Source of the DNA: Acidipropionibacterium virtanenii
GTDB lineage: Bacteria > Actinomycetota > Actinomycetes > Propionibacteriales > Propionibacteriaceae
Reading direction: 5' to 3'
Length of the DNA stretch: 64,000 bases
Assembly: GCF_003325455.1 (NCBI RefSeq)
Contig: NZ_CP025198.1
Coordinates: forward strand, 1,612,001 to 1,676,000
Every line of letters starts with the position of its first letter. The first letter of the stretch is position 1. Positions 1 to 64,000 of this stretch are shown in pieces. Below the pieces are notes generated by a model that searched no databases, was not told the origin of the DNA, and saw only the letters and a list, made by a program, of their open reading frames with translations. A program made the position numbers and the translations under genes.

Positions 1-159
1 GGTGTGGATCAGTGGTGCCGGCAGCGGCGCCTCGGCGAGGCGATCCAGAGTGAGGCCCCGTAGCAGGAAGGATCGGCCGTCGGCGGCCAGCAGGCGGAGC
101 CCCTGGGGCACCTCGACCACGTCGCAGTCCAGTGGGCCGGGGCATCGAATGATCGTCAT
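1..159 (-). CDS. Partial protein of unknown function, N-terminal 53 residues
   Basis: The reading frame starts at an ATG on the minus strand (159-157) and runs off the left edge. The visible residues begin MTIIRCPGPLDC and contain no domain I can name. Third codon positions are strongly G/C, as in real genes of this genome, which is why I accept it. It is divergent from the metallopeptidase gene, and the space between them carries four copies of a short repeat. Function cannot be stated from this fragment. Confidence 0.55.
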   Translation of the reverse strand, partial: MTIIRCPGPLDCDVVEVPQGLRLLAADGRSFLLRGLTLDRLAEAPLPAPLIHT

Positions 160-210
160 GGTCCGATGGTGGACGTCGTCGTGGCCCTGCCGCCAGGCTC
201 TGGGGGACAC

Positions 211-276
211 GGACAACACATCGGCCGGTCCGGGCAACACCTGGAGCCGTCCGGACAACACCTCGGGCAACACCTC
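211..276. repeat. Four-copy 10-12 bp repeat in a divergent intergenic region
   Basis: The element GG(A/G)CAACAC(C/A)T recurs at 211, 232, 253 and 265. The first three copies are 21 bp apart, about two helical turns, and the last follows after 12 bp. The array lies between the divergent starts of the cut-off gene and the metallopeptidase. Same-face spacing of direct repeats suggests a protein-binding array. The regulator is unknown and the function is inferred. Confidence 0.45.
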
Positions 277-401
277 AGGAGGTTACTGTGAGTATCGAAT
301 AGAAGAACTGTGACACGGATCCCGGATGTGACGGCTGCACATCCCGGGTCGATGCGCGTCCGCAGGGGCTCAGAGGCTGGTGAAGTGTCTGATCGGCCGG
401 T

Positions 402-407
402 CATGAT
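402..407 (+). promoter_or_regulatory. Candidate -10 box for a leaderless transcript
   Basis: CATGAT lies 7 bases before the ATG at 415, the distance expected if transcription starts at the start codon. The same CATGAT-to-start arrangement occurs before the membrane peptidase gene at 10535. It departs from TANNNT at the first base, so support is moderate. Confidence 0.35.
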
Positions 408-414
408 GGGGAGC

Positions 415-1026
415 ATGCCCGTCTCCTCGCCCCCCGAATCCCCATCGGCCGGAAACGAACCGCCAGAATTCGAACAGCCGAAGGTGATCGTGCGCCGCAG
501 TGCCCGTCGGCGGCGCACTCTGGCCGCACGGCGCGACGGGGATGCGATTCTGGTGATGGTTCCCGAGGGGATGGACCCCGATACGGAGTCCCGGCAGGTC
601 GACGCCCTGGTCGCCCGGCTGTTGCGACGCGAGCAGGTCCGCGACCTGCCGCAGGATCCGGCGGAACTGGAGCGGCGCGCCGCCGACCTGGCACGGACCC
701 ACCTGGATCCCGTGGTGGGCAGGCAGGTGCGCCCGAGTTCGGTGAGATGGGTCTCGAACCAGCATCACCGGTGGGGGTCCTGCACACCCTCCACCGGACG
801 GATCCGGCTGTCGGACAGCATGCGGGGCTTCCCGTCCTGGGTGGTCGATCACGTCCTGCTCCATGAGCTCGCGCATCTCGTCGAGCCGAATCACGGGGCC
901 CGGTTCGCAGCCCTGGCGAGATCCCACCCGCGTGCGATGGAGGCCGAGGGATTCCTCACCGGATGGTCATGGGCGAACCGGCGCGACGAACAGGCCGACG
1001 ACGGCTTCGCCGAAGATCTCGACTAG
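415..1026 (+). CDS. YgjP-like (M48/DUF45-type) zinc metallopeptidase
   Basis: This 203-residue protein carries the family hallmarks: an HRWGSC segment near residue 118 and, about 25 residues later, the zincin motif HELAHLVEPNH. The two His of HELAH and the later His are the expected zinc ligands, with the Glu as general base. No signal peptide or membrane segment is seen, so it should be cytoplasmic. The biological substrate of this family is not known. The start at 415 was preferred over an in-frame GTG at 310 because a CATGAT box sits at leaderless distance and the extra 35 residues look unconserved. The gene ends 10 bp from the convergent DUF2342 gene. Confidence 0.8.
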   Translation: MPVSSPPESPSAGNEPPEFEQPKVIVRRSARRRRTLAARRDGDAILVMVPEGMDPDTESRQVDALVARLLRREQVRDLPQDPAELERRAADLARTHLDPVVGRQVRPSSVRWVSNQHHRWGSCTPSTGRIRLSDSMRGFPSWVVDHVLLHELAHLVEPNHGARFAALARSHPRAMEAEGFLTGWSWANRRDEQADDGFAEDLD

Positions 1027-1036
1027 GACCGGCCGC

Positions 1037-2431
1037 TCACTCGTCGCGACCCTGAGAGCGGAGCAGCTCCTCCAACTCGGCGTCCAGATCGTTCCCGGAC
1101 TGGTCGGGGTCCGCGGACTCGCCCGCCACATAGCCGAGCGGGTCGTCCAGATCGGAGGTCACCGGCATCAGATCGGGGTGGTGCCACACGGCGTCCCGGC
1201 CGACGGTTCCCCGGGCATCGCGCAGCGCCGCCCACAGATTGGTGGCATCGCGGACCCGGCGCGGCCGCAGTTCCAGGCCGAGCAGCGAGGAGAAGAAGAC
1301 CTCGGCCGGTCCGGTCGTGGCGCGTCGGCGGCGCACGGCCTCGGCCAGTTGAGCGTGCTGGGGCATCCAGGTGGCGGCGACCTGGCCGGTGACCTCGTCG
1401 ACCCAACCCTCGATGAGGGCCAGAAGGGTTTCCAGGCGTGCCAGGATGCCGTCCTGCTCGGGGGTCCGGGTCGGTTCGAAGAGCCGGCCCTGGAGCCGCT
1501 GGGAGAGCTCCTGCATCTTCTCGGGGGTCAGCTGCGACAGGTCGTCCACGTCGACGGCGTCCTCGATGGCCGAGGCGTCGATGCGGATCTCGCGTGCGTA
1601 GTGCTCCACCAGGGCCAGGAGCTGGGGAGCCAGCCAGCCGACGGCGTTGAACAGACGCTGGCGGGCGGCCTCGCGCAGTACCAGGTAGATCTCGACGTCG
1701 CGGGGATCCAGATCCAGGTCGTTCCAGGCCGGGCCGGCGTTGCTGGGCAGCAGCACCACCTGCGTCGAGTCCAGCACCTGGAGCCCGATCTCGGTACCGG
1801 TGACGGTCGTCACCGCCAGGTCGGCCAGCTTCTCGGCGAGTTGGGAGCCGTACAGCATGGCTGACATGCGCTGGAGGACCGGCGCCATCATCGCGCCCAG
1901 GGCGGCCATCGGATCGTCGCCCTCCTCGGGCTCGAACAGCGCCGTCATCGCGCTGGTGAGCGAGGTGAGGACCGGCTCCACGATCTTCTGCCATGCGCCG
2001 AAGGTGTGCTCGATCCATTCGGCACGGCTCCAGCAGGCGGGCTGGGCGCCCACCTGGGCGAATTCGCAGGCCTGATCCAGCCAGTTCTCCGCGAGCCTCG
2101 AAGCGTCCAGCAGCGCGGTCCGGTCGCCCTGGCCCGGGGTCGGGTCGGGGCCTTTGGAAGCCGCCATGTGCCGGGCCATGTCCTTGATACGGCTCCAGTC
2201 GACGGCACCCTGACCGGGCTGCTGGCCGGGGGCCTGGAATCCCAGCGGTGCGCCCGGGCCCGCCACATCACCCATGCCCTGGAACATCTGGGAGAGCTGC
2301 GCCATGAAATCGTTGACATTCCCCTCCACCGGAAGGCCGAGCTGCTGCATCATCCGGCGGAACTGCTCGGCCATCTCCTCGGGATCGGGCTGTCCCGAAT
2401 CCGATGCCGAATCGTGTGGACCGTCGTTCAT
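1037..2431 (-). CDS. DUF2342-type 'zinc-dependent metalloprotease' family protein
   Basis: This 464-residue protein resembles the actinobacterial family annotated as zinc-dependent metalloprotease or DUF2342 (Mycobacterium Rv3195-like). Visible blocks are an acidic, Met-rich N-terminus, REAARQRLF near residue 235, and a C-terminal GLELRPRR segment followed by a conserved Trp- and Asp-rich stretch. No canonical HExxH is present. In the relatives I recall, the second Ala-Ala is followed by His, whereas here it is Arg, so metal binding is doubtful. It is divergent from the PDZ-protease gene, the same neighbourhood as in Mycobacterium. Cytoplasmic; the biochemical role is unproven in the family. 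Confidence 0.75.
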   Translation of the reverse strand: MNDGPHDSASDSGQPDPEEMAEQFRRMMQQLGLPVEGNVNDFMAQLSQMFQGMGDVAGPGAPLGFQAPGQQPGQGAVDWSRIKDMARHMAASKGPDPTPGQGDRTALLDASRLAENWLDQACEFAQVGAQPACWSRAEWIEHTFGAWQKIVEPVLTSLTSAMTALFEPEEGDDPMAALGAMMAPVLQRMSAMLYGSQLAEKLADLAVTTVTGTEIGLQVLDSTQVVLLPSNAGPAWNDLDLDPRDVEIYLVLREAARQRLFNAVGWLAPQLLALVEHYAREIRIDASAIEDAVDVDDLSQLTPEKMQELSQRLQGRLFEPTRTPEQDGILARLETLLALIEGWVDEVTGQVAATWMPQHAQLAEAVRRRRATTGPAEVFFSSLLGLELRPRRVRDATNLWAALRDARGTVGRDAVWHHPDLMPVTSDLDDPLGYVAGESADPDQSGNDLDAELEELLRSQGRDE

Positions 2432-2534
2432 GCCCGTCTCCTCGAGCTCGGTTCCTGGTGTCCCTCCAGTCTAGAGACCGCACCAACCGACCCGGGCCCC
2501 GACGGGCCATCCGAGGCCCGGAGGCGGTCACGGG

Positions 2535-2540
2535 TAGCAT
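2535..2540 (+). promoter_or_regulatory. -10 box (TAGCAT), leaderless promoter of the PDZ protease gene
   Basis: TAGCAT lies 7 bases before the ATG at 2548, so transcription should begin at or next to the start codon. This decides the start against the upstream in-frame ATG at 2539, which would lie before the expected transcription start. Confidence 0.6.
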
Positions 2541-2547
2541 GACGGCC

Positions 2548-3669
2548 ATGTCCGGACCCGATCGTGCCCCCATTTCCACGGCCCGAGGCGCAGATCCGGC
2601 TGCCAGCGAGGACCCGCCCACCCGGTCCTTTCGACCGACGGCGGTGCTCTCGGGCCTGCTCGTGCTGATGCTCGTGGTGGGACTGGCCTTCATCCCGGTG
2701 CCCTTCGTCAGCTGGTCGCCGGGACGCACGGTCAACGTCCTGGCGAATACCGACCAGGGCAAGCCGTTGATCTCGGTGTCGGGGCTGAGCGCCCGTCGCA
2801 GCAACGCCCAGCTCCGGATGACGACCGTCTCGGTGACCACCGCCGACGGTCGACTCAGCCTCGTCGAGGCCCTTTCGGCCCACCTGCTGCCGCACCGCGA
2901 TGTGCTCCAGCGGGACGCCGTCTACCCGTCGGGCAAGTCGGCCCAGGATGTGCGCGCCGACGAGGTGGCGATGATGGACACCTCTCAGCGCGACGCCGTG
3001 GTGGCGGCGCTGCGTGCCGCCGGTCAGCCGGTCACCGAGATGCCGATGATCAGTGCCGTGACGGTCTCCGGGCCCTCCTACAACGTGCTGGCCCCCGGCG
3101 ACCTGGTGCAGAAGGTGGACGGCACCGCCGTTCAGTCGGTCGCCGATGTCCAGCGTGCGATCCGCAAGCGGTCGGTGGGCGACAGCATCTCGATCAGCGT
3201 GCTTCGCGGGGGCACGACGCGTACTGTCACCGTGGTGGCGGCATCCTCCAGAAGCGATCCGCGTGCCCCGCTGGTGGGAATCACCCTGAACACCGGGTAC
3301 CGGTACGCGCCGACAGTGACCTTCGGGGTGCCCGGCAACATCACCGGGCCGAGTGCCGGACTGGTGCTCTCGCTGGGGGTCTACCAGACCATCTCCTCGG
3401 CGGATCTTCTCGGGGATCTGAAGGTGGCGGGCACCGGTGAGATCTCCCCGGACGGCACTGTGGGAGCCATCGGCGGGATCAACGAGAAGATCGCAGGGGC
3501 GCGGCGCGACGGCGCGAAGATCTTCCTGGTCCCTGCTGCCAACTGCCGCGACATCAGGTCGGCACCGGGTTCCATGACCCTGGTGAAGGTCGCCACCCTC
3601 AAGGACGCGATCTCGGCTCTCCAGAAGGTCCGCTCCGGCTCCGCCACCAAGGAGATCCCACATTGCTGA
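2548..3669 (+). CDS. YlbL/Lon-like membrane-anchored serine protease with PDZ domain
   Basis: This 373-residue protein has one membrane helix near residues 30-52, then an extracytoplasmic part with a PDZ domain (roughly 170-245) and a C-terminal Lon-type proteolytic domain. The catalytic Ser is in GPSAG (about residue 274) and the dyad Lys lies in the GGINEKIAGA segment about 40 residues later. Mycobacterium Rv3194c and Bacillus YlbL are relatives; they act as membrane proteases with a Ser-Lys dyad. It leads a tightly packed run with the PPA1309 and UPF0182 genes. Substrate unknown. Confidence 0.88.
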   Translation: MSGPDRAPISTARGADPAASEDPPTRSFRPTAVLSGLLVLMLVVGLAFIPVPFVSWSPGRTVNVLANTDQGKPLISVSGLSARRSNAQLRMTTVSVTTADGRLSLVEALSAHLLPHRDVLQRDAVYPSGKSAQDVRADEVAMMDTSQRDAVVAALRAAGQPVTEMPMISAVTVSGPSYNVLAPGDLVQKVDGTAVQSVADVQRAIRKRSVGDSISISVLRGGTTRTVTVVAASSRSDPRAPLVGITLNTGYRYAPTVTFGVPGNITGPSAGLVLSLGVYQTISSADLLGDLKVAGTGEISPDGTVGAIGGINEKIAGARRDGAKIFLVPAANCRDIRSAPGSMTLVKVATLKDAISALQKVRSGSATKEIPHC

Positions 3670-4217
3670 ACGCATCGCAGTGGCCCGACGGTCCGCGGGC
3701 GACCGACGCCCTGACGGCCGCCCTCACCGAGATCGACCGATTCCTTGGCCGTGCCGGTTGGGGCATGCCGGCACGGCTCTTCGCGCTGGTTCCGACCGTC
3801 GAGCTGATGGCCGCCGAACCCTCCCTGGCCGGCCAGTTGAGCGCAGGATCCCCGGACTCGCTGTCGAGCATCGAGCAGGAGGACTTCCACGCCGGGGACC
3901 ACATCGAGCATGCTCTGGCGCGGATCGTGTGGCCCGAGGCGGTCACCGGGGCCGCAGCGAGCATCGAACGGGTCTTCCTGCCCGCCGATGAGGAGGCCGG
4001 GGTGCCCGACGATCCCCGGGCCGCGGCCGAGTACGTCGCCTCCCACCCGCGCCGGCAGGACCTCCGGGTGATCGCCGGGGCCACCCGCCAGGGCGCCCAT
4101 TTCGCGGTGGCCAGGGTTCTCGACCATCCCGAGGACCTCCTCGGCGCCGAGAACCTGGTGCCCTCACTGGAGGCCGCCCTGCTGGACACCTTCAACGATC
4201 AGATGGAGAGAGCGTGA
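3663..4217 (+). CDS. PPA1309 family protein, function unknown
   Basis: This 184-residue soluble protein is recognisable as the PPA1309 family, named after a Cutibacterium acnes locus and widespread in Actinobacteria. It is acidic and Ala-rich, without signal peptide or transmembrane helix. No catalytic motif is evident. The start is a TTG at 3663, overlapping the end of the protease gene by 7 bp, and the stop overlaps the next start by 4 bp, so the three genes look translationally coupled. Its steady position beside the UPF0182 membrane protein suggests a linked, still undefined role. Confidence 0.8.
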   Translation: MLNASQWPDGPRATDALTAALTEIDRFLGRAGWGMPARLFALVPTVELMAAEPSLAGQLSAGSPDSLSSIEQEDFHAGDHIEHALARIVWPEAVTGAAASIERVFLPADEEAGVPDDPRAAAEYVASHPRRQDLRVIAGATRQGAHFAVARVLDHPEDLLGAENLVPSLEAALLDTFNDQMERA

Positions 4218-7102
4218 GTTCCCACAGCGCATCGGCGCCGAGGAAGATCCCAGGACCGAGGCCGGGAAGGCGCCGTCGGATCTGGATGACCGTGCTGATC
4301 GTGCTCGCCGCGGTGCTCATCGCCTGGCTGCTGGCCTCCCACGTCGTCACCGATCTCATGTGGTACTCGGCGGTGGGATACCGCCGTGTCTACCTCACCC
4401 GCCTGTTGAGCGGGCTGGGCCTGTTCCTGCTCGGGCTGGTCGTGGTGGGCGGCGCCACCGCCCTCAACATGGCGATCGCCACCCGGCTCCGCCCCACCGG
4501 CAACCAGGGCCCCTGGCACTACCAGGAGCTGCTGCTGCGCAGGAAGACGCTGGCGATCCTGGTGCCCTCGCTCCTCGTGGGACTGCTCGCCGGGACCTCG
4601 ACCGCCAGCCAGACCTCGACCCTGCTCGCCTGGTGGAACCGCACGCCTTTCGGAGTCAAGGATCCCTATCACGGCCTCGACGTGTCGTTCTACATGTTCA
4701 CCTATCCGTGGCTCAGGACGCTGGTGAATCTCGGTCTGGCCGCGGTGGTCCTGTCCCTGCTCGGCGCCTTCGTCGTCCACCTGTCGATGGGGGCGGTCAC
4801 GGTCCTGGCCCCCGGCATCCTCACTCCGGGCGGACCGGCCCGCCGCAAGCGCCAGCGGACCCATCTCCTCACCGCCAGGGCACAGGCCCATCTCTCGGTG
4901 CTGGCCGCGATCGGCCTGGTCGTCTTCGCCGGCTCCAGCCTGCTGGGACGCTACGGCCTGGAGGTCTCCCAGAGCACCCTGTTCACCGGCATCGGCTACA
5001 CCGAGGACCACTACCGGGGCACCGCCAAACTGGTGGTCGCCGCGATCTCCCTGGTCGTCGCGGTGCTCTTCGCGGTCAATGCGAAGTTGCGCCGCTGGGG
5101 GGTGCCCGGGATCGGCATCATCCTCATGCTGGTCGCGACGCTGCTGGTCCAGGGCATCTACCCGGCCCTCATGCAGCGGTTCGCCGTGAGTCCCGACGCT
5201 CCCGACAAGGAGCGGCCCTACATCGCCAACAACATTGCGGCCACCCGTGCCGCATACGGGATCGCCGGGACGACGATCGCGGACTACTCGGCGGTCACCA
5301 GCGCCAGTTCCGGCCAGCTCAAGGCCGATGCCGAGGCCGTGCCGTCGATCCGGCTGATGGATCCGGCCGTCGTCGGACCCACCTTCGAGCAGCTGCAGCA
5401 GGTCCGCGGCTTCTACTCCTTCCCGAAGACCCTCGATGTCGATCGCTACAAGGTCGACGGCACGATGACCGACACCGTGGTGGCCGCCCGGGAGATCGAC
5501 CTGGACGGCATCACCGACAAGAGCTGGAACAACGTCCACACCGTCTACACGCATGGAAACGGGCTGGTGGCCGCCTACGGCAACAAGAGGCAGACCTCGG
5601 GGGAGCCCGAATGGCTGGCGCGCGACATCCCCACCACCGGCAAGCTCGCGGAGAAGCAGTCGCGGATCTACTACGGGGAGCGATCCTCGCAGTATGTCGT
5701 GGTGGGCGCCGGGAAGGGGGCCTCGCCGGTGGAACTCGACACCCCCGGCGGCGGTCAGGGCGCCCAGGGCGCCGAGCGCAAGAACACATATGACGGGAAG
5801 GGCGGGGTCTCGGTCTCCAGCCTGCTGGTGAGAGCCATGTACGCCACCAAATTCGCCGACATCAACCTGCTGCTGTCCGACCGGGTCCACTCGAACTCCC
5901 GAATCCTCTACGACCGGACCCCGCTGGACCGAGTGGCCAAGGTGGCTCCATGGCTCCAGGTCGACAGCGACGCACTGCCCAGCCTGGTCAATGGTCGCCT
6001 GGTGTGGATCGTCGACGGGTACACCACCTCGGCCTACTACCCGAACTCGAACCGGGTGGACCTGCGAGACGCCTCCGCCGACTCCACCTCGGGCACCCGC
6101 CAGGCCCAGCCCAGCGAGCCGATCAACTACATCCGCAACTCGGTGAAGGCCGTGGTGGACGCCTATGACGGCACCGTGACCCTCTACGCCTGGGACACCG
6201 CCGATCCGATCCTCAAGACCTGGGAGAAGGCCTTCCCCGGGTCGGTGCATCCGCGCTCCGAGATGTCGGCGGACCTGCTCAGCCACGTCCGCTACCCCCA
6301 GGACCTGTTCAAGGTGCAGCGCCAGATCCTGGGCCGCTACCACACCACCAGCCCCGACACCTGGTACCAGCGCAACGACGTCTGGGAGGCCCCCGATGAC
6401 CCGGTGCGCACCGGACAGGGTCTTGAGCCGCCCTACTACCTCACGATCCGCTGGCCGGGAGAGACCACTCCGGTGTTCAGCTCGACCGCGGTGATGGTGC
6501 CCAACAAGCGCCAGAATCTTGGTGCCTACACCGCGGTGGGATCCGACGCCACCCGGCCGGACTACGGGAAGATCAGGGTGCTGAGGATGTCCAGCAGCAC
6601 CCAGATCGACGGTCCCAACCAGACCGCCAGCGCGATCATCGCCGACACGAATGTGTCCTCGAAGCTGCTGCCCTATCAGAACCGGGGGTCGGCCACCGCG
6701 ACCCTGGGCAATCTGCTCACCCTGCCGGTCGGCGGTGGGCTGCTCTACGTCCAGCCCATCTACGCCCAGCGGCAGACCGGCAGCGGCGGGTATCCGATCC
6801 TCAGATTCGTGGCGGTGCGATTCGGCACCCATGTGGGCATCGGCGACACCCTCCAGGACGCACTCGACCAGGTCTTCGAGGGTGACGCCGGGGCCGACAC
6901 GAATGAGAAGCAGTCGGGATCCTCCTCGGGCTCCTCGGGCTCCTCAGGCACCTCGCAGAAGGCCAAGGACCTGCTGGCCCAGGCCCAGACCGCCTTCACA
7001 GAGGCCGACAAGGCCCTCAAGTCCGGTGACCTGGCGACCTATCAGAAGAAGGTAGACCAGGCCCGCAAGCTCGTCTCCCAAGCCCTGGGGCAGGTGAAAT
7101 GA
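4214..7102 (+). CDS. UPF0182 family large membrane protein
   Basis: This 962-residue protein has an N-terminal block of about seven membrane helices (residues 20-340). A large extracytoplasmic region follows, then a Ser/Gly linker near 900 and a short charged, probably helical tail. This layout fits UPF0182 (COG1615; Mycobacterium Rv3193c). The family function is unknown. The GTG start overlaps the preceding stop, and the ATG of the universal stress gene overlaps its own stop, placing it in the middle of one operon. Length is usual for the family. Confidence 0.88.
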   Translation: MSSHSASAPRKIPGPRPGRRRRIWMTVLIVLAAVLIAWLLASHVVTDLMWYSAVGYRRVYLTRLLSGLGLFLLGLVVVGGATALNMAIATRLRPTGNQGPWHYQELLLRRKTLAILVPSLLVGLLAGTSTASQTSTLLAWWNRTPFGVKDPYHGLDVSFYMFTYPWLRTLVNLGLAAVVLSLLGAFVVHLSMGAVTVLAPGILTPGGPARRKRQRTHLLTARAQAHLSVLAAIGLVVFAGSSLLGRYGLEVSQSTLFTGIGYTEDHYRGTAKLVVAAISLVVAVLFAVNAKLRRWGVPGIGIILMLVATLLVQGIYPALMQRFAVSPDAPDKERPYIANNIAATRAAYGIAGTTIADYSAVTSASSGQLKADAEAVPSIRLMDPAVVGPTFEQLQQVRGFYSFPKTLDVDRYKVDGTMTDTVVAAREIDLDGITDKSWNNVHTVYTHGNGLVAAYGNKRQTSGEPEWLARDIPTTGKLAEKQSRIYYGERSSQYVVVGAGKGASPVELDTPGGGQGAQGAERKNTYDGKGGVSVSSLLVRAMYATKFADINLLLSDRVHSNSRILYDRTPLDRVAKVAPWLQVDSDALPSLVNGRLVWIVDGYTTSAYYPNSNRVDLRDASADSTSGTRQAQPSEPINYIRNSVKAVVDAYDGTVTLYAWDTADPILKTWEKAFPGSVHPRSEMSADLLSHVRYPQDLFKVQRQILGRYHTTSPDTWYQRNDVWEAPDDPVRTGQGLEPPYYLTIRWPGETTPVFSSTAVMVPNKRQNLGAYTAVGSDATRPDYGKIRVLRMSSSTQIDGPNQTASAIIADTNVSSKLLPYQNRGSATATLGNLLTLPVGGGLLYVQPIYAQRQTGSGGYPILRFVAVRFGTHVGIGDTLQDALDQVFEGDAGADTNEKQSGSSSGSSGSSGTSQKAKDLLAQAQTAFTEADKALKSGDLATYQKKVDQARKLVSQALGQVK

Positions 7103-7677
7103 ACCAGATCCACATTCCATCCTCCGACCGGCCGCTGGTCGTCTCGGTGCATCCCGGCGTGCCCGAGCTGCTGATCGAGACCGCCGTCGGGTGGGCCAGG
7201 GCATTCGGCTCGTCGCTGTGCATGGCCTACGTCGACGAGTCGCGGGTCACCATCGAGGGATACGAGGACGGGACGGTGCGCCACACCGCACTCATCCCCG
7301 ATGACGAGCGCACCCCGTGGCGGGCCCGCGACTCGCAGCTGCGCGAGGCGCTGGCCTCGGTGATGGCCGCTCATCCGGACGTCGAATGGCAGTTCCGCTT
7401 CAGGGCCGGGAATCCCGACCGGGAGTTGACTCACCTGGCGCACGCCCTGGGGGCCGCCGCGATCGTCGTGGGCACCCGTGCCCCCGGCTTCCGCTGGACC
7501 GCCAAGGAATGGTTCGACGGGTCCGTGGCGCTGCAGCTGTCGCGGCGCCAGAGCCGGCCTGTCATCCTGGTGCCCCTGGACGCCGGGGCCTGGGAGCACC
7601 CGGTGGCGGTTCACCCGGCGGCCGAGCCGGAGGAGGACGCCGGACCGGGGGGTCCCGGGCCCGCTGACGAGGATTGA
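7099..7677 (+). CDS. Universal stress protein (UspA-like)
   Basis: This 192-residue protein has the single Usp fold: an N-terminal strand around VVSVHPG, and a C-terminal GTRAPG...GSVA segment followed by PVILVPLD, the region that forms the nucleotide-binding loop in ATP-binding members. The glycine spacing is degenerate compared with G-x2-G-x9-G, so ATP binding is uncertain. An acidic Gly/Pro tail follows. The ATG overlaps the UPF0182 stop by 4 bp. Cytoplasmic; role in stress or energy limitation inferred from the family only. Confidence 0.82.
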   Translation: MNQIHIPSSDRPLVVSVHPGVPELLIETAVGWARAFGSSLCMAYVDESRVTIEGYEDGTVRHTALIPDDERTPWRARDSQLREALASVMAAHPDVEWQFRFRAGNPDRELTHLAHALGAAAIVVGTRAPGFRWTAKEWFDGSVALQLSRRQSRPVILVPLDAGAWEHPVAVHPAAEPEEDAGPGGPGPADED

Positions 7678-7682
7678 GCACA

Positions 7683-7688
7683 TACCCT
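7683..7688 (+). promoter_or_regulatory. -10 box (TACCCT), leaderless promoter of the beta-glucosidase gene
   Basis: TACCCT is 7 bases upstream of the ATG at 7696. It indicates that the glycosidase gene can be transcribed separately from the stress-protein operon that ends at 7677. The same hexamer at the same spacing precedes the main sigR start. Confidence 0.5.
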
Positions 7689-7695
7689 GAAGGGC

Positions 7696-10110
7696 ATGAC
7701 CGAGCTGAGCGATCTGCCCCTGCCGCTTCTCATCCGGATGCTCTCGGGAGCCGATGACTGGAACACCGCTGCCGCCGACGAGATCGGACTGCGGTCCCTG
7801 CGCCTGTCCGACGGCCCCCACGGGCTGCGGGTGCCCGATCGGAAGGGAGGCTCCCTGCCGGCCACCTGCTTTCCCACCGCCGTGACCCTGGGTGCCAGCT
7901 GGGACCGGGAGCTGGTCGCCGAGGTCGGGGGCGCGCTGGCGGTGGAGGCGGGCGTCCAGGGGGTCGACGTCGTGCTCGGCCCCGGCCTCAATATCAAGCG
8001 CCACCCGCTGGGGGGACGCAACTTCGAGTACCTCTCGGAGGATCCCGTCGTCGCCGGGGAACTGGCCGCCGCCATGGTGCGCGGCCTCCAGGGCAGGGGG
8101 GTGGCGGCCTGCATCAAGCACTTCGCCGTGAACAACCAGGAGACGATGAGGCTGTGCGTCGACGCCGTGGTCGACGAGCGGACCCTCCACGAGATCTACC
8201 TGGCCGGGTTCGAGACCGTCGTGCGGACAGCCCGCCCGGCCGCGGTGATGGCCTCCTACAACCGGGTCAACGGCACGGCGGCCACCACGAACCGGTGGCT
8301 CCTCACCGAGGTGCTGCGGGACCGCTGGGGTTTCGAGGGGCTGGTGATGAGCGACTGGGGCGCGGTCTGGGACCGGGTCGGCGCGCTGGAGGCCGGACTC
8401 GACCTGGAGATGCCCTCGAGCTCGGGGGCCTTCGACCGTTCGGTCGCGTCGACGGTGCACGGCGGGCGGTCGAGCCTCGAGGCTGTCACCGGAGCGGTCG
8501 GCCGGCTGGTCCGGCTCAGGGACCGGATCAGTCCTCCCCGGGTGGCCGGGCTGCCGGCGGCCGAGCACGACGCTCTGGCGCGGCGGGCCGCGGCGGCGGG
8601 AACGGTGCTGGCCGCCAATACCGGCGTCCTGCCCCTGGCACCGGGATCCAGGGTGGCCCTGATCGGAGCCTTCGCCGCCCGCCCGAGGTATCAGGGGGCG
8701 GGGTCCTCCCAGGTGAATCCCACCCGGGTGACGGGGCTGCTCGAGGCCCTGGCGGAGAAGAACGTCGAGGTGGGGTACGCCCGGGGCTACGATCCCGGCG
8801 AGCAGCGCACCGACGCCGTCCTGGTCGCCGAGGCAGCCGAACTTGCTGCGGGGGCCGACGTCGCCGTCGTGGTGGTCGGGCTGCCCGGGGAACTGGAGTC
8901 GGAGGGCTTCGACCGGACGGGCCTGCAGCTGCCCGCCCAGCATGACGCTCTGGTGCGGGCAGTGCTGGCGGCCAACCGGCGCACCGTCATCGTGGTGTGC
9001 ACCGGTTCCCCGGTGGCGCTGCCATGGGCCGACCGCGCCGCCGCGGTCGTGCTGGCCGGGCTGGGCGGCCAGGCCGGCGGAGGAGCCCTGGCCGACGTGC
9101 TGGTCGGCGAGGCGGAACCGGGAGGACGGCTGGCGGAGACCTGGCCCCACGACCTGGCCGAGGTGGCCTGTGACCCGTGGTTCCCGGGAACCGGCTCGAC
9201 GGTGCAGTACCGGGAGGGACCGGCGATCGGCTACCGGCACACCGCCACCAACGGGATCGAACCGGCCTTCTGCTTCGGGCACGGCCTGTCCTACACCCGA
9301 TTCGACTGGCGCGACGCCGTGCTCACCGAGCCGTGGATCACCGCCGGCGACGGCTTCACCGTCGACATCGAGGTCGCGAATGTGGGGGAGCGGGCCGGCT
9401 CCGATGTGGTGCAGGTGTACCTGTCCGATCGCACCGGGGTGGTCTCGCGACCCCGGCGATGGCTGGCCGGATTCGCCAAGGTGCGGCTGGAACCGGGCGG
9501 CAGCAGGCGGGTGCAGATCCCCGTCGATGCGCGTGAGCTGGCCTTCTGGGACGTCGGGAGACACGACTGGGCGGTGCCCTCGGGCCACTTCGACGTCGAG
9601 CTGGGCCGCTCCGCCCATGACATCGTGGCGACCCTGGACCTGGCCGTCACCGAAGGGGTCGATCACGCTCCGGAGCGGGCCTGGACGCCCCTGATCGCCG
9701 AGGAGGACGAGGCCTTCGCAGCCCGGCTGGGCCACGCCATCCCCGATCCGGCGCCGGCGACTCCGTTCACCGCGATCTCGACCCTGGGGCAGGTGCGTCA
9801 CACCCCGCTGGGCGGTGCGCTTCACGCAGCCGCGATGCGGCGGCTGGCGGCCGGCGTCAAGGATCCCCGGTTCCGGCGGATGATGGAGCACACCGTCGAC
9901 GAACTGCCCCTGCGCAACCTGCCCTCCATGTCGAAGGGCCTGGTTCCCGTCGATGCGGTGGCTCTGATCGTCGACGTGCTCAACGGGGCCCCCGACGAGT
10001 TCCTGCGGCGGTCCTTCGGCGAGGTGCTCGGTCTGGGCAGGGGAGTGGCAGAGGTCGGCAGGGGACTGTGGGGAGAGCTCAGTTCCCGGATCGGGCGCCT
10101 CGGGAAGTAG
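7696..10110 (+). CDS. Glycoside hydrolase family 3 beta-glucosidase
   Basis: This 804-residue enzyme should hydrolyse terminal beta-glucosidic bonds. The order is GH3 N-terminal barrel (about 20-270), GH3 C-terminal alpha/beta domain (about 300-500) and a fibronectin III-like domain (about 560-650). A C-terminal extension of some 150 residues follows, as seen in other bacterial GH3 enzymes. The catalytic nucleophile is Asp220 in the MSDWGA motif; KHFAVNNQE near 140 is the substrate-binding loop. No signal peptide is seen, so it is probably intracellular and acts on imported oligosaccharides. A strong hairpin follows the stop. Exact sugar specificity cannot be told. Confidence 0.9.
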   Translation: MTELSDLPLPLLIRMLSGADDWNTAAADEIGLRSLRLSDGPHGLRVPDRKGGSLPATCFPTAVTLGASWDRELVAEVGGALAVEAGVQGVDVVLGPGLNIKRHPLGGRNFEYLSEDPVVAGELAAAMVRGLQGRGVAACIKHFAVNNQETMRLCVDAVVDERTLHEIYLAGFETVVRTARPAAVMASYNRVNGTAATTNRWLLTEVLRDRWGFEGLVMSDWGAVWDRVGALEAGLDLEMPSSSGAFDRSVASTVHGGRSSLEAVTGAVGRLVRLRDRISPPRVAGLPAAEHDALARRAAAAGTVLAANTGVLPLAPGSRVALIGAFAARPRYQGAGSSQVNPTRVTGLLEALAEKNVEVGYARGYDPGEQRTDAVLVAEAAELAAGADVAVVVVGLPGELESEGFDRTGLQLPAQHDALVRAVLAANRRTVIVVCTGSPVALPWADRAAAVVLAGLGGQAGGGALADVLVGEAEPGGRLAETWPHDLAEVACDPWFPGTGSTVQYREGPAIGYRHTATNGIEPAFCFGHGLSYTRFDWRDAVLTEPWITAGDGFTVDIEVANVGERAGSDVVQVYLSDRTGVVSRPRRWLAGFAKVRLEPGGSRRVQIPVDARELAFWDVGRHDWAVPSGHFDVELGRSAHDIVATLDLAVTEGVDHAPERAWTPLIAEEDEAFAARLGHAIPDPAPATPFTAISTLGQVRHTPLGGALHAAAMRRLAAGVKDPRFRRMMEHTVDELPLRNLPSMSKGLVPVDAVALIVDVLNGAPDEFLRRSFGEVLGLGRGVAEVGRGLWGELSSRIGRLGK

Positions 10111-10123
10111 CTTCCGGACATGA

Positions 10124-10157
10124 GAAGATCCCGGCCCCCTGGGGGGCCGGGATCTTC
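10124..10157. terminator. Perfect 15-bp hairpin, bidirectional terminator
   Basis: Left arm 10124-10138 and right arm 10143-10157 (GAAGATCCCGGCCCC and its complement) are fully complementary with a 4-base loop. It lies between the end of the beta-glucosidase gene and the 3' end of the oppositely oriented tRNA, so it can serve both. There is no clear U-tract, which is common in high-GC actinobacteria. Confidence 0.75.
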
Positions 10158-10160
10158 CGG

Positions 10161-10237
10161 TGGTAGCGGGGACAGGATTTGAACCTGTGACCTCTGGGTT
10201 ATGAGCCCAGCGAGCTACCGAACTGCTCCACCCCGCG
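10161..10237 (-). tRNA. tRNA-fMet (CAT), initiator, copy 1
   Basis: A 77-nt cloverleaf on the minus strand with anticodon CAT in the loop CTCATAA. Three G:C pairs close the anticodon stem and the first acceptor pair is a mismatch (C1 x U72), both signs of an initiator rather than elongator tRNA. CCA is encoded. It is identical to copy 2 at 10356-10432. Confidence 0.93.
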
Positions 10238-10308
10238 TCGACCTGCTGAACACTACCAGCGATGCGCGTCCCGCCCAAATCGAGGAGACATCGTCCCGGA
10301 CATGACAA

Positions 10309-10350
10309 AGGCTCCCGGATCTCCATCCTCCGATGAAGATCCGGGAGCCT
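10309..10350. terminator. Perfect 14-bp hairpin between the two tRNA-fMet genes
   Basis: Arms 10309-10322 and 10337-10350 (AGGCTCCCGGATCT and its complement) are exact. On the minus strand it follows the 3' end of tRNA copy 2 directly, so it should terminate that transcript. This implies that copy 1 has its own promoter or depends on read-through. Confidence 0.7.
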
Positions 10351-10355
10351 CCGGT

Positions 10356-10432
10356 TGGTAGCGGGGACAGGATTTGAACCTGTGACCTCTGGGTTATGAG
10401 CCCAGCGAGCTACCGAACTGCTCCACCCCGCG
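10356..10432 (-). tRNA. tRNA-fMet (CAT), initiator, copy 2
   Basis: Base-for-base identical to copy 1 over all 77 nt, with the same CAT anticodon, GGG/CCC anticodon stem and C1 x U72 mismatch. CCA is encoded. Identity extends only about four bases past the 5' end, so the duplication covers little more than the gene itself. Confidence 0.93.
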
Positions 10433-10522
10433 TCGCGTGAGGAAACACTAGTCGTCGGCGGCCGTCACCACAAATCGGGGGCCACCGGGCCCGGGGCAAA
10501 GGTCGTGGAGAGGCGGGCGAGT

Positions 10523-10528
10523 CATGAT
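10523..10528 (+). promoter_or_regulatory. Candidate -10 box (CATGAT) for a leaderless transcript
   Basis: CATGAT lies 6 bases before the GTG at 10535. It supports that GTG over the more distal in-frame start at 10505. The same box and near-identical context precede the gene at 415. Confidence 0.35.
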
Positions 10529-10534
10529 GGGCGG

Positions 10535-11284
10535 GTGCAGTGGTCTCAGATACTCGACGCCGTCGCGTCCCGCCTCAATGCCAACTTCGCGGTCGGAGAC
10601 CCGGTGGCCGGACGCTGGCTGCTGGCGGGGATCGCGGTCGCCCTGGCCTGCATCCTCGTCGGCCCGCTGTGGCGCCTGGTCCGACCCGCCGTCACCCTGG
10701 TCCACGAACTGGGTCATGCCGTGGTGGGGGTGCTGAGCGGACGGCGATTCACCGGATTCGTCATCAGCGCCGACATGTCGGGCCACACCACCACCGTCGG
10801 CCGGCCCTCCGGGCCGGGCATGGTGCTCACGGCGGCCGCCGGTTATCCGATGCCGGCCCTCATCGGGGCGGCCGCCATCGGATCCGCCCTGGCCGGGCGG
10901 GCCGGGGTGGTTCTCCTGCTGGTCCTCATCGCCCTGCTGGTGGCCCTTTTCCACGCCCGGTCGCTGTTCACCGTCGGATCCCTGGTACTGCTCATCCTGA
11001 TCGACGGGTACCTGTGGTGGGCCGGCGACAGGCCCTGGGCCGCCGCGGCGGTGGTGTGGCTCGGCGCCGTCCTGCTGCTGGGCGGCTGGCGACACCTGGC
11101 AGCGGTCGCCCTGCACGGCGACCGCAGCCAGGACCCCGGCCTCCTGGCAGCCGCGACGAGGGTGCCTGCCGCGGTCTGGAATCTCGCTTTCGCCACGGTC
11201 CTGGTGGCCTGCTCCTGGTGGGCCTGGCGGATCCTGGAGGTCCCGGTGAGCCTGGCCGTCGACGCCGTGCTGGGCCGGGCGTGA
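10535..11284 (+). CDS. M50-family-like integral membrane metallopeptidase
   Basis: This 249-residue protein is almost entirely hydrophobic with about six membrane helices. The motif HELGH lies inside the second hydrophobic stretch (near residue 62), the zinc-binding HExxH of site-2-protease-like enzymes. A Gly/Pro-rich GYPMPAL segment follows around 100. I could not place the third ligand (an NxxPxxxxD-type motif) with certainty, so activity is inferred. It may be an intramembrane protease or an M50B-like relative. It stands alone between the tRNA pair and the importer operon. The start was chosen for the CATGAT box at leaderless distance. Confidence 0.75.
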   Translation: MQWSQILDAVASRLNANFAVGDPVAGRWLLAGIAVALACILVGPLWRLVRPAVTLVHELGHAVVGVLSGRRFTGFVISADMSGHTTTVGRPSGPGMVLTAAAGYPMPALIGAAAIGSALAGRAGVVLLLVLIALLVALFHARSLFTVGSLVLLILIDGYLWWAGDRPWAAAAVVWLGAVLLLGGWRHLAAVALHGDRSQDPGLLAAATRVPAAVWNLAFATVLVACSWWAWRILEVPVSLAVDAVLGRA

Positions 11285-11425
11285 GGCACCCTTGTGGGAA
11301 TGCGCCAGAATGATGCCGATTTCTCCGGAACCTGAGAATGCGGAGCTGTGACGGGCGATCACTAGACTCGGTCGCAGTTCGGCCGTGATCAGGGCACAGT
11401 GCCCCGGAACGGGGAGGAGATCGCC

Positions 11426-12925
11426 ATGAGAGCAGGCCTGCGGGCGGCGGCTGCCGCCTGCGCCCTGGTGCTGGCGCTGAGCGGGCTGGCGGGATGCTCC
11501 CAGGAGGGGGCCTCGGACACCGTGGTCCTCGGCGCCACAGCCGCCCCACCGACCCTCGACCTCACCACCAACAACGCTGCCGCGATCCCCCAGACGCTGC
11601 TCTACAACGTCTACGAGACCCTGCTGCGGGTCGACGACGGCGGCGAGCTGAGGCCTCTGCTGGCCAGATCGTGGTCTCAGTCGGCCGACGGCCTGCGCTA
11701 CGCCTTCCGCCTCGACGACCGTGCCCGGTTCGCGTCCGGCGCCCGGGTCGACGCCGCCGCGGTGGCCGACTCGTTGAACCGGATGCGCTCCCGACCGACG
11801 ATCGAGGTGGTCCGCACCCAGCTGGCAGCCGTGGCGGCGGTCAGCGCCCAGGGCGAGGACACGGTCGTGATCACTCTCAAGCAGCGCGACAACTTTCTGC
11901 TCTACAACCTCTCCGGAGTCGCAGGCATCATCATCGACCCGGCCCGTCGCAGCGACCTGGCCCGTCACCCCGCCGGCTCCGGGCCGTACCGGGTGACCGG
12001 CTTCTCGCCCGGTGAGTCGGTCGATCTGGAGGCCTCGGCCACCGCCTGGCATGAGCGCCCGCAGGTGCCCAGGGTGAGGTTCAGCTACTACGCCGATGCC
12101 ACCTCCCAGACCGCCGCACTGCTGTCGGGGGACCTCGACGTCATCACCGACCTCACCACGCCGCAGGCCGTCTCCCGATTCTCCGACCCGAAGCGGTTCA
12201 CCGTCACCCGGGGCACCACCAACGGCGAGGTCGTGCTCGGCCTCAACAACTTCACGAAGGCGCTGTCGGACCGACGGGTCCGGGAGGCGATCAACATGGC
12301 CATCGACCGGAAGGGCCTCCTGGACGTCGTGTGGAACGGGCAGGGCACCCTCATCGGATCGATGGTGCCACCCACCGACCCCTGGTACACCGACCTGTCG
12401 AAGCGCTGGCCCTATGACCCGGCGCGGGCCCGCAGCCTGCTGGCGCAGGCGGGACACGCGCACGGGCTGACGCTGCGGCTCCGGGTCCCCACGCTGCCGT
12501 ACGCGACCGCATCCACCCGCGTCATCACCGACATGCTCGGGCGCGTCGGCATCACGGTGGTCACCGACGAGCTGGAGTTCCCCGCCCGCTGGCTCGACGT
12601 CGTGTACACCCGTGCCGACTACGACATGACCGTCATCGCCCATGTGGAGCCGCACGACATCGTCAACTGGGCCAACCCCGACTACTACTGGCGATATCGC
12701 AACCCCACCTTCACCAGGCTCATCGCCGAGGCCGCCTCCGGGCCGGCCGGCCAGTCCACCGCGAAGATGCGTCAGGCGGCCACCATCCTGTCCGATGACG
12801 CCGCCGGGGACTTCCTCTACCTGATGCCGAAGATCACTGTCGCGAAGGCCGGGATCACCGGACTCCAGCGCAACGCGGCCTCGTTGAGCTTCGACCTCAC
12901 GTCACTGCGGAGGAGCTCCAGATGA
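11426..12925 (+). CDS. ABC importer substrate-binding lipoprotein (peptide/nickel family 5)
   Basis: This 499-residue protein starts with a lipoprotein signal peptide ending in the lipobox LAGC (Cys about residue 23), so the mature protein is anchored outside the membrane. The remainder is a family-5 solute-binding protein of the DppA/OppA/NikA type, with the usual YETLLRVDDGG and GPYRVTGF segments. Ligands in this family are short peptides, nickel or other small solutes; the sequence does not decide which. The ATG at 11426 is preceded by a strong GGGGAGGAG site; an upstream in-frame GTG lacks one. It is first in a five-gene operon and overlaps the permease gene by 4 bp. Confidence 0.88.
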   Translation: MRAGLRAAAAACALVLALSGLAGCSQEGASDTVVLGATAAPPTLDLTTNNAAAIPQTLLYNVYETLLRVDDGGELRPLLARSWSQSADGLRYAFRLDDRARFASGARVDAAAVADSLNRMRSRPTIEVVRTQLAAVAAVSAQGEDTVVITLKQRDNFLLYNLSGVAGIIIDPARRSDLARHPAGSGPYRVTGFSPGESVDLEASATAWHERPQVPRVRFSYYADATSQTAALLSGDLDVITDLTTPQAVSRFSDPKRFTVTRGTTNGEVVLGLNNFTKALSDRRVREAINMAIDRKGLLDVVWNGQGTLIGSMVPPTDPWYTDLSKRWPYDPARARSLLAQAGHAHGLTLRLRVPTLPYATASTRVITDMLGRVGITVVTDELEFPARWLDVVYTRADYDMTVIAHVEPHDIVNWANPDYYWRYRNPTFTRLIAEAASGPAGQSTAKMRQAATILSDDAAGDFLYLMPKITVAKAGITGLQRNAASLSFDLTSLRRSSR

Positions 12926-13893
12926 CACCGCTGCGGCGTCTGGCCCGCTCCCTGGCCGAGCTGATCCTCAGCCTGCTGGTGGCCTCGCTCATCGTCTACG
13001 GGCTGCTCAACCTGCTGCCCGGAGACGTCGCCCAGGTGATGCTGGGCACCAACGCCGACCCGACCGCCGCCGCGAAACTGCGGGCCGAGCTCGGCCTGAA
13101 CCGGCCCTTCCCGGTGCGCTACGCCGACTGGATGGGCGGCCTGCTCACCGGGAATCTGGGCTCCTCGGTGGTCAGCGGGGAGCCGATCGCCCCTGAGATC
13201 GCCTCCAGGCTGGCGGTCACCGGATGGCTCGTCGGGCTGGCCATGGCGCTGGCGGTGCTGGCCTGCCTGCCGGCCGGCATCTACGCCGCCGTGCACCGGC
13301 GTCGTGCCCGCGGGTTCGCCGTCTCGGCGGCCTCCCAGATCCTCATGAGCCTGCCCGCCTTCCTGGCCGGGATCCTGCTGATCCTGGTCTTCTCGGTCAC
13401 CCTGGGCTGGCTGCCGGCCGGATCCTACGTGCCGTTGACCCAGTCCCCTCCGGACTGGCTGCGGCACATCGTCCTTCCGGTCTGCGCCCTGGCCCTGGTC
13501 CAGGCCGCCGTCCTGGCGCGCTACGTCCGCAGTGCCTTCATCGACGTGCTCGCCGACGACCATCTGCGCACCGCCCGGGCGGTCGGCTGGAGGCTGTGGC
13601 CGGCGCTGCTGCGCCACGGCCTCCGCAATGCCTCGATCAGCCTGGTCACCGTCCTGGGGCTGCAGCTCTCGACACTGCTGGTCGGCGCCATCGTCATCGA
13701 ACAGGTCTTCGTCATCCCCGGGCTCGGTTCCTACCTGCTGGACGCGGTCTCGATGCGCGATCTGGTCGTGGTGGCCGACGTGGTGATGGTGCTGGTCGCC
13801 ATGGTGCTGCTGATCACCTTCCTGGTCGATCTGCTGGTGGTGCTCATCGACCCCCGCCTGAGAGTCACCGCGGACGTGCAGGAGGAGCAGTGA
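12922..13893 (+). CDS. ABC importer permease, DppB/OppB type
   Basis: This 323-residue inner-membrane subunit has a first helix near residue 12-32 and about five more. The cytoplasmic loop motif that docks on the ATPases lies around residue 215 (DDHLRTARAVGW). It pairs with the DppC-type permease encoded next. The start overlaps the binding-protein stop (ATGA) and its own stop shares one base with the next ATG. Confidence 0.88.
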   Translation: MTPLRRLARSLAELILSLLVASLIVYGLLNLLPGDVAQVMLGTNADPTAAAKLRAELGLNRPFPVRYADWMGGLLTGNLGSSVVSGEPIAPEIASRLAVTGWLVGLAMALAVLACLPAGIYAAVHRRRARGFAVSAASQILMSLPAFLAGILLILVFSVTLGWLPAGSYVPLTQSPPDWLRHIVLPVCALALVQAAVLARYVRSAFIDVLADDHLRTARAVGWRLWPALLRHGLRNASISLVTVLGLQLSTLLVGAIVIEQVFVIPGLGSYLLDAVSMRDLVVVADVVMVLVAMVLLITFLVDLLVVLIDPRLRVTADVQEEQ

Positions 13894-14705
13894 TGAGACG
13901 TGCCGGCCTGGTCATCGGAAGCACCCTGGTGGGCCTCATCGTCCTCGCCGCGCTGGTGTCCCTGCTGTGGACCCCCTACGATCCGAACCTGGTCGTGCCC
14001 GCGGAGCGCCTCCAGGGGCCCTCGGTCAGGCACCTGCTGGGCACCGACGGATTCGGCTCCGACATCGCCTCCCGGTTGCTGGTCGGTGCCCGGACCTGTC
14101 TGCTGGTGGGGATCGTCTCGGTGGTCATCGCGGCCGGCATCGGCGTGCCGTGGGGGATGGCCTCGGCGATGCTGCGGCGTCCCTGGTCGCGGATCGGCGC
14201 CCGGGCCTCCGACCTGCTCTACGCCTTCCCCGCCCTGCTGCTGGCCATCATCCTGGCGGCCGCGGTCGGAGGCTCGACGGTCACCGGGATGATCGCCATC
14301 GGCATCTCCACCGTCCCGGTCTTCGCACGCATCACCCGGACCGCCAGCTGGCAGGTGCTCAGCCAGGACTACGTGCTGGCCGCACGGTCATCGGGGATCG
14401 GCTGGCCGGCCATCGCCCGGACCCACGTGCTGCCCAACATCGCCCCTCTCATCGGTGTGCAGGCGTCAGTGGCCTACGGGATGGCGATCCTGGCCGAGGC
14501 CGCGCTGAGCTACCTCGGCCTGGCCACCCCGGCGACCGTGCCCACCTGGGGCAGGATGCTTCGCGATGCGCAGACCTACCTGTTCAACAGCCCGGCCCAG
14601 ACCCTGTGGCCCGGGCTGGCGATCGCCGCGGCCGTGATGGGCTTCACCCTGCTGGGCGACGGTCTGCGCGATTTCCTGGACCCCCGACTGCGGGAGCTGC
14701 GATGA
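13893..14705 (+). CDS. ABC importer permease, DppC/OppC type
   Basis: This 270-residue second permease half begins with a membrane helix and a conserved HLLGTDGFGSD segment (about residues 47-57) typical of the DppC side. The ATPase-docking loop lies near QDYVLAARSSG (about 160). The true start is the ATG at 13893, directly after a GGAGGAG site and sharing one base with the previous stop. The reading frame stays open far upstream but that part is only the shadow of the first permease. Confidence 0.88.
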   Translation: MRRAGLVIGSTLVGLIVLAALVSLLWTPYDPNLVVPAERLQGPSVRHLLGTDGFGSDIASRLLVGARTCLLVGIVSVVIAAGIGVPWGMASAMLRRPWSRIGARASDLLYAFPALLLAIILAAAVGGSTVTGMIAIGISTVPVFARITRTASWQVLSQDYVLAARSSGIGWPAIARTHVLPNIAPLIGVQASVAYGMAILAEAALSYLGLATPATVPTWGRMLRDAQTYLFNSPAQTLWPGLAIAAAVMGFTLLGDGLRDFLDPRLRELR

Positions 14706-15517
14706 GTGAGGAACTGCTTCAGGTCGACGGTCTTCGGGTCGACTTCGGACGGCGACGCCGGGTGGCCGTCGACTCCATCAGCTTCGGCGTCGGACCGGGG
14801 GAGCGCCTCGGACTGATCGGCGAATCGGGGTCCGGCAAGTCCGTCACCGCGCTGGCGGTGATGGGGCTGCTTCCCGACAACGCCCACGTGTCGGGTTCGG
14901 TCGCCTGGCGCGGCCAGGATCTGCTGGGCCTCTCCGACAAGGAGATGTCGAGGCTGCGCGGGGCCCAGATCGGAATGGTCTTCCAGGAACCCATGACGGC
15001 CCTGGACCCCACCATGAAGGTCGGCCGGCAGGTCGCAGAGTCCCTGCGCCTGCACGACTCCTCGGCGGCCTCCGCCCGTCACGCCGTCCTCGAGATGCTC
15101 GGCCAGGTGGGACTGCCCGAACCCCGCCGCGTCGCCGACTCCTACCCGCACCAGCTGTCGGGCGGTCAGCGTCAGCGCGCCCTGATGGCGATGGCCCTGG
15201 TGAACAATCCGGATCTGCTCATCTGCGACGAGCCCACCACCGCACTGGACGTGACCGTCCAGGCCAGGGTGCTGGCCACCCTCGACGAGGTGCTCGACGC
15301 CGTGGGCGCGGCCTGCCTGTTCATCTCCCACGACCTGGGGGTCGTCTCCCAGGTGTGCGACCGGATCATGGTGATGCGCCACGGCGAGCTGGTCGAGAGG
15401 GGCGCCACCGCCGAGGTGCTGCGCGCCCCCCGGCACCCCTACACCCGGCGGCTGCTCAGTGCCGCACGGCTCGATCTGGTGGAGCCGGGGCGGATGATCG
15501 AGCTGGAGGACGCATGA
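14702..15517 (+). CDS. ABC importer ATPase, DppD/OppD type
   Basis: This 271-residue ATPase has Walker A GESGSGKS (about 39-46), a Q-loop at FQEPMTALDP, signature LSGGQRQR, Walker B LLICDEPTTALD and the switch His in ISHD. The GxxxxVGRQVAE and PYTRRLLSA segments are typical of the peptide/nickel branch. The usual C-terminal oligopeptide extension with an iron-sulfur Cys motif is not present: the protein ends soon after the LLSA segment. The ATG overlaps the preceding stop. Confidence 0.88.
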   Translation: MSEELLQVDGLRVDFGRRRRVAVDSISFGVGPGERLGLIGESGSGKSVTALAVMGLLPDNAHVSGSVAWRGQDLLGLSDKEMSRLRGAQIGMVFQEPMTALDPTMKVGRQVAESLRLHDSSAASARHAVLEMLGQVGLPEPRRVADSYPHQLSGGQRQRALMAMALVNNPDLLICDEPTTALDVTVQARVLATLDEVLDAVGAACLFISHDLGVVSQVCDRIMVMRHGELVERGATAEVLRAPRHPYTRRLLSAARLDLVEPGRMIELEDA

Positions 15518-16326
15518 ACGCACCCGAACGCATCCGTGCGGACGCCCGGCCGGCGGAGCTGCGGACCGAGTCGGTCAGCCTGCATCTGGGCGACCGGCGC
15601 GGCGGCGTCCAGGCCCTCGATGACGTCTCTCTCGAGGTGCGGCCGGGAACCAGGCTCGGGCTCGTGGGGGAGTCCGGATCCGGGAAGTCGACCCTGCTGA
15701 GGGTGCTCGCCGGGCTGCACCGGCCCGACACCGGGGATGTGCTGTTCCGCGGATCCTCGATCGTCCGGCGACGCCCCCGCGAGCTGGCCGAGCTGCGCGC
15801 CAATGTCGCCCTGGTGCTCCAGGACCCGCGATCCTCCCTCGATCCGAGAATGAATGTGGGACGGACCATCGCCGAGCCGCTGCGATCGCCGCTGCTGCGC
15901 CGGGACCGGAGCCGCCAGGACGCGGCTGCCCAGCTGGCCAGGGTGATGACCGAGGTCGGGCTGGATCCCGAGGCGGCGAACCGGTTCCCCCACGAGTTCT
16001 CCGGTGGGCAGCGCCAACGCATCGCCATCGCCCGCGCCCTGGTCACCCGCCCGGCGGTGCTGCTGGCCGACGAGCCGGTCTCCGCCCTGGACGTGTCGGT
16101 GCGCGCCCAGATCCTCAATCTGCTTCTGGAACTGGTGAACGCCCGCGGTCTCACCATGGTCTTCGTCTCCCACGATCTGGCCGTGGTGCGCCACCTGTGC
16201 GACGAGGTGGCGGTGATGAAGGACGGCCGGATCGTCGAGTCCGGCCACCTGGCGGACGTCTACGCGGAGCCGCAGCACGCCGTCACCCGCGACCTGCTCG
16301 CGGCGATACCCAGGATCAAGGTCTGA
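15514..16326 (+). CDS. ABC importer ATPase, DppF/OppF type
   Basis: This 270-residue second ATPase has Walker A GESGSGKST (about 52-60), Q-loop LQDPRSSLDP, signature FSGGQRQR, Walker B LLADEPVSALDV and VSHD. It completes the heterodimer with the preceding ATPase. The start overlaps the previous stop by 4 bp. A G7/C6 hairpin after the stop probably ends the operon. Confidence 0.88.
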   Translation: MNAPERIRADARPAELRTESVSLHLGDRRGGVQALDDVSLEVRPGTRLGLVGESGSGKSTLLRVLAGLHRPDTGDVLFRGSSIVRRRPRELAELRANVALVLQDPRSSLDPRMNVGRTIAEPLRSPLLRRDRSRQDAAAQLARVMTEVGLDPEAANRFPHEFSGGQRQRIAIARALVTRPAVLLADEPVSALDVSVRAQILNLLLELVNARGLTMVFVSHDLAVVRHLCDEVAVMKDGRIVESGHLADVYAEPQHAVTRDLLAAIPRIKV

Positions 16327-16340
16327 ACCGTATCTGAAAG

Positions 16341-16360
16341 GCGGGGGGGCGACCCCCCTG
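16341..16360 (+). terminator. G/C-run hairpin after the ABC operon
   Basis: A run of six to seven G (16343-16349) can pair with six C (16353-16358) across a three-base loop. It starts 14 bases after the last ATPase stop. No U-tract follows. A second short CCCC-GA-GGGG hairpin lies at 16371-16380. Confidence 0.5.
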
Positions 16361-16437
16361 CGTCCCCGCACCCCGAGGGGCATTCAAGCACGTCACAGGC
16401 CCGTTCCCAGCGTGTGAGACGACGCCCGTCTCCTCCC

Positions 16438-16443
16438 TAGACT
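16438..16443 (+). promoter_or_regulatory. -10 box (TAGACT), leaderless promoter of serA
   Basis: TAGACT lies 8 bases upstream of the serA ATG at 16452, and no Shine-Dalgarno sequence is present, so the mRNA is probably leaderless. The same hexamer at 9 bases precedes the flippase gene on the other strand. Confidence 0.65.
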
Positions 16444-16451
16444 GGGGCCTC

Positions 16452-17642
16452 ATGAAGGCACTCCTGCTCGAGAATATTCACGACGAAGCCGTTCGGACCC
16501 TGCGATCCGAGGGCTACCAGGTGGAGAGGCTGAGCAAGGCCTTGGGCGAGGATGAGCTGATCGAGGCGCTCGACGGGGTCGACCTGCTGGGGGTGCGCTC
16601 GCGCACCAACGTCACCCGGCGCGTGGTGGAGGCTCGTGGGGACACCCTCACCGCGGTGGGGGCCTTCTGCATCGGCACGAACCAACTCGATCTGGGCTCC
16701 CTGTCGGAGGCCGGCGTCGCAGCCTTCAACGCCCCCTACTCCAACACCAGGTCGGTGGTCGAGCTGGTCCTCGCGGAGATCATCGCGCTGGCACGTCGGC
16801 TCGGGGACCGCAACACCCAGATGCACCACGGGGTGTGGCGCAAGAGCGCGTCCGGATCCCACGAGATCCGCGGCCGCAAGCTCGGCATCGTCGGCTACGG
16901 CAACATCGGCTCACAGCTCTCGGTGCTGGCGGAGGCGATGGGGATGAGGGTCTGGTTCTACGACGTCGCCGACAAGCTGCCGCTGGGCAATGCCCGCAAG
17001 TGCGACAGTCTCGAGGAGCTGCTGCAGACTGTCGAGACCGTCAGCATCCACGTCGACGGACGCCCGGAGAACCGCGGGATCATCGGAGCGGCCGAGTTCG
17101 AGACGATGCGTCCGCGCACCCTCTTCCTCAACCTCTCCCGGGGCGGAGTGGTCGACGTCGACGCCCTGGCCGAGAACCTGCGCACCGGCCATATCGCAGG
17201 GGCGGCGGTCGACGTCTTCCCCACCGAGCCGAAATCCGGGGACGAGCCCTTCATCTCCCCGCTCACCCAGCTCGACAATGTGGTGCTCACCCCCCATGTG
17301 GGCGGATCCACCCAGGAGGCGCAGGTCGACATCGGGCGGTACGTGGCCAACAAGCTCATCGACTACGCCGAGAACGCCTCGACCAGTATGAGCGTGAACC
17401 TGCCCGATATCGCTCCGGCCACCACACGTGGCACCCGGATCGGCCACCTGCACCACAACGTGCCCGGCGTGATGGCCACTCTCAACAGGCTCATCGCCGA
17501 CTACGGCGGCAACGTCACCTATCAGGCTCTGGCCACCCGTGACGATCTCGGCTACGCCGTACTCGACATCGCCGAGACCGATCGCGGACTGCTCGCAGAG
17601 GTCGCGGACCTGGACGCCACCATCCGCGCACGGGTGCTCTGA
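16452..17642 (+). CDS. serA: D-3-phosphoglycerate dehydrogenase
   Basis: SerA oxidises 3-phosphoglycerate to 3-phosphohydroxypyruvate with NAD, the first step of serine synthesis. The 396 residues contain the NAD-binding GYGNIG motif (near 150), catalytic Arg in LSRGG, and catalytic His in TPHVGGST near 280. A C-terminal ACT domain of about 75 residues, the likely serine-sensing site, ends the protein. This is the short, Escherichia coli-like form rather than the long actinobacterial form with the extra intervening domain. It is a single gene with its own leaderless promoter and converges on hisN. Confidence 0.92.
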   Translation: MKALLLENIHDEAVRTLRSEGYQVERLSKALGEDELIEALDGVDLLGVRSRTNVTRRVVEARGDTLTAVGAFCIGTNQLDLGSLSEAGVAAFNAPYSNTRSVVELVLAEIIALARRLGDRNTQMHHGVWRKSASGSHEIRGRKLGIVGYGNIGSQLSVLAEAMGMRVWFYDVADKLPLGNARKCDSLEELLQTVETVSIHVDGRPENRGIIGAAEFETMRPRTLFLNLSRGGVVDVDALAENLRTGHIAGAAVDVFPTEPKSGDEPFISPLTQLDNVVLTPHVGGSTQEAQVDIGRYVANKLIDYAENASTSMSVNLPDIAPATTRGTRIGHLHHNVPGVMATLNRLIADYGGNVTYQALATRDDLGYAVLDIAETDRGLLAEVADLDATIRARVL

Positions 17643-17680
17643 GCCCCAGCCGTCAGAGCCACACCCCGTGCTGGCCGGGA

Positions 17681-18466
17681 TCAGTCCTCGGCCAGCATCT
17701 CCAGGGACTCCTCGTGGAGCAGCCCGTTGCTGGCCATCGCATCGGGACCCCAGGGGCCGTCCGCGCCGTCCAGCGAGCTGAACCTGCCGCCGGCCTCCCG
17801 GACGATGACGTCCAGGGCCGCCATGTCGTGCAGGCTGAGCTCGGGCTCGCAGGCCAGGTCGACCGTCCCCTCGGCGACCATCATGTAGGACCAGAAGTCC
17901 CCGAACGCCCGGGTGCGCCACACACTGCGCATCAGCTCGCCGAAGCCCCGTCCCCGGCCCTTCTCCACCCAACCGTGCAGGGAGGAGTAGGACATGAAGG
18001 CATCCCCCAGATCGCCGACCGCCGAGACGTGGATCGGCCTGGCCTTGACCAGGGACTTCCCGGTCCAGGCGCCGATTCCCTCGGCGGCCCACCAGCGCCG
18101 CTGCAGGGCCGGTGCCGAGACCACCGAGGCCACCACCCGGTCCTCGATGCTCAGAGCGATGAGAGTGGCCCACACCGGCGCCCCGCGCAAATAGTTCGCG
18201 GTCCCGTCGATCGGGTCGATGATCCACCTCCGGGGGCCCTGGCCGGTGTCGGCCCGCTCCTCGCCGTGCACCGCGTCGCGGGAACGGCTGTGGCTCAGGG
18301 TGCGGCGCACCGAATCCTCCACAGCCAGGTCGGCGTCGGTGACCTCGGTGTGGTCCGGCTTGGCGGACACCTTCAGGTCGCCGGCCTGGAATCGGGCCAT
18401 GGTGATGGAGTCGGCGTCGTCGGCCATCACATGAGCCAGGCGCAGATCATCGGTGAAGTCGGTCAT
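17681..18466 (-). CDS. hisN: Histidinol-phosphatase, inositol-monophosphatase family
   Basis: This 261-residue enzyme belongs to the Mg-dependent inositol monophosphatase superfamily. The motifs are the TDADLAVED segment near 40, the metal-binding WIIDPIDGTANYLRG (about 80-95) and a C-terminal AALDVIVREAGG. In actinobacteria proteins of this length and sequence are HisN, which dephosphorylates histidinol phosphate in histidine synthesis; a general inositol-phosphatase role is the main alternative. It has a leaderless-type promoter and is divergent from the disrupted small gene. Confidence 0.8.
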   Translation of the reverse strand: MTDFTDDLRLAHVMADDADSITMARFQAGDLKVSAKPDHTEVTDADLAVEDSVRRTLSHSRSRDAVHGEERADTGQGPRRWIIDPIDGTANYLRGAPVWATLIALSIEDRVVASVVSAPALQRRWWAAEGIGAWTGKSLVKARPIHVSAVGDLGDAFMSYSSLHGWVEKGRGRGFGELMRSVWRTRAFGDFWSYMMVAEGTVDLACEPELSLHDMAALDVIVREAGGRFSSLDGADGPWGPDAMASNGLLHEESLEMLAED

Positions 18467-18473
18467 GCCCCCA

Positions 18474-18479
18474 ACCGTA
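18474..18479 (-). promoter_or_regulatory. -10 box (TACGGT), leaderless promoter of hisN
   Basis: On the minus strand TACGGT lies 7 bases before the hisN ATG (18466). It nearly abuts the plus-strand box at 18485-18490, so the two divergent promoters share about 25 bp. Confidence 0.5.
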
Positions 18480-18484
18480 GTGAA

Positions 18485-18490
18485 TAGTGT
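18485..18490 (+). promoter_or_regulatory. -10 box (TAGTGT) before the disrupted small gene
   Basis: TAGTGT is 6 bases before the ATG at 18497, the leaderless arrangement used by other genes here. Its presence argues that the small gene is, or recently was, expressed. Confidence 0.45.
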
Positions 18491-18496
18491 GGGGAC

Positions 18497-18688
18497 ATGC
18501 CCGATCAGTCCGACGATGCCCGCCCCCCGACACCGACCGCCGCCGAGCGCCTACAGATATCTACCTGTCCGGCATCATCCTGGTCTCCAGCGTCCTGGAC
18601 CTCGGCTCCCAGGATTCCGACAACCTGCGCCGGGACGAGGCGTGCATCCACTTCCCGTGAGATCGTGGCCTTCCTGCGCAGGGGGTGA
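18497..18688 (+). pseudogene. Small gene with two apparent compensating frameshifts
   Basis: The first 18 codons from the ATG at 18497 show strong G/C third positions. From 18553 to 18657 the G/C-third bias moves to another frame, which encodes a partly hydrophobic stretch including DIYLSGIILVSSVLDLGS. From 18659 it returns to the first frame and ends at TGA 18686. In the first frame the middle part has poor codon use. The simplest reading is one gene of about 63 codons carrying two opposite indels, either real mutations or sequence errors. I do not recognise the family. It lies between divergent hisN and convergent rsgA. Confidence 0.45.
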
Positions 18689-18698
18689 CCCGCGCCGC

Positions 18699-19694
18699 TC
18701 AACGGGTCCGCGCGGCGTCGAGCCGACGGAAGGAGTTCAGTCGCAGCGCAGGAATCCGGCCGGCCCTCAGAGCCGCGTCGAGGCCGCACTGCGGATCCGC
18801 GGCGGTGTGCCGGCAGCCACGCGGGCAGCCGGCGGTGAACGGCTCCAGATCGGGGAAGGCCGCAAGCACCTGCTCGGAGCTGACATGGGACAGTCCGAAG
18901 GAACGCACCCCGGGTGTGTCGATCACCCAGCCGCCGCCGGGCAGCTCCAGGGCCTGCGCCGAGGTGGAGGTGTGCCGGCCGCGTCCCGTCACCTCATTCA
19001 CCTCCCCGATGCGCCGGTCGACGCCGGGGACCAGGGCGTTGATGAGGGTCGACTTGCCGACCCCCGAGTGCCCGACCAGGACGGTCGTGCGGTCCGCCAG
19101 GCGGTCGCGGATCGGCCCGAGGTCGGCCTCGGGGCTGCTGGTGACCACCGGAACCCCGAGCGGCGAGTAGAGCTCGGAGAGGTCCCGTGGCGAGGCCAGG
19201 TCGGCCTTGGTGAGACACAGGACCGGTTCGGTTCCCGCCTCGTAGGAGGCCACCAGGATCCGGTCGATCATGCCGATCCTCGGCGGTGGGTCGGCCAGGG
19301 CGGTGACGATGAGGATCTGATCGGCGTTGGCGACGACGGGGCGCTCGAAGGGATCGGTGTCGTCGGCGGTGCGACGCAGTACGGTCCGGCGTCGCAGTGT
19401 CTCGGCGATCCGGGCGAGGGTGCCCTCCTCTCCGGAGATGTCCCCGTCGAGGCGGACCCGGTCGCCGACGATGACACCCTTGCGACCCAGGCCGCGGGCC
19501 TTCGTGGCGGTGACGTCCTGGCCCTCGACCCGGCAGCGGTACCGTCCCCGGTCGATGGACAGCACCGTGCCCTCCGGCAGCTGCGAGTAGTCCGGCCGGT
19601 TCTTGGTTCGGGGGCGGGTGCGGCGCCGGGGCCTCTCGTAGCCGTCCTCGTCGAAGGTGTCGACACCGGAGGAGGCCAGCCTGCGGGGGCTCAC
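18699..19694 (-). CDS. rsgA: Ribosome small-subunit-dependent GTPase A
   Basis: RsgA is a circularly permuted GTPase that checks late 30S subunit maturation. The 331 residues show an N-terminal OB-fold (about 40-105), then G-motifs in permuted order: G4 TKAD, G1 GHSGVGKST, G3 DTPG. A C-terminal zinc knuckle CPRGC-H-C follows. I placed the start at the GTG 19694, whose bases overlap the aroA stop (GTGA), rather than at the longer frame beginning at 19718. Gene order aroA-rsgA is as in Mycobacterium. Confidence 0.9.
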   Translation of the reverse strand: MSPRRLASSGVDTFDEDGYERPRRRTRPRTKNRPDYSQLPEGTVLSIDRGRYRCRVEGQDVTATKARGLGRKGVIVGDRVRLDGDISGEEGTLARIAETLRRRTVLRRTADDTDPFERPVVANADQILIVTALADPPPRIGMIDRILVASYEAGTEPVLCLTKADLASPRDLSELYSPLGVPVVTSSPEADLGPIRDRLADRTTVLVGHSGVGKSTLINALVPGVDRRIGEVNEVTGRGRHTSTSAQALELPGGGWVIDTPGVRSFGLSHVSSEQVLAAFPDLEPFTAGCPRGCRHTAADPQCGLDAALRAGRIPALRLNSFRRLDAARTR

Positions 19695-20995
19695 CGGTGG
19701 TTCACCAGATCGGCCCACATGGCGGGGAAGTCCGGCATCGTCTTGGAGGTGCAGGTGACGTCGTCGAGGGTCACCCCGGGCACCTCCAGGCCGACGAGGG
19801 CGGCGGCGTGGGCCATCCGGTGGTCGGCATAGGTGCGCATCCGGGCGGGATGCAGTGCCGCGGGCCCGCGACCGAGGATCTCCAGCCCGTCGGCGGTCTG
19901 CCGGACCTTCGCGCCGACCCGCGACAGCTCGGTCTCCAGGGCCGCCAGCCGGTCGGTCTCGTGACCGCGGATATGGGCGACGCCTGTGATGACCGTGCGC
20001 CCCTCGGCCAGAGCGGCCAGGGCGGCGACGACCGGGGTGAGCTCGGAGGCGGCGTGCAGATCGATCCCGGCTCCGTGCAGGGCGCCGGTGCCGGTGACGG
20101 TGGCCGTACCGTCCTGGACCGAGGCCTCGGCTCCCATCATCTGTGCCACGTCGAGGAAGAGGCGGCCCGGCTGGGTGGTGTCCGACGGCCAGCCCGGGAC
20201 CCGCACCGTGCCTCCGGCCGCCATCGCCGCTGCCAGGAAGACGGCGGCATTGGTGAGATCGGGTTCCACCACGACATCCATCCCACGGATCGGGCCGGGC
20301 CCGACGATCCAGCGGTCCTCTCCGGGCTGTTCGACGACGACGCCGCGCTCGACCAGCATCCCGACGGTCATCGCGATGTGGGGGGCCGAGGGCACCGATC
20401 CGCCGCGGTGACGCAGGTCGATGCCGCGGGGGTAGTGGGCGGCCGACAGCAGCAGGGCCGAGATGAACTGGCTGGAGCCCGACGAATCGATGGTCACCTC
20501 GCGTCCGGCCAGCCGCGCGGGGACATCAAGGGTGAACGGAAGCCGCCGATCGTCGACCACAACCCCCAGCTGTCGCAGCCCGTCGAGCACCGGGGCGACC
20601 GGGCGCACCGTTGCGGCGGGGTCGCCGATGAACCGGGTGCGGCCCGCGGCGAGCGCGGCGGCCGCCGGGAGGAATCTCATCACGGTGCCGGCCAGACCGC
20701 AGTCGATCGGGTCATGTGCGGCGTGCAGTGCCGACGGTGGATCGATCCTCACCCGCCCCGGGGCCAGTTCCTGCAGCCCGACCCCCAGCGCGGCCAGACC
20801 GTCCCTCATGAGCATGGTGTCACGGCTCGCGAGCACTCCGTCCAGGACGCTGGGCCGGTCGGACAGTCCGGCCAGCAGCAGGGCCCGGTTGGTCTGGGAC
20901 TTGGAGCCGGGCACGACGGTTCGGCCGCCGATGCCGGCGGTGGCCTCCGGTGCGGGCCAGGGGACCGGGGAGGAGGTGTGGCGAGGATCAGTCAC
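19691..20995 (-). CDS. aroA: 3-phosphoshikimate 1-carboxyvinyltransferase (EPSP synthase)
   Basis: AroA transfers the enolpyruvyl group of PEP to shikimate 3-phosphate, the sixth step of the shikimate pathway. The 434 residues show the N-terminal PGSKSQTNRALLLA motif (about 29-42), GLAGTVMRFLP (about 100), DSSGSSQF, and the C-terminal DHRMAHAAAL. All active-site signatures are present. The start overlaps the DoxX-like gene by 8 bp and the stop overlaps rsgA, so the three minus-strand genes form an operon. Confidence 0.93.
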   Translation of the reverse strand: MTDPRHTSSPVPWPAPEATAGIGGRTVVPGSKSQTNRALLLAGLSDRPSVLDGVLASRDTMLMRDGLAALGVGLQELAPGRVRIDPPSALHAAHDPIDCGLAGTVMRFLPAAAALAAGRTRFIGDPAATVRPVAPVLDGLRQLGVVVDDRRLPFTLDVPARLAGREVTIDSSGSSQFISALLLSAAHYPRGIDLRHRGGSVPSAPHIAMTVGMLVERGVVVEQPGEDRWIVGPGPIRGMDVVVEPDLTNAAVFLAAAMAAGGTVRVPGWPSDTTQPGRLFLDVAQMMGAEASVQDGTATVTGTGALHGAGIDLHAASELTPVVAALAALAEGRTVITGVAHIRGHETDRLAALETELSRVGAKVRQTADGLEILGRGPAALHPARMRTYADHRMAHAAALVGLEVPGVTLDDVTCTSKTMPDFPAMWADLVNHR

Positions 20996-21572
20996 CGATC
21001 TGGTCCCGCACCTTCTTCTCGACCTTCTTCTGCGCCTTGGCGACGCTGCGGCGGCCCTTCCCGGCCTTGCGACGGATCTGGTTCCCGGCCTCCTCCGCGG
21101 ACTCGCCCAGAGCCTTGCGGCGCTGCGCCAGGCGCCAGCCGAGACCGGGCCGCCCGGCGGTGTCGCGGGAGGCCATCAGGGCGCCTCCGAGAAGTGCGAC
21201 GTTGCGCAGCAGCACGGAGCGCGCGGCGACGCGGTCCTCCTTGGGCAGGGTCTTCTCGGGAATCGACGCGATGACATGAGGAACCATGCTGGCCGCCACC
21301 AGAGCGGCGCCCGGGCGCCGGCCCAGGCCGGTGCCCATCGCCAGTCCGCCGACAGCCTGGACGGCGCCGGCGAGGCGGACCAGGGAGCGGGTGTCCTCGG
21401 GGATGTGGGATCCGACGGAGGCCGGAAGGGATCGCCTGACCAGGGGGAGCAGCTTGTCGGCGACAGGCTCGGCGTCCTCCACGAAGGCGTCGGGCTTGAG
21501 CGCCGAATTGGTCCCCTTGACGACGAAGTAGCTGGCGAACAGGGTACGACCCAGACCACGAATGATGCTCAT
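20988..21572 (-). CDS. DoxX-like membrane protein
   Basis: This 194-residue protein starts with an amphipathic [19 protein letters not shown] segment and has three to four weak membrane segments up to residue 135. A strongly basic Lys/Arg-rich cytoplasmic tail follows. It resembles DoxX-family proteins encoded next to sigR/sigH in actinobacteria. The biochemical role is undefined. It heads the operon with aroA and rsgA and is divergent from sigR, whose upstream region it shares. Confidence 0.65.
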
Positions 21573-21655
21573 GCCCCATTCCTACCGTCTGGAACCCCGG
21601 CGGGGAAGCCGATTCGCGGATTCGCGGCGCAGTCGGGTCCCTACGGCCGCCGGCC

Positions 21656-21681
21656 GGGAATATCTGCGCCCGGTGGACGTT
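21656..21681 (+). promoter_or_regulatory. Sigma-R type (ECF) promoter upstream of sigR
   Basis: GGGAAT at 21656-21661 and GTT at 21679-21681 are separated by 17 bases. This matches the SigR/SigH consensus (GGAAT, 17-19 bases, GTT). Transcription would start near 21690, about 80 bases before the main sigR start and right at an in-frame ATG (21691). It predicts positive autoregulation, as known for sigR in Streptomyces and sigH in Mycobacterium. Confidence 0.65.
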
Positions 21682-21757
21682 GAGGCAATTATGGCGACGG
21701 GAACACTCACCAGGATGCGGGCCAGGGGCGCGGCTGCTTGTGCGCAGAAGTGTGGGC

Positions 21758-21763
21758 TACCCT
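21758..21763 (+). promoter_or_regulatory. -10 box (TACCCT), housekeeping leaderless promoter of sigR
   Basis: TACCCT lies 8 bases before the ATG at 21772 and no Shine-Dalgarno sequence is present. It would give the short, unextended sigma factor from a leaderless mRNA. Confidence 0.45.
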
Positions 21764-21771
21764 TGTACCCG

Positions 21772-22437
21772 ATGACTATTCCTTCCACCGGGTCCGGCGA
21801 GGCGCGGGGGCGCGACGAGGTCGAGGAGACCGACCAGCAGCGCGCCGAGCGCTTCGAACGCGACGCCATGGAGTTCTTGGACCAGCTCTACGGGTCGGCC
21901 CTGCGCATGACCCGCAACGCCGCGGATGCGGAGGACGTCGTCCAGGAGACCTACGCCAAGGCGTTCGCCTCGTTCAAGCAGTTCAAGCCCGGCACCAACC
22001 TCAAGGCGTGGTTGTTCCGGATCCTCACGAACACCTATATCAACACCTATCGGAAGGCCCAGCGGCGCCCGCAGACCTCCGATGACGAGAACGTCGAGGA
22101 CTGGCAGATCGCCCGGGCGGCGTCACATCAGGCCACCGGGCTGCGGTCGGCCGAGGTCGAGGCCCTTGACACGATGCCGGACACCCAGGTGCTCCGGGCG
22201 CTGGACAGCCTGTCCGATGACTTCCGCGAGGTCGTGACGCTTGCCGACGTCGAGGGTTTCTCGTACAAGGAGATCGCTCAGATCATGGGTACCCCGATCG
22301 GCACCGTGATGTCACGGCTCAATCGCGCGCGCAAGCAGTTGCGCGGTCAGCTGGTCGATGTCGCCGGGGCCAGGGGCATCGGGCCCAAGGCGGGAGAGGT
22401 CGATGAGGAGACCCTCGGCCAGGAGGTGCACTCATGA
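21772..22437 (+). CDS. sigR: Redox-responsive ECF sigma factor SigR/SigH
   Basis: This 221-residue ECF sigma factor directs RNA polymerase to thiol-oxidative-stress genes. Sigma2 (about 25-95) contains the [14 protein letters not shown] and [11 protein letters not shown] segments; sigma4 (about 130-190) contains the helix-turn-helix [22 protein letters not shown]. The next gene encodes its zinc anti-sigma factor with a 4-bp overlap, so the pair is made together. The frame is open upstream to an ATG at 21691, which sits where a SigR-type promoter should initiate. A 27-residue-longer isoform is therefore possible. Confidence 0.92.
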
Positions 22438-22691
22438 TCGGCGACGAGAGACCCGGATGCGCGGAGCAGGCGTGCGGATGGGCTCTGGACCATCTGCAGG
22501 AGTTCCTGCACGGCGAGCTCTCGGAGGAGGCCGCAGACGCCTTCCGCCATCACCTGACCGCCTGCGAGTCATGCATGGACGAGGCCGACATGGAGGCCGC
22601 CGTGAGTCGCGCCCTGAAGCGCTGTCAGCAGCCGGTGCACGCCTCGGTCGAGCTGCGGATGAGGATCGTGGGCCTGCACCTCGACGGCTGA
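22434..22691 (+). CDS. rsrA: Zinc-containing anti-sigma factor RsrA
   Basis: This 85-residue ZAS-family protein binds SigR in reducing conditions and releases it when its cysteines are oxidised to a disulfide. The signature H-x3-C-x2-C (HHLTACESC, about 40-48) is present, with an upstream Cys pair at residues 9 and 14. The ATG overlaps the sigR stop. Length is at the short end of the family. A strong terminator follows. Confidence 0.9.
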
Positions 22692-22710
22692 GCCGGACAC
22701 GGAGCACGAA

Positions 22711-22742
22711 GAAGGGCTCCTCCCGATCGGGAGGAGCCCTTC
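22711..22742. terminator. Perfect 15-bp hairpin after rsrA
   Basis: Arms 22711-22725 and 22728-22742 (GAAGGGCTCCTCCCG and complement) are exact with a two-base loop. It lies between the convergent sigR-rsrA operon and the bL37 gene, so it can stop transcription from both sides. Confidence 0.8.
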
Positions 22743-22787
22743 TCGCGTCCCGGAGCGTACTCCGGGGACTCTCGGATGCGCGATCAC

Positions 22788-22862
22788 TCAGGCATTGGGA
22801 CGCTTGCCGTGATTGGCGTTCTTCTTACGACGTGCGCGACGCTTACGGCCGGTCTTTCCCAT
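22788..22862 (-). CDS. 50S ribosomal protein bL37 (24 residues)
   Basis: The frame encodes 24 residues, starting MGKTGRKRR and ending NHGKRPNA, with almost half Lys/Arg. This matches the actinobacteria-specific large-subunit protein bL37 described from mycobacterial ribosome structures. An AGGAGG-like site lies at good distance before the ATG at 22862. It is far below the usual gene-calling length cut-off and easily missed. It follows the sigR-rsrA terminator on the opposite strand. Confidence 0.85.
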   Translation of the reverse strand: MGKTGRKRRARRKKNANHGKRPNA

Positions 22863-23034
22863 TGGAGGGCCTCCTCAGGTGTGATACAACCCTCCGGCAT
22901 GGGAGGGGCCGCGCGGAGCACGGCAACGACCATACATTTTGCCGCAACTGGTCCTGACATCCAAATGGGGCCCTTCGCCCCGGTGGTCGGCGGAACGGCG
23001 GGTGCGGAGGTTCAGCGGTTCACCGCGCAGGCCA

Positions 23035-23040
23035 TAGAGT
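23035..23040 (+). promoter_or_regulatory. -10 box (TAGAGT), leaderless promoter of pdtaS
   Basis: TAGAGT ends 6 bases before the ATG at 23047. It supports that ATG over the GTG at 23041, which would lie before the expected transcription start. Confidence 0.5.
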
Positions 23041-23046
23041 GTGGTC

Positions 23047-24519
23047 ATGCCCGCTCTCGACAGGTTCATGGTGTCTCGAAGCCGACTCAGCAAGAACGAT
23101 GTCGGCTGGCTCGGTCAGCTCGTCGAGGACTGGCAGATCCTGGCCGACATGTCCTTCTCGGACCTCATCCTGTGGATCCCCGACGAGGATCCCAATATCT
23201 TCTGGGCGGCCGCGCAGATCCGTCCCGACACCGGGCCGACGGCGCTGGAGGAGGACGTCGTCGGCGAGTCGGTGAGCTACGACGACGAGAACCTCGTGAC
23301 CGAGGCCTTCATGAGCGCCGAGATGTGCGAGACCAGCAACAACAAGCTGTCGGCGGGAATTCCCGTCGACGTGTGGGCCATCCCGGTGATCCGCCATGAC
23401 GAGGTCATCGCGGTGGTGGAGAGGCACACGAATCAGATGGGGGTCCGGGCCCCGGGATCGACCGAGGACAACTATCTGGAGATCGCGGGCATCATCTCGG
23501 AGATGCTGCACCACGGCTCCTTCCCGATCTTCCCCAACCATGACCGGGCGCTGGCCCCCCGGGTGACCGACGGGGTGATCAGGGTGGCCACCACGGGCAT
23601 GGTGACGTACGCCAGCCCCAACGGCCTGTCGGCCTTCCGGAAGCTCGGCCTGTCCGGCGACCTGGACGGGGAGTACCTCATCCCGGTGGTGCGGGAGCTG
23701 TGTCCCAATCTGCGTGACGTCGGCCAGACCGTCGGCATGGACCTGGACGGCAAATCGCTGCGGGAGACCGACATCGAGAACGCCGAGGCCACTCTGCGGG
23801 CCAGGGTCATCCCGCTGCGCACCTGGCTCGATGACTTCGAGGTGCCGGCCGGCACGCTCATTCTGGTGCGCGATCTCACCGAGCTGCGCAGCCGGGATCG
23901 GCAGCTGGTGACCAAGGACGCCACCATCAGGGAGATCCATCACCGGGTGAAGAACAACCTGCAGACGGTGGCCGCACTGCTGCGACTCCAGTCGAGGCGG
24001 ATGACGAGCGAGGATGCCAGGTTGGCCCTCAAGCAGGCCATGGGCAGGGTCTCGGCCATCGCCGTGGTGCATGAGATCCTGTCCCAGAACTTCGAGGAGG
24101 AGGTCGATTTCGACGAGGTCGCCGACCGGATCCTCAAGATGGTCGGCGACGTCGCGGCCTCCTCGGGCCGGGTGATCGCCAGACGGGAGGGCAGCTTCGG
24201 GAAGGTCCACGCCGATGCCGCCACGGCTCTGTCCCTGGCCACCACCGAGCTGTGCCAGAACGCCATCGAGCACAGCCTGGGGTCCTCCTCCGGCGAGGTC
24301 GTGGTGCGTCCGCACAAGGAGAACGGCTTCCTCGTCGTCGACATCGTCAACAACGGGAAGCCGTTGCCCGAGGGATTCTCCCTGTCGGATCACCGCACGT
24401 CCCTGGGCCTGTCCATCGTGACAACCCTGGTCGAGGATCTCGGCGGCACCTTCACCCTGGAGAACAATCCGGACAACAGGGGGACCTGTGCCCGGATCTC
24501 GGTCGCGAGGCAGGACTGA
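23047..24519 (+). CDS. pdtaS: Cytosolic sensor histidine kinase of the PdtaS type
   Basis: This 490-residue kinase has an N-terminal GAF-like domain (about 1-160), a PAS-like domain (about 170-290), the HisKA_2 phosphoacceptor block with EIHHRVKNNLQT (about 298-310, first His of the pair likely phosphorylated), and a C-terminal HATPase domain with an ELCQNAIEHS N-box near 400. No membrane helix is present. In Mycobacterium the orthologue signals to PdtaR, an RNA-binding ANTAR regulator; no PdtaR gene is in this window. It lies tail-to-tail with whiB1, the same pairing as Rv3220c/Rv3219. Confidence 0.88.
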   Translation: MPALDRFMVSRSRLSKNDVGWLGQLVEDWQILADMSFSDLILWIPDEDPNIFWAAAQIRPDTGPTALEEDVVGESVSYDDENLVTEAFMSAEMCETSNNKLSAGIPVDVWAIPVIRHDEVIAVVERHTNQMGVRAPGSTEDNYLEIAGIISEMLHHGSFPIFPNHDRALAPRVTDGVIRVATTGMVTYASPNGLSAFRKLGLSGDLDGEYLIPVVRELCPNLRDVGQTVGMDLDGKSLRETDIENAEATLRARVIPLRTWLDDFEVPAGTLILVRDLTELRSRDRQLVTKDATIREIHHRVKNNLQTVAALLRLQSRRMTSEDARLALKQAMGRVSAIAVVHEILSQNFEEEVDFDEVADRILKMVGDVAASSGRVIARREGSFGKVHADAATALSLATTELCQNAIEHSLGSSSGEVVVRPHKENGFLVVDIVNNGKPLPEGFSLSDHRTSLGLSIVTTLVEDLGGTFTLENNPDNRGTCARISVARQD

Positions 24520-24564
24520 GGCCCACGGTGGATCCCCGGCTGGGAATGTGCAGTCCCCGCCTTC

Positions 24565-24816
24565 TCAGGACTTGCGGACCCTGGAGCGCGACTGACGCCG
24601 CTTGATGGCACGGCGCTCGTCCTCGCTCATGCCGCCCCACACGCCGTGGTCCTGGCCGGCCTCCAGGGCCCACGCCAGGCACTCGGCACGGACATCGCAG
24701 CGTGCGCAGACCTTCTTGGCCTCCGCGATCTGTGCCAGGGCGGGCCCGGTGTTCCCGATGGGGAAGAACAGTTCCGGGTCCTCGTCGAGGCAGGCGGCCT
24801 TGTGGCGCCAATCCAT
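24565..24816 (-). CDS. whiB1: WhiB1-type iron-sulfur transcription factor
   Basis: This 83-residue Wbl protein has the four cluster-binding cysteines: one near residue 9 (ACLDEDP), then C-x2-C-x5-C in CARCDVRAEC (about 37-46). The GVWGG turn follows, then a basic C-terminal tail that can contact DNA. WhiB1 binds a nitric-oxide-sensitive [4Fe-4S] cluster and interacts with the primary sigma factor. The ATG at 24816 has a GGAGT site 10 bases upstream; the frame begins two codons earlier at a TTG that was rejected. Neighbourhood with pdtaS supports WhiB1 rather than another Wbl. Confidence 0.88.
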   Translation of the reverse strand: MDWRHKAACLDEDPELFFPIGNTGPALAQIAEAKKVCARCDVRAECLAWALEAGQDHGVWGGMSEDERRAIKRRQSRSRVRKS

Positions 24817-24917
24817 GCGCAATTCACTCCTTCAGACCCCGTGACGGGGCCACCAAATCATGACTGGGGTCCGCATCCACGGGCCGGGCTCGGAGCTGCG
24901 GTTGACAGCGTGGAACC

Positions 24918-24936
24918 CCGACCAACATTTGGTCGG
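24918..24936. promoter_or_regulatory. Perfect 8-bp inverted repeat upstream of whiB1
   Basis: CCGACCAA (24918-24925) and TTGGTCGG (24929-24936) are exact complements around a 3-base centre. It lies about 100 bp upstream of the whiB1 start, in the 286-bp space that also serves the divergent membrane-protein gene. It could be a dimer-binding operator or a leader hairpin. The rest of this space holds no further convincing site apart from a TATGAT box at 25063-25068 for the divergent gene. Confidence 0.4.
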
Positions 24937-25062
24937 ACCAGAGAAGTGTGCCAATCGGGACGGCCTTTGTAAAGACCCTTCCTCTGATTGCGGACAATCT
25001 GGCTGCGGTTCCCGCGTCGTCGACCACCGCGACGAGGACCGCCCGGGGCGGAACGCCTCACC

Positions 25063-25068
25063 TATGAT
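25063..25068 (+). promoter_or_regulatory. -10 box (TATGAT) for the small membrane protein gene
   Basis: A near-consensus TATGAT lies 34 bases before the GTG at 25103, leaving a leader of about 27 bases with a weak AAAGGG ribosome site. No good -35 is seen. Confidence 0.45.
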
Positions 25069-25102
25069 ATGCACGGCGACGCCGTTCGGAAAGGGTATTC
25101 GA

Positions 25103-25489
25103 GTGACTCGACGCAGCTTCCCCCGGTCACCACTGCCGGTGCTTCTCGCGGCATGGTCGACGTGGCTGTCGGCCTTGGCCCTGGCCGGGGTCGGGGTGGG
25201 CAGTGTCGTGGCCGGTCACGGCCGGTTCTCCATCGGTGTCGGTGCCATGCTGATCGGCTATGCGATGATCGTCGCCCTCATCGCCTGGTGGGTCGTGAGA
25301 CGGGTCGCCTGGGCCGACGGGCCGCTGGTCGCCAGCGGGACCCTGCACCTGGTCGTCGTCATCTCGCTGATGGCCTCCGGAGCGCCGCGGTGGGTCCTGG
25401 TGCTGGCGGTCCTGGCCGGGGTGGCGGTCGTCACCGCCCTGCTGCCGGTCAGCAGACGCTGGCTGGCGGGAGAGTCGGTGACTGGCTAG
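25103..25489 (+). CDS. Small integral membrane protein, function unknown
   Basis: This 128-residue protein has four hydrophobic segments (about 12-35, 40-62, 72-90 and 92-112) and short basic ends. The start is the GTG at 25103, because the codons further upstream lie before the TATGAT promoter and do not look coding. I do not recognise a family beyond generic actinobacterial four-helix membrane proteins. It is divergent from whiB1 and ends 13 bp from the convergent DUF6104 gene. Confidence 0.6.
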   Translation: MTRRSFPRSPLPVLLAAWSTWLSALALAGVGVGSVVAGHGRFSIGVGAMLIGYAMIVALIAWWVVRRVAWADGPLVASGTLHLVVVISLMASGAPRWVLVLAVLAGVAVVTALLPVSRRWLAGESVTG

Positions 25490-25502
25490 CAGGGTCGCAG
25501 GA

Positions 25503-25679
25503 TCATTCCTCCTCGTCGTCCAGCCGCGCCAGGAAGGTGGCCAGCCGCTCCACCGCTACCTCGAACTCCGGGTTGAGATCCACGAAGTGACGCATCTCAT
25601 CGGCCACCCAGGTCAGCGTCACCTCCTCGTCCCCGCGGCGGCGCTCCAACTCCTCGATGCCACGATCAGTGAAGTACAC
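25503..25679 (-). CDS. DUF6104 family small protein
   Basis: The 58-residue frame begins at a GTG with the sequence YFTDRGIEELERRRGDEEV and continues through HFVDLNPEFE to an acidic end. This matches the DUF6104 family, encoded next to the 2-oxoglutarate enzyme in Streptomyces. A GGGAAGGGA stretch precedes the start. It is acidic, soluble and of unknown function. It is located 36 bp downstream of kgd on the same strand, so it may be cotranscribed. Confidence 0.75.
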   Translation of the reverse strand: MYFTDRGIEELERRRGDEEVTLTWVADEMRHFVDLNPEFEVAVERLATFLARLDDEEE

Positions 25680-25715
25680 GCGGCTCAGTCCCTTCCCGGC
25701 TCGGACTTCCCCATC

Positions 25716-28700
25716 TCATCGTGCGGCGAAGGCGGCGGTGAGCAGAGCCTCCTGCTCAGCCATGTGGGCGCTGTGCTGGCCCACCGAGGAGGCGGCCAGG
25801 GCGGGCCTGGACACCACGCTCAGGCCGGCCCCCAGCCACGGCAGCGGGTCGGCGGTCTCCGGGCCCAGGCTGGCCTGGATGTAGGGCCAGGGTCCCTGGT
25901 TCATCGGCTCCTCCTGCACCCACCGGATATCGGTGACATGGGCGTAGGGGCTCAGTGCACGGGTCAGGGACTTCACCGGCATCGGATAGAGGCGCTCCAT
26001 GCTGACGATGGCCACCTCGCCGTCCAGGCCCTGCTGGGCGCGCCTCCTGATGAGCTCCCACTTCACCTTGCCGGAGCACAGGATCACCTCGCGCACCCGG
26101 GAGGGGTCGGTGATCGACCGGTCCGCCAGCACCTGCTCCCAGTGGCCCTCGGTGAACTCCTCGACCGCGGAGACCGCGATCTTGTTCCGCAGCATCGACT
26201 TGGGGGTGGCGATCACCACAGGGCGGTGCAGGTTCACATAGGCGTGGTAGCGGAGCAGGTGGAAATAGCTGGACGGACTGGAGGGCTGACAGACCGACAT
26301 CGCCTCCTCGCTGCACAGCGACAGGAAGCGTTCGATGCGGGCTGAGGAGTGGTCGGGGCCCTGGCCCTCGTAGCCGTGGGGGAGGAGCAGTACGACACCG
26401 GACTTCTGGCCCCACTTGGCGCCGGCGGAGGCGATGAACTCGTCGATGATCGTCTGGGCGCCGTTGGCGAAGTCCCCGAACTGGGCCTCCCACAGGACGA
26501 GGGAGTCCGGCCGGGCCACCGAGTAGCCGTACTCGAAGCCGAGCGAGGCGAACTCGTTGAGCGGAGAGTCGTAGATGTCGAGGCGCCCCTGCTCGTCGAT
26601 GATGTGGTTGACCGGGACGTACTTCTCGCTGGTGACCCGGTCGACGACGGCGCCGAAGCGCTGCGAGAAGGTGCCGCGGCGGGTGTCCTGACCCGCCAGC
26701 CGGACGTGCAGGCCCTCGGTGAGCAGCGCTCCCAGGGCGAGCATCTCGGCCGAGGCCCAGTCGACCCCTCCCTCGCGCAGCGCCCTTGCGCGGCGGGCCA
26801 GCTGAGGAGCCACCTTCGGATGCGGCGCGAAGGAGGCCGGCAGCTGTTCCTGGGCCCTGGCGACCTGATCCATCAGATCGGCACTGACCGCGGTGGGACG
26901 GTGATGGGTGCGCTTCGAGGGGTAGTCCGGCACCGAATCGTAGGGGGTCGGTGCCGAGGTGGCCTTGCGGACCTCCTTGAAGACGTTCTCCAGGCGGTCC
27001 CGGAATCTCGACATCACCGCCTCGGCGTCCTCGACGGTAATGTCGCCACGGCCGATGAGGTTCTCGGTGTAGATGGTGCGGGTCGATCTCTTCTGGGCGA
27101 TGAGATCGTACATGTGGGGCTGGGTGAAGCTGGGATCGTCGCCCTCGTTGTGGCCTCTGCGTCGGTAGCAGACCAGATCGATGACGACGTCGCGATGGAA
27201 GGTCTGGCGGTACTCGAAGGCGATCTGGGCGGCCCTCACCACCGAGCTCGGCTCATCGCCGTTGACATGGATCACCGGGGCCGCGATGGATTTGGCGACG
27301 CCGGTGGAGTACTGGGAGGTGCGCCCGTCGGAGGGGGAGGTGGTGTAACCGATCTGGTTGTTGACCACGACATGGATGGTCCCGCCGGTGGAGTATCCCT
27401 CCAGCTGGCTCATCTGGAGGGTCTCGAAGACCACCCCCTGACCGGCGAAAGCGGCGTCGCCGTGCATGAGGAGGGGAAGGACCGGGTAGTCGTCGGGATT
27501 GCCGAGGACGTCCAGCTTCGCCCGGCAGATGCCCTCGAGCACCGGGTCGACGGCTTCGAGATGGCTGGGGTTGGCGGCGACCGAGGCCTTGATCGTGGCA
27601 CCCGAGGGGGCCGTGAAGCGGCCCTCGTCTCCCAGGTGGTACTTGACGTCGCCGGATCCCTGGGCGTTCGACGGTTCGGCATTGCCCTCGAACTCGCGGA
27701 AGACCTGCCCATAGGACTTGCCGACGATATTGGCCAGGACGTTGAGCCGGCCGCGGTGGGGCATTCCGATACAGACCTCGTCGAGACCCTGGTTCGCCGC
27801 CTGGGAGCACAGCGCCGACAGCAGCACGATGGCCGACTCGCCGCCCTCGAGACTGAACCTCTTCTGGCCGACGTACTTGGTCTGCAGGAAGGTCTCGAAG
27901 ACCTCGGCCTCGTTGAGCTGATCGAGGATCTGCAGGTGCATCTCGCGAGACAGCGAGGTGTGGGCGCGTTCGAAGCGCTCCTGGAACCAGCTTCGCTGCA
28001 CGTGATCGGTGATGTGCATGTATTCGATGCCCAGCGTCGAGGCGTAGGAGTCGCGGAGAATGTCGAGGATCTCGCGCAGGGTGAGGCTGGCCCGCTTCAT
28101 TCCGCCGAAGTTGTTCACGGGGTAGCGGCGGTCCAGATCCCACAGGGTCAGCCCGTGGCTGTTGAGCATCAGGTCATGGTGGTATCGCGGCTTGTACTCG
28201 AGGGGATCCAGGTCGGCCGAGAGGTGGCCGAATTTGCGCCATGCCTCGATGAGGGTGATGACCCGCACCTGCTTGCTCACCTGGTCGGGCCGGTTCGCCA
28301 TCCGGTCGGGGGCCCACTGCACGGGGGCGTAGGGGATGCGCAGGGACTCGAAGATGTTCTCGTAGAAGCGGTCCTCGCCGAGCAGCAGCTGGTGGATCCG
28401 CCGGAGGAACTCCCCGGACTGCGCGCCCTGGATGATCCGGTGGTCATAGGTGGAGGTCAGCGTCGTGACCTTGGAGATCCCCAGCTCGGCCAGCCTGCTC
28501 GGGCTGCCGCCCTGCCACTCGGCCGGGTAGTCGATCGACCCCATGCCGAGGATGACTCCCTGGCCGGGCATCAGGCGTGGCACCGAGTGGTTGGTGCCGA
28601 TCCCTCCCGGATTGGTGAGTGACGCGGTCACCCCGCGGAAGTCCTCGACGGTCAGCGAGTTGGTGCGTCCCTTCCGCACGATCTCCTCGTAGGCGGCCCA

Positions 28701-29453
28701 GAAGCCTGCGAAATCGAGGGTGTCGGCGGAGGTGATCGCCGGCACCACGAGCTTGCGGGTGCCGTCGGAGCCCACGACGTCGATCGCCAGGCCGAGATTG
28801 ACTGAGTGGTTCTCGACGAGGTGGGGCTTCCCGTCGATCTCGGCGTAGGCGTTGTTCATCGCCGGGACGTCCTTGAGAGCCTGCACCATGGCGTAGCCCA
28901 GAAGGTGGGTGAAGGAGACCTTGCCGCCCTTGCTCTGGCTCAGGAACTTGTTGATCATCGTGCGGTTCTCGATCACCAGCTTCATGGGGATCTCGCGGAC
29001 CGAGGTCGCTGTCGGCATCGACAGCGAGTCCTCCATGTTCCGGGCGGTGCGCATCGGCGCGCCGCGCAGCCGGACCTTCTCAGGCTCGCTCGAGGGGGCC
29101 GACGGCAGCACCACCTTGGGGGCCTCATTGGCCACCGGCTGGCGGCGTTCGGCGGTGCCGGACGGCTCGGCGCGCCCCGGGGCGGTCTCCCGTGGTTCCG
29201 GTGTCGTCGACGCAGTGGCCGGGGCGGGCTGCGGGGATGCGGCAGGCTCCACCGGGGCCGCGGGGGACTCGACGGCCGGCTCCTCGGGAGAGGCAGGGGC
29301 CTGAGGGTCGGTCTGGAAGAAATCGGACCAGACCGGGTCCACGGATCCCGGATCGGCCTCGAATCGTTCCCGCATCTCCTCGATCAGCCAGTCATTGGCT
29401 CCGAAGCTGCTGCCTGCGTTGATGGAACTGCTGTGTCCGGCGGGGGATGCCAC
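25716..29453 (-). CDS. kgd: Multifunctional 2-oxoglutarate metabolism enzyme (E1 fused to E2-like domain)
   Basis: This 1245-residue enzyme is the actinobacterial fusion of a dihydrolipoyl succinyltransferase-like catalytic domain with thiamine-dependent 2-oxoglutarate dehydrogenase E1. Order: short E1-type N-terminal segment (NDWLIEEMRERFE), Pro/Ala/Glu linker (about 50-110), acyltransferase domain ending at the active-site DHRIIQGAQSGEF (about 335-348), then E1 with HRGRLNVLANIVGK (about 565), GDAAFAGQG and NNQIGYTT for thiamine diphosphate and Mg binding. It converts 2-oxoglutarate in the citric acid cycle; in mycobacteria it also yields succinate semialdehyde or 2-hydroxy-3-oxoadipate and is controlled by GarA. 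Start GTG at 29453 after a GGAAGAAGG site. Confidence 0.92.
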   Translation of the reverse strand: MASPAGHSSSINAGSSFGANDWLIEEMRERFEADPGSVDPVWSDFFQTDPQAPASPEEPAVESPAAPVEPAASPQPAPATASTTPEPRETAPGRAEPSGTAERRQPVANEAPKVVLPSAPSSEPEKVRLRGAPMRTARNMEDSLSMPTATSVREIPMKLVIENRTMINKFLSQSKGGKVSFTHLLGYAMVQALKDVPAMNNAYAEIDGKPHLVENHSVNLGLAIDVVGSDGTRKLVVPAITSADTLDFAGFWAAYEEIVRKGRTNSLTVEDFRGVTASLTNPGGIGTNHSVPRLMPGQGVILGMGSIDYPAEWQGGSPSRLAELGISKVTTLTSTYDHRIIQGAQSGEFLRRIHQLLLGEDRFYENIFESLRIPYAPVQWAPDRMANRPDQVSKQVRVITLIEAWRKFGHLSADLDPLEYKPRYHHDLMLNSHGLTLWDLDRRYPVNNFGGMKRASLTLREILDILRDSYASTLGIEYMHITDHVQRSWFQERFERAHTSLSREMHLQILDQLNEAEVFETFLQTKYVGQKRFSLEGGESAIVLLSALCSQAANQGLDEVCIGMPHRGRLNVLANIVGKSYGQVFREFEGNAEPSNAQGSGDVKYHLGDEGRFTAPSGATIKASVAANPSHLEAVDPVLEGICRAKLDVLGNPDDYPVLPLLMHGDAAFAGQGVVFETLQMSQLEGYSTGGTIHVVVNNQIGYTTSPSDGRTSQYSTGVAKSIAAPVIHVNGDEPSSVVRAAQIAFEYRQTFHRDVVIDLVCYRRRGHNEGDDPSFTQPHMYDLIAQKRSTRTIYTENLIGRGDITVEDAEAVMSRFRDRLENVFKEVRKATSAPTPYDSVPDYPSKRTHHRPTAVSADLMDQVARAQEQLPASFAPHPKVAPQLARRARALREGGVDWASAEMLALGALLTEGLHVRLAGQDTRRGTFSQRFGAVVDRVTSEKYVPVNHIIDEQGRLDIYDSPLNEFASLGFEYGYSVARPDSLVLWEAQFGDFANGAQTIIDEFIASAGAKWGQKSGVVLLLPHGYEGQGPDHSSARIERFLSLCSEEAMSVCQPSSPSSYFHLLRYHAYVNLHRPVVIATPKSMLRNKIAVSAVEEFTEGHWEQVLADRSITDPSRVREVILCSGKVKWELIRRRAQQGLDGEVAIVSMERLYPMPVKSLTRALSPYAHVTDIRWVQEEPMNQGPWPYIQASLGPETADPLPWLGAGLSVVSRPALAASSVGQHSAHMAEQEALLTAAFAAR

Positions 29454-29571
29454 CTGTGCCTTCTTCCGTATTCATCTGCATTCATCCGCTCGCACACCGG
29501 GCGCGAACGACCCGGCCGAGCGTCATTGCCCGTGGTCCCGGGGGTACTGGGGCCGCTCCTAGCCCATGATG

Positions 29572-30903
29572 CTATAGGGATCGGGCGGCGTCCCCGATTT
29601 TCTCTGGAAGCGTGTCGACGGCGGGCCGGGGAGCCGGGCGGGAGACGGCCAGCGACCGCCCCAGGGCGATCGCCGAGACCGCGAGGGTGAGGACGGCCAT
29701 CAGATTGCGGGCCATCAGCAGGCCGACCGCCCAGCCCTGGGGAGGGGTGCCGATGATGTGGCCGTAGCTCAGCGGATAGACGCACTGGGTGAGGGCCCCG
29801 GTGAGGAACAGGCACCCTGCGGCGGCCGCCCCGGTCCGGCGGATCCACAGCTGAGCGGCGTCGGGCCGGTCGGGTTCCCCGGAGAATCCGTCGACCAGGA
29901 CCGACATGGTGGCGCCCCACCAGACGAAGTACTGGGGGGAGAGGGTCTTGTTGGCGATGATGAGGGCGCCGACGATCACGGTGGATCCCAGCGCGGCGGT
30001 GCGATGGCTCAACCCGTCGCGCTGCCAGGCGGTCACTCCCAGGATGACGGCCACGCCGACGGCCACGGCCATCAGCAGACTCGACAGCGCGGTCCATATC
30101 CCGACCCCGGAGCCGCTGATCTCATAGGCGTTGAACCGGCTCATCGCCACCGGGTGATCGCCGCCTCCCTCCAGCAGCCGCTGCAGCATCGGGACCGAGG
30201 CCGGCACCGACTCGATCTGGAGGCCCCGGTCGGACTGCCAGGTCAGTGGGGAGATGAGCCGGGGCCAGGAGGTGGTCACCAGCGACAGCAGGGCCAGCGT
30301 TCCGCCGGTGATCACGAAGGATATGAGCCTGCGCATCGCTGAGCGAGTCTGTCCGAGCATCGGGAGGATGAGCAGTGCGGGCCACAGCTTGATCGAGGCC
30401 CCGACCGCGATCGCGGCTCCGCATGCGGCGGGGTGGCGCCGGTACCACAGCGAGGCCATCCCCATGCAGACCGCCGGCACCATGTCGAAGCGGAACCACA
30501 TGATGGGTCCCAGGGCGAAGACGAAGAGGATCCACCAGACCGTTCCGAACCGGTGCCCGGCCCTCCACAGGGCCAGGGTCATGAGGGCGTCCAGGGCCAT
30601 CATGGTCACCGCGAAGAGCGGCAGGAAGTAGGAGCCGTCACCGCCGGAGGCCCACACCAGCAGCTTCATGCCCCAGATCACCGGGACCGGGTACTCCTGG
30701 AGGATCTGGGAGACCGGCAGCCGGGCCGAGGTCAGCCACCACCTGTAGTAGTTGACGTCGCCGACGATGTACCTGCTGTTGGGCAGGGTGAAGATCCGCA
30801 GCATCAGCATCCGGGTGATCACCCACAGTGCGACGACCCCGGAGGCCGCCAGGAAGTCGGCGCGGGCATGGCGGGAGGGTGTGATCACCTGGGGGTCTGG
30901 CAC
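29572..30903 (-). CDS. GT87/DUF2029-type polyprenol-phosphomannose-dependent mannosyltransferase
   Basis: This 443-residue integral membrane protein has ten or more helices and the GT-C pattern of DUF2029/GT87: an Asp-rich first extracytoplasmic loop with VGDVNYYRWW and the IKLWPALLILP segment (about 175-185). In actinobacteria such enzymes add mannose from polyprenyl-phosphate-mannose to lipoglycans or related lipids; the exact acceptor is not evident. The GTG at 30903 is chosen because TATGGT lies 8 bases before it; the TTG at 30912 overlaps that box. It is a single gene upstream of kgd on the same strand, separated by 118 bp. Confidence 0.72.
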   Translation of the reverse strand: MPDPQVITPSRHARADFLAASGVVALWVITRMLMLRIFTLPNSRYIVGDVNYYRWWLTSARLPVSQILQEYPVPVIWGMKLLVWASGGDGSYFLPLFAVTMMALDALMTLALWRAGHRFGTVWWILFVFALGPIMWFRFDMVPAVCMGMASLWYRRHPAACGAAIAVGASIKLWPALLILPMLGQTRSAMRRLISFVITGGTLALLSLVTTSWPRLISPLTWQSDRGLQIESVPASVPMLQRLLEGGGDHPVAMSRFNAYEISGSGVGIWTALSSLLMAVAVGVAVILGVTAWQRDGLSHRTAALGSTVIVGALIIANKTLSPQYFVWWGATMSVLVDGFSGEPDRPDAAQLWIRRTGAAAAGCLFLTGALTQCVYPLSYGHIIGTPPQGWAVGLLMARNLMAVLTLAVSAIALGRSLAVSRPAPRPAVDTLPEKIGDAARSL

Positions 30904-30911
30904 GGGTGACA

Positions 30912-30917
30912 ACCATA
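30912..30917 (-). promoter_or_regulatory. -10 box (TATGGT), leaderless promoter of the GT87 gene
   Basis: TATGGT on the minus strand ends 8 bases before the GTG at 30903. It decides the start codon of this gene. Confidence 0.5.
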
Positions 30918-30956
30918 CCGGGGGCCCGCAACGGCCTTCCCGGCGCGCGGGCCGCC

Positions 30957-32024
30957 TCAGGGTCGGCGCAGCTGCTGCGGACCGCTCGCCGGCGGGGCGC
31001 TGTCCAGGGCGTTGAGAGCCCGGATCAGCCGGTACAGGGAGCCGACCTGGAACGGGTCGTAACGGCAGACGAGACGCGGGAGATCGAGGCGGTCGTCGTC
31101 ATCGATCTCGCGACGCAGCGGCCCGCGGGAGCGGAACCCGCCGGAAGCCAGGAGATCACCGAATCGGGCATCGAGGTCGGCGATCTCGGCATCGGTGGGT
31201 TCGGCCCTCAACCGGAGCACCAGGCGGTCTCCCACCCACCGCAGGGAGTCGTAGTTCCGCCAGAAGCCGGTGATCTCGTCGGCAGCGACCCTCACCGAAT
31301 CAGTGAGAAGTACGCGGTCGAAGTCCTCGGGGGAGATCACGCCGGCCGCCAGCAGCTGCTCGTCGGCGAAGGTGCGCAGCCCCTCCCACAGTCTGCCGCC
31401 GGGCTCGTCCAGAAGCACGATGGGCGTCGGCTCGGACTTGCCCGTCTGCTGAAGGGTCAGCAGCTCGAAGAGTTCATCCAGAGTCCCGAACCCCCCCGGC
31501 ACGTAGACGAATCCGTGGGACTCCTTGACGAGCATGAGTTTTCGCGTGAAGAAGTACTTCATCGCGACATTGCGGCCCAACTCGATGGAGGAGTTCGGCT
31601 TCTCCTCGAAGGGCAGGCGGATGGAGACTCCCAGTGAGCTGTCCGGGCCCGCGCCCTCGGCGGCGGCCTGCATGATGCCGGGGCCTGCTCCCGTGACGAC
31701 CATCCAGCCGCGCTCCGCCAGAGCACCGGAGATCTTCCTGGCCTGCTCGTAGGCGGCGCTGCCCGGCCGGGCGCGAGCGGAACCGAAGATGGTGACCTTC
31801 GGTGTCCGTGCGAAGGGGGCGAAGAGGCTGAAGGCCGCCCTCATCTCGGTGAGGGCGGAGCTGGCGATCTTGAGATCGAGGCGGCTGGCGCGATCTGCGC
31901 CCAGCCCGATCCCGGTCGCGAGGATCCGCTTCACAAGTCCCTTGTTCTCGGTGATTCCCGCCTCTGCGAGGATCGCGGCGATCTCCTCGGAGATCCCGGG
32001 CGCCACCACCTCTGAATCGGTCAT
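30957..32024 (-). CDS. LOG/TIGR00730 family Rossmann-fold protein
   Basis: This 355-residue protein has a core Rossmann domain with GSARARPG (about 95), GAGPGIMQAAAEGA and the hallmark PGGFGTLDELFE (about 180-191). Members with this motif are nucleotide 5'-monophosphate phosphoribohydrolases of the cytokinin-activating LOG type; many bacterial ones have no proven physiological substrate. It is longer than the usual 190 residues, with about 90 extra at each end. The start at 32024 was chosen over the longer frame at 32057. Its GAGGCTTGGACC context before ATG closely resembles that of lysA. Confidence 0.78.
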   Translation of the reverse strand: MTDSEVVAPGISEEIAAILAEAGITENKGLVKRILATGIGLGADRASRLDLKIASSALTEMRAAFSLFAPFARTPKVTIFGSARARPGSAAYEQARKISGALAERGWMVVTGAGPGIMQAAAEGAGPDSSLGVSIRLPFEEKPNSSIELGRNVAMKYFFTRKLMLVKESHGFVYVPGGFGTLDELFELLTLQQTGKSEPTPIVLLDEPGGRLWEGLRTFADEQLLAAGVISPEDFDRVLLTDSVRVAADEITGFWRNYDSLRWVGDRLVLRLRAEPTDAEIADLDARFGDLLASGGFRSRGPLRREIDDDDRLDLPRLVCRYDPFQVGSLYRLIRALNALDSAPPASGPQQLRRP

Positions 32025-32110
32025 GGTCCAAGCCTCGCACACGGCCACGGCCATCACGAAGGGCCGGATCCAGATCTCCTGGAACCGGCCCTGACAAGGC
32101 GTTCAATCTG

Positions 32111-32182
32111 CGCCCCCGGCGCGATTCGAACGCGCGCTCCCGCCTCCGGAGGGCGGTGCTCTATCCCCTGAGCTACGGGGGC
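32111..32182 (-). tRNA. tRNA-Arg (CCG)
   Basis: A 72-nt minus-strand cloverleaf with acceptor GCCCCCG/CGGGGGC, D-arm GCTC/GAGC, anticodon loop CTCCGGA giving anticodon CCG (reads CGG), and T-loop TTCGAAT. The discriminator is G and CCA is not encoded. Confidence 0.92.
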
Positions 32183-32331
32183 CGGGCCCGACCGACGGTC
32201 GAACCAGTCATTGACTGTAGCGCATCGGCCCACGCACTGCCATTCGGGCCCCGGCCGGCATGAAACGGCTCGTCCCGCCTCGCCAGACGGACAGCTGCGG
32301 CCTGTCCCGCGAGGTCTGGCAGGCTTGGGCC

Positions 32332-33753
32332 ATGACCCATATGCATGTGGCGGGATCTGTTCATGCCGATGTCGCCTCCGCCGGCCCCCAGTGGCTGGCC
32401 GTTCCCACCGACGTCAATGAACTCGACCGCAGGCTGTGGAGTTCCACGGTGCGGCGGGAGACGACGGGTTCCCTGGAGGTGGGCGGGGTCGACGTGGTGG
32501 ATCTGGCCGGGCGGCTCGGCACGCCGCTCTACATCCTCGACGAGGCCGATTTCCGGGCCCGGGCGCGCGCCTTCCGCGACGCCTTCGCCGGTTGGGACGT
32601 GTACTACGCCGGCAAGGCCTTCATCACCCGCACGGTGGCCGGATGGGTCCATCAGGAGGGGCTCCATCTGGACGTGTGCACCGAGGGGGAGCTGCGCACG
32701 GCCCTGGAGGGCGGGTTCGACCCGGCCAGGATCGGGATGCACGGCAACAACAAGTCGGTGCGCGAACTGGAGATGGCGCTGCGGGCAGGGGTGGGCCGGA
32801 TCATCGTCGACTCCCTCGACGAGATCGATCGGATCGAGGAGCTGTGCCGCGAGCAGGGCACCCGGGCCAGGGTGATGGTGCGCGTCACCCCGGGGGTGGA
32901 GGCCCATACCCACGAGTACATCGCCACCGCTCACGAGGACCAGAAGTTCGGCTTCTCGATCGCCAACGGCGCCGCGATGGTCGCCATGGTGCGCTGCCAT
33001 GCCAGCCCGGTCATCGACCTGCTCGGCATCCACTCCCACATCGGCTCCCAGATCTTCGACACCGGCGGCTTCGAGGTGGCGGCGAGACGCACCATGAAGC
33101 TGCTCAGCCAGTTCCGCCAGGCCACCGGGACGGTACTGCCCGAACTCGACCTGGGCGGTGGATTCGGGATCGCCTACACCTCCCAGGACTCGCCCTCGGC
33201 TCCCGAGGCGCTGGCCGCGGAACTCCGAGAGATCGTCGAGACGGAGGCACGGGCCCATCGGATGCCCGTTCCGCACACCTCGATCGAGCCCGGCCGGGCC
33301 ATCGTCGGGCCCGCCGGAATGGCCGTCTATACCGTCGGGACCGTCAAGCCGGTCGATCTTGACGGCGGGGCCCAGCGGGTCTACGTCTCGGTGGACGGCG
33401 GCATGAGCGACAACATCCGGCCGGCCCTGTACGCGGCCGAGTACTCGGCGACTCTGGCCAACAGGGTCTCGGATCAGGCGCCGGCGCTGTGCCGGGTGGT
33501 CGGCAAGCACTGCGAGGGCGGGGACATCCTGGTCCGCGACGAGTACCTGCCCGCCGATGTGCGCCCCGGCGACCTGCTGGCGGTCCCCGCCTCCGGTGCC
33601 TACTCCCGGTCGATGGCCAGCAACTACAACCACGTGCCGCGGCCACCGGTGGTCGCGGTGGATGGGGCAGAATGGACCACGCTGCTGCGTCGGGAGACCC
33701 TGGACGATCTTCTCGCCCTGGATCTCGGGCCGGTCGTCGGTGATCTGCCGTGA
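32332..33753 (+). CDS. lysA: Diaminopimelate decarboxylase
   Basis: LysA decarboxylates meso-diaminopimelate to lysine with pyridoxal phosphate. The 473 residues show the PLP Lys in YYAGKAF (about 89), the phosphate-binding glycine loop LDLGGGFGIAYT (about 275-286) and the dimer-interface Cys segment CEGGDIL (about 395). The ATG at 32332 is chosen: about 20 residues precede the first conserved part, and the extra 24 upstream codons are not conserved-looking. It is first of lysA-hom-thrB; its stop overlaps the next start. Confidence 0.92.
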   Translation: MTHMHVAGSVHADVASAGPQWLAVPTDVNELDRRLWSSTVRRETTGSLEVGGVDVVDLAGRLGTPLYILDEADFRARARAFRDAFAGWDVYYAGKAFITRTVAGWVHQEGLHLDVCTEGELRTALEGGFDPARIGMHGNNKSVRELEMALRAGVGRIIVDSLDEIDRIEELCREQGTRARVMVRVTPGVEAHTHEYIATAHEDQKFGFSIANGAAMVAMVRCHASPVIDLLGIHSHIGSQIFDTGGFEVAARRTMKLLSQFRQATGTVLPELDLGGGFGIAYTSQDSPSAPEALAAELREIVETEARAHRMPVPHTSIEPGRAIVGPAGMAVYTVGTVKPVDLDGGAQRVYVSVDGGMSDNIRPALYAAEYSATLANRVSDQAPALCRVVGKHCEGGDILVRDEYLPADVRPGDLLAVPASGAYSRSMASNYNHVPRPPVVAVDGAEWTTLLRRETLDDLLALDLGPVVGDLP

Positions 33754-35159
33754 CGGCGACGAGGGAACCCGGCAGCAGACCCGACGACATGGACGACCGC
33801 GAGGAGCGCACGATGGATGAGGCCCAGGCCCTGCTCACCCCCGGGACCCGGGGTACCACGACGACCCCGCTGCGGGTCGCACTGCTGGGGTGCGGAGTGG
33901 TCGGGTCCCAGGTGGCGCGGATGATCCTCGCCCGCGCCGATGACGTGGCCGCCAGGGTCGGCCGACCGGTCGAGCTGGCCGGGATCGCCGTGGCCCACCC
34001 CGACCGTCCCCGGGCGCGCCTGCCACAGGACCTCTTCACCTCCGACGCCGAGGACCTGGTGGCTCGCGACGACGTTGACATCGTGGTGGAGGTGATCGGT
34101 GGCATCGAGCCCGCGTTCCCCCTGATCATGAGTGCCATCGAGCACGGCTCCTCGGTGGTCACCGCCAACAAGGCGCTGCTGGCCGCTCACGGTCATGAGA
34201 TCTACGCCGCTGCCGATGCGCACGGCGTCGACGTCTACTACGAGGCGGCGGTCGCCGGCGCCATTCCGATCGTGCGGCCGCTGCGGGAGTCCCTGGTGGG
34301 TGACGAGATCCGGCGAGTGATGGGGATCGTCAACGGAACCACGAACTACATCCTGGACAAGATGACCGCCGAGGGGGTCGATTTCGAGGCGGCCCTGGCC
34401 GAGGCCCAGCGGCTGGGTTACGCCGAGTCCGATCCGACCGCCGATGTCGAGGGCTATGACGCGGCCGCCAAGGCCGCGATCCTGGCCTCGCTGGCATTCC
34501 ACACCCGGATCCGCGGCAGCCAGGTGCACCGCGAGGGGATCACCGGCATCACCCCCGAGGACATCGAGGCCGCCCGCGGCATGGGGTGCGTCATCAAACT
34601 GCTGGCCATCTGCGAGATGGGGCCCGAGGGGGTCTCCGCCAGGGTGCATCCCGCCCTGGTCCCGGAGGACCACCCGCTCGGCGGCATCCGAGGGGCCAAC
34701 AACGCCATCTTCGTGGAGGCCCGGGAGGCCGGCCATCTCATGTTCATGGGCCCGGGCGCCGGCGGCTCTCCGACCGCCTCCGCCGTGATGGGAGACCTGG
34801 TCACCGTGGCCCGCAACCGGGCCCGCGGGGTGGCCGGGCCGTCCCAGGCGATCTTCGGCGACGTTCCGGTGGCCGACATGGGCTCGGTGCACACGCGCTT
34901 CCAGCTGAGCATCCAGGTCCGCGACGAGCCGGGCATCCTGCAGCAGGTGGCCGCCGTCTTCGCCCAGCACGGCGTCTCCCTCCAGACCGTCCAGCAGTCC
35001 GCCCTGGAGGGCGCCGGCAAGGAGGACGGCTGGTCGGCCACGCTGCGGATGGTGGTCCACGAGACCCGCGAGTCCGACTTCGAGCTCTGCCTGGCGGAGC
35101 TGAGCCGGTCCCCGATCGTCAACGGCGATCCCCGGTTCATCCGGGTGGAGGGCATGTGA
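33750..35159 (+). CDS. hom: Homoserine dehydrogenase with ACT domain
   Basis: Hom reduces aspartate semialdehyde to homoserine, the branch point to threonine and methionine. The 469 residues have the NAD(P)-binding GCGVVGSQVARMI (about 48-60), NKALLAAHG, GIVNGTTNYIL (about 190-200) and the catalytic-region YAESDPTADVEGYDAAAK. A C-terminal ACT domain (about 385-465) is probably the threonine feedback site. The GTG start overlaps the lysA stop; an ATG 12 codons later is a possible alternative. Confidence 0.92.
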   Translation: MTATREPGSRPDDMDDREERTMDEAQALLTPGTRGTTTTPLRVALLGCGVVGSQVARMILARADDVAARVGRPVELAGIAVAHPDRPRARLPQDLFTSDAEDLVARDDVDIVVEVIGGIEPAFPLIMSAIEHGSSVVTANKALLAAHGHEIYAAADAHGVDVYYEAAVAGAIPIVRPLRESLVGDEIRRVMGIVNGTTNYILDKMTAEGVDFEAALAEAQRLGYAESDPTADVEGYDAAAKAAILASLAFHTRIRGSQVHREGITGITPEDIEAARGMGCVIKLLAICEMGPEGVSARVHPALVPEDHPLGGIRGANNAIFVEAREAGHLMFMGPGAGGSPTASAVMGDLVTVARNRARGVAGPSQAIFGDVPVADMGSVHTRFQLSIQVRDEPGILQQVAAVFAQHGVSLQTVQQSALEGAGKEDGWSATLRMVVHETRESDFELCLAELSRSPIVNGDPRFIRVEGM

Positions 35160-35160
35160 G

Positions 35161-36069
35161 ATGAGCGCCGGTAACAGGACGGTCACTGTCCGGGTGCCCG
35201 CCACATCGGCGAACCTGGGCCCCGGATACGACTGCATGGGGCTCTCCCTGGACCTGTGGGACGAGGTCTCGGTGACCACCCGGGAGGCTCCCGGTGTGAC
35301 CATCTCCGTCACCGGCGAGGGTCACGACACCGTTCCTCACGACGAGTCCCACCTGGTGGTGACGACACTGCGCCAGGGACTGGTGGATCTGGGCCACGAC
35401 CGTCCCGACATCGGGCTGGATCTGGCCGCCCGCAATCGCATACCGCACAGCCGGGGGCTGGGCTCCTCGGCGGCGGCCATCGCCTCCGGACTGTTCCTGG
35501 CCTGGGGACTCGCCCGCCCGGGCGAGCCTCCGGACCGCGACCTGCTGCTGGCGATGGCCACCGGGATCGAGGGGCATCCCGACAATGCCGCCCCGGCGAT
35601 CCTGGGCGGGGCCCAGGTGGCCTGGCTGGAGGACGGCCAGGTGCGTCATATCCGCCTCGACGTGCTGCCCCAGGTGACCTTCAGGGCCTACGTCCCCGAC
35701 CGTCACGTGCCCACCGCGCTGGCCCGTCACGTGCTGCCCGCCGATGTGCCGCGTGCCGACGCCGTCCATCAGGTGCTGGCCTCGACCCTGCTGGTGACGG
35801 CGCTGACATCGGCTCCCGAGCATCTTCTGGCGGCCACCAGGGACTGGATCCACCAGCCCTACCGCAGGCCCCTGATGCCCGAGTCCGCCGATCTCATGGA
35901 CAGGCTCCGGGAGGCCGGCGTGCCGGCCGTCATCTCGGGCGCCGGCCCCACGGTGCTGGCGATGGGAACCGCCGAGATGCTCGACGCCGCCCGCCGCGTC
36001 GGCGATGCGGGGTTCATGGTCGACGACCTGGCTCTGGGGGCCGCCACCCGGCTCCTGGACGTCGGCTGA
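35161..36069 (+). CDS. thrB: Homoserine kinase
   Basis: ThrB phosphorylates homoserine before threonine synthase acts. The 302 residues belong to the GHMP kinase family: N-terminal PATSANLGPGYD (about 13-24), the ATP-binding IPHSRGLGSSAAAIASG (about 93-109) and the C-terminal SGAGPTVLAM. The ATG follows the hom stop by one base. Threonine synthase, which lies between hom and thrB in Mycobacterium, is absent here and must be elsewhere. Confidence 0.92.
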   Translation: MSAGNRTVTVRVPATSANLGPGYDCMGLSLDLWDEVSVTTREAPGVTISVTGEGHDTVPHDESHLVVTTLRQGLVDLGHDRPDIGLDLAARNRIPHSRGLGSSAAAIASGLFLAWGLARPGEPPDRDLLLAMATGIEGHPDNAAPAILGGAQVAWLEDGQVRHIRLDVLPQVTFRAYVPDRHVPTALARHVLPADVPRADAVHQVLASTLLVTALTSAPEHLLAATRDWIHQPYRRPLMPESADLMDRLREAGVPAVISGAGPTVLAMGTAEMLDAARRVGDAGFMVDDLALGAATRLLDVG

Positions 36070-36097
36070 ACCGGCTCCCGGAATTCTTCGACCTGTT

Positions 36098-36125
36098 TTG
36101 TCGCTCTGCCGCGCTCTGCTATAGT
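36098..36125 (+). promoter_or_regulatory. Promoter of rho (TTGTCG / TATAGT)
   Basis: A -35-like TTGTCG at 36098-36103 and a good -10 TATAGT at 36120-36125 are 16 bases apart. Transcription would begin near 36132, leaving a leader of about 190 bases before the rho GTG. The upstream thrB stop is only 29 bases before the -35. Confidence 0.6.
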
Positions 36126-36136
36126 CACCTCAGCGC

Positions 36137-36325
36137 ATGTTCAACGCGCATCCTCCCCATATGCCGCCCGGCGCAGTTTGCTCATGGCATATTCGGGGCT
36201 CTTCCGGCGGTACCGCCTCCCAGATGGATCTCCGAGCGAGATTCCGCGGAGCGGCGACCTGCCAGCAATATTCCCGCCTCCGGGCCGCCGTGCCCGAGAT
36301 GAGGCAGTCGAAGGGATTTACGTGA
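36137..36325 (+). CDS. Possible 62-codon leader ORF overlapping the rho start
   Basis: An ATG lies about five bases after the predicted rho transcription start and opens a frame of 62 codons whose TGA (36323-36325) overlaps the rho GTG (36322) as GTGA. Codon third-position bias is weaker than in the flanking genes, so it may be a regulatory leader rather than a conserved protein. If translated it would couple rho translation to a leader peptide. The product shows no known domain. Confidence 0.3.
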   Translation: MFNAHPPHMPPGAVCSWHIRGSSGGTASQMDLRARFRGAATCQQYSRLRAAVPEMRQSKGFT

Positions 36326-38169
36326 CCAGTTCCACCCAGAACGGCGGATCCACCGGGGATCTGTCGAGCAAGCTTCTGCCCGAGCTGAGGTCCATCGGGA
36401 CCCAGATGGGCATCAAGGGTGCAAGGACGATGCGAAAGGCCGATCTCGTCGCGGCCATCAGGGCCGGCGGTTTCGTCCAGGCCTCCGCCCGCACCGCCGA
36501 GCGCGGAGAGTCGCGCCCCAGGCGGCGGGCTCACCAGACCGGCGGTGCTCCCGCCTCGCAGGAGGCTCCGGCGTCCGCCGAGGCACCGAGGACCCGGCGT
36601 CAGGAGGAGCTGCCCGCCGAGGCGCGCCAGGACCGCGCCGAGCCCGCCAAGGCGAGCGATGAGCAGCCCGGTGACCAGGACCACGAGTCCGCGCGTCGCC
36701 AGGATCCGAACCGCAACCGGCGCCGTCGCAACCAGCCCCGCCACAACGGCGACGATGGCGGTGCAGAAAGGCCCTCGGGGCAGGTCAATGACGAGGTGGG
36801 GGCCCGTCTGGAGGCGCTGTCGCATCAGGCCGGCCATCAGGGCGGGGGCGAGAACCGTCGCACCGATGCCCGTACCGACACTCGTCAGGAGGATCTGCCG
36901 GAGTCGGGATCCGATGACGACTACGGCAACGGCCGGCGGTCCCGTCGGCGTCGTCAGCGCGACCGTCAGAACCGCCGCAACAAGCGCGGTTCAGAGCGGG
37001 TCTCCGGCAATGAGTCCGACCCGAATGTGCGCGAGGACGACGTTCTGGTGCCCTGCTCGGGGATTCTTGACATCCGCGACCAGTACGCTTTCGTGCGTAC
37101 CAGCGGCTACCTTCCAGGCCCCAATGACGCCTATGTCTCGATGAACATGGTGCGCAAGCACGGGCTGCGCAGGGGGGACGTCGTCACCGGGGCGCTGCGT
37201 GCCAAGCGGGAGGGGGAGCGGCGGGAGAAGTTCGCCCCGCTGGTGCGCCTGGACACCGTCAACGGCGCCGATCCCGAGCAGATGCGCACCCGGGCCGAGT
37301 TCTCCAGACTCACCCCGCTGTATCCGCAGGAGAGGCTGCGCCTGGAGACCGACGCGAAGAACATGACCGGGCGGATCATCGATCTGGTCAGCCCGATCGG
37401 CAAGGGCCAGCGCGGCCTCATCGTCTCGCCGCCCAAGGCGGGCAAGACGATGATCATGCAGTCCATCGCCAACTCGATCACCCAGAACAATCCGGAGGTC
37501 CACCTCATGGTGGTCCTGGTCGACGAGCGGCCCGAGGAGGTCACCGACTTCCAACGGACCGTCTCCGGGGAGGTCATCGCCTCCACCTTCGACCGTCCCG
37601 CCGACGATCACACCCAGCTCTCCGAACTGGCCATCGAACGGGCCAAGAGACTCGTCGAACTCGGCCATGACGTCGTGATCCTGCTGGACGGGATCACCCG
37701 GCTGGGTCGCGCCTACAACCTTGCGGCACCGGCCTCGGGCCGGATCCTGTCGGGCGGCGTCGACTCCGCGGCCCTCTACCCGCCGAAGAAGTTCTTCGGG
37801 GCCGCCCGCAACATCGAGAACGGCGGATCCCTGACCATCCTGGCCACCGCCCTGGTGGAGACCGGTTCGAAGATGGACGAGGTGATCTTCGAGGAGTTCA
37901 AGGGCACCGGCAACTCCGAGCTGCGGCTGCGACGCGAGTTCGCCAACAAGCGGCTCTTCCCGGCCATCGACGTCGACGCCTCCGGCACCCGCCGCGAGGA
38001 GCTGCTGCTCTCGCGCGAGGAGACCGCGATCATGTGGAAACTGCGCCGGGTGCTCTCGGGTCTCGACGGATCCCAGGCTCTCGAGATGATGCTGTCGAAG
38101 CTGCGCAAGACCCAGACCAACACGGAGTTCCTCTTCACCATCTCGAAGACCACGCCGTCGGCCGACTGA
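36322..38169 (+). CDS. rho: Transcription termination factor Rho
   Basis: Rho is a hexameric RNA-dependent ATPase that ends transcription. The 615 residues open with a Rho_N helix bundle (LLPELRSIGTQMGIKG, about 18-45). Next is a long, Arg/Asp/Asn-rich insert (about 60-230), the actinobacterial hallmark that broadens RNA binding. The cold-shock-like RNA-binding domain (about 240-310) and the ATPase follow, with Walker A SPPKAGKT (about 369) and Walker B VILLDGITR (about 450). The GTG at 36322 has an AAGGGA site; the open frame further upstream is leader sequence. Confidence 0.93.
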   Translation: MTSSTQNGGSTGDLSSKLLPELRSIGTQMGIKGARTMRKADLVAAIRAGGFVQASARTAERGESRPRRRAHQTGGAPASQEAPASAEAPRTRRQEELPAEARQDRAEPAKASDEQPGDQDHESARRQDPNRNRRRRNQPRHNGDDGGAERPSGQVNDEVGARLEALSHQAGHQGGGENRRTDARTDTRQEDLPESGSDDDYGNGRRSRRRRQRDRQNRRNKRGSERVSGNESDPNVREDDVLVPCSGILDIRDQYAFVRTSGYLPGPNDAYVSMNMVRKHGLRRGDVVTGALRAKREGERREKFAPLVRLDTVNGADPEQMRTRAEFSRLTPLYPQERLRLETDAKNMTGRIIDLVSPIGKGQRGLIVSPPKAGKTMIMQSIANSITQNNPEVHLMVVLVDERPEEVTDFQRTVSGEVIASTFDRPADDHTQLSELAIERAKRLVELGHDVVILLDGITRLGRAYNLAAPASGRILSGGVDSAALYPPKKFFGAARNIENGGSLTILATALVETGSKMDEVIFEEFKGTGNSELRLRREFANKRLFPAIDVDASGTRREELLLSREETAIMWKLRRVLSGLDGSQALEMMLSKLRKTQTNTEFLFTISKTTPSAD

Positions 38170-38314
38170 CCTGACGGCCCCTACCAGCCGGGCAGGGTCT
38201 CCCCGTTCAGGACCGGTTTGATCCTGAGTCGATTGTGGGGAAGAATTGCTCGACGCTGCCGGTTCACGCCGTCCTGGCGACCCGGCATCGAAACAGATCA
38301 AGGAGAACACCTTC

Positions 38315-38533
38315 ATGAAGCAGGGCATCCACCCCGAGTACCACGTGACCACCGTCACGTGCACCTGTGGCAGCACCTTCACCACCCGCAGCACCGCCCC
38401 CTCCGGGACGCTGAGTGCCGATGTGTGCGCCAAGTGCCACCCCTTCTACACCGGCAAGCAGAAGATCCTCGACACCGGCGGCCGGGTCGCCCGCTTCGAG
38501 CGCCGCTACGGCAAGGCGGCCGGCAAGAACTGA
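38315..38533 (+). CDS. rpmE: 50S ribosomal protein bL31, zinc-binding form
   Basis: This 72-residue protein has the four zinc-ligand positions of the C+ form: C-x-C in VTCTCGS (about 16-18) and C-x2-C in [10 protein letters not shown] (about 37-40). It therefore needs zinc, in contrast to the zinc-free paralogue many actinobacteria induce in zinc starvation. AAGGAG lies 9 bases before the ATG at 38315. It is a single gene between rho and prfA, closed by a strong hairpin. Confidence 0.92.
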
Positions 38534-38585
38534 CACCGCCGCCCCCGGGCGCCGCGAAGCGCGACGCCGGGGATCCACAGCAGCA

Positions 38586-38620
38586 GGCACGACGCCGGGC
38601 ATTCGGCCCGGCGTCGTGCC
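38586..38620 (+). terminator. Perfect 15-bp hairpin after rpmE
   Basis: Arms 38586-38600 and 38606-38620 (GGCACGACGCCGGGC and complement) flank a five-base loop. It follows the rpmE stop by 52 bases and ends 21 bases before the prfA start, so prfA either has a promoter inside this short gap or depends on read-through. Confidence 0.75.
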
Positions 38621-38641
38621 ATGTCATCAAGGAGATCTTCA

Positions 38642-39763
38642 GTGGCGTCGTCGCAACCAGAGGAGCACAGCGCCGGAACGGCCACCGAGCAGGATCCGGC
38701 GGTGGCCTCGATGAGGCTGCGCCGCGACGAGATCGACCGCGAGCTGTCCACCGTCGAGGTGCTGAGCGATCCCGCCGCCATGAGAAGGCTGTCGAGGGAG
38801 CGCGCCCGGCTCGGTCACGTCCTGGCAGCAGCCGACCGGGCGGAGGCGCTGGCCGATGACGAGGCCGCCGCCGCGGAACTGGCCGCCGAGGACGAGGCCT
38901 TCGCCGCCGAGTACCGCGCCCTGGCCGGCGAGCTGGACCGGGCCAGGGCCGAACTCACCGAGCTCCTCGCCCCCTCCGACCCTCTCGATGAGGAGGATGC
39001 GATGGTGGAGATCCACTCCGGGGAGGGCGGTGATGAGTCGGCCCTCTTCGCGGCCGACCTGCTTCGGATGTACGAACGGTACGCCGAGTCCGTCGGCTGG
39101 CGGATCGAGGAGCTGGACTCCCAGCCCACCGATCTGGGCGGCTTCCGGTCGGTGACCGTCGCGGTGCGCGGCAGTGCCGAGCGGCCCGCCTACGGGACCC
39201 TGAAATTCGAGGCGGGCGTGCATCGCGTCCAGCGGATTCCGGTGACCGAGTCCCAGGGCCGGGTCCACACCTCCGCAGTAGGTGTTCTGGTGATGCCCGA
39301 TGTGGACGCCGAGCAGGTGGATCTGGATCCCGCCGACGTGCGCGTCGACGTCTTCCGCTCCTCAGGGCCGGGCGGCCAGGGAGTGAACACCACCGACTCC
39401 GCGGTCCGCCTCACCCACCTGCCCACCGGCATCGTGGTGAGTTGCCAGAACGAGCGCTCGCAGCTCCAGAACAAGGAGCAGGCGATGCGCATGCTGCGCG
39501 CCAACCTGGCCGCACTGGCGGCCGAGGAGGCCGCCGACGAGGCGACGAGGATGAGGCGCGAGCAGGTCCGGTCGGTCGACCGGTCGGCCCGGATCCGGAC
39601 CTACAACTATCCGGAGAACCGCCTCACGGATCATCGCATCGGATACAAGAGCCACCGTCTGGACGCGATCCTCGACGGCGACCTCGACGAGCTGGAGACG
39701 GCCCTGCACTCCGACGAGGTGGCGCGCAGGATGGCCGCCGCCCGGAGCGAGGAGGATCGGTGA
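38642..39763 (+). CDS. prfA: Peptide chain release factor 1
   Basis: RF1 releases nascent peptides at UAA and UAG. The 373 residues contain the stop-codon-reading tripeptide in [10 protein letters not shown] (PVT, the RF1 class, about 193-195) and the GGQ motif in [12 protein letters not shown] (about 243-245) that reaches the peptidyl-transferase centre. The GTG at 38642 has AAGGAG seven bases upstream; the in-frame ATG at 38621 lies at the foot of the terminator and has no site. The stop overlaps the gene for its own modifying methylase. Confidence 0.92.
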
Positions 39764-40635
39764 ACGCCGACTCCTCGGGTCGACCTGCCGGGCTGGGCGG
39801 CCTGCTCGACCTCGGATCGCGCCGTCTGGCGGGCACCGGCTCGGCCAGCCCCGCCGCCGACGCCCGGGTGCTGCTGTGCCACGCCCTGGACATCGAACCC
39901 TCCCGGCTGATCCTCGCACCACCTCCCGGCGTCGACCAGGTCGGGCGGTTCCGCGAACTCATCGCCGCGCGTGCCGCCGGGACCCCTGTGCAGTACCTCA
40001 CCGGCGAGGCCTGGTTCCGTTCCGAACGCATCGAGGTGGGGCCGGGCGTCTTCATCCCGCGGCCCGAGACAGAACTGCTGGTCGGCGAGGCGGTCGCCGA
40101 GGCCGCCGCCCTGGTGAGGGCCGGTGAGACGCCGACGATCATCGACCTGTGCACCGGTTCGGGGGCGATGGCCGCCTCGTTGGCGGGCGAGGTCGCGGGA
40201 GCCAGGGTGCATGCCGTGGAACTCGATCCCGGTGCCCTCGCGTGGGCCCGGCGCAATCTCACTCCCCGCGGCGTCACCCTCCACGAGGGAGACGCCCTCC
40301 GGGTGCCTGAAGGTATGGAGGGTCTGGCCGACATCGTCGTGACCAACCCCCCCTACCTTCCGCTGGCGGGCCGGGAGCAGATCAGCCGGCAGGTGATCGA
40401 CACCGAGCCGGAGCCTGCCCTGTTCTCGGGGCTTGACGGGCTGGACCTGCTGCGCGACCTGGTGCCGCGTGCGGCCGCGCTGCTCCGCCACGGCGGCCTC
40501 CTCGGTTTCGAGCACGACCCGGCCCAGGAGGACTCCGCCCCCGCGCTGCTGGCCGATGACGGGCGCTGGGAGCAGATCGAGGACCATCGGGACCTGGCCG
40601 GACGCTCCCGCTACGTCACGGCGCGCAGGACCTGA
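39760..40635 (+). CDS. prmC: Release-factor glutamine N5-methyltransferase
   Basis: PrmC methylates the Gln of the GGQ motif of release factors using SAM. The 291 residues have an N-terminal helical release-factor-binding domain (about 1-85), a SAM-binding [13 protein letters not shown] (about 128-140) and the catalytic NPPYLP (about 196-201). The GTG overlaps the prfA stop by 4 bp, linking enzyme to substrate. The open frame upstream is only a prfA shadow. Confidence 0.92.
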
Positions 40636-40732
40636 ACCACGGTCCTCGACTGTGTATCTGAGCTGTGGACCTGAACCGGGGCGGGGCGCCGGCCGTGGTG
40701 GTGGAAGGAGCAGGGGTGGAAGGATGAGAGGC

Positions 40733-41509
40733 ATGGAAGAGACGACAATCACCGAGGAGTCCGATCCGGGCGAGCGTCCCGGGGCACCGGAGGTCCTCGA
40801 CGTCACCGACCCGCAGACCAGGGCGGATTCCCTGAGCCGCGCCGCAGCGGCCCTCAAGGAGGGGGAGTGCGTCGTGCTCCCCACCGACACGGTCTACGGG
40901 ATAGCGGCGGACGCCCTCGACCCGCTGGCGGTCCAGAGGTTGCTGATGGCCAAGGAGCGCGGCCGCGACATGCCCCCTCCGGTGCTCATCGGCGATGCCG
41001 CCGTGCTGCCGGCTCTGTGCGACCGGGTGCCCGGGGCGGCCCGGGACCTGGCGGAGGCCTTCTGGCCGGGCGGGCTGACTCTCATCTTCCGTGCCCAGGA
41101 GGATCTCACGATGGATCTGGGGGAGACCAACGGCACGATCGCGGTGCGGGTCCCGGACCAGGACGCGGCACGCGACCTTCTGAGGATCACCGGCCCGCTG
41201 GCGGTCAGCAGCGCGAACAAGTCGGGCCACCCGGCCGCGCTGAAGGTCGGCGAGGCCCTGAGCCAGCTCGGCACCTCCGTGGCGGTCTATCTCGACGGCG
41301 GGCCGTCGAGGATCGGGGAGTCGTCGACCATCATCGACTTCGCCTCCGAGGAGGCCGGCAGGGTGCTGCGCCAGGGGGCGCTGTCGATCGAGGACATCCA
41401 CCGGGTGGCCCCCGACGTCCTACCGCTCGCCCCCGAGCCGGCTCAGGAGCAGGAGGAGCCGACGGAGGAGCCGGCCGCCGAGGATCCCGAGAACGGGGAG
41501 GCCGGCTGA
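40733..41509 (+). CDS. YrdC/Sua5-type threonylcarbamoyl-AMP synthase
   Basis: This 258-residue protein has the YrdC fold: KEGECVVLPTDTVYGIAADA (about 42-61), AFWPGGLTLIF (about 110-120) and SSANKSGHPA (about 160-169). The family makes threonylcarbamoyl-AMP from threonine, bicarbonate and ATP for t6A modification of tRNAs reading ANN codons. It lacks the full Sua5 C-terminal domain and ends in an acidic Glu/Pro tail of about 35 residues. The ATG at 40733 has an AAGGA site 8 bases upstream; an ATG at 40724 is a possible alternative. Confidence 0.85.
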   Translation: MEETTITEESDPGERPGAPEVLDVTDPQTRADSLSRAAAALKEGECVVLPTDTVYGIAADALDPLAVQRLLMAKERGRDMPPPVLIGDAAVLPALCDRVPGAARDLAEAFWPGGLTLIFRAQEDLTMDLGETNGTIAVRVPDQDAARDLLRITGPLAVSSANKSGHPAALKVGEALSQLGTSVAVYLDGGPSRIGESSTIIDFASEEAGRVLRQGALSIEDIHRVAPDVLPLAPEPAQEQEEPTEEPAAEDPENGEAG

Positions 41510-41513
41510 GCCG

Positions 41514-42632
41514 ATGCGCGAGTACCTCCTCGTCATGCTCGTCTCGGGCCTGACCACATATCTGCTGGCCGGTCTGTGCCGTCAGCTGGCGCTGCGGTTC
41601 GGCGCGGTGGCCCCGGTGCGGGCGCGGGACGTTCACACGGTCCCGGTGCCCTACTTCGGAGGCGTGGCGATGCTCGGCGGAGTGGTCCTGGCGTGCCTGC
41701 TCGCCCGTAACCTTCCCTTCCTGGGCCGGCACCTGCTGGTGGCCGACGACGCCCTGACGATCTGCCTGGCGGGGGCCGTGATCTGCGGTGTCGGCGTCAT
41801 CGACGATCTGCTGGATCTGCCGGCGCTGGCCAAGGCCGCCGGCCAGGTCCTGGCGGCGGGCATCGTGGTCACCGGGGGTGTGAGGCTGTTCTGGATCCCC
41901 CTGCCCAACTCGATATTCGCGCTCGGGACCCCCACCTCGATCCTCGTGACGGTCCTCATCATCGTGCTGTGCGCCAATGCGGTGAATTTCGTCGACGGGC
42001 TCGACGGGCTGGCCGCCGGAGTGGTGGCGATCGGTTCCCTGGCCTTCTTCTCCTACACCTACCTGCTCGCCCACGAGCAGGATTTCGTGGTGGCCACCAC
42101 CGCCTCCCTCATCACCGCGGTCACCGCCGGCGCCTGCATGGGATTCCTGCCGCACAACTGGCACCCCGCCCGCATGTTCATGGGAGACTCCGGGGCGTTG
42201 CTGCTGGGCCTGCTGCTGGCCTCGTCGACCATCTCGCTGACCGGCCAGGTGGACTCCTCGGCACTGAGCGCCCGGGACGGCGGGCTGGTTCCGAGCTACC
42301 TGCCGATCGTGCTGCCGCTGGTGATCCTCCTCATCCCGGTGCTGGATCTGGTGATGGGATACATCCGACGCACCTGGCACGGCACGTGGTTCTTCGTCGC
42401 CGATCGCAAGCATCTGCATCACCGCCTGCTGCAGCACGGTCACTCGCACGTCCGGGCGGTCCTGCTGATGTATCTGTGGACGACGGTGCTGTCCTTCGGC
42501 CCCGTCGTGATGGGCCTGGCGCGGACGTGGTGGTCGGTGGTGCTCACCGCGGTGGCCGTGCTGGTGGCGATCCTTCTCACAGTCGCGAACAACCACCCGT
42601 CCAGGTCCGGACCCGATCGGCGAACGGCCTGA
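41514..42632 (+). CDS. wecA: WecA/TagO-type polyprenyl-phosphate sugar-1-phosphate transferase
   Basis: This 372-residue protein has about eleven membrane helices and the catalytic Asp motifs of the MraY/WecA family: DDLLDLP (about 98), NAVNFVDGLDGLAAG (about 155-169) and a His-rich HLHHRLLQHGHS loop near 300. It moves a sugar-1-phosphate, usually GlcNAc-1-P, from UDP-sugar to polyprenyl phosphate and so starts cell-wall linkage units or surface glycans. It follows the YrdC gene by four bases. It could provide the lipid-linked primer for the polysaccharide locus that begins 90 bp downstream, but this is inference. Confidence 0.85.
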   Translation: MREYLLVMLVSGLTTYLLAGLCRQLALRFGAVAPVRARDVHTVPVPYFGGVAMLGGVVLACLLARNLPFLGRHLLVADDALTICLAGAVICGVGVIDDLLDLPALAKAAGQVLAAGIVVTGGVRLFWIPLPNSIFALGTPTSILVTVLIIVLCANAVNFVDGLDGLAAGVVAIGSLAFFSYTYLLAHEQDFVVATTASLITAVTAGACMGFLPHNWHPARMFMGDSGALLLGLLLASSTISLTGQVDSSALSARDGGLVPSYLPIVLPLVILLIPVLDLVMGYIRRTWHGTWFFVADRKHLHHRLLQHGHSHVRAVLLMYLWTTVLSFGPVVMGLARTWWSVVLTAVAVLVAILLTVANNHPSRSGPDRRTA

Positions 42633-42666
42633 TCGCCTCACGGCCGTCCTGATCATCGGGAAGAAT

Positions 42667-42707
42667 GGACGTCGTCCACCCGGGTTCTCCAGATGCCCGG
42701 GACGTCC
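42667..42707 (+). promoter_or_regulatory. Possible leader hairpin before the polysaccharide locus
   Basis: GGACGT (42667-42672) and CCCGGG (42679-42684) can pair with CCCGGG (42696-42701) and ACGTCC (42702-42707), with a six-base bulge on one side. It occupies the short gap between wecA and the first glycosyltransferase gene and could be a terminator, attenuator or leader structure. Confidence 0.35.
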
Positions 42708-42723
42708 AGCGACGGAGCCAGAC

Positions 42724-43959
42724 ATGAGCGTCATCCGCGATCTCGGTGCAGCCGGTGAGAAAGTGCTCGGAGCGGCCGGGCGGGCCGTGCGGGTGCTGCG
42801 CGGAGAGGGCCCGGCCGGGCTGGCCCGGCGCGGCGTCCGCGCCGTCTACCGGTCTGTGGGGGCGGCGAGCCTGGATCTCCCGCTGCGCGACGCCGACATC
42901 GCCGACTCCACCGTCCTGGACCTGTCGCTGCCCGCCGACCGGCCGTTCCGGGGCCGTCCCGTCGAGGTGGGCTGGGTACTCACGCCGCCGGCCGCCGGAT
43001 CGGGCGGCCACACCACGCTGCTGCGGATGGTCGAGGCGACCGAGCGCGCCGGGCATCGTTGCACCCTCTTCCTCCATGACCGCTACGGCGGTGACATCGC
43101 GCGGCAGGAGGCCGTGATCCGGCAGTGGTGGCCCGACGTCCGGGCCCGGGTGCGCGGCGTCGAGGACGGCATCCGCGGGGTCGACGCCTGCGTGGCCTCG
43201 TCGTGGGAGTGCGCCCACGTCCTGGCGACGCGGGGCACCGGGCCGATGCGCAGGCTGTACTTCATCCAGGACTTCGAGCCCTACTTCTATCCCAGGGGAT
43301 CGCTCTACGCACTGGCCGAGGACACCTACCGGTTCGGCTTCCGGTGCATCGCCCTGGGCGAGATGGTGGCGCGGGCGCTGCGTCGCGAGATCGGCATCGA
43401 TCCTGACGTCACCGAGTTCGGGTGCGACACCGCGGTCTACCGGCTTCTCGAGGAGCGGCCCCGTGCCGGCGTCGTCCTCTACGCCAGACCCGATGTGCCG
43501 CGCCGCGGCTACTGGCTGGCCACGATGGCGCTGGAGAGATTCCACCTGAGCCATCCAGAGGCCGACATCCATGTGTACGGGGACAAGGTGGGCGATCTGC
43601 CCTTCCCCACGATCCAGCACGGGCGGATGACCCCCCCACAGCTCAACGAGCTCTACAACTCGTGCCGGGCGGGCCTGGCGATGTCCTTCACGAATATCTC
43701 GCTGGTGACCGAGGAGATGCTGGCTGCCGGGGTTCGCGTGGTCGCCAATGACCACGCCGACGCGCGGGCCGATCTGGTCAATGAGCACGTCGCCTGGGCC
43801 GCACCCTCCCCGGTGGCGCTCGCCGAGGCCCTCGGAAGGGCCTACGACAGGCCGACCGTGGATCAGGCCGCCATCGCCTCCTCGGTGAGGCAGGTGGGCT
43901 GGACGCGGGCCCAGGCCGACGTCGTGCGCATCCTCGAGGAGGAGGTCTACGGCGCCTGA
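42724..43959 (+). CDS. WsaF-like (GT-B) glycosyltransferase, probably rhamnosyl-type
   Basis: This 411-residue protein has an N-terminal nucleotide-sugar-fold half with SGGHTTLLRM (about 97-106) and YFIQDFEPYFYP (about 178-189). The C-terminal donor-binding half contains a VTEEMLAAG (about 322-330) segment. The IQDFEP motif and layout match the WsaF family, first described as an S-layer-glycan rhamnosyltransferase. Donor and linkage cannot be fixed here. It is the first gene of the polysaccharide locus; its last 13 bp overlap the oppositely oriented flippase gene. Confidence 0.78.
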   Translation: MSVIRDLGAAGEKVLGAAGRAVRVLRGEGPAGLARRGVRAVYRSVGAASLDLPLRDADIADSTVLDLSLPADRPFRGRPVEVGWVLTPPAAGSGGHTTLLRMVEATERAGHRCTLFLHDRYGGDIARQEAVIRQWWPDVRARVRGVEDGIRGVDACVASSWECAHVLATRGTGPMRRLYFIQDFEPYFYPRGSLYALAEDTYRFGFRCIALGEMVARALRREIGIDPDVTEFGCDTAVYRLLEERPRAGVVLYARPDVPRRGYWLATMALERFHLSHPEADIHVYGDKVGDLPFPTIQHGRMTPPQLNELYNSCRAGLAMSFTNISLVTEEMLAAGVRVVANDHADARADLVNEHVAWAAPSPVALAEALGRAYDRPTVDQAAIASSVRQVGWTRAQADVVRILEEEVYGA

Positions 43960-45449
43960 GACGGCCCGGGGCCGCGGATCTGAGCCGTCCTGGCCAGCAG
44001 CCACCTGCCCATTCCCACCAGGTAGACGGCCACCGCGCCGACTCCGCCCACCAGCAGGGCGAGGAGCGGCCGGGTGATGAGGTGCGATGCCGTCAGAGCG
44101 ACCAGGCAGGCCGGGACGGTGGCCAGTGTCGGGCGCAGGCAGGCTCGCAGCAGCGCCACCAGGCTCACCCCGGTGGAGCGGATGATGGCCAGGTAACCGG
44201 GCAGGATGCACACGGCCGAGGCCCCCACGTGTACCCATGCGGCTCCCACGATCCCGTGGCGGCTCGTCATGACGATCATCCCGGCGGTGAGCACGACGAT
44301 GGTGAGGATCTGGAGCCACAGGACCGGGCGGCTGCGCCCCAGGGCGTAGAGATAGCCCGAGAACAGGTCGAAGAGGACCCTCAGCGACCCGTACATCCCC
44401 AGCGCCGCGAGGACGGGAACCGACGGAGCCCACCTGGCTCCGTAGATGACGTGGACCAGGGGGCCTGCGAGGGCCGCCAGCGTGACGCCGGCGGGAAGGG
44501 CCATCGACCAGATCACCGCGGTGAGCATGGGGAGGGCCCGAGCGCTGTCGGCGACCCGGGAGGTGTAGGGCAGGGCGATTGAACGCACCATCTGCGACAG
44601 GGCGCTCATCGGCCAGTTGGCGATATTGAAACCCAGGACGTAGAAGCCGAGAGCGGTGGCTCCCGCCAGGCGGGCGATGACGACATTGTCGACGTTGAGC
44701 AGGATCCAGGTGAAGAGGTTCGCTCCCGCGACGGGCAGGCTGAACGCCAGGACGGCCCGCCATCGGGCCCGGTCCAGACCCAGCCTGGGACGCATCCGGG
44801 TGGCGACGAACTGGAGGGTGCTGGAGACCGCCTGGGCGGCGACCCTGCCGATGGCCAGGGAGAGCACTCCCAGCCCCGCGGCGATGAGGGCGAAGGTCAC
44901 CACGGTGGAGACGATGAGGTCGACCAGGCTGATGATGAACAGCTCGCGCTGCTGGAAACGCCGCAGCATCAGGCCGTACGGCACGAGGGACACCCCGGCG
45001 AGCAGCAGGGTCAGAGACAGCACGGCGATGGCACCGGCCGCCTCATGGTCGCCGAGCAGGGTCGCGAGCCGGCCGCTCAGCGCGACGGCGGCGACGGTGA
45101 GGCTCGTCCCGCTGATGAGCCCGAAGGTGGCCACGGTGGGCGCGATCCGGTCGGGCTCCTCGGAGCGGATGATCTCGGAGGACAGGCCCAGATCCGCGAC
45201 CGTCATGAGGATGCCCTGGACCGTGAGGGCGACGGCGTAGACGCCGAACTGGCCTGGGGTGAGGATGCGGGCCAGGACCACGCCGACGACCACGCTGCCC
45301 AGCCGCAGCACGACCGTGCTCACCCCGCTCCAGGCGGCTCCTCTGGCCGCCGTGGCCCCCAGGCCTGCGGAGCCGGGCTCGGAGGAATCCTCGGCGGAGG
45401 TCTGAGGAAGCAGTCCCATCATCGAGCCTCTCGTCGTCCCCCGCGTCAC
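43947..45449 (-). CDS. Wzx-type polysaccharide flippase (MATE/MOP superfamily)
   Basis: This 500-residue protein has 12-14 membrane helices and the polysaccharide-synthesis signature ARGAAWSGVSTVVLRLGSV at the start of helix 1, followed by LARILTPGQFGVYAVA (about 60-75). Such proteins flip polyprenyl-linked repeat units to the outer face for polymerisation. The GTG at 45449 is taken as start because TAGACT lies 9 bases upstream; ATGs at 45422 and 45419 are alternatives. Its 3' end overlaps the convergent glycosyltransferase gene by 13 bp. Confidence 0.87.
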   Translation of the reverse strand: MTRGTTRGSMMGLLPQTSAEDSSEPGSAGLGATAARGAAWSGVSTVVLRLGSVVVGVVLARILTPGQFGVYAVALTVQGILMTVADLGLSSEIIRSEEPDRIAPTVATFGLISGTSLTVAAVALSGRLATLLGDHEAAGAIAVLSLTLLLAGVSLVPYGLMLRRFQQRELFIISLVDLIVSTVVTFALIAAGLGVLSLAIGRVAAQAVSSTLQFVATRMRPRLGLDRARWRAVLAFSLPVAGANLFTWILLNVDNVVIARLAGATALGFYVLGFNIANWPMSALSQMVRSIALPYTSRVADSARALPMLTAVIWSMALPAGVTLAALAGPLVHVIYGARWAPSVPVLAALGMYGSLRVLFDLFSGYLYALGRSRPVLWLQILTIVVLTAGMIVMTSRHGIVGAAWVHVGASAVCILPGYLAIIRSTGVSLVALLRACLRPTLATVPACLVALTASHLITRPLLALLVGGVGAVAVYLVGMGRWLLARTAQIRGPGPSQAP

Positions 45450-45458
45450 GGTGAGGGG

Positions 45459-45464
45459 AGTCTA
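45459..45464 (-). promoter_or_regulatory. -10 box (TAGACT), leaderless promoter of the flippase gene
   Basis: On the minus strand TAGACT ends 9 bases before the GTG at 45449. The same hexamer precedes serA. It gives the flippase a promoter separate from the upstream beta-helix gene, 58 bp away. Confidence 0.55.
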
Positions 45465-45507
45465 GCCCGGGTGGTGCTGCCGGCTGCCCGGAACTCGCAG
45501 GAGCCCA

Positions 45508-47079
45508 TCAGCCGGCGGTCACCGCCGCGCCCCTGGCAGCGGTGGCGGCGGGGGAGTAGCGGTAGTTGTCGCGCCACTCGGCCCAGCCCGGACCGCCCTG
45601 GACGGAGGAGGGTCCCCAGCCGGTGCTGAGGAAGCGGTTGTTGACGGCCCGGGCGTCACGGTAGGTGCCGCCCGAGGAGGGCTGATTGAGGAAGAGGTTG
45701 TAGCCGCCCCCCTCGATGAGGTTGCCGTCGACGAGCACCGTGTCGATGTCCTCCCCGGTGGACTGGATGAACAGGCCCGCTGTGACATTGCCGTCGGCGA
45801 TGTCGAAGCGGTTGCGGGTGAACCGCGCCACGCGGTCGGGGTTCTCGTCGCGCATGAAGTCGCGCAGGGTGGCGGCCTCGTTGTGGGACTGCCCGTAGGA
45901 TCGCAGACCGGTGACGTAGTTCTGCTCGGCGATCGCATCGTGCTTCATACCGGTGCCGTAGAAGCAGATGCCGCTGCCCATGCCGTGCATGTAGTTGCGC
46001 TGCAGGGTCCCGGCGCCGCGGAAGGCGCAGGCCGCGGCTATCTGCGAGGCGGGCACCCCGGAGGCATCGATCTCGGAGTCACGGATGATGATGCTCTTCT
46101 GCGAGATCACCGGGCAGGAGTCGGCGCCGCAGACGAAATTCGAGACGATGGCGGCGGTGCCGGATGCGGCGGTGGCGCCACTGCGGGGCTGGATGCAGGA
46201 GCGTTCGACGACGATGTCGCCGTTGCGCAGATCGAGACCGCCCACGATGCGCACCCCGGAGATCCGGGTACCTGCGGCGGGGGTCAGTGAACCGGTGTAG
46301 AGCGGCAGGCTGGAGCAGCTCAGGCCGAAGGGCGCCAGGCCGACATTCCTGGCATTGAGCTGCCAGCCCATCAGGCCCGTGGCCGAGCTGGCCGCCGACG
46401 AGGTCGACGAGTTCGCCGTCGGGGTGGTCGTGCCGGGGCCCGTCGTCGGGGAGGGGGTCGGCGTCGGGGTGGCCGGCGCCGCCCGGGTCGGTGAGAAGAC
46501 CGTGTCAACCCAGTAGTTGCTGCCGCCGTAGGTGCTGCGGGGGAAGGCGGAGGAGCGGCTGTTGGTGTAGACGCCGGCGTTGCGCGGCATGGTCATGGTC
46601 CGGGTCGTCCGGGCTGCGGAGAAGTACCGGCGGGTCGTCGAGTAGGACCCTGAGCCCGCGAATGCCGAGACGACGTAGCCCTTGCCGGCCGACAGTCTCA
46701 CCGGTGAGTCGAGTTTGACGTTGATCCAGCCGGTTGCCGAGGTCCTGGAGACCGCGACCCGGGCCAGCCGGGTTCCGGCGTCATTCCACAGCGAGACACT
46801 GCTGGGCGTGGTCCGGGGATGGGATCGCGCCTTGTAGAAGCGCAGCGTGCTCACCGTCCCGTCGGTCGACGGCGTGAACGTCATGCCGAGCTCGACGGGG
46901 ATGCCCTCGTCGACATGCTCGAGATGCCCGGGGGCGGATGTGCCGAAGGTGGTGGATGCGGTGGCGTGGGCCAGGTCGGGGGCGGCCGCCAGGACTGTGC
47001 CCAGCGCGGCGGCGGCCGCGAGGACGGTGATCGCGGTCCGCGCTGTCCGGCGGCGGGGGGTGGTGGTCGTGCGTGTCAT
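45508..47079 (-). CDS. Exported DUF4082 + right-handed beta-helix protein
   Basis: This 523-residue protein starts with a twin-Arg-like, Thr/Arg-rich N-terminus and a hydrophobic Ala stretch (about 15-40) that looks like a signal peptide. A DUF4082 domain (about 43-195; LRFYKAR, ARVAVSRTSATGWINV, YVVSAFAG) comes next, then a Thr/Pro/Ser linker (about 200-235). The C-terminal domain (about 238-515) has the repeated short beta-turns of a parallel beta-helix. That domain is clearly paralogous to the lipoprotein at 49141-50166. Beta-helix proteins in such loci can bind, cleave or epimerise polysaccharide; no catalytic residues can be named. It lies divergent from the fused glycosyltransferase gene. 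Confidence 0.72.
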   Translation of the reverse strand: MTRTTTTPRRRTARTAITVLAAAAALGTVLAAAPDLAHATASTTFGTSAPGHLEHVDEGIPVELGMTFTPSTDGTVSTLRFYKARSHPRTTPSSVSLWNDAGTRLARVAVSRTSATGWINVKLDSPVRLSAGKGYVVSAFAGSGSYSTTRRYFSAARTTRTMTMPRNAGVYTNSRSSAFPRSTYGGSNYWVDTVFSPTRAAPATPTPTPSPTTGPGTTTPTANSSTSSAASSATGLMGWQLNARNVGLAPFGLSCSSLPLYTGSLTPAAGTRISGVRIVGGLDLRNGDIVVERSCIQPRSGATAASGTAAIVSNFVCGADSCPVISQKSIIIRDSEIDASGVPASQIAAACAFRGAGTLQRNYMHGMGSGICFYGTGMKHDAIAEQNYVTGLRSYGQSHNEAATLRDFMRDENPDRVARFTRNRFDIADGNVTAGLFIQSTGEDIDTVLVDGNLIEGGGYNLFLNQPSSGGTYRDARAVNNRFLSTGWGPSSVQGGPGWAEWRDNYRYSPAATAARGAAVTAG

Positions 47080-47125
47080 GAGCGTGGGACCTCTCCTGGT
47101 GGGGGCGGTGGTCCGTGACGTAGGA

Positions 47126-47208
47126 GTGGATGCTGTCCACTCAGACAGCTGAGATTAAGATAACAAAAACCTGAGAATTTTGGAAGTCTTGGGCGCTGAA
47201 TTCTCAGG
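47126..47208. promoter_or_regulatory. Divergent control region with three inverted repeats
   Basis: The 257-bp space between the divergent beta-helix and glycosyltransferase genes is unusually A/T-rich around 47150-47185. It carries GTGGA...TCCAC (47126-47140), CTCAG...CTGAG (47140-47153) and a longer repeat CCTGAGAATT...AATTCTCAGG (47170-47179 and 47199-47208, 19-base centre). A minus-strand promoter TTCCAA-17-TATCTT (47185-47157) overlaps the left arm of the long repeat. An operator role is inferred. Confidence 0.4.
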
Positions 47209-47248
47209 AACCTACTGCCATGCTCACAAAATGGCCTCGGCGCCCGGA

Positions 47249-47254
47249 TATACT
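47249..47254 (+). promoter_or_regulatory. -10 box (TATACT) for the plus-strand polysaccharide genes
   Basis: A near-consensus TATACT lies 82 bases before the ATG at 47337, predicting a leader of about 75 bases. It is the only convincing promoter for the long plus-strand gene run from 47337 onward. Confidence 0.45.
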
Positions 47255-47336
47255 GGCGGAGCGCCGTGGGCCGCCCGTGGATCTCGCACACCGATGAGTG
47301 GATTCCCGTTCAGGATGTACACAGTCAGGACGAGCA

Positions 47337-49154
47337 ATGGACACGAATGCGGCCGAGTCGGTCGATCGATCCCAGGAGCCCCGGTTCGCGGGTCCGGACG
47401 CAACGGTCGACGTCGCCGTCATCGTCGTCACCTACAACAGCGCCGGAGTGATCGAGGGCCTGGTCCGCTCCCTGCGCGAGGATGCCGGGGATCTGTCCCT
47501 GCGGGTCATCGCGGTCGACAACGCATCGACCGACGGCACCCCAGACGTGGTCGCCCGGATCGCCGACGTCACCGTGATTCCCGCCGGCGGGAACCTCGGC
47601 TACGCCGCGGGCATCAACATCGGGATGACGGCGGTCGGCGCTGCCGACGATGTGCTCATCCTCAACCCCGACGTCCGGATTCTGTCGGGCTGCCTGGCCG
47701 CCCTGCGCACCCGGCTGCGGGCCGGGGCGTCGTGCGCGGTCCCGGCCATCCTGGACTCCCGCGGCGAGCTCACGCAGTCGCTGCGGCGCGAGCCGACCCT
47801 CCTCGCCGCGGCCGGGGACGCCCTGCTGGGCAGCCGGTGGCCCACCCGCCCCGGAGCCCTGTCCCAGACGGTCCGCTCGTCGGAGGCCTATCGCGGCGCT
47901 CATCCGATCGACTGGGCCACCGGGGCCGCTCTTCTCATCGATCGCCGAGCCGCCGAAGAGCTGGGGCGGTGGGATGAGCGCTTCTTCCTCTACTCCGAGG
48001 AGACCGACTTCTTCCACCGTCTGCGCGCGTCGGGCCGCCAGGCGTGGTTCGAGCCCGAGGCGCAGGTCGTCCACGCCGAGGCCGGCTCGGGCAGGCCCCC
48101 CGAACTGGTGGCCCTCACCATCGTCAACGCCGTCCGCTACGCACAGAAGCATCATCCTCGCACCGCCCGTCCACTGCAGGGCATTCTGGCCCTTCACGAG
48201 CTGCGCAGATGGCGTGATCCCGACCACCGGGTGGCCCTGCAGGCGCTGCTGTCGCGACGCCGTTGGGCGGGACTTCCGCACGCGACCGGTACCGGCCGCC
48301 AGAGCGTCGACCATCTCCTCGTGACCCGGTTCAATCTGCCCTCCCACGGGCCGGAGAGCCTCATCCGTGCCCGGGAGGGCTGGCTCCAGAACCGCATCGA
48401 GCTCTTCGAGCGCTACACCGTACCGTCGGTGCGCTCCCAGACGAACCAGGATTTCTCGTGGCTGGTGTATCTGGATCCGCTGAGCCCTCAGTGGCTCCTG
48501 GACCGGCTCGCCCCGCTGGTCGACGAGGGACTTCTCGTGGCGCGATACCGGGAGGAGGTGGGATGGCAGGACGTCGCCGCAGACGCCGGCGAGGTGACGG
48601 GTGGGCGGGGCGGGATGCTCATCACCACCAACCTGGACAATGACGACGCCCTGGCCGTCGATTTCGTGGATCGGCTCCGCGAGGCGGCGCTCGACGGTCG
48701 CCGCGGGGCGGTCTACCTGGCCGACGGGCTGATCCGGGTGGACGGCCGCCTCTACCGGTGGCGGGATCCGGTCAACGCCTTCTGCAGTGTCATCGAGACC
48801 TGGGAGGCGCCGCAGACGGCCTGGCGGGACTGGCACATCCTGCTGCGCCGGCACATGGCCGTGACGTCTCTGGAAGGCCCTCCGGGATGGCTCCAGATCG
48901 TTCACGGCAGGAACGTCAGCAACCGTATCCGCGGCCGGCTGGCCGACCCGGCGTCCTGCCGCACGCTCTTCCCGGGCTCCCTGGACGACGTCGAGTCCCC
49001 TGGTCGACACGATCTCCTGATCGACGCCCTGGTCGCCCGCCCGGCGCGGGAGACTCGCGAGATCGTCCGCGGCGCCGGCAAGCGGATACTGCTGGGAGCC
49101 ATGGGCAAGAACGGGCTGGAGCAGTTGAAGGAACGTTTCCATGCGGCGCGCTGA
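47337..49154 (+). CDS. Two-domain glycosyltransferase: GT2 fused to putative rhamnosyltransferase
   Basis: This 605-residue protein joins two enzymes. Residues about 23-260 are a GT2 of the rhamnosyl type: VIVVTYNSAG, VDNASTDGT, NLGYAAGIN, LNPDV, TGAALLIDRRA and FFLYSEETDF, all typical of GT-A transferases. Residues about 327-590 begin LLVTRFNLPSHGPESLIR and resemble the 'putative rhamnosyl transferase' family, with TTNLDNDDAL as a likely metal/nucleotide-binding site. It could therefore add two successive sugars. Donors are not evident. The stop overlaps the lipoprotein gene start by 14 bp. Confidence 0.8.
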   Translation: MDTNAAESVDRSQEPRFAGPDATVDVAVIVVTYNSAGVIEGLVRSLREDAGDLSLRVIAVDNASTDGTPDVVARIADVTVIPAGGNLGYAAGINIGMTAVGAADDVLILNPDVRILSGCLAALRTRLRAGASCAVPAILDSRGELTQSLRREPTLLAAAGDALLGSRWPTRPGALSQTVRSSEAYRGAHPIDWATGAALLIDRRAAEELGRWDERFFLYSEETDFFHRLRASGRQAWFEPEAQVVHAEAGSGRPPELVALTIVNAVRYAQKHHPRTARPLQGILALHELRRWRDPDHRVALQALLSRRRWAGLPHATGTGRQSVDHLLVTRFNLPSHGPESLIRAREGWLQNRIELFERYTVPSVRSQTNQDFSWLVYLDPLSPQWLLDRLAPLVDEGLLVARYREEVGWQDVAADAGEVTGGRGGMLITTNLDNDDALAVDFVDRLREAALDGRRGAVYLADGLIRVDGRLYRWRDPVNAFCSVIETWEAPQTAWRDWHILLRRHMAVTSLEGPPGWLQIVHGRNVSNRIRGRLADPASCRTLFPGSLDDVESPGRHDLLIDALVARPARETREIVRGAGKRILLGAMGKNGLEQLKERFHAAR

Positions 49155-50166
49155 CCGGAGTGGTGGGCGAATGCCGTGGCTCGCCCCGGCGGGCTTGACG
49201 GCCGCCCTCTGCCTGGCCATGGCCGGCTGTGGCGGACCCGCCCCGGGCAGTGCGGTCTCAGGGTCGCCGGCGCCGTCGAGTCCGGCGGCCTCGTCGGGGG
49301 GTCGGGCGCCCACCGAGGGGTGGACGATCACCGCGGCCAACGTCGGCCTGCGGCGCCTGGGCCTGCGCTGCGATGGGCTCCCGGCCTACCGGGGGCCCAC
49401 CAAGGTACCCGCCGGCACGACGATCTCGGGCCGGCTCATCAGCACCGGCCTGGATCTGTCCGCCGGCCGGATCACCATCGAGAGGTCCTGCGTCCGGCCG
49501 ACCACGGCGGCCCCCGGCATGCCGATCCTCGGCACCACGGACTACGACAGGATGCGTCCGCCACCCGCGAAGGTGATCATCCGGGACACCGATATCGACG
49601 GCTCCAGGCTGGATACCGGGTCCGCGGCACGGGCCACCGGATTCATCGGGGTGGCGGACCTGGAGAGGAACTACATCCACCGGTTCGGCAGCGGCATCGC
49701 CGTCATGAACGCCGGATCCGGACTCGACTCACTGGTCGAGCACAATTACGTCACCGGGCTCGTCGCGGTGGGGGACCCGGCCAAGGACGGCACCCATTCG
49801 GACGCCTTCACCGTGCGCGACTTCGATATCGCCAAGAAGCCCGGCCGGACGCTGATCGTGCGCCACAACCGGTTCGACTGCGACTCCGGCGCGGACACCG
49901 GCGCACTGTTCATCCAGACCTACGCCGGGTCGATCGGCAATGTGCTCGTGGAGGGGAATCTCCTCGAGGGGGGCGGATATCAACTGGGTCTCAATCAGGC
50001 GAACCACCCCTACAGTAATGTGCGTGCCGTCAACAATCGGTTCAGCGGAACCGGTTGGGGACCGGCCTACGTCCAGGGCGGAGCCGGCTGGACCCGATGG
50101 GAGGGCAATCATCTCCACGGCGCCGGCGGCGTGGGGGTTCAGGGCGCAGCGGTGGCCCGACCATGA
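49141..50166 (+). CDS. Beta-helix lipoprotein, paralogue of the exported DUF4082 protein
   Basis: This 341-residue protein has a signal peptide with lipobox LAMAGC (Cys about residue 30), a Ser/Pro/Gly spacer and a beta-helix domain from about 59. Aligned with the C-terminal domain of the gene at 45508-47079 it shares, in order, IERSC, IIRD, NY.H, GSGI, NYVTGL, NRFD, FIQ, EGGGY, LNQ, VNNRF and TGWGP..VQGG. It would sit on the outer membrane-facing surface close to the polymerisation machinery. The ATG at 49141 has an AAGGAA site; a second ATG at 49171 is possible. Function unknown. Confidence 0.75.
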   Translation: MRRADRSGGRMPWLAPAGLTAALCLAMAGCGGPAPGSAVSGSPAPSSPAASSGGRAPTEGWTITAANVGLRRLGLRCDGLPAYRGPTKVPAGTTISGRLISTGLDLSAGRITIERSCVRPTTAAPGMPILGTTDYDRMRPPPAKVIIRDTDIDGSRLDTGSAARATGFIGVADLERNYIHRFGSGIAVMNAGSGLDSLVEHNYVTGLVAVGDPAKDGTHSDAFTVRDFDIAKKPGRTLIVRHNRFDCDSGADTGALFIQTYAGSIGNVLVEGNLLEGGGYQLGLNQANHPYSNVRAVNNRFSGTGWGPAYVQGGAGWTRWEGNHLHGAGGVGVQGAAVARP

Positions 50167-50230
50167 GGCCGGACAGGTCGGCGGCGACGATGACGAGGGC
50201 CTCGCAAGGGTCCGGTGCGAAGGGCACGAG

Positions 50231-50944
50231 ATGAGTTTCCAGGCGGTGATGGGCACAGCGGCGCGACGGTGGTACGTCGTCGTGGCGGCCGTGCTGTGCG
50301 CTCTTGGAGTCGGGTACATGTGGATGCGGGACGGCGGCTGCTACAGCGCCGCGACGACGGTGAGCTTCACTCTGCCGGCCCGTTCGGCCCTGCTGCCCGA
50401 GAGCGGCCGGGAGGACGGGAGCGTCATCGCCTTCGCAGGGGCCGTGGCGGGAGAGATCAACCAGGGCAGGGAGCCCGCGACCTACGCCTCCGACGACGCT
50501 CCCCTCTACGGGGTGGGTGTGCGGCAGGGGGTGCTGGTAGCGATGCCGAACTCCGGCGGGCAGTGGTCATCCATGTACGCCAGGGCCGACATCGAGATCC
50601 AGGTCGTGGGGCGCAGCCGCGAGTGGGTGGAGATGACCCGCCGCGCCACCATCCAGAAGGTTCTCGCGGTGTCCAGGGAACGCCAGGTCTCGGCCTACTC
50701 GGACCCGCAGAGATTCATCGTCCCCACCGTCATGCCCCTCACCAGCGGCATTCAGCACGTGACCGTCTCCCGGACGGAACAGCTCCTGGCGTTCTGCGCG
50801 CTGGTGAGCGCCGGAATGCTGGTGGGCACCTCGGGTGCCGTGATGTTGGACCGGGCGTGGGCCCGGTACCGAACAGCCCAGCGCCGACCAGCCCAGTACC
50901 GAACAGCCCAGAACCGATCTGACGACGGAAGGCCCTCCGCATGA
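50231..50944 (+). CDS. Wzz/CapA-like chain-length protein 1
   Basis: This 237-residue protein has two membrane helices (about 12-30 and 178-198) enclosing an external domain, the topology of polysaccharide co-polymerases. The sequence is divergent: no clear Wzz Pro/Gly motif. The C-terminal cytoplasmic tail is short, basic and contains a 10-residue repeat. No BY-kinase domain or Tyr cluster is present. It overlaps the next, similarly built gene by 4 bp, so the two are probably partners. The ATG at 50231 has an AAGGG site. Confidence 0.65.
   Translation: MSFQAVMGTAARRWYVVVAAVLCALGVGYMWMRDGGCYSAATTVSFTLPARSALLPESGREDGSVIAFAGAVAGEINQGREPATYASDDAPLYGVGVRQGVLVAMPNSGGQWSSMYARADIEIQVVGRSREWVEMTRRATIQKVLAVSRERQVSAYSDPQRFIVPTVMPLTSGIQHVTVSRTEQLLAFCALVSAGMLVGTSGAVMLDRAWARYRTAQRRPAQYRTAQNRSDDGRPSA
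50866..50911 (+). repeat. 30-bp-period coding repeat in the first Wzz-like gene
   Basis: GTACCGAACAGCCCAG occurs at 50866-50881 and again at 50896-50911, and the intervening bases also resemble it. It encodes two copies of YRTAQ in the cytoplasmic tail. Such a short in-frame repeat could vary in copy number between strains without breaking the gene. Confidence 0.6.
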
Positions 50945-51774
50945 CCGTCATCCAGACTCTGCGCGGACTCCTGCGACGCTGGTACATCCTCGTCGCGGGC
51001 CTGGTGATCGCCGCCGCCGCGGCGGCGGTGGTCTGGAGCGTCGTGCCCGCGACCTATACGCGGACCTCGACCCAGATCCTCCTTCCGGGTGCCGGAATGG
51101 TGCCCACCGGGAGCAACCCCTACATGTATGTCGGCGGGCTGGTGCCCGCAGCCGATATCGTCGTGCGCGGCCTGGGGTCGAGCAATGTGATCGACGAGGT
51201 GGTCAGGGGCAGGCCCACCACCAGCGTCCAGGTGACCCGCGATCCGACGACCTCGGGACCGGTGATCCTCATCACCGTGGAGTCGCGCAGCGATGCCGAC
51301 GCGGCCGCCGCGCTGTCCGCCATGAACCAGCGCACCGCAACGATTCTGGACACCCTGCAGGCCGAGGAGAGCATTCCCCAGCGGCAGCGCATCTCCGTCG
51401 TGACCGTCTCCGTCGACAAGCGCGGGATCATCGGCCAGCGGACCCGGCTCCTGGCCACCGGGGCCGCCGGGGCGGGGGTGCTCGCGCTGGCCGTCCTGAT
51501 CGCCTCCTTCGTCGAAGGGATCGGCCCGGGCTCACGCGGAAAGAACCGGATGCCTGAATCCGAGGGGCGGGCCGAGGAGGACGGCGAGGAGACCCAGGGC
51601 GGGGAGGATCAGGCTGAGGAGGCCCGGGCCGAGGAGGATCCTCGGAGTGCCTCAGTCGATCCCGTGGAGTCGGCCCCAGCACCGCCGGACCCCCCAGTAC
51701 CGCCGGACCCCGCCGCGGAGGAGAGCCTTCCCGACTCGAGGAGCAACCGTGCCGACCGGGCCTCCATCGGCTGA
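50941..51774 (+). CDS. Wzz/YveK-like chain-length protein 2 with acidic Pro-rich tail
   Basis: This 277-residue protein starts with LRGLLRRWYILVAG, a membrane helix (about 15-35), then an external domain and a second helix (about 165-188). The layout is that of YveK/CapA-type co-polymerases. The cytoplasmic tail of about 85 residues is highly acidic, then Pro-rich (APAPPDPPVPPDP). There is no Walker motif and no Tyr cluster, so the usual kinase partner is not fused here. Its ATG overlaps the first Wzz-like gene and the polymerase GTG lies inside its 3' end. Confidence 0.72.
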   Translation: MTVIQTLRGLLRRWYILVAGLVIAAAAAAVVWSVVPATYTRTSTQILLPGAGMVPTGSNPYMYVGGLVPAADIVVRGLGSSNVIDEVVRGRPTTSVQVTRDPTTSGPVILITVESRSDADAAAALSAMNQRTATILDTLQAEESIPQRQRISVVTVSVDKRGIIGQRTRLLATGAAGAGVLALAVLIASFVEGIGPGSRGKNRMPESEGRAEEDGEETQGGEDQAEEARAEEDPRSASVDPVESAPAPPDPPVPPDPAAEESLPDSRSNRADRASIG

Positions 51775-53146
51775 GCCCGGCCCCAGGGGGTTCGGGGCGG
51801 TCGGCATGCTGACGGTCCACATCACCCTGCTCCTGGCCGTCCCGTCCAACCTCACCGTGGCGGGCATGGGCACCTACGGCCGGCCGGCGATGCTCTGGGG
51901 GCTCGTGCTCCTGGGATGGTGGGTGCTGTGGAGACTGGAGGGCGGCGTCCCCCCTGCCGGACGAGGCATCGGACCGGCGAGGATCGCGGTGCTCCTGCTG
52001 GTCCTGGTCATCCTGATGAGCTTCGCCCACGCGCTGCTGCGGGGCCAGCCGGCCGATCAGATCAGTCCGGCGATCTCGGCCCTGATGCGGACCGCGTCCT
52101 GGTGCGGGGTATTCCTGGTCGCGATGGACGGCCTGATCGATTCCGACGATGTCGTGCGACTGGTGCGTCGGCTGGTCGTCCTCACCGGGATCGTGGCCGC
52201 CCTCGGCCTGGCGCAGTTCGCCACCCACAGGACCTTCCTGGCCTGGGCCGAGGGGATACCGGGGATGGCCTTCGGAACCGACGACGTCGCGTCGCGGGGC
52301 GTGTTCGCGCGCGCCGTCGGCACCGCGACTCATCCCCTGGAGTTCGGGGCGGTGGTGGTCGGGATGCTGCCGCTGGCCATCGCGGCCGCCATGGGGAACG
52401 GGTTCAGGAGCGGCCGGAGGATGCGGATCGGCTGGTGGCTCCCGGCAGGGATCGCGGTCCTCGTGGCCCTGGTCTCTGTCTCCCGTTCGGCGATCATCGG
52501 GCTCGTGGTGGCGATCCTGGCCTCGATGCCCGGCATGGCGCCCAGGGCGCGGCGGATCCTGGCGATCCTCGGTGTGCTGGCGGTCGCGGTCGTGGCGGTG
52601 GCCGTGCCGGGAATGGCCACGACCGTGATCACGCTGTTCACCGGCGCCGAGGATGACCCCAGCACCCGGTCACGCGCCGCCGCGCTCTCCCGCGTTCCCG
52701 AGTTCCTGTCGGCCTCCCCGCTGCTGGGGGCCGGATTCGGGACTTTCCTGCCGCGCTACTACATCTTCGATGACCAGTGGGTCCTCACCCTGGTCGAGCT
52801 GGGCATCGCGGGGGCCGCCGCGCTGGCCGCGGTCTTCCTGGCCTCCGGGTGGAGCGCGGTCCTCGCGGCCAGGCGCCTGGATCCCGCCGCGGCCGCCGTC
52901 GCCCGCGCATCGGCGGCATCCGTCCTCACCCTCGCCGTGCTGTACGCCTTCTTCGACGCGCTCGGGTTCCCGATGTCGGCCGGCCTGCTCTTCCTGGTGG
53001 CCGGCCTGTGCGCTGCGCTGTACCGGATGAGTACCCGCTCGAAGACATCCGTGCAGTCCTCCGAGGTCAATGTGAACAGGAACCACCTCATGGGAGACTT
53101 GGAGCAGAGGAGACGGCCTGCCCCGGATCCTCACGGCATGGAGTGA
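51749..53146 (+). CDS. Wzy/O-antigen ligase-type polymerase
   Basis: This 465-residue integral membrane protein has about eleven helices. A large external loop near 310-350 contains STRSRAAALSRVPEFLSASPLLGAGFGTFLP, typical of the O-antigen ligase/polymerase family. It should link exported repeat units or transfer the glycan to an acceptor. The GTG at 51749 has GAGGAG five bases upstream and overlaps the previous gene by 26 bp. A hydrophilic C-terminal tail of about 45 residues follows the last helix. Confidence 0.8.
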   Translation: MPTGPPSAEPGPRGFGAVGMLTVHITLLLAVPSNLTVAGMGTYGRPAMLWGLVLLGWWVLWRLEGGVPPAGRGIGPARIAVLLLVLVILMSFAHALLRGQPADQISPAISALMRTASWCGVFLVAMDGLIDSDDVVRLVRRLVVLTGIVAALGLAQFATHRTFLAWAEGIPGMAFGTDDVASRGVFARAVGTATHPLEFGAVVVGMLPLAIAAAMGNGFRSGRRMRIGWWLPAGIAVLVALVSVSRSAIIGLVVAILASMPGMAPRARRILAILGVLAVAVVAVAVPGMATTVITLFTGAEDDPSTRSRAAALSRVPEFLSASPLLGAGFGTFLPRYYIFDDQWVLTLVELGIAGAAALAAVFLASGWSAVLAARRLDPAAAAVARASAASVLTLAVLYAFFDALGFPMSAGLLFLVAGLCAALYRMSTRSKTSVQSSEVNVNRNHLMGDLEQRRRPAPDPHGME

Positions 53147-53189
53147 TCGATGATGAGCCCCGCTCACCCGAAGAAAGACCGAGGGAGCC

Positions 53190-54536
53190 ATGCGAAAGCG
53201 TCAGCGACGACCGAACACAGACCGTGACAGGCACATTCTGATCATTGTGCAGAACCTGCCCGTACCCTTGGACCGCAGAGTGTGGCTGGAGTGCCAGGCG
53301 CTGCGGTCCAACGGTTACAACGTCAGTGTCATCTGCCCGAAAGGCCCGGGAGATCCTGCCCATGAGGTCATTGACGGCGTCCACATCCACAAATACCGTC
53401 CGGCCCGCGAGGCCCGGGGCCTGGCCGGCTTCGCACTCGAGTTCGCCTACTCATGGCTGTGCACCGCCTTCCTCTCGGTGAGGGTCGCCAGATCGCTGCC
53501 CTTCCGGGTCATCCAGGCCTGCAATCCGCCGGACACCTACTGGCTGCTCGCCCTCCTGTGGCGCCCGGCCGGCGTGGCATTCGTCTTCGACCACCACGAC
53601 CTGAATCCCGAGCTGTTCATCTCCCGGTTCGGAACCCCCACCTCGGCCGTCCAGCGGGCGGAGTTCGTCCTTCTGTCGCTGTTGGAGAAACTCACCCATC
53701 GGACGGCGGACCGTGTCATCTCGACCAACGAGTCCTACCGGCAGATCGCCATCCGCCGCGGGCGGGTGGATCCCGGGCACGTCACGGTGGTGCGCAGCGG
53801 CCCGGACACCCGGGGGATGAGACCGAGGTATCCACGGCGACCACGGCCGGCCGACGCCGTCGAACTGGTCTATTTGGGCATCATGGGGCCCCAGGACTGC
53901 GTCGAGAACGTGCTCCACGTCATGGTCGAGCTCGTGCACCGGAGGGGGCGCACCGACGTCCACGCCACCCTCATGGGATTCGGCGACTCCCTGGAGAAGT
54001 TGAAGAAGATGGCCCATCGGCTCGATCTGGACGACTGGGTCACCTTCACCGGCCGCGCCGACCGCCCGATGATCGCCGAGCAGTTGAGCCGCGCCGATAT
54101 CGGCCTGTGTCCCGACCTGAAGACCCCCCTCAACGACCTGTCGACGATGAACAAGACGATGGAGTACATGGCCTTCGCACTGCCATCGGTCTCATTCGAT
54201 CTCACCGAGACCATGGTGAGCGGCGGGGACGCCATCCTGGTGGTGCCGTCGGGGGACCTGTCGGCCTTCGTCGAGGCGGTCGAGAAACTCGTCGTCGACC
54301 GGGATCTCAGGCTGAGCCTGGCCCGGAAGGCCCGTTCCCGGGTCGTCGAGGAGCTCGACTGGCGTCCCCAAGCCGCCGCCTACGTCGGGGTGTACGACTC
54401 CCTGCTGGGGATCGACCGTCCGGAAGGAGTGGTCCAGCGGCACCTGCCTCCCCGCACCGAGGACGAATGGGGAAACCCTCTGGTCCCGCTGGACGACGAG
54501 GACGAGCTCGACCGGTTCATCCTGGAGCGCCGATGA
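53190..54536 (+). CDS. GT4 glycosyltransferase, WbuB-like
   Basis: This 448-residue GT-B enzyme shows IIVQNLPVPLDRRVWLECQAL at the start (about 18-38), DHHDLNPELF (about 131-140) and the C-terminal donor-site segment LNDLSTMNKTMEYMAFALPSVSFD (about 312-335). It belongs to family GT4, close to WbuB-like transferases of surface-polysaccharide clusters. The donor sugar cannot be read from sequence. The ATG follows GAGGGAG by four bases and the stop overlaps the next ATG. Confidence 0.82.
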   Translation: MRKRQRRPNTDRDRHILIIVQNLPVPLDRRVWLECQALRSNGYNVSVICPKGPGDPAHEVIDGVHIHKYRPAREARGLAGFALEFAYSWLCTAFLSVRVARSLPFRVIQACNPPDTYWLLALLWRPAGVAFVFDHHDLNPELFISRFGTPTSAVQRAEFVLLSLLEKLTHRTADRVISTNESYRQIAIRRGRVDPGHVTVVRSGPDTRGMRPRYPRRPRPADAVELVYLGIMGPQDCVENVLHVMVELVHRRGRTDVHATLMGFGDSLEKLKKMAHRLDLDDWVTFTGRADRPMIAEQLSRADIGLCPDLKTPLNDLSTMNKTMEYMAFALPSVSFDLTETMVSGGDAILVVPSGDLSAFVEAVEKLVVDRDLRLSLARKARSRVVEELDWRPQAAAYVGVYDSLLGIDRPEGVVQRHLPPRTEDEWGNPLVPLDDEDELDRFILERR

Positions 54537-55735
54537 GGGGGAAAGCCCCGCGCGGCCCGCGGGGCGGCGGCGAGGGATTCATCTGGTTCGCGGCCCAGGA
54601 CTGGTGGTACCACAACCGGGCGCACTCGGACTTCCAGCTGATGCGCCAGGTCGCCCGGAGCCGCCCGGTGCTGGTGGTCAACAGCCTGGGGCTGCGCGCC
54701 CCCGGGCCTCGGAACAGCACGAGACCCGGCAGACGCATCCTGCGCAAGCTGCGCAGCATGACCAGATTCCTGCGGCGTCCGGTGCCCGATCTGCCCCGCT
54801 TCCACGTGTACACGCCTCTGATGCTCCCGGTCTACGGCCGCAGCGGCGCGCTTCTGCGCCTCAATGCGTGGCTCATCCGACTCCAGGTACGTGCCGCGGC
54901 CCGGCTGTCGGGCATCGGTGGCGCACCGGTGATCGGGGCGACGATACCGACCGCCTGGCCGGTGGTGGAGCCGATACCCCGTTCGACTCTCATCTTCAAC
55001 CGTTCGGACCTCCAGTCGGCCTTTCCCGAGGCCGACGGAGGCTGGGTCGCCGGCCTCGAAGGGGAGTTGCTGACCCACAGCGACCGGGTGCTCTACGTGA
55101 GCCACGAGTTGATGAGACGGGACCGTCCGGTGGTGGGCGACAGGACCCTGTTCATCGACCACGGGGTGGATCTGGACCATTTCAGCCCCACCGGCCCGGT
55201 TCATCCCCTCATCCGGCAGATCCCCGGGCCACGGATCGGCTTCTTCGGCGGGATCGACGACTACGTCGTCGATCTGGATCTCATCGCGCGGACCGCCCGT
55301 GGGCTGCCGGAGGCCAGCGTCGTGCTGATCGGCGACGCCACCTGCCCGATGGACGGGCTCACGGCTCTGCCGAACGTCCACTGGCTCGGGTTCCAGGACT
55401 ACCAGGAGATCCCCGCGCTGGGACGCGGCTTCGATGTCGCGATCATGCCGTGGCTCGGCAACGAGTGGATCCGCTTCGCCAATCCGGTCAAGCTCAAGGA
55501 GTACCTGGCGCTCGGCCTTCCGGTGGTGACCACCGAGTACCCCGAGGTCGAGGACTGGCGCCATCTTGCCCGGGTGGCGCCGACGCCGGGGGCCTTCGTC
55601 GACGAGGTGGCCGGGGCGCTGGCCGATCCGGGCGATCCCGGGCCGCGGCTTCGGGCCGTGGCGCCGTACTCCTGGGCGGGGAGGGCCGACGTCCTACTGG
55701 CCGCAGCGGCACCGGTTGCGGGGGGCGAGCGCTGA
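54533..55735 (+). CDS. GT-B glycosyltransferase (family 1/4-like)
   Basis: This 400-residue protein begins with FIWFAAQDWWYHNRAHSDFQL, a motif of glycosyltransferases in exopolysaccharide clusters. The donor-binding half has RIGFFGGIDDYVVDLDLI (about 236-253) and PVKLKEYLALGLPVVTT (about 319-335), where the Glu of KLKEYLALG is the expected donor-phosphate-binding residue. The ATG overlaps the previous stop (ATGA) and its own stop shares a base with the amidotransferase ATG (TGATG). Confidence 0.8.
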   Translation: MRGKAPRGPRGGGEGFIWFAAQDWWYHNRAHSDFQLMRQVARSRPVLVVNSLGLRAPGPRNSTRPGRRILRKLRSMTRFLRRPVPDLPRFHVYTPLMLPVYGRSGALLRLNAWLIRLQVRAAARLSGIGGAPVIGATIPTAWPVVEPIPRSTLIFNRSDLQSAFPEADGGWVAGLEGELLTHSDRVLYVSHELMRRDRPVVGDRTLFIDHGVDLDHFSPTGPVHPLIRQIPGPRIGFFGGIDDYVVDLDLIARTARGLPEASVVLIGDATCPMDGLTALPNVHWLGFQDYQEIPALGRGFDVAIMPWLGNEWIRFANPVKLKEYLALGLPVVTTEYPEVEDWRHLARVAPTPGAFVDEVAGALADPGDPGPRLRAVAPYSWAGRADVLLAAAAPVAGGER

Positions 55736-57591
55736 TGTGCGGGATCGCAGGAGTGCTGGGCCTTCGTGACGCGGCCTGCCGGGCGGGGCTGGAGAGGATG
55801 GCCGCATCCCTGCGGCACCGGGGCCCGGACGAGACCTCGGTCTGGGCCGACGGCCGACTCGGCCTGGCCCACACCCGGCTGTCCATCATCGACATCGCCG
55901 GCTCCCACCAGCCGATGCACTCGGTCGACGGCACATGGAGCATCGTGTTCAACGGGGAGATCTTCAACTACCGGGATCTGCGCAAGGATCTCGACTACCC
56001 CTTCGCGACCGAGGGCGACACCGAGGTGCTGCTCGCCGGGCTCGTCCGCCACGGCATCGGATTCGTGGACCGGCTTCGCGGTCAGTTCGCCTTCGCCGCA
56101 TATCACCACCCGGGCTCGACCCTCCACCTGGTGCGCGACCGGCTCGGCGTGCTGCCCCTGTACTACCGCCACGATGCCGACGGGATCGTGTTCGGCTCCG
56201 AGATCAAGGCGATCAACGCCTACACCGGAGCTGCACCGACCGTCGACCTCGACAGCCTCGACGCGTACCTGGCGGGCCGCTCGGTGCCGGCGCCCTTCAC
56301 CCTCTACGCGGGTGTGGCGAAGCTCCCGCCCGGCCATCGTGCGGAGATCGGGGAGACCGGGAGCCCGGAGGTGCATCGGTACTGGGCGCCGCCTCCTGCC
56401 GACCACACGATCGCCGGCCCGGCCGAGGCGATCGAGATGGCGGACCTGAGGATCCGTGACGCGGTGGGGTCCGCGCTCGTGGCCGACGTGCCGGTCGGCT
56501 CCTACCTGAGCGGCGGGGTGGACAGCAGCCTCATCGTCGCGATCATGAAGCAGTTGCGCGGCGGCGCGCCGGTCGACACCTTCGCCGCCGGTTTCGGCGA
56601 CCCCCGCTTCGACGAGCTGGAGCAGGCCCGGCGGGTCGCCGACCGGGTCGGCACCCGGCACCACACGGTTCAGGTGCGGGCCGAGGACTTCCTCGACCTG
56701 TGGCCGGCCCTCACCTGGCACCGTGACGCGCCGATCTCCGAACCGGCCGACATCGCCGTCTTCCGGCTGGCCGAGAGCGCTCGGGAGCACGTCAAGGTGG
56801 TGCTGAGCGGGGAGGGCGGTGACGAACTGTTCGGCGGATATCCCAAGTACCGGTACGCCTCCTGGGCCCGGGCGGCCCGACGGGTGCCGCCGGGACCGCG
56901 ACGCGGCGCCGGGCGGATCCTCGACGCCCGCCTGCCGGCCCGGATGAGCCGTCATCGCACCGCGCTGCGAGCCCTGGTCGCCGGTTCCGAGGCGGACCAG
57001 CTCGCCACCTGGTTCGCCCCCTTCACCAGCGAGGAGCGGCGGGCCCTGATCGGGCACACCCCCGCCCCGGAGCGGAGGCGCCGGCCGCCCGAGGGGGCCG
57101 ACGACATCGACCGGATGCTGCGCCACGACCTGGCGAGCTGGCTGCCCGACAACCTGCTGGAGCGCGGCGACAGGATGACGATGGCGGCCTCGCTCGAGCT
57201 GCGCCCGCCCCTGCTGGATCATCGGTTGGTCGAGTTCGCGTTCGGCCTGCCCTCGGACCTGAAGGTCCGCGACCGGGTACCGAAATGGCTGCTCAAACAG
57301 GTCGCCAGGCGCTACCTTCCCGAGGAGATCGTCTTCCGGCCCAAGGTCGGGTTCCGGGTCCCGCTGGACCGGTGGTTCCGGGCCGGACTGCGCGAGACCA
57401 CCCGTGACCGTCTGACCGGCCAGGACTCCTTCGTCGGCTCGGTGCTCGACCGTCGAACCGTCTCCAGGCTGCTGGACCGTCACGAGAGCGGACGCCACGA
57501 CGAGGAGATCCGCATCTGGACGCTGCTGTCACTTGAGGTCTGGCACGAGGTCTGCGTGGCGGGCTGGGCGAGCCCTCGGCGCGCGCCGTGA
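55735..57591 (+). CDS. AsnB-type glutamine-dependent amidotransferase
   Basis: This 618-residue protein has an N-terminal Ntn glutaminase with Cys2 as nucleophile (MCGIAGVLG), RHRGPDE, LSIIDIAGSHQP and NGEIFNY. The C-terminal synthetase has the ATP pyrophosphatase loop SGGVDSS (about 258-264) and LSGEGGDELFGGYPKY (about 358-373). The chemistry is ATP-activation of a carboxyl and amidation with ammonia from glutamine. Inside a polysaccharide locus such enzymes usually amidate uronic acids or other carboxylated residues rather than aspartate; that is inference. All catalytic parts look intact. Confidence 0.85.
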   Translation: MCGIAGVLGLRDAACRAGLERMAASLRHRGPDETSVWADGRLGLAHTRLSIIDIAGSHQPMHSVDGTWSIVFNGEIFNYRDLRKDLDYPFATEGDTEVLLAGLVRHGIGFVDRLRGQFAFAAYHHPGSTLHLVRDRLGVLPLYYRHDADGIVFGSEIKAINAYTGAAPTVDLDSLDAYLAGRSVPAPFTLYAGVAKLPPGHRAEIGETGSPEVHRYWAPPPADHTIAGPAEAIEMADLRIRDAVGSALVADVPVGSYLSGGVDSSLIVAIMKQLRGGAPVDTFAAGFGDPRFDELEQARRVADRVGTRHHTVQVRAEDFLDLWPALTWHRDAPISEPADIAVFRLAESAREHVKVVLSGEGGDELFGGYPKYRYASWARAARRVPPGPRRGAGRILDARLPARMSRHRTALRALVAGSEADQLATWFAPFTSEERRALIGHTPAPERRRRPPEGADDIDRMLRHDLASWLPDNLLERGDRMTMAASLELRPPLLDHRLVEFAFGLPSDLKVRDRVPKWLLKQVARRYLPEEIVFRPKVGFRVPLDRWFRAGLRETTRDRLTGQDSFVGSVLDRRTVSRLLDRHESGRHDEEIRIWTLLSLEVWHEVCVAGWASPRRAP

Positions 57592-58931
57592 GCGGCTCAG
57601 AGGGACGACGTCGGCTGGCAGCCCTGGGATACCGGGGCCTGCTCGGCCTCACCGCCCTCACCGACGCGCTGCCCTCGCGCCTGCGGTTCGGGCACTGGCA
57701 GTCGGCGCTGGCCCTCATGCGCCCACCGGCCGAGCTTGCGAGCGTGCCTCGGCACGCTGCTCCACCGGAGGCGCCGAAGGGGGTTGCGCCGCGCCCGGCC
57801 GGTGGTGCGACGCTCAGCTGCATGCTGGTGGCGGGGGCACTGGACGGCGGGGGAGTCGAGCAGGTGATCTCCGCCCTGGCTCTGGGGCTGCCCGCTCAGG
57901 GATTCGAGGTGGAGGTGGTCACAGACCGGTCGGGTCGGGTCGGTCGCGAGTTGCAGGAGGCCGGTGCGAGGGTGAGCGTCTGCCCTTCCGACGGCCTGGC
58001 CGGTCTCATCGCGGAGCACCGCCCCGACGTCATCGAGCTGCACCGGCCCGATCCGGGCCTGGTTCGGGCGGTCGCCGCCGCGGCCTCACCCGTCATCCCC
58101 GTCTTCCACGCCGTCGAGTCCTACCTGGACCGGGCGGCCGTGGTCGGCCTGGGGGAACTCGCGCGGGCTGCCCCGTCGTGCATCGCCGTCAGCAGCGGGG
58201 TCGGCAGATTCTTCGCCGGGCTGACCGGCGGTGCGAGGATCACGGTGGTGGTCAACGGGGTGGCGACGGCGGGCGCCGACCGGGCTCCCGGGCGAACGGC
58301 GGCACGCAGGGCCGTCTCGGAGGCGATCGGCACCAGGATCGACGACGGGGACATCCTGGTGGTCGCACTCCAGCGCTACAGCGACCAGAAGAATGCCGCC
58401 GGTCTGGTGGATGCCTTTCTGGCGGCCGCCGGGCAGGATCCGAGGTTGAGGCTGGTGATCGCCGGCTCGCCCGACAACTGGCTGGAGTACCGCCGCGCAG
58501 ACCTGCTGCGGCGAGGCTCGCCACGCGGCCACCGGGTACACCTGCTCGGAGACTCCGACGCCGGGACCATCCTGGCGGCCGGCGACGTCTACGCCCTCGA
58601 CTCATTCGCCGAGGGAGGACCGTTGAGCGCGGTGGAGGCGGCGCTGCACGGATTACCGCTGGTGCTCTCCGATGTGGGATTCGGCCGGGATCTGGCCGGG
58701 AGCCCCGGCGTCGTGGGGGAGGTCGTCGAGCGTCCTGGGGCGGGCCAGGCCCAGATCGACCTGGCACGGGCCAGACGGCGCCTCCACCAGTCCAACAGGG
58801 ATCCGTTCGCCGCCGCCCTGGTGCGCGCCGCCACCTGTGGCAGGGGCCGGGCCGGCCGGATTCCGTCCCCCTTCACCGAGGAGGAGATGGTCGCCGGCCA
58901 CGCCGCCGTGCTGCGGGCGGCCCTGCCCTGA
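57588..58931 (+). CDS. GT4-type glycosyltransferase
   Basis: This 447-residue protein has about 75 extra N-terminal residues, then a GT-B core starting CMLVAGALDGGGVEQVISALA (about 80-100). The second half has VVNGV, VVALQRYSDQKNAAGLVDAF (about 262-281) and the donor-site segment FAEGGPLSAVEAALHGLPLVLSD (about 341-363). The N-terminal GGGVEQ loop is typical for GT4. The GTG overlaps the amidotransferase stop by 4 bp. It ends the run of cotranscribed plus-strand genes; the deacetylase gene converges on it. Confidence 0.78.
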   Translation: MSGSEGRRRLAALGYRGLLGLTALTDALPSRLRFGHWQSALALMRPPAELASVPRHAAPPEAPKGVAPRPAGGATLSCMLVAGALDGGGVEQVISALALGLPAQGFEVEVVTDRSGRVGRELQEAGARVSVCPSDGLAGLIAEHRPDVIELHRPDPGLVRAVAAAASPVIPVFHAVESYLDRAAVVGLGELARAAPSCIAVSSGVGRFFAGLTGGARITVVVNGVATAGADRAPGRTAARRAVSEAIGTRIDDGDILVVALQRYSDQKNAAGLVDAFLAAAGQDPRLRLVIAGSPDNWLEYRRADLLRRGSPRGHRVHLLGDSDAGTILAAGDVYALDSFAEGGPLSAVEAALHGLPLVLSDVGFGRDLAGSPGVVGEVVERPGAGQAQIDLARARRRLHQSNRDPFAAALVRAATCGRGRAGRIPSPFTEEEMVAGHAAVLRAALP

Positions 58932-58954
58932 ACCGGCGTGCCCCGGGTGACCGA

Positions 58955-60400
58955 TCAGCCGGGGGAGACCCGGGGAGCCCGGTACTGCCGCTGGACCCAC
59001 CTCGCCGTGTCGCCCGAGGGACAGGTGGCCGCCGGGCCGCACAGTTCCGGATCGTAGGCCGCGTAGCTCAGCAGGGCCGCTGTCTTGCGGGCGAGGGCCT
59101 TCCCCGTGACATTGGCGGGTGCGGAGGTGATGCCGTATCCCCGGTACGCCAGCACCGGTGCTCGGACTCCCCCGAGGGCCTCCAGCGCGACTCTGGCGCT
59201 CGCCATGTGATCGGCGTGGTCCCCCTGGCCGGAGCGGGGATCCAGGATTCGCACGGTGGTGGCGCCGCTGGACTCTGCGATGGCACGCACCGTGGCGATG
59301 AGACCGGCCCGGTCATAGCTCCGGGACCCGTCCAGCGGCGTGATCGAGCGGATGCGGTTGTCGAGCAGTTTGATCACGGACTGGTTCCCGGTGGTCCGGG
59401 TGCCCGTCCCGTCGAGAGCGCCATCAGGCAGGCGAAGGCTGTAGAGGGTGATCCGGCCGGAGCCGGGGCTGGTGGAGACGTGTACCCGATGACCGGCGAA
59501 GGTCCGCTCTCCATCGGTCCACCCGGGTCCGGCGTCCATCCCCGTCATCGTGGAGTAGGCCATCTCGGGGCCGATCTCGCGGTTCCTCCAGTACTGGTCG
59601 CCATCGCCGGAATCACCGGCGGTCAGGTACACCGTCGTGGCGCAGGCTCCCGCGTCGAGGTCCTTCTGGATGTCGGGATTCATGAAGAGGATTTCGTCGT
59701 CCTGGTGGGCGACGATGGAGAGCACGGTCCTGGTGCAGTGATCGGCGCGCGGATCCGTGCCCGTGACGCTGACCCCCGCCGAGGTGAGCGCCGGTGCTCC
59801 GTTCCAGGCACTCATCCGGACCCGGTAGTCGATGGAGGCTCTCGGTCGGGGAAGTCGCAGGGTGAGATGCCCGTCGGTGTCGACGCGACCGGTCCCGGCG
59901 TCGGCCCAGATGGCGCCCTCGCGCTGCTGGAGGGTCACTGTGCGGCCGGGCCGAACCGGATAGGAGACGGCGCTCAGCGAGAGAGCCGAGGAGGAGGCGG
60001 CGGTCAGGCGGACGCTCTGGTCCACCGAGCGCACGGTCACCGGCGTGGTGATGGTCTGTGCGTATGACCTTCCCTGGTGGGTCGTGGCGGGGGACAGTGC
60101 GCGCAACGTGAGAATTCCGTCGGCCCTGAGAGTGAAGCGGAACCTGCCGTCGGCGCCGGTACGTCCTTCGCCGACGGTCACCCAGGTGCGGTTGTCCAGC
60201 TTCTGGAGGATCACCCCACGGGCGAAGCGGGTGGGCTGGGCGGAATGGAACTCGAACCGTTCCCCGTTCATGGGAACCTCGGGTGCGACGACCGTCGCGG
60301 GCTCGGCCTGGTCGGCGGAGGAATCGCGCGATGTACAGCCGGTGACGGCGATGGCCAGCACCAGGGGAAGCATGAATGTGCACAACGTTCGTGCCCGCAT
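58955..60400 (-). CDS. Exported PIG-L-type deacetylase lipoprotein
   Basis: This 481-residue protein has a lipoprotein signal with lipobox VTGC (Cys about 20). Two beta-sandwich-like domains (about 40-215) come next, then a PIG-L/LmbE deacetylase domain. Zinc ligands are expected in AHQDDE (about 229-234; the usual Pro is Gln) and DHADHM (about 392-397). The family removes acetyl groups from N-acetylglucosamine-type sugars. An exported, lipid-anchored form suggests action on polymer outside the cell. The ATG at 60400 is preceded by GGAG and a TAGCAT box about 55 bases upstream; the frame further upstream is not coding. Confidence 0.78.
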   Translation of the reverse strand: MRARTLCTFMLPLVLAIAVTGCTSRDSSADQAEPATVVAPEVPMNGERFEFHSAQPTRFARGVILQKLDNRTWVTVGEGRTGADGRFRFTLRADGILTLRALSPATTHQGRSYAQTITTPVTVRSVDQSVRLTAASSSALSLSAVSYPVRPGRTVTLQQREGAIWADAGTGRVDTDGHLTLRLPRPRASIDYRVRMSAWNGAPALTSAGVSVTGTDPRADHCTRTVLSIVAHQDDEILFMNPDIQKDLDAGACATTVYLTAGDSGDGDQYWRNREIGPEMAYSTMTGMDAGPGWTDGERTFAGHRVHVSTSPGSGRITLYSLRLPDGALDGTGTRTTGNQSVIKLLDNRIRSITPLDGSRSYDRAGLIATVRAIAESSGATTVRILDPRSGQGDHADHMASARVALEALGGVRAPVLAYRGYGITSAPANVTGKALARKTAALLSYAAYDPELCGPAATCPSGDTARWVQRQYRAPRVSPG

Positions 60401-60453
60401 GTCCACCACTCCACTCAGGGTCGTCCGAACCGGGTGTGCGGAAACTGATCCAC

Positions 60454-60459
60454 ATGCTA
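60454..60459 (-). promoter_or_regulatory. -10 box (TAGCAT) for the deacetylase gene
   Basis: TAGCAT on the minus strand predicts a start near 60447 and a leader of about 47 bases. The same hexamer serves the PDZ protease gene. Confidence 0.4.
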
Positions 60460-60538
60460 GCGACCTGCGGGCTTCCCGGAGATGCCTCGCCGGGATGAGG
60501 GACCCATCGGCGCTGCGCTCGTTGACCCAGACGCCCGT

Positions 60539-60544
60539 TAACAT
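60539..60544 (+). promoter_or_regulatory. -10 box (TAACAT), leaderless promoter of the adenylate-forming enzyme gene
   Basis: TAACAT lies 6 bases before the ATG at 60551. A TTGACC at 60522-60527 is too close to act as its -35. Confidence 0.4.
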
Positions 60545-60550
60545 TGCGCC

Positions 60551-62065
60551 ATGAACACGGCCGAGTACCTGGTCGTCGGCGGTGCGGCCGGATCGGTCGC
60601 AGTCCTGGACTCCGACGGGGCACACAGCTACGCCGGTCTGCGTGGTGAGGTGGGGCGCCGGATCACGGCCCTCGACGGCCTCGGTCTTCGTCCCGGCGAC
60701 CGGGTCGCGCTGGTCGGCCCCAACGGTTTCGGATGGGTGGCCTCGTACCTGGCGGTGCTCGCAGCAGGGATGGTCGCCGTGCCGATCCCGCACACCCTGC
60801 TGCCCGCCGAGGCGGTCTCCCGGGTGCAGTGGCTCGGTGTGAAGGCGGCGTTCGCCGGTCCCCTGGAGACCCGCCGGCTGGCAGGCCGGCTGCCCGGAAC
60901 CCTTCCCCTGAGGTGGGACGGAGTGCCCGCCGCCGAGGCCGCGATCCCCTTCGTCGACGTGTCATCGGGCCAGGACGCTGTCCTGGAGTTCACCTCGGGG
61001 ACCACCGGCAGCCCGCGGGTGGTCCGGCTGACCCATGGGAATCTTCAGGCCAACACGGAGTCGATCCTGGGATACCTGGGGCTGAGCAGCACTGATCGGG
61101 TCCTCGTGGTGCTGCCCTTCAGCTATGTCTTCGGGGCGTCCCTGCTGCACACCCACCTGAGGACCGGTGCCGCCATGGTGGTGCAGCCGAACGCCGCGTT
61201 CCCCCAGCAGATCGTCGAGACGCTGGCGGCCGAGCACTGCACGGGTTTCGCCGGGGTGCCGTCCACCTTCTCCGTCCTGCTACGCAACAGCACCTTCGCG
61301 GACCGGCCGCTGCCGCGGCTGCGCCTCATCCAGCAGGCCGGTGGAAGACTCGCACCGGCGATGGTGGAGGAGCTGCGCAGGGCGCAGCCCCAGGCGCGGC
61401 TGTTCCTGATGTACGGCCAGACCGAGGCGACTGCGCGACTGTCCTGCCTGCCGCCCGAGGATCTCGACCGGCGTCCGGGCTCCATCGGCCGGGGGATACC
61501 CGGGGTGAGCCTTCGTGTGGTCGGCGAGGACGGCAGGGACGTCGCTCCCGGACAGGTGGGGGAGATCAGGGCCCGTGGGGCCAATATCTCGCCCGGGTAC
61601 CTCAATGACGCCGAGGAGACCGCCAGGCGGATGCCCGGCGGGGAGCTCCGGACCGGTGACCTGGCCACGGTCGACGAGGACGGGTACCTCTACGTCGTCG
61701 ACCGCAGGGAGGATTTCATCAAGTCCTGGGGGGTGAGGATCTCCAGTCAGGAGATCGAGGCCGTGGCGCTCCAACTGACCGACCTCGTCTCGGTGGCCGT
61801 GGTCGGAGTCCCCGACGAGGCGGCCGGGGAGCGGGTCGAGATGGTGGCGGCGCTGCGGGACGGTTCCAGCCTCACCGCGAGCGATGTCATCGACCACTGC
61901 CGGGCCGGGCTGGCCAGGCACATGGTGCCCTCGGTGGTGCATCTCGTGGCCTCGATCCCCTTGAGCAGCAACGGTAAGGTCTCGAAGAACACCGTGCGTG
62001 AATTCTGTATCGATCTGGGCATCGATCCGGCCAGTGCCGACCAGTCCCCGGGAGGGCCGTCATGA
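60551..62065 (+). CDS. Class I adenylate-forming enzyme (acyl-AMP ligase type)
   Basis: This 504-residue enzyme has the ANL-superfamily signatures: P-loop FTSGTTGSPRVVRLTHGN (about 147-164), YGQTEATAR (about 288-296), the hinge motif RTGDLATVDEDGYLYVVDR (about 368-386) and the C-terminal catalytic Lys in LSSNGKVSKN (about 475). It activates a carboxylate as acyl-AMP and passes it to CoA, a carrier protein or another nucleophile. The substrate is not evident; no carrier-protein gene is in the window. The stop overlaps the next ATG, linking it to the membrane-anchored SGNH-like protein. Confidence 0.8.
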   Translation: MNTAEYLVVGGAAGSVAVLDSDGAHSYAGLRGEVGRRITALDGLGLRPGDRVALVGPNGFGWVASYLAVLAAGMVAVPIPHTLLPAEAVSRVQWLGVKAAFAGPLETRRLAGRLPGTLPLRWDGVPAAEAAIPFVDVSSGQDAVLEFTSGTTGSPRVVRLTHGNLQANTESILGYLGLSSTDRVLVVLPFSYVFGASLLHTHLRTGAAMVVQPNAAFPQQIVETLAAEHCTGFAGVPSTFSVLLRNSTFADRPLPRLRLIQQAGGRLAPAMVEELRRAQPQARLFLMYGQTEATARLSCLPPEDLDRRPGSIGRGIPGVSLRVVGEDGRDVAPGQVGEIRARGANISPGYLNDAEETARRMPGGELRTGDLATVDEDGYLYVVDRREDFIKSWGVRISSQEIEAVALQLTDLVSVAVVGVPDEAAGERVEMVAALRDGSSLTASDVIDHCRAGLARHMVPSVVHLVASIPLSSNGKVSKNTVREFCIDLGIDPASADQSPGGPS

Positions 62066-62898
62066 AGCGCAAACCACTCGTCATCCTGCTCGCCGGCGTG
62101 CTCGTGGTCCTCGCCGCGAGCGGGTCATGGGTGCTGCTCGGGCGCCAGGACCGGCTGCCTGCGGCGGTCGGGAAGATCTCCTCGAAGCCCGGCGACCTGA
62201 CATCCTTCGCCGGACGGCGGATCTTCTTCGGCCACCAGTCGGTGGGGGCGAACATCATCGACGGGCTGGGCTCGGTGTATCCCTCCCGCGCGACTGTGGC
62301 GCCGGCCGTGATCGAGACCCGAACGGATCCCGGGAGGAAGGGCGGGTACCTCGCCCACGCGCAGATGGGGACCAACGGGGACCCGATCGGCAAGCTCGCC
62401 GATTTCGAGTCGGTGCTCAACGGGTCGATGGGCGGGGCGATCGATGTCGCGATCCTGAAGCTGTGCTACATCGACGTGACCGCCGACACCGACGTCGAGG
62501 CGCTGTTCAAGAAGTACACGGAGACGATGGCCCGGCTGGAGGCCGCCCATCCCGGGGTGACCTTCATCTACACCACCGTCCCGCTCACCACGGAACGCGG
62601 ATGGAAGCAGACCGTCAAGTCGTGGATCGGACGCGGCGATGAGGCGGGGCCGGCCGACAACCTGGCGAGACAGCGCTACAACGAACTGATCCGTCAGCGC
62701 TACGGCGCCACCGGCAGGCTCTTCGACATCGCCGCGATCGAGGCCACGATGGACAGCTCCCCGACCAGCCGGACCCGGGACGGCAGGACCTATTACGTGC
62801 TGCACCGCGGCCTGGCCGCCGATCCTGGACACCTGAACGGGCTGGGTTCACGGGTCGCCGCGGCCCGTCTCGTGACGCTGGTCGCGGCGCAGCGCTAG
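62062..62898 (+). CDS. Membrane-anchored SGNH-hydrolase-like protein (GHQSVG motif)
   Basis: This 278-residue protein has a short basic N-terminus and one membrane helix (about 5-27), so the rest lies outside. A GHQSVG motif (about 57-62) supplies a candidate nucleophile Ser. Further on there is LKLCYIDV (about 133-140), and near the C-terminus a DPGHLN segment (about 253-258) fits the Asp-x2-His block of SGNH/GDSL esterases and acyltransferases. A role in adding or removing acyl groups on the exported polymer is plausible but inferred. It is coupled to the adenylate-forming gene and overlaps the convergent NadE-like gene by 4 bp. Confidence 0.6.
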   Translation: MKRKPLVILLAGVLVVLAASGSWVLLGRQDRLPAAVGKISSKPGDLTSFAGRRIFFGHQSVGANIIDGLGSVYPSRATVAPAVIETRTDPGRKGGYLAHAQMGTNGDPIGKLADFESVLNGSMGGAIDVAILKLCYIDVTADTDVEALFKKYTETMARLEAAHPGVTFIYTTVPLTTERGWKQTVKSWIGRGDEAGPADNLARQRYNELIRQRYGATGRLFDIAAIEATMDSSPTSRTRDGRTYYVLHRGLAADPGHLNGLGSRVAAARLVTLVAAQR

Positions 62899-63872
62899 AC
62901 CTCGGCGACCGGGCTCATGAGCACCGGTCCACGGTGCAGGTATGACGTGGTGCGCCGCTTCTGCTCGATGTCGCGGATCACGCGTTCCACCTGCTCGGCG
63001 GTCAACCCGGCGGCAGCCGCGATCTCTGCCGCCGGAACCCCGTTGTTGTGCCCGTAGAGGCACAGATCCATGAGGTCGTAGGGGAGGCTGAAGTAGAACT
63101 CCTCCTGGGACTGGGGCATCGAGTAGGTGTCGGTGGTCGGGGGCCTGGTGCGGATCGACTCGGGCACCCCGAGGTACTCGGCCAGGGCGTAGACCTGTGT
63201 CTTGTACAGATGGGCGATCGGCTTGAGATCGGCCGCCCCGTCACCGAGCTTGACGAAGAAGCCCTGATCGTACTCGAGCCGGTTCGGCGTGCCGGCGACC
63301 GCGTAGTTCAGCCGGTCGGCGTGGAAGTACTCCAGCGTCTTGCGGGTGCGCTGCTTGAAATTGGTGGCCGCCACGATCTCCAGGTAGGCCGCGGTGGTGA
63401 GGCGATGGGTCCGGGTCGTGCCGTCGGGGGCCTGGATGACGATGGAGTAGATGCGGTAGCGGTCGGAGTCCACCACACTCGGCAGGACGATCTTTGATCG
63501 GTATCCCGGGCCGTACTCGGGGAAGACCCGGCGGATGGCGTCATCGCGACGCCGATAGCAGCCGAAGGCCTCCAGCGCCGGGGAGATGTCCTCATGGCGG
63601 GAATCGACGCCGAGGGCGGAGATGAGTTCCGCGCTGAGGGGCAGGGTCTCGTCGGAGGACTCCGACTCGGGCATCTGGAGGGCGAGGACGCGCTCGGGTC
63701 CCAGGGCCCGCACGCACAGCGCCGCCACCACGCTGGAATCGATCCCCCCGGATACGGCGACGACGGTTCCCCTGCGCCGGTTCTGGCGCAGATAGCCGCG
63801 GATCCCCTCGCTGATCCGCGCGGTCTCCGCCTCGGCATCGATGCCGAGGCTCGCTGTGCTGAATTCGGTCAC
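62895..63872 (-). CDS. nadE: NadE-like ammonia-dependent synthetase
   Basis: This 325-residue protein has the ATP pyrophosphatase loop SGGIDSS (about 40-46) and the NAD synthetase signature GTPNRLEYDQGFFVKLGDGAADLKP (given here by its key residues Gly-Thr, Glu, Gly-Asp-Gly, Asp). There is no glutaminase domain, so it would use free ammonia. It may make NAD, but the segment between the loop and the signature is longer than usual. The location in a polysaccharide locus, cotranscribed with an unknown gene, also allows a dedicated amidation role. GTG start with AAGGAG seven bases upstream. Confidence 0.72.
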   Translation of the reverse strand: MTEFSTASLGIDAEAETARISEGIRGYLRQNRRRGTVVAVSGGIDSSVVAALCVRALGPERVLALQMPESESSDETLPLSAELISALGVDSRHEDISPALEAFGCYRRRDDAIRRVFPEYGPGYRSKIVLPSVVDSDRYRIYSIVIQAPDGTTRTHRLTTAAYLEIVAATNFKQRTRKTLEYFHADRLNYAVAGTPNRLEYDQGFFVKLGDGAADLKPIAHLYKTQVYALAEYLGVPESIRTRPPTTDTYSMPQSQEEFYFSLPYDLMDLCLYGHNNGVPAAEIAAAAGLTAEQVERVIRDIEQKRRTTSYLHRGPVLMSPVAEV

Positions 63873-64000
63873 GGTGTGCTCCTTGTCCGGAAGTCGAGAA
63901 CTGCTGGGTCGGTGGGGGATTGCAGGGGATCGCGGGCCGTTCGCGCCCGATGGAGCAGCAGCTGGGTGGACAGCACCAGCACGATGCGCATGTTGTCGGT
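63869..64000 (-). CDS. Partial protein of unknown function, C-terminal 43 residues
   Basis: The frame enters from the right edge and ends at a TGA (63871-63869) that overlaps the NadE-like GTG (GTGA), so the two genes are translationally coupled. The visible end reads TDNMRIVLVLSTQLLLHRAR followed by a hydrophilic tail. This faintly resembles the C-terminus of asparagine-synthase-like proteins, but it is too short to assign. Confidence 0.5.
   Translation of the reverse strand, partial: TDNMRIVLVLSTQLLLHRARTARDPLQSPTDPAVLDFRTRSTP

Follow-up and report, generated by a model that had tools for sequence, protein, structure and literature searches.

Two exported proteins with a shared predicted β-helix domain in an exopolysaccharide gene cluster of Acidipropionibacterium virtanenii

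What do two related exported proteins, encoded on opposite strands on either side of a fused glycosyltransferase gene, do within an exopolysaccharide gene cluster? We addressed this question in a 64,000-nucleotide stretch of the Acidipropionibacterium virtanenii genome (contig NZ_CP025198.1, positions 1,612,001 to 1,676,000), referred to here as the window. The original prediction, made from the sequence alone, described a duplicated pair of β-helix proteins, one lipid-anchored and the other free or wall-bound through its DUF4082 domain. This interpretation is plausible and now better supported in its shared fold and its link to polysaccharide loci, with two corrections: the pair is not a recent duplicate, and wall-binding through DUF4082 is at most putative.

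The two exported proteins and their gene cluster

The first protein (523 amino acids; 45508..47079, minus strand) consists of an N-terminal signal peptide recognized by eye, a DUF4082 domain (residues 54–191), a Pro/Thr/Ser linker, and a β-helix domain at residues 238–523. The last of these, the C-terminal 286 residues (45508..46368, minus strand), was delineated by BLASTP and an AlphaFold2 model. The DUF4082 domain matches Pfam PF13313 with an E value of 2.9e-38 and 131.5 bits (cut-off, 28.4), spanning profile positions 7–143 of 143. The second protein is a predicted lipoprotein (341 amino acids; 49141..50166, plus strand) with a lipobox ending at C30 and a β-helix domain from approximately residue 60; counted from the first ATG, its frame shares 14 bases with the 3′ end of the fused glycosyltransferase gene. 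In a single BLASTP comparison, the C-terminal 286 residues of the DUF4082 protein are 44% identical to the lipoprotein over 276 residues (E 2e-66), and the local alignment score of the two proteins is 561, whereas 500 shuffles reached no more than 68. Judged from the sequences, this likeness is homology beyond chance; the paralogous pair had been placed at the right coordinates and strands around the fused glycosyltransferase, and the models described below agree. Of the motifs said to be shared in the same order, GSGI, NYVTGL, EGGGY, LNQ, TGWGP, and VQGG are colinear in both proteins, but IERSC is present only in the lipoprotein, its counterpart in the DUF4082 protein being VERSC.

Domain databases added little for the helix. 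The lipoprotein scored 20.4 bits against Pfam Beta_helix (PF13229), under the curated cut-off of 25.9, which some distant relatives of the family exceed; no match to PF13229 was listed for the DUF4082 protein. In NCBIfam, the DUF4082 protein had no match and the lipoprotein a single weak hit of no relevance, and PHROGs contained no family for the pair. The genome (one contig, 3.43 Mb) encodes no third relative at E 0.01 and no further DUF4082 domain.

The lipid anchor proposed for the plus-strand protein agrees with its lipobox, AMAGC, in which C30 follows a hydrophobic stretch according to a home-made rule rather than SignalP. By the same rule, there is no lipobox in the DUF4082 protein, and LPxTG is absent from both. 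Lipoboxes occur in all 17 Lentzea copies and in 5 of the 6 lipoprotein-type copies of Propionibacteriaceae.

The pair sits inside a Wzx/Wzy-type exopolysaccharide cluster extending from a WecA-like gene at 41514 to approximately 58931. Upstream of the pair lie the genes for the WecA/MraY-like phosphosugar transferase (Glycos_transf_4; 41514..42632, plus strand), a WsaF-like glycosyltransferase (42724..43959, plus), and a Wzx-type flippase (Polysacc_synt_3; 43947..45449, minus). The fused glycosyltransferase between the two proteins (47298..49154, plus) joins a GT2 half to a Rhamno_transf (PF11316) half according to Pfam; in seven further Propionibacteriaceae genomes, matches to the two halves lie apart. 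Then follow a Wzz-like chain-length protein (50941..51774, plus; Pfam Wzz below the cut-off, E 0.058), preceded directly by an open frame (49940-50944, start approximate) that resembles it by eye and has no Pfam match, and a Wzy-type polymerase (Wzy_C; 51647..53146, plus). The remainder, all on the plus strand, comprises the GT4 glycosyltransferases GT4a (53190..54536) and GT4b (54533..55735, start approximate), an asparagine-synthase-like amidotransferase, AsnB (55732..57591), and a third GT4 enzyme, GT4c (57588..58931). A PIG-L-type deacetylase gene (58955..60793, minus) and AMP-binding genes come after the cluster end.

Fold models and conserved residues

AlphaFold2 modelled the lipoprotein domain as a parallel β-helix with a pLDDT of 92.6 and a pTM of 0.92 (30-row alignment). 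The C-terminal part of the DUF4082 protein was modelled likewise with a pLDDT mostly of 80–95 (12 rows), dipping to 50–63 at residues 301–330; outside the helix the model is poor, and its mean pLDDT is 66.7. As modelled, the two proteins share a right-handed parallel β-helix, the fold of lyases, C5-epimerases, glycosidases, and tailspikes and also of some non-enzymes, and the common fold expected for the pair was recovered. Among the 50 entries listed by VIA-align for the predicted lipoprotein domain, Z scores were 17.5–20, and most entries were polysaccharide-active β-helix enzymes: alginate epimerase/lyase 8ja4 (Z 20.0, rmsd 2.8, 221 residues), K1 capsule lyase (19.8), AlgE4 (19.4), a GH87 glucanase (18.9), AlgG (18.1), and RbmB (17.5). 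The adhesin PfbA (17.8) and NosD (18.2) are non-enzymes in the same range, and rows within 1 Z were treated as tied. The helix of the DUF4082 protein matched 8jaz with Z 19.4 over 227 residues. Because the best matches are nearly tied and include non-enzymes, the fold names a class rather than a reaction and does not prove catalysis. By sequence, no solved chain matched the pair, even with the 30-row profile at E 10. GH87 α-1,3-glucanases share the fold and took Foldseek rows one and three (E 5e-3 and 2e-2), the first being Agl-KA, which we take to be a GH87 enzyme; the VIA alignments to the GH87 rows also cover the N-terminal cap, starting at model residue 7, with identities of 18% for 7c7d and 12% for 6k0m.

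The DUF4082 part (model residues 59–198, low confidence) gave weak structural matches with Z scores of 6–8 overall. PHR domains (8.1–8.3), the lectin-like domain of Cwp84 (7.7), the lectin domain of lectinolysin (6.6), and a CBM (6.4) appeared alongside capsid, fibre, and baseplate proteins of phages (6.5–7.4). The model gives only a hint that DUF4082 may be a carbohydrate-binding, lectin-like β-sandwich; with matches so weak and mixed and no LPxTG, the suggested wall-binding through this domain is not supported.

For residue counts, 50 helix domains were aligned, 32 from near and 18 from far relatives, leaving out the broken lipoprotein of a metagenome-assembled genome (MAG; L045/G003). In lipoprotein numbering, H219 is invariant (50/50) and Y280 is present in 49 of the 50. 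Position 221 is D in 42 domains, E in five, N in two, and T in one, that is, D or E in 47; the five with E are the DUF4082-linked copies of Acidipropionibacterium and Tessaracoccus. H219-S220-D221 of the lipoprotein is encoded at 49795..49803 (plus strand), and the β-helix of the DUF4082 protein carries H399-N-E401 (45877-45885, minus strand). Asn 243, 273, 299, and 323 are invariant in all 50 domains, as expected for turns of the β-helix. R226, D227, R236, R244, Q259, and E276 are invariant in all 32 near relatives and not in the 18 far ones; as most near relatives adjoin AsnB (see below), these residues are candidates for substrate specificity. The DPH motif, a mark of alginate C5-epimerases, is absent from both proteins. 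By interpolated VIA ranges, model residue 163 (H219) falls near residue 153 of AlgE4 (2pyg) and residue 318 of AlgG (4nk6), which we presume to be close to the catalytic D/H; other rows (4nk8 and AlgE6, 5lw3) are 10–20 residues off, so these positions are not evidence. The title of entry 4nk8 names D317A.

Gene context, occurrence, and history of the helix family

When 84,980 species genomes were scanned with a single pattern, 81 stretches matched, 40 of which contained relatives, giving at least 40 loci. Using tblastn (E 1e-6) with the 11 polysaccharide proteins of the cluster, two or more kinds of cluster homologue were found at 28 of the 40 loci, one kind at four, and none at eight. No cluster homologue was found in 20 arbitrary 20-kb control stretches, chosen by round coordinates in three genomes and not matched to those of the loci. 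The 28 loci comprise 16 of the 17 from Lentzea, the exception being a cut contig, and 12 of the 23 others. The 40 loci are not independent: 17 are from Lentzea, L041 and L045 come from the genomes that also appear as G004 and G003, and L042 and L062 are contigs of one genome; L071 and L072, where gene calls gave no helix protein, entered this count only. Homologues thus lie mainly in polysaccharide loci, which does not refute the original prediction. There are places where this does not hold. No polysaccharide cluster was found on the Polyangiaceae contig (6.9 kb), the two Saccharibacteria contigs, or the Spirochaetes contig. Ordinary genes surround the Saccharibacteria (L046) and Spirochaetes (L064) copies, and one of the two Saccharibacteria contigs carries pheS, pheT, and a RelA/SpoT-type gene. 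Three of the four Sphaerisporangium loci had no match to the 11-protein set.

AsnB homologues occur in 15 of the 17 Lentzea loci, and an AsnB–GT4a–GT4b module lies beside most near relatives: in the same number of Lentzea loci and in Cellulomonas (L044), Tessaracoccus, A. jensenii, and the MAG. The locus of G530, a genome of a third Propionibacteriaceae genus, has AsnB and GT4a homologues, and no AsnB was found within about 10 kb on each side of the distant relatives. Lentzea locus L055, the one Lentzea locus scanned for it, also encodes a UDP-glucose/GDP-mannose dehydrogenase. Two UDP-sugar dehydrogenases are encoded elsewhere in the A. virtanenii genome; since such enzymes also occur in G002, which lacks the pair, and in 13 of 14 control genomes, these two say little.

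Among 198 Propionibacteriaceae genomes, eight match the helix family at E 1e-6, two of them weakly. Each of the six strong genomes has both the DUF4082-linked and the short form: four of the five genus genomes, Tessaracoccus bendigoensis (G455), and G530. A frameshift disrupts the short form of the Acidipropionibacterium MAG (G003). Tessaracoccus has its DUF4082 gene split across two contig ends, and its short form lacks a lipobox by the home-made rule. The Wzy of the cluster, sought in seven genomes, is present in all six; G002, the sole genus genome without the helix pair, also lacks Wzy and the fused glycosyltransferase, as a single negative case. Glycosyltransferases like the fused one, mostly over one half only, occur in 39 of the 198 genomes at E 1e-20 and are far commoner than strong helix matches (6/198). 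The helix family is rare in phylum samples, being found in 3 of 396 genomes with profile A2 and 6 of 296 with profile A4, the A. virtanenii genome counted both times. A single-sequence scan of genome contigs gave no relative, and plasmids gave no match. Phage tailspikes and capsule depolymerases share the fold (Z about 18–20), but the lipoprotein had no match in 50,697 phage records, and viral contigs yielded five relatives, all distant (24–26% identity).

Phylogenetic analysis did not bear out a simple duplication. The DUF4082-linked helix of A. virtanenii groups with Lentzea lipoproteins (support 98/97), and its lipoprotein helix groups with Tessaracoccus and G530 (93/91). The tree argues against a recent duplicate and places the two helix domains in separate lineages: a recent local duplication, with the ten Acidipropionibacterium/Tessaracoccus helices as one clade, was rejected at p-AU 0.002 (0.004 for twelve with G530), although these and the following p values are optimistic because every group was tested with a first tree already known. 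Single clades of the six Propionibacteriaceae DUF4082-linked helices (p 0.004) and of the six lipoprotein-type helices (p 0.0003) were also rejected; DUF4082-linked copies from Cellulomonas and lipoprotein copies from Lentzea were in the tree, outside these two test groups. The two helices of G530 are sisters (100/99 and 100/100 in two trees), although its DUF4082 domain groups with those of Acidipropionibacterium and Tessaracoccus (92/81, long branches); the pair was thus renewed in this third genus, and either gene conversion or a fresh fusion would explain the tree.

The helix is also joined to DUF4082 in Cellulomonas (L044) and Sphaerisporangium (L070). Both parts of the Sphaerisporangium fusion sit in other clades, which means that the fusion arose at least twice or that one part was exchanged. 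Two or three helix proteins per locus are present in the A. virtanenii group, G530, Bradyrhizobium (L067-L069), Planomonospora (L074), an Acidimicrobiia MAG (L079), G107, and G344. Both helix proteins of Planomonospora have a lipobox; therefore, opposite anchoring recurs and is not a rule.

Possible roles of the pair

We consider it probable (roughly 0.6) that both proteins are exported polysaccharide-processing enzymes of one β-helix family, acting on the polymer of their own cluster in its nascent and released states. Sitting at the outer side of the membrane, the site of chain synthesis by Wzy, the lipoprotein would cut or edit the polymer as it forms, and the DUF4082-linked copy may act on released polymer or the matrix, its DUF4082 domain possibly serving as a lectin-like β-sandwich. 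The two proteins might perform the two stages of the same action that had been proposed. Several observations count against this reading: the lack of a sequence match to solved chains, the near-tied fold matches, the absence of DPH and, in 3 of the 50 domains, of the acidic partner, the eight loci without a cluster homologue, the far wider occurrence of fused-type glycosyltransferases than of the helix pair, and the widespread UDP-sugar dehydrogenases.

The β-helix fold also serves adhesins such as PfbA, and other members of the family are joined to LamG (Saccharibacteria L046), SLH (G107), CWB2 (G344), or Ig and RTX repeats (Bradyrhizobium L068), like matrix scaffolds. The pair could accordingly be non-catalytic binders, the lipoprotein holding the polymer at the membrane and the DUF4082 protein cross-linking or carrying it in the matrix. 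The catalytic residue set is only putative, but a working site is suggested by H219, accompanied in 47 of the 50 domains by an acidic residue two positions later, and by R226, D227, Q259, and E276, shared by all 32 near relatives; we regard binding alone as rather unlikely.

A division in which one protein is the enzyme and its partner a regulator or inactive appears improbable. The E in place of D and the long common branch (1.0 changes per column) of the five DUF4082-type helices from Acidipropionibacterium and Tessaracoccus would fit such a loss of function. However, His, R, D, Q, and E, as conserved in the near group, are retained in this helix, which also evolves more slowly: between A. 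virtanenii and G001, dN/dS by a home-made Nei-Gojobori count is 0.14 for the DUF4082-linked helix and 0.24 for the lipoprotein helix. Six other cluster genes range from 0.06 to 0.30 in the same comparison, and the ratios indicate purifying selection on both helix domains. A ligase that attaches or transfers the polymer to the wall or another acceptor would suit exported, differently anchored proteins inside a cluster that has none of the genome's three LytR-Cps2A-Psr (LCP) matches nearby, but those LCP proteins could fulfil this task from their own loci and we know of no β-helix ligase of this kind, making this role very improbable.

For a pair of processing enzymes, the chemistry would be that of a lyase, C5-epimerase, or hydrolase, presumably with H219 and the acidic residue at position 221 as its working residues. 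Of the three, lyase and epimerase are slightly favoured because near relatives mostly adjoin AsnB, and L055 also a UDP-sugar dehydrogenase, so that the polymer may contain uronic acid, possibly amidated; this is a weak hint. Going further, we tentatively propose, as a doubtful extension, that a new enzyme family marked by the invariant His and D/E two residues on edits Wzy-made amidated-uronic polymers at two places simultaneously, the lipoprotein form working on the nascent chain and the lectin-linked form on polymer already released, that its forms are kept paired, the pair having been assembled more than once from divergent lineages, and that the change from H-x-D to H-x-E marks a different reaction, such as epimerisation beside cleavage.

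Alginate epimerases and lyases, including AlgG and AlgE4, resemble the pair in fold (Z about 18–20), and AlgG is encoded with the genes of its polymer; alginate C5-epimerases differ from the pair in their DPH motif, the pair having neither this motif nor a sequence match to them, and the present host is Gram-positive. To our knowledge, few enzymes that edit their own exopolysaccharide are known in Gram-positive bacteria. Enzymes that cut or edit the exopolysaccharide of their own cell decide chain length, release, and biofilm texture. If the main reading is correct, the pair represents a family that has no solved relative by sequence and extends from Propionibacteriaceae to Lentzea, and would offer, in a genus used in food fermentation, a simple test case for why one cell keeps membrane-bound and lectin-linked copies.

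Our literature search on β-helix proteins in such clusters matched only a Vibrio phage preprint and the paper on RbmB. According to the latter, the Vibrio cholerae VPS lyase RbmB, a product of the biofilm gene cluster, cleaves the polymer of its own cell (PMC11637428); it was predicted there as a β-helix and has since been solved. RbmB is like the pair in its parallel β-helix (Z 17.5), its place in the biofilm cluster of a Wzy/Wzx-like system, and, as proposed for the pair, its action on the cell's own polymer, and differs in being one protein rather than two anchored forms and in the absence of any sequence match of the pair to solved chains at E 10. With regard to uronic acids, the reference list of PMC7650540 names a title on a diamino-uronic acid in propionibacterial wall polysaccharide.

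Fused glycosyltransferase and split genes

The glycosyltransferase encoded between the two beta-helix genes of the window (47298-49154, plus strand) is a fusion of GT2 and Rhamno_transf (PF11316) domains. Of the six genomes that carry the helix pair, five encode this fusion in a single frame; in the sixth, an Acidipropionibacterium MAG, it is split. Seven further genomes of the family have matches to the GT2 half and to the Rhamno_transf half at separate positions. At the MAG locus (L011/L045), the genes for the Wzx flippase, the fused glycosyltransferase, the Wzy polymerase and the lipoprotein each appear to be split, and these splits are probably sequencing errors of the MAG.

Helix proteins in Saccharibacteria MAGs

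Two MAGs labelled Saccharibacteria each encode a beta-helix protein of 526 aa (L046:7263-8843 and L047:1945-3525). Their first residues are identical to each other, and both proteins share approximately 49% identity with the domain of the window lipoprotein. The L046 protein contains a LamG domain; its gene has a GC content of 0.53, compared with 0.50-0.52 in the surroundings, and lies on the same contig as pheS, pheT and a RelA/SpoT-type gene. Because Saccharibacteria live on actinobacteria as hosts, this helix protein could act on a polymer of a host.

Helix loci in other genomes

One polysaccharide locus of genome G107 (L039, G107:C1:1785000-1804900) encodes three helix proteins, one of which carries SLH repeats; a fourth is encoded approximately 6 kb beyond this locus and a fifth far off. 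The Bradyrhizobium loci L067-L069 each have two helix genes, one short and one long, separated by approximately 3 kb and adjoined by a GT2 homologue. The long protein of L068 has Ig-like and RTX repeats, and acyltransferase and methyltransferase genes are located near the helix genes of L067. Proteins of approximately 1350 aa with DUF4082 at the C-terminal end are encoded close to the DUF4082-helix genes in Sphaerisporangium (L070:2680-6720 and L077:10741-14817), and similar proteins are present in loci L073 and L078. In the L070 protein, DUF4082 occurs as three stretches, together with Ig-like domains and a dimethylformamidase-like domain (DMFA2_C).
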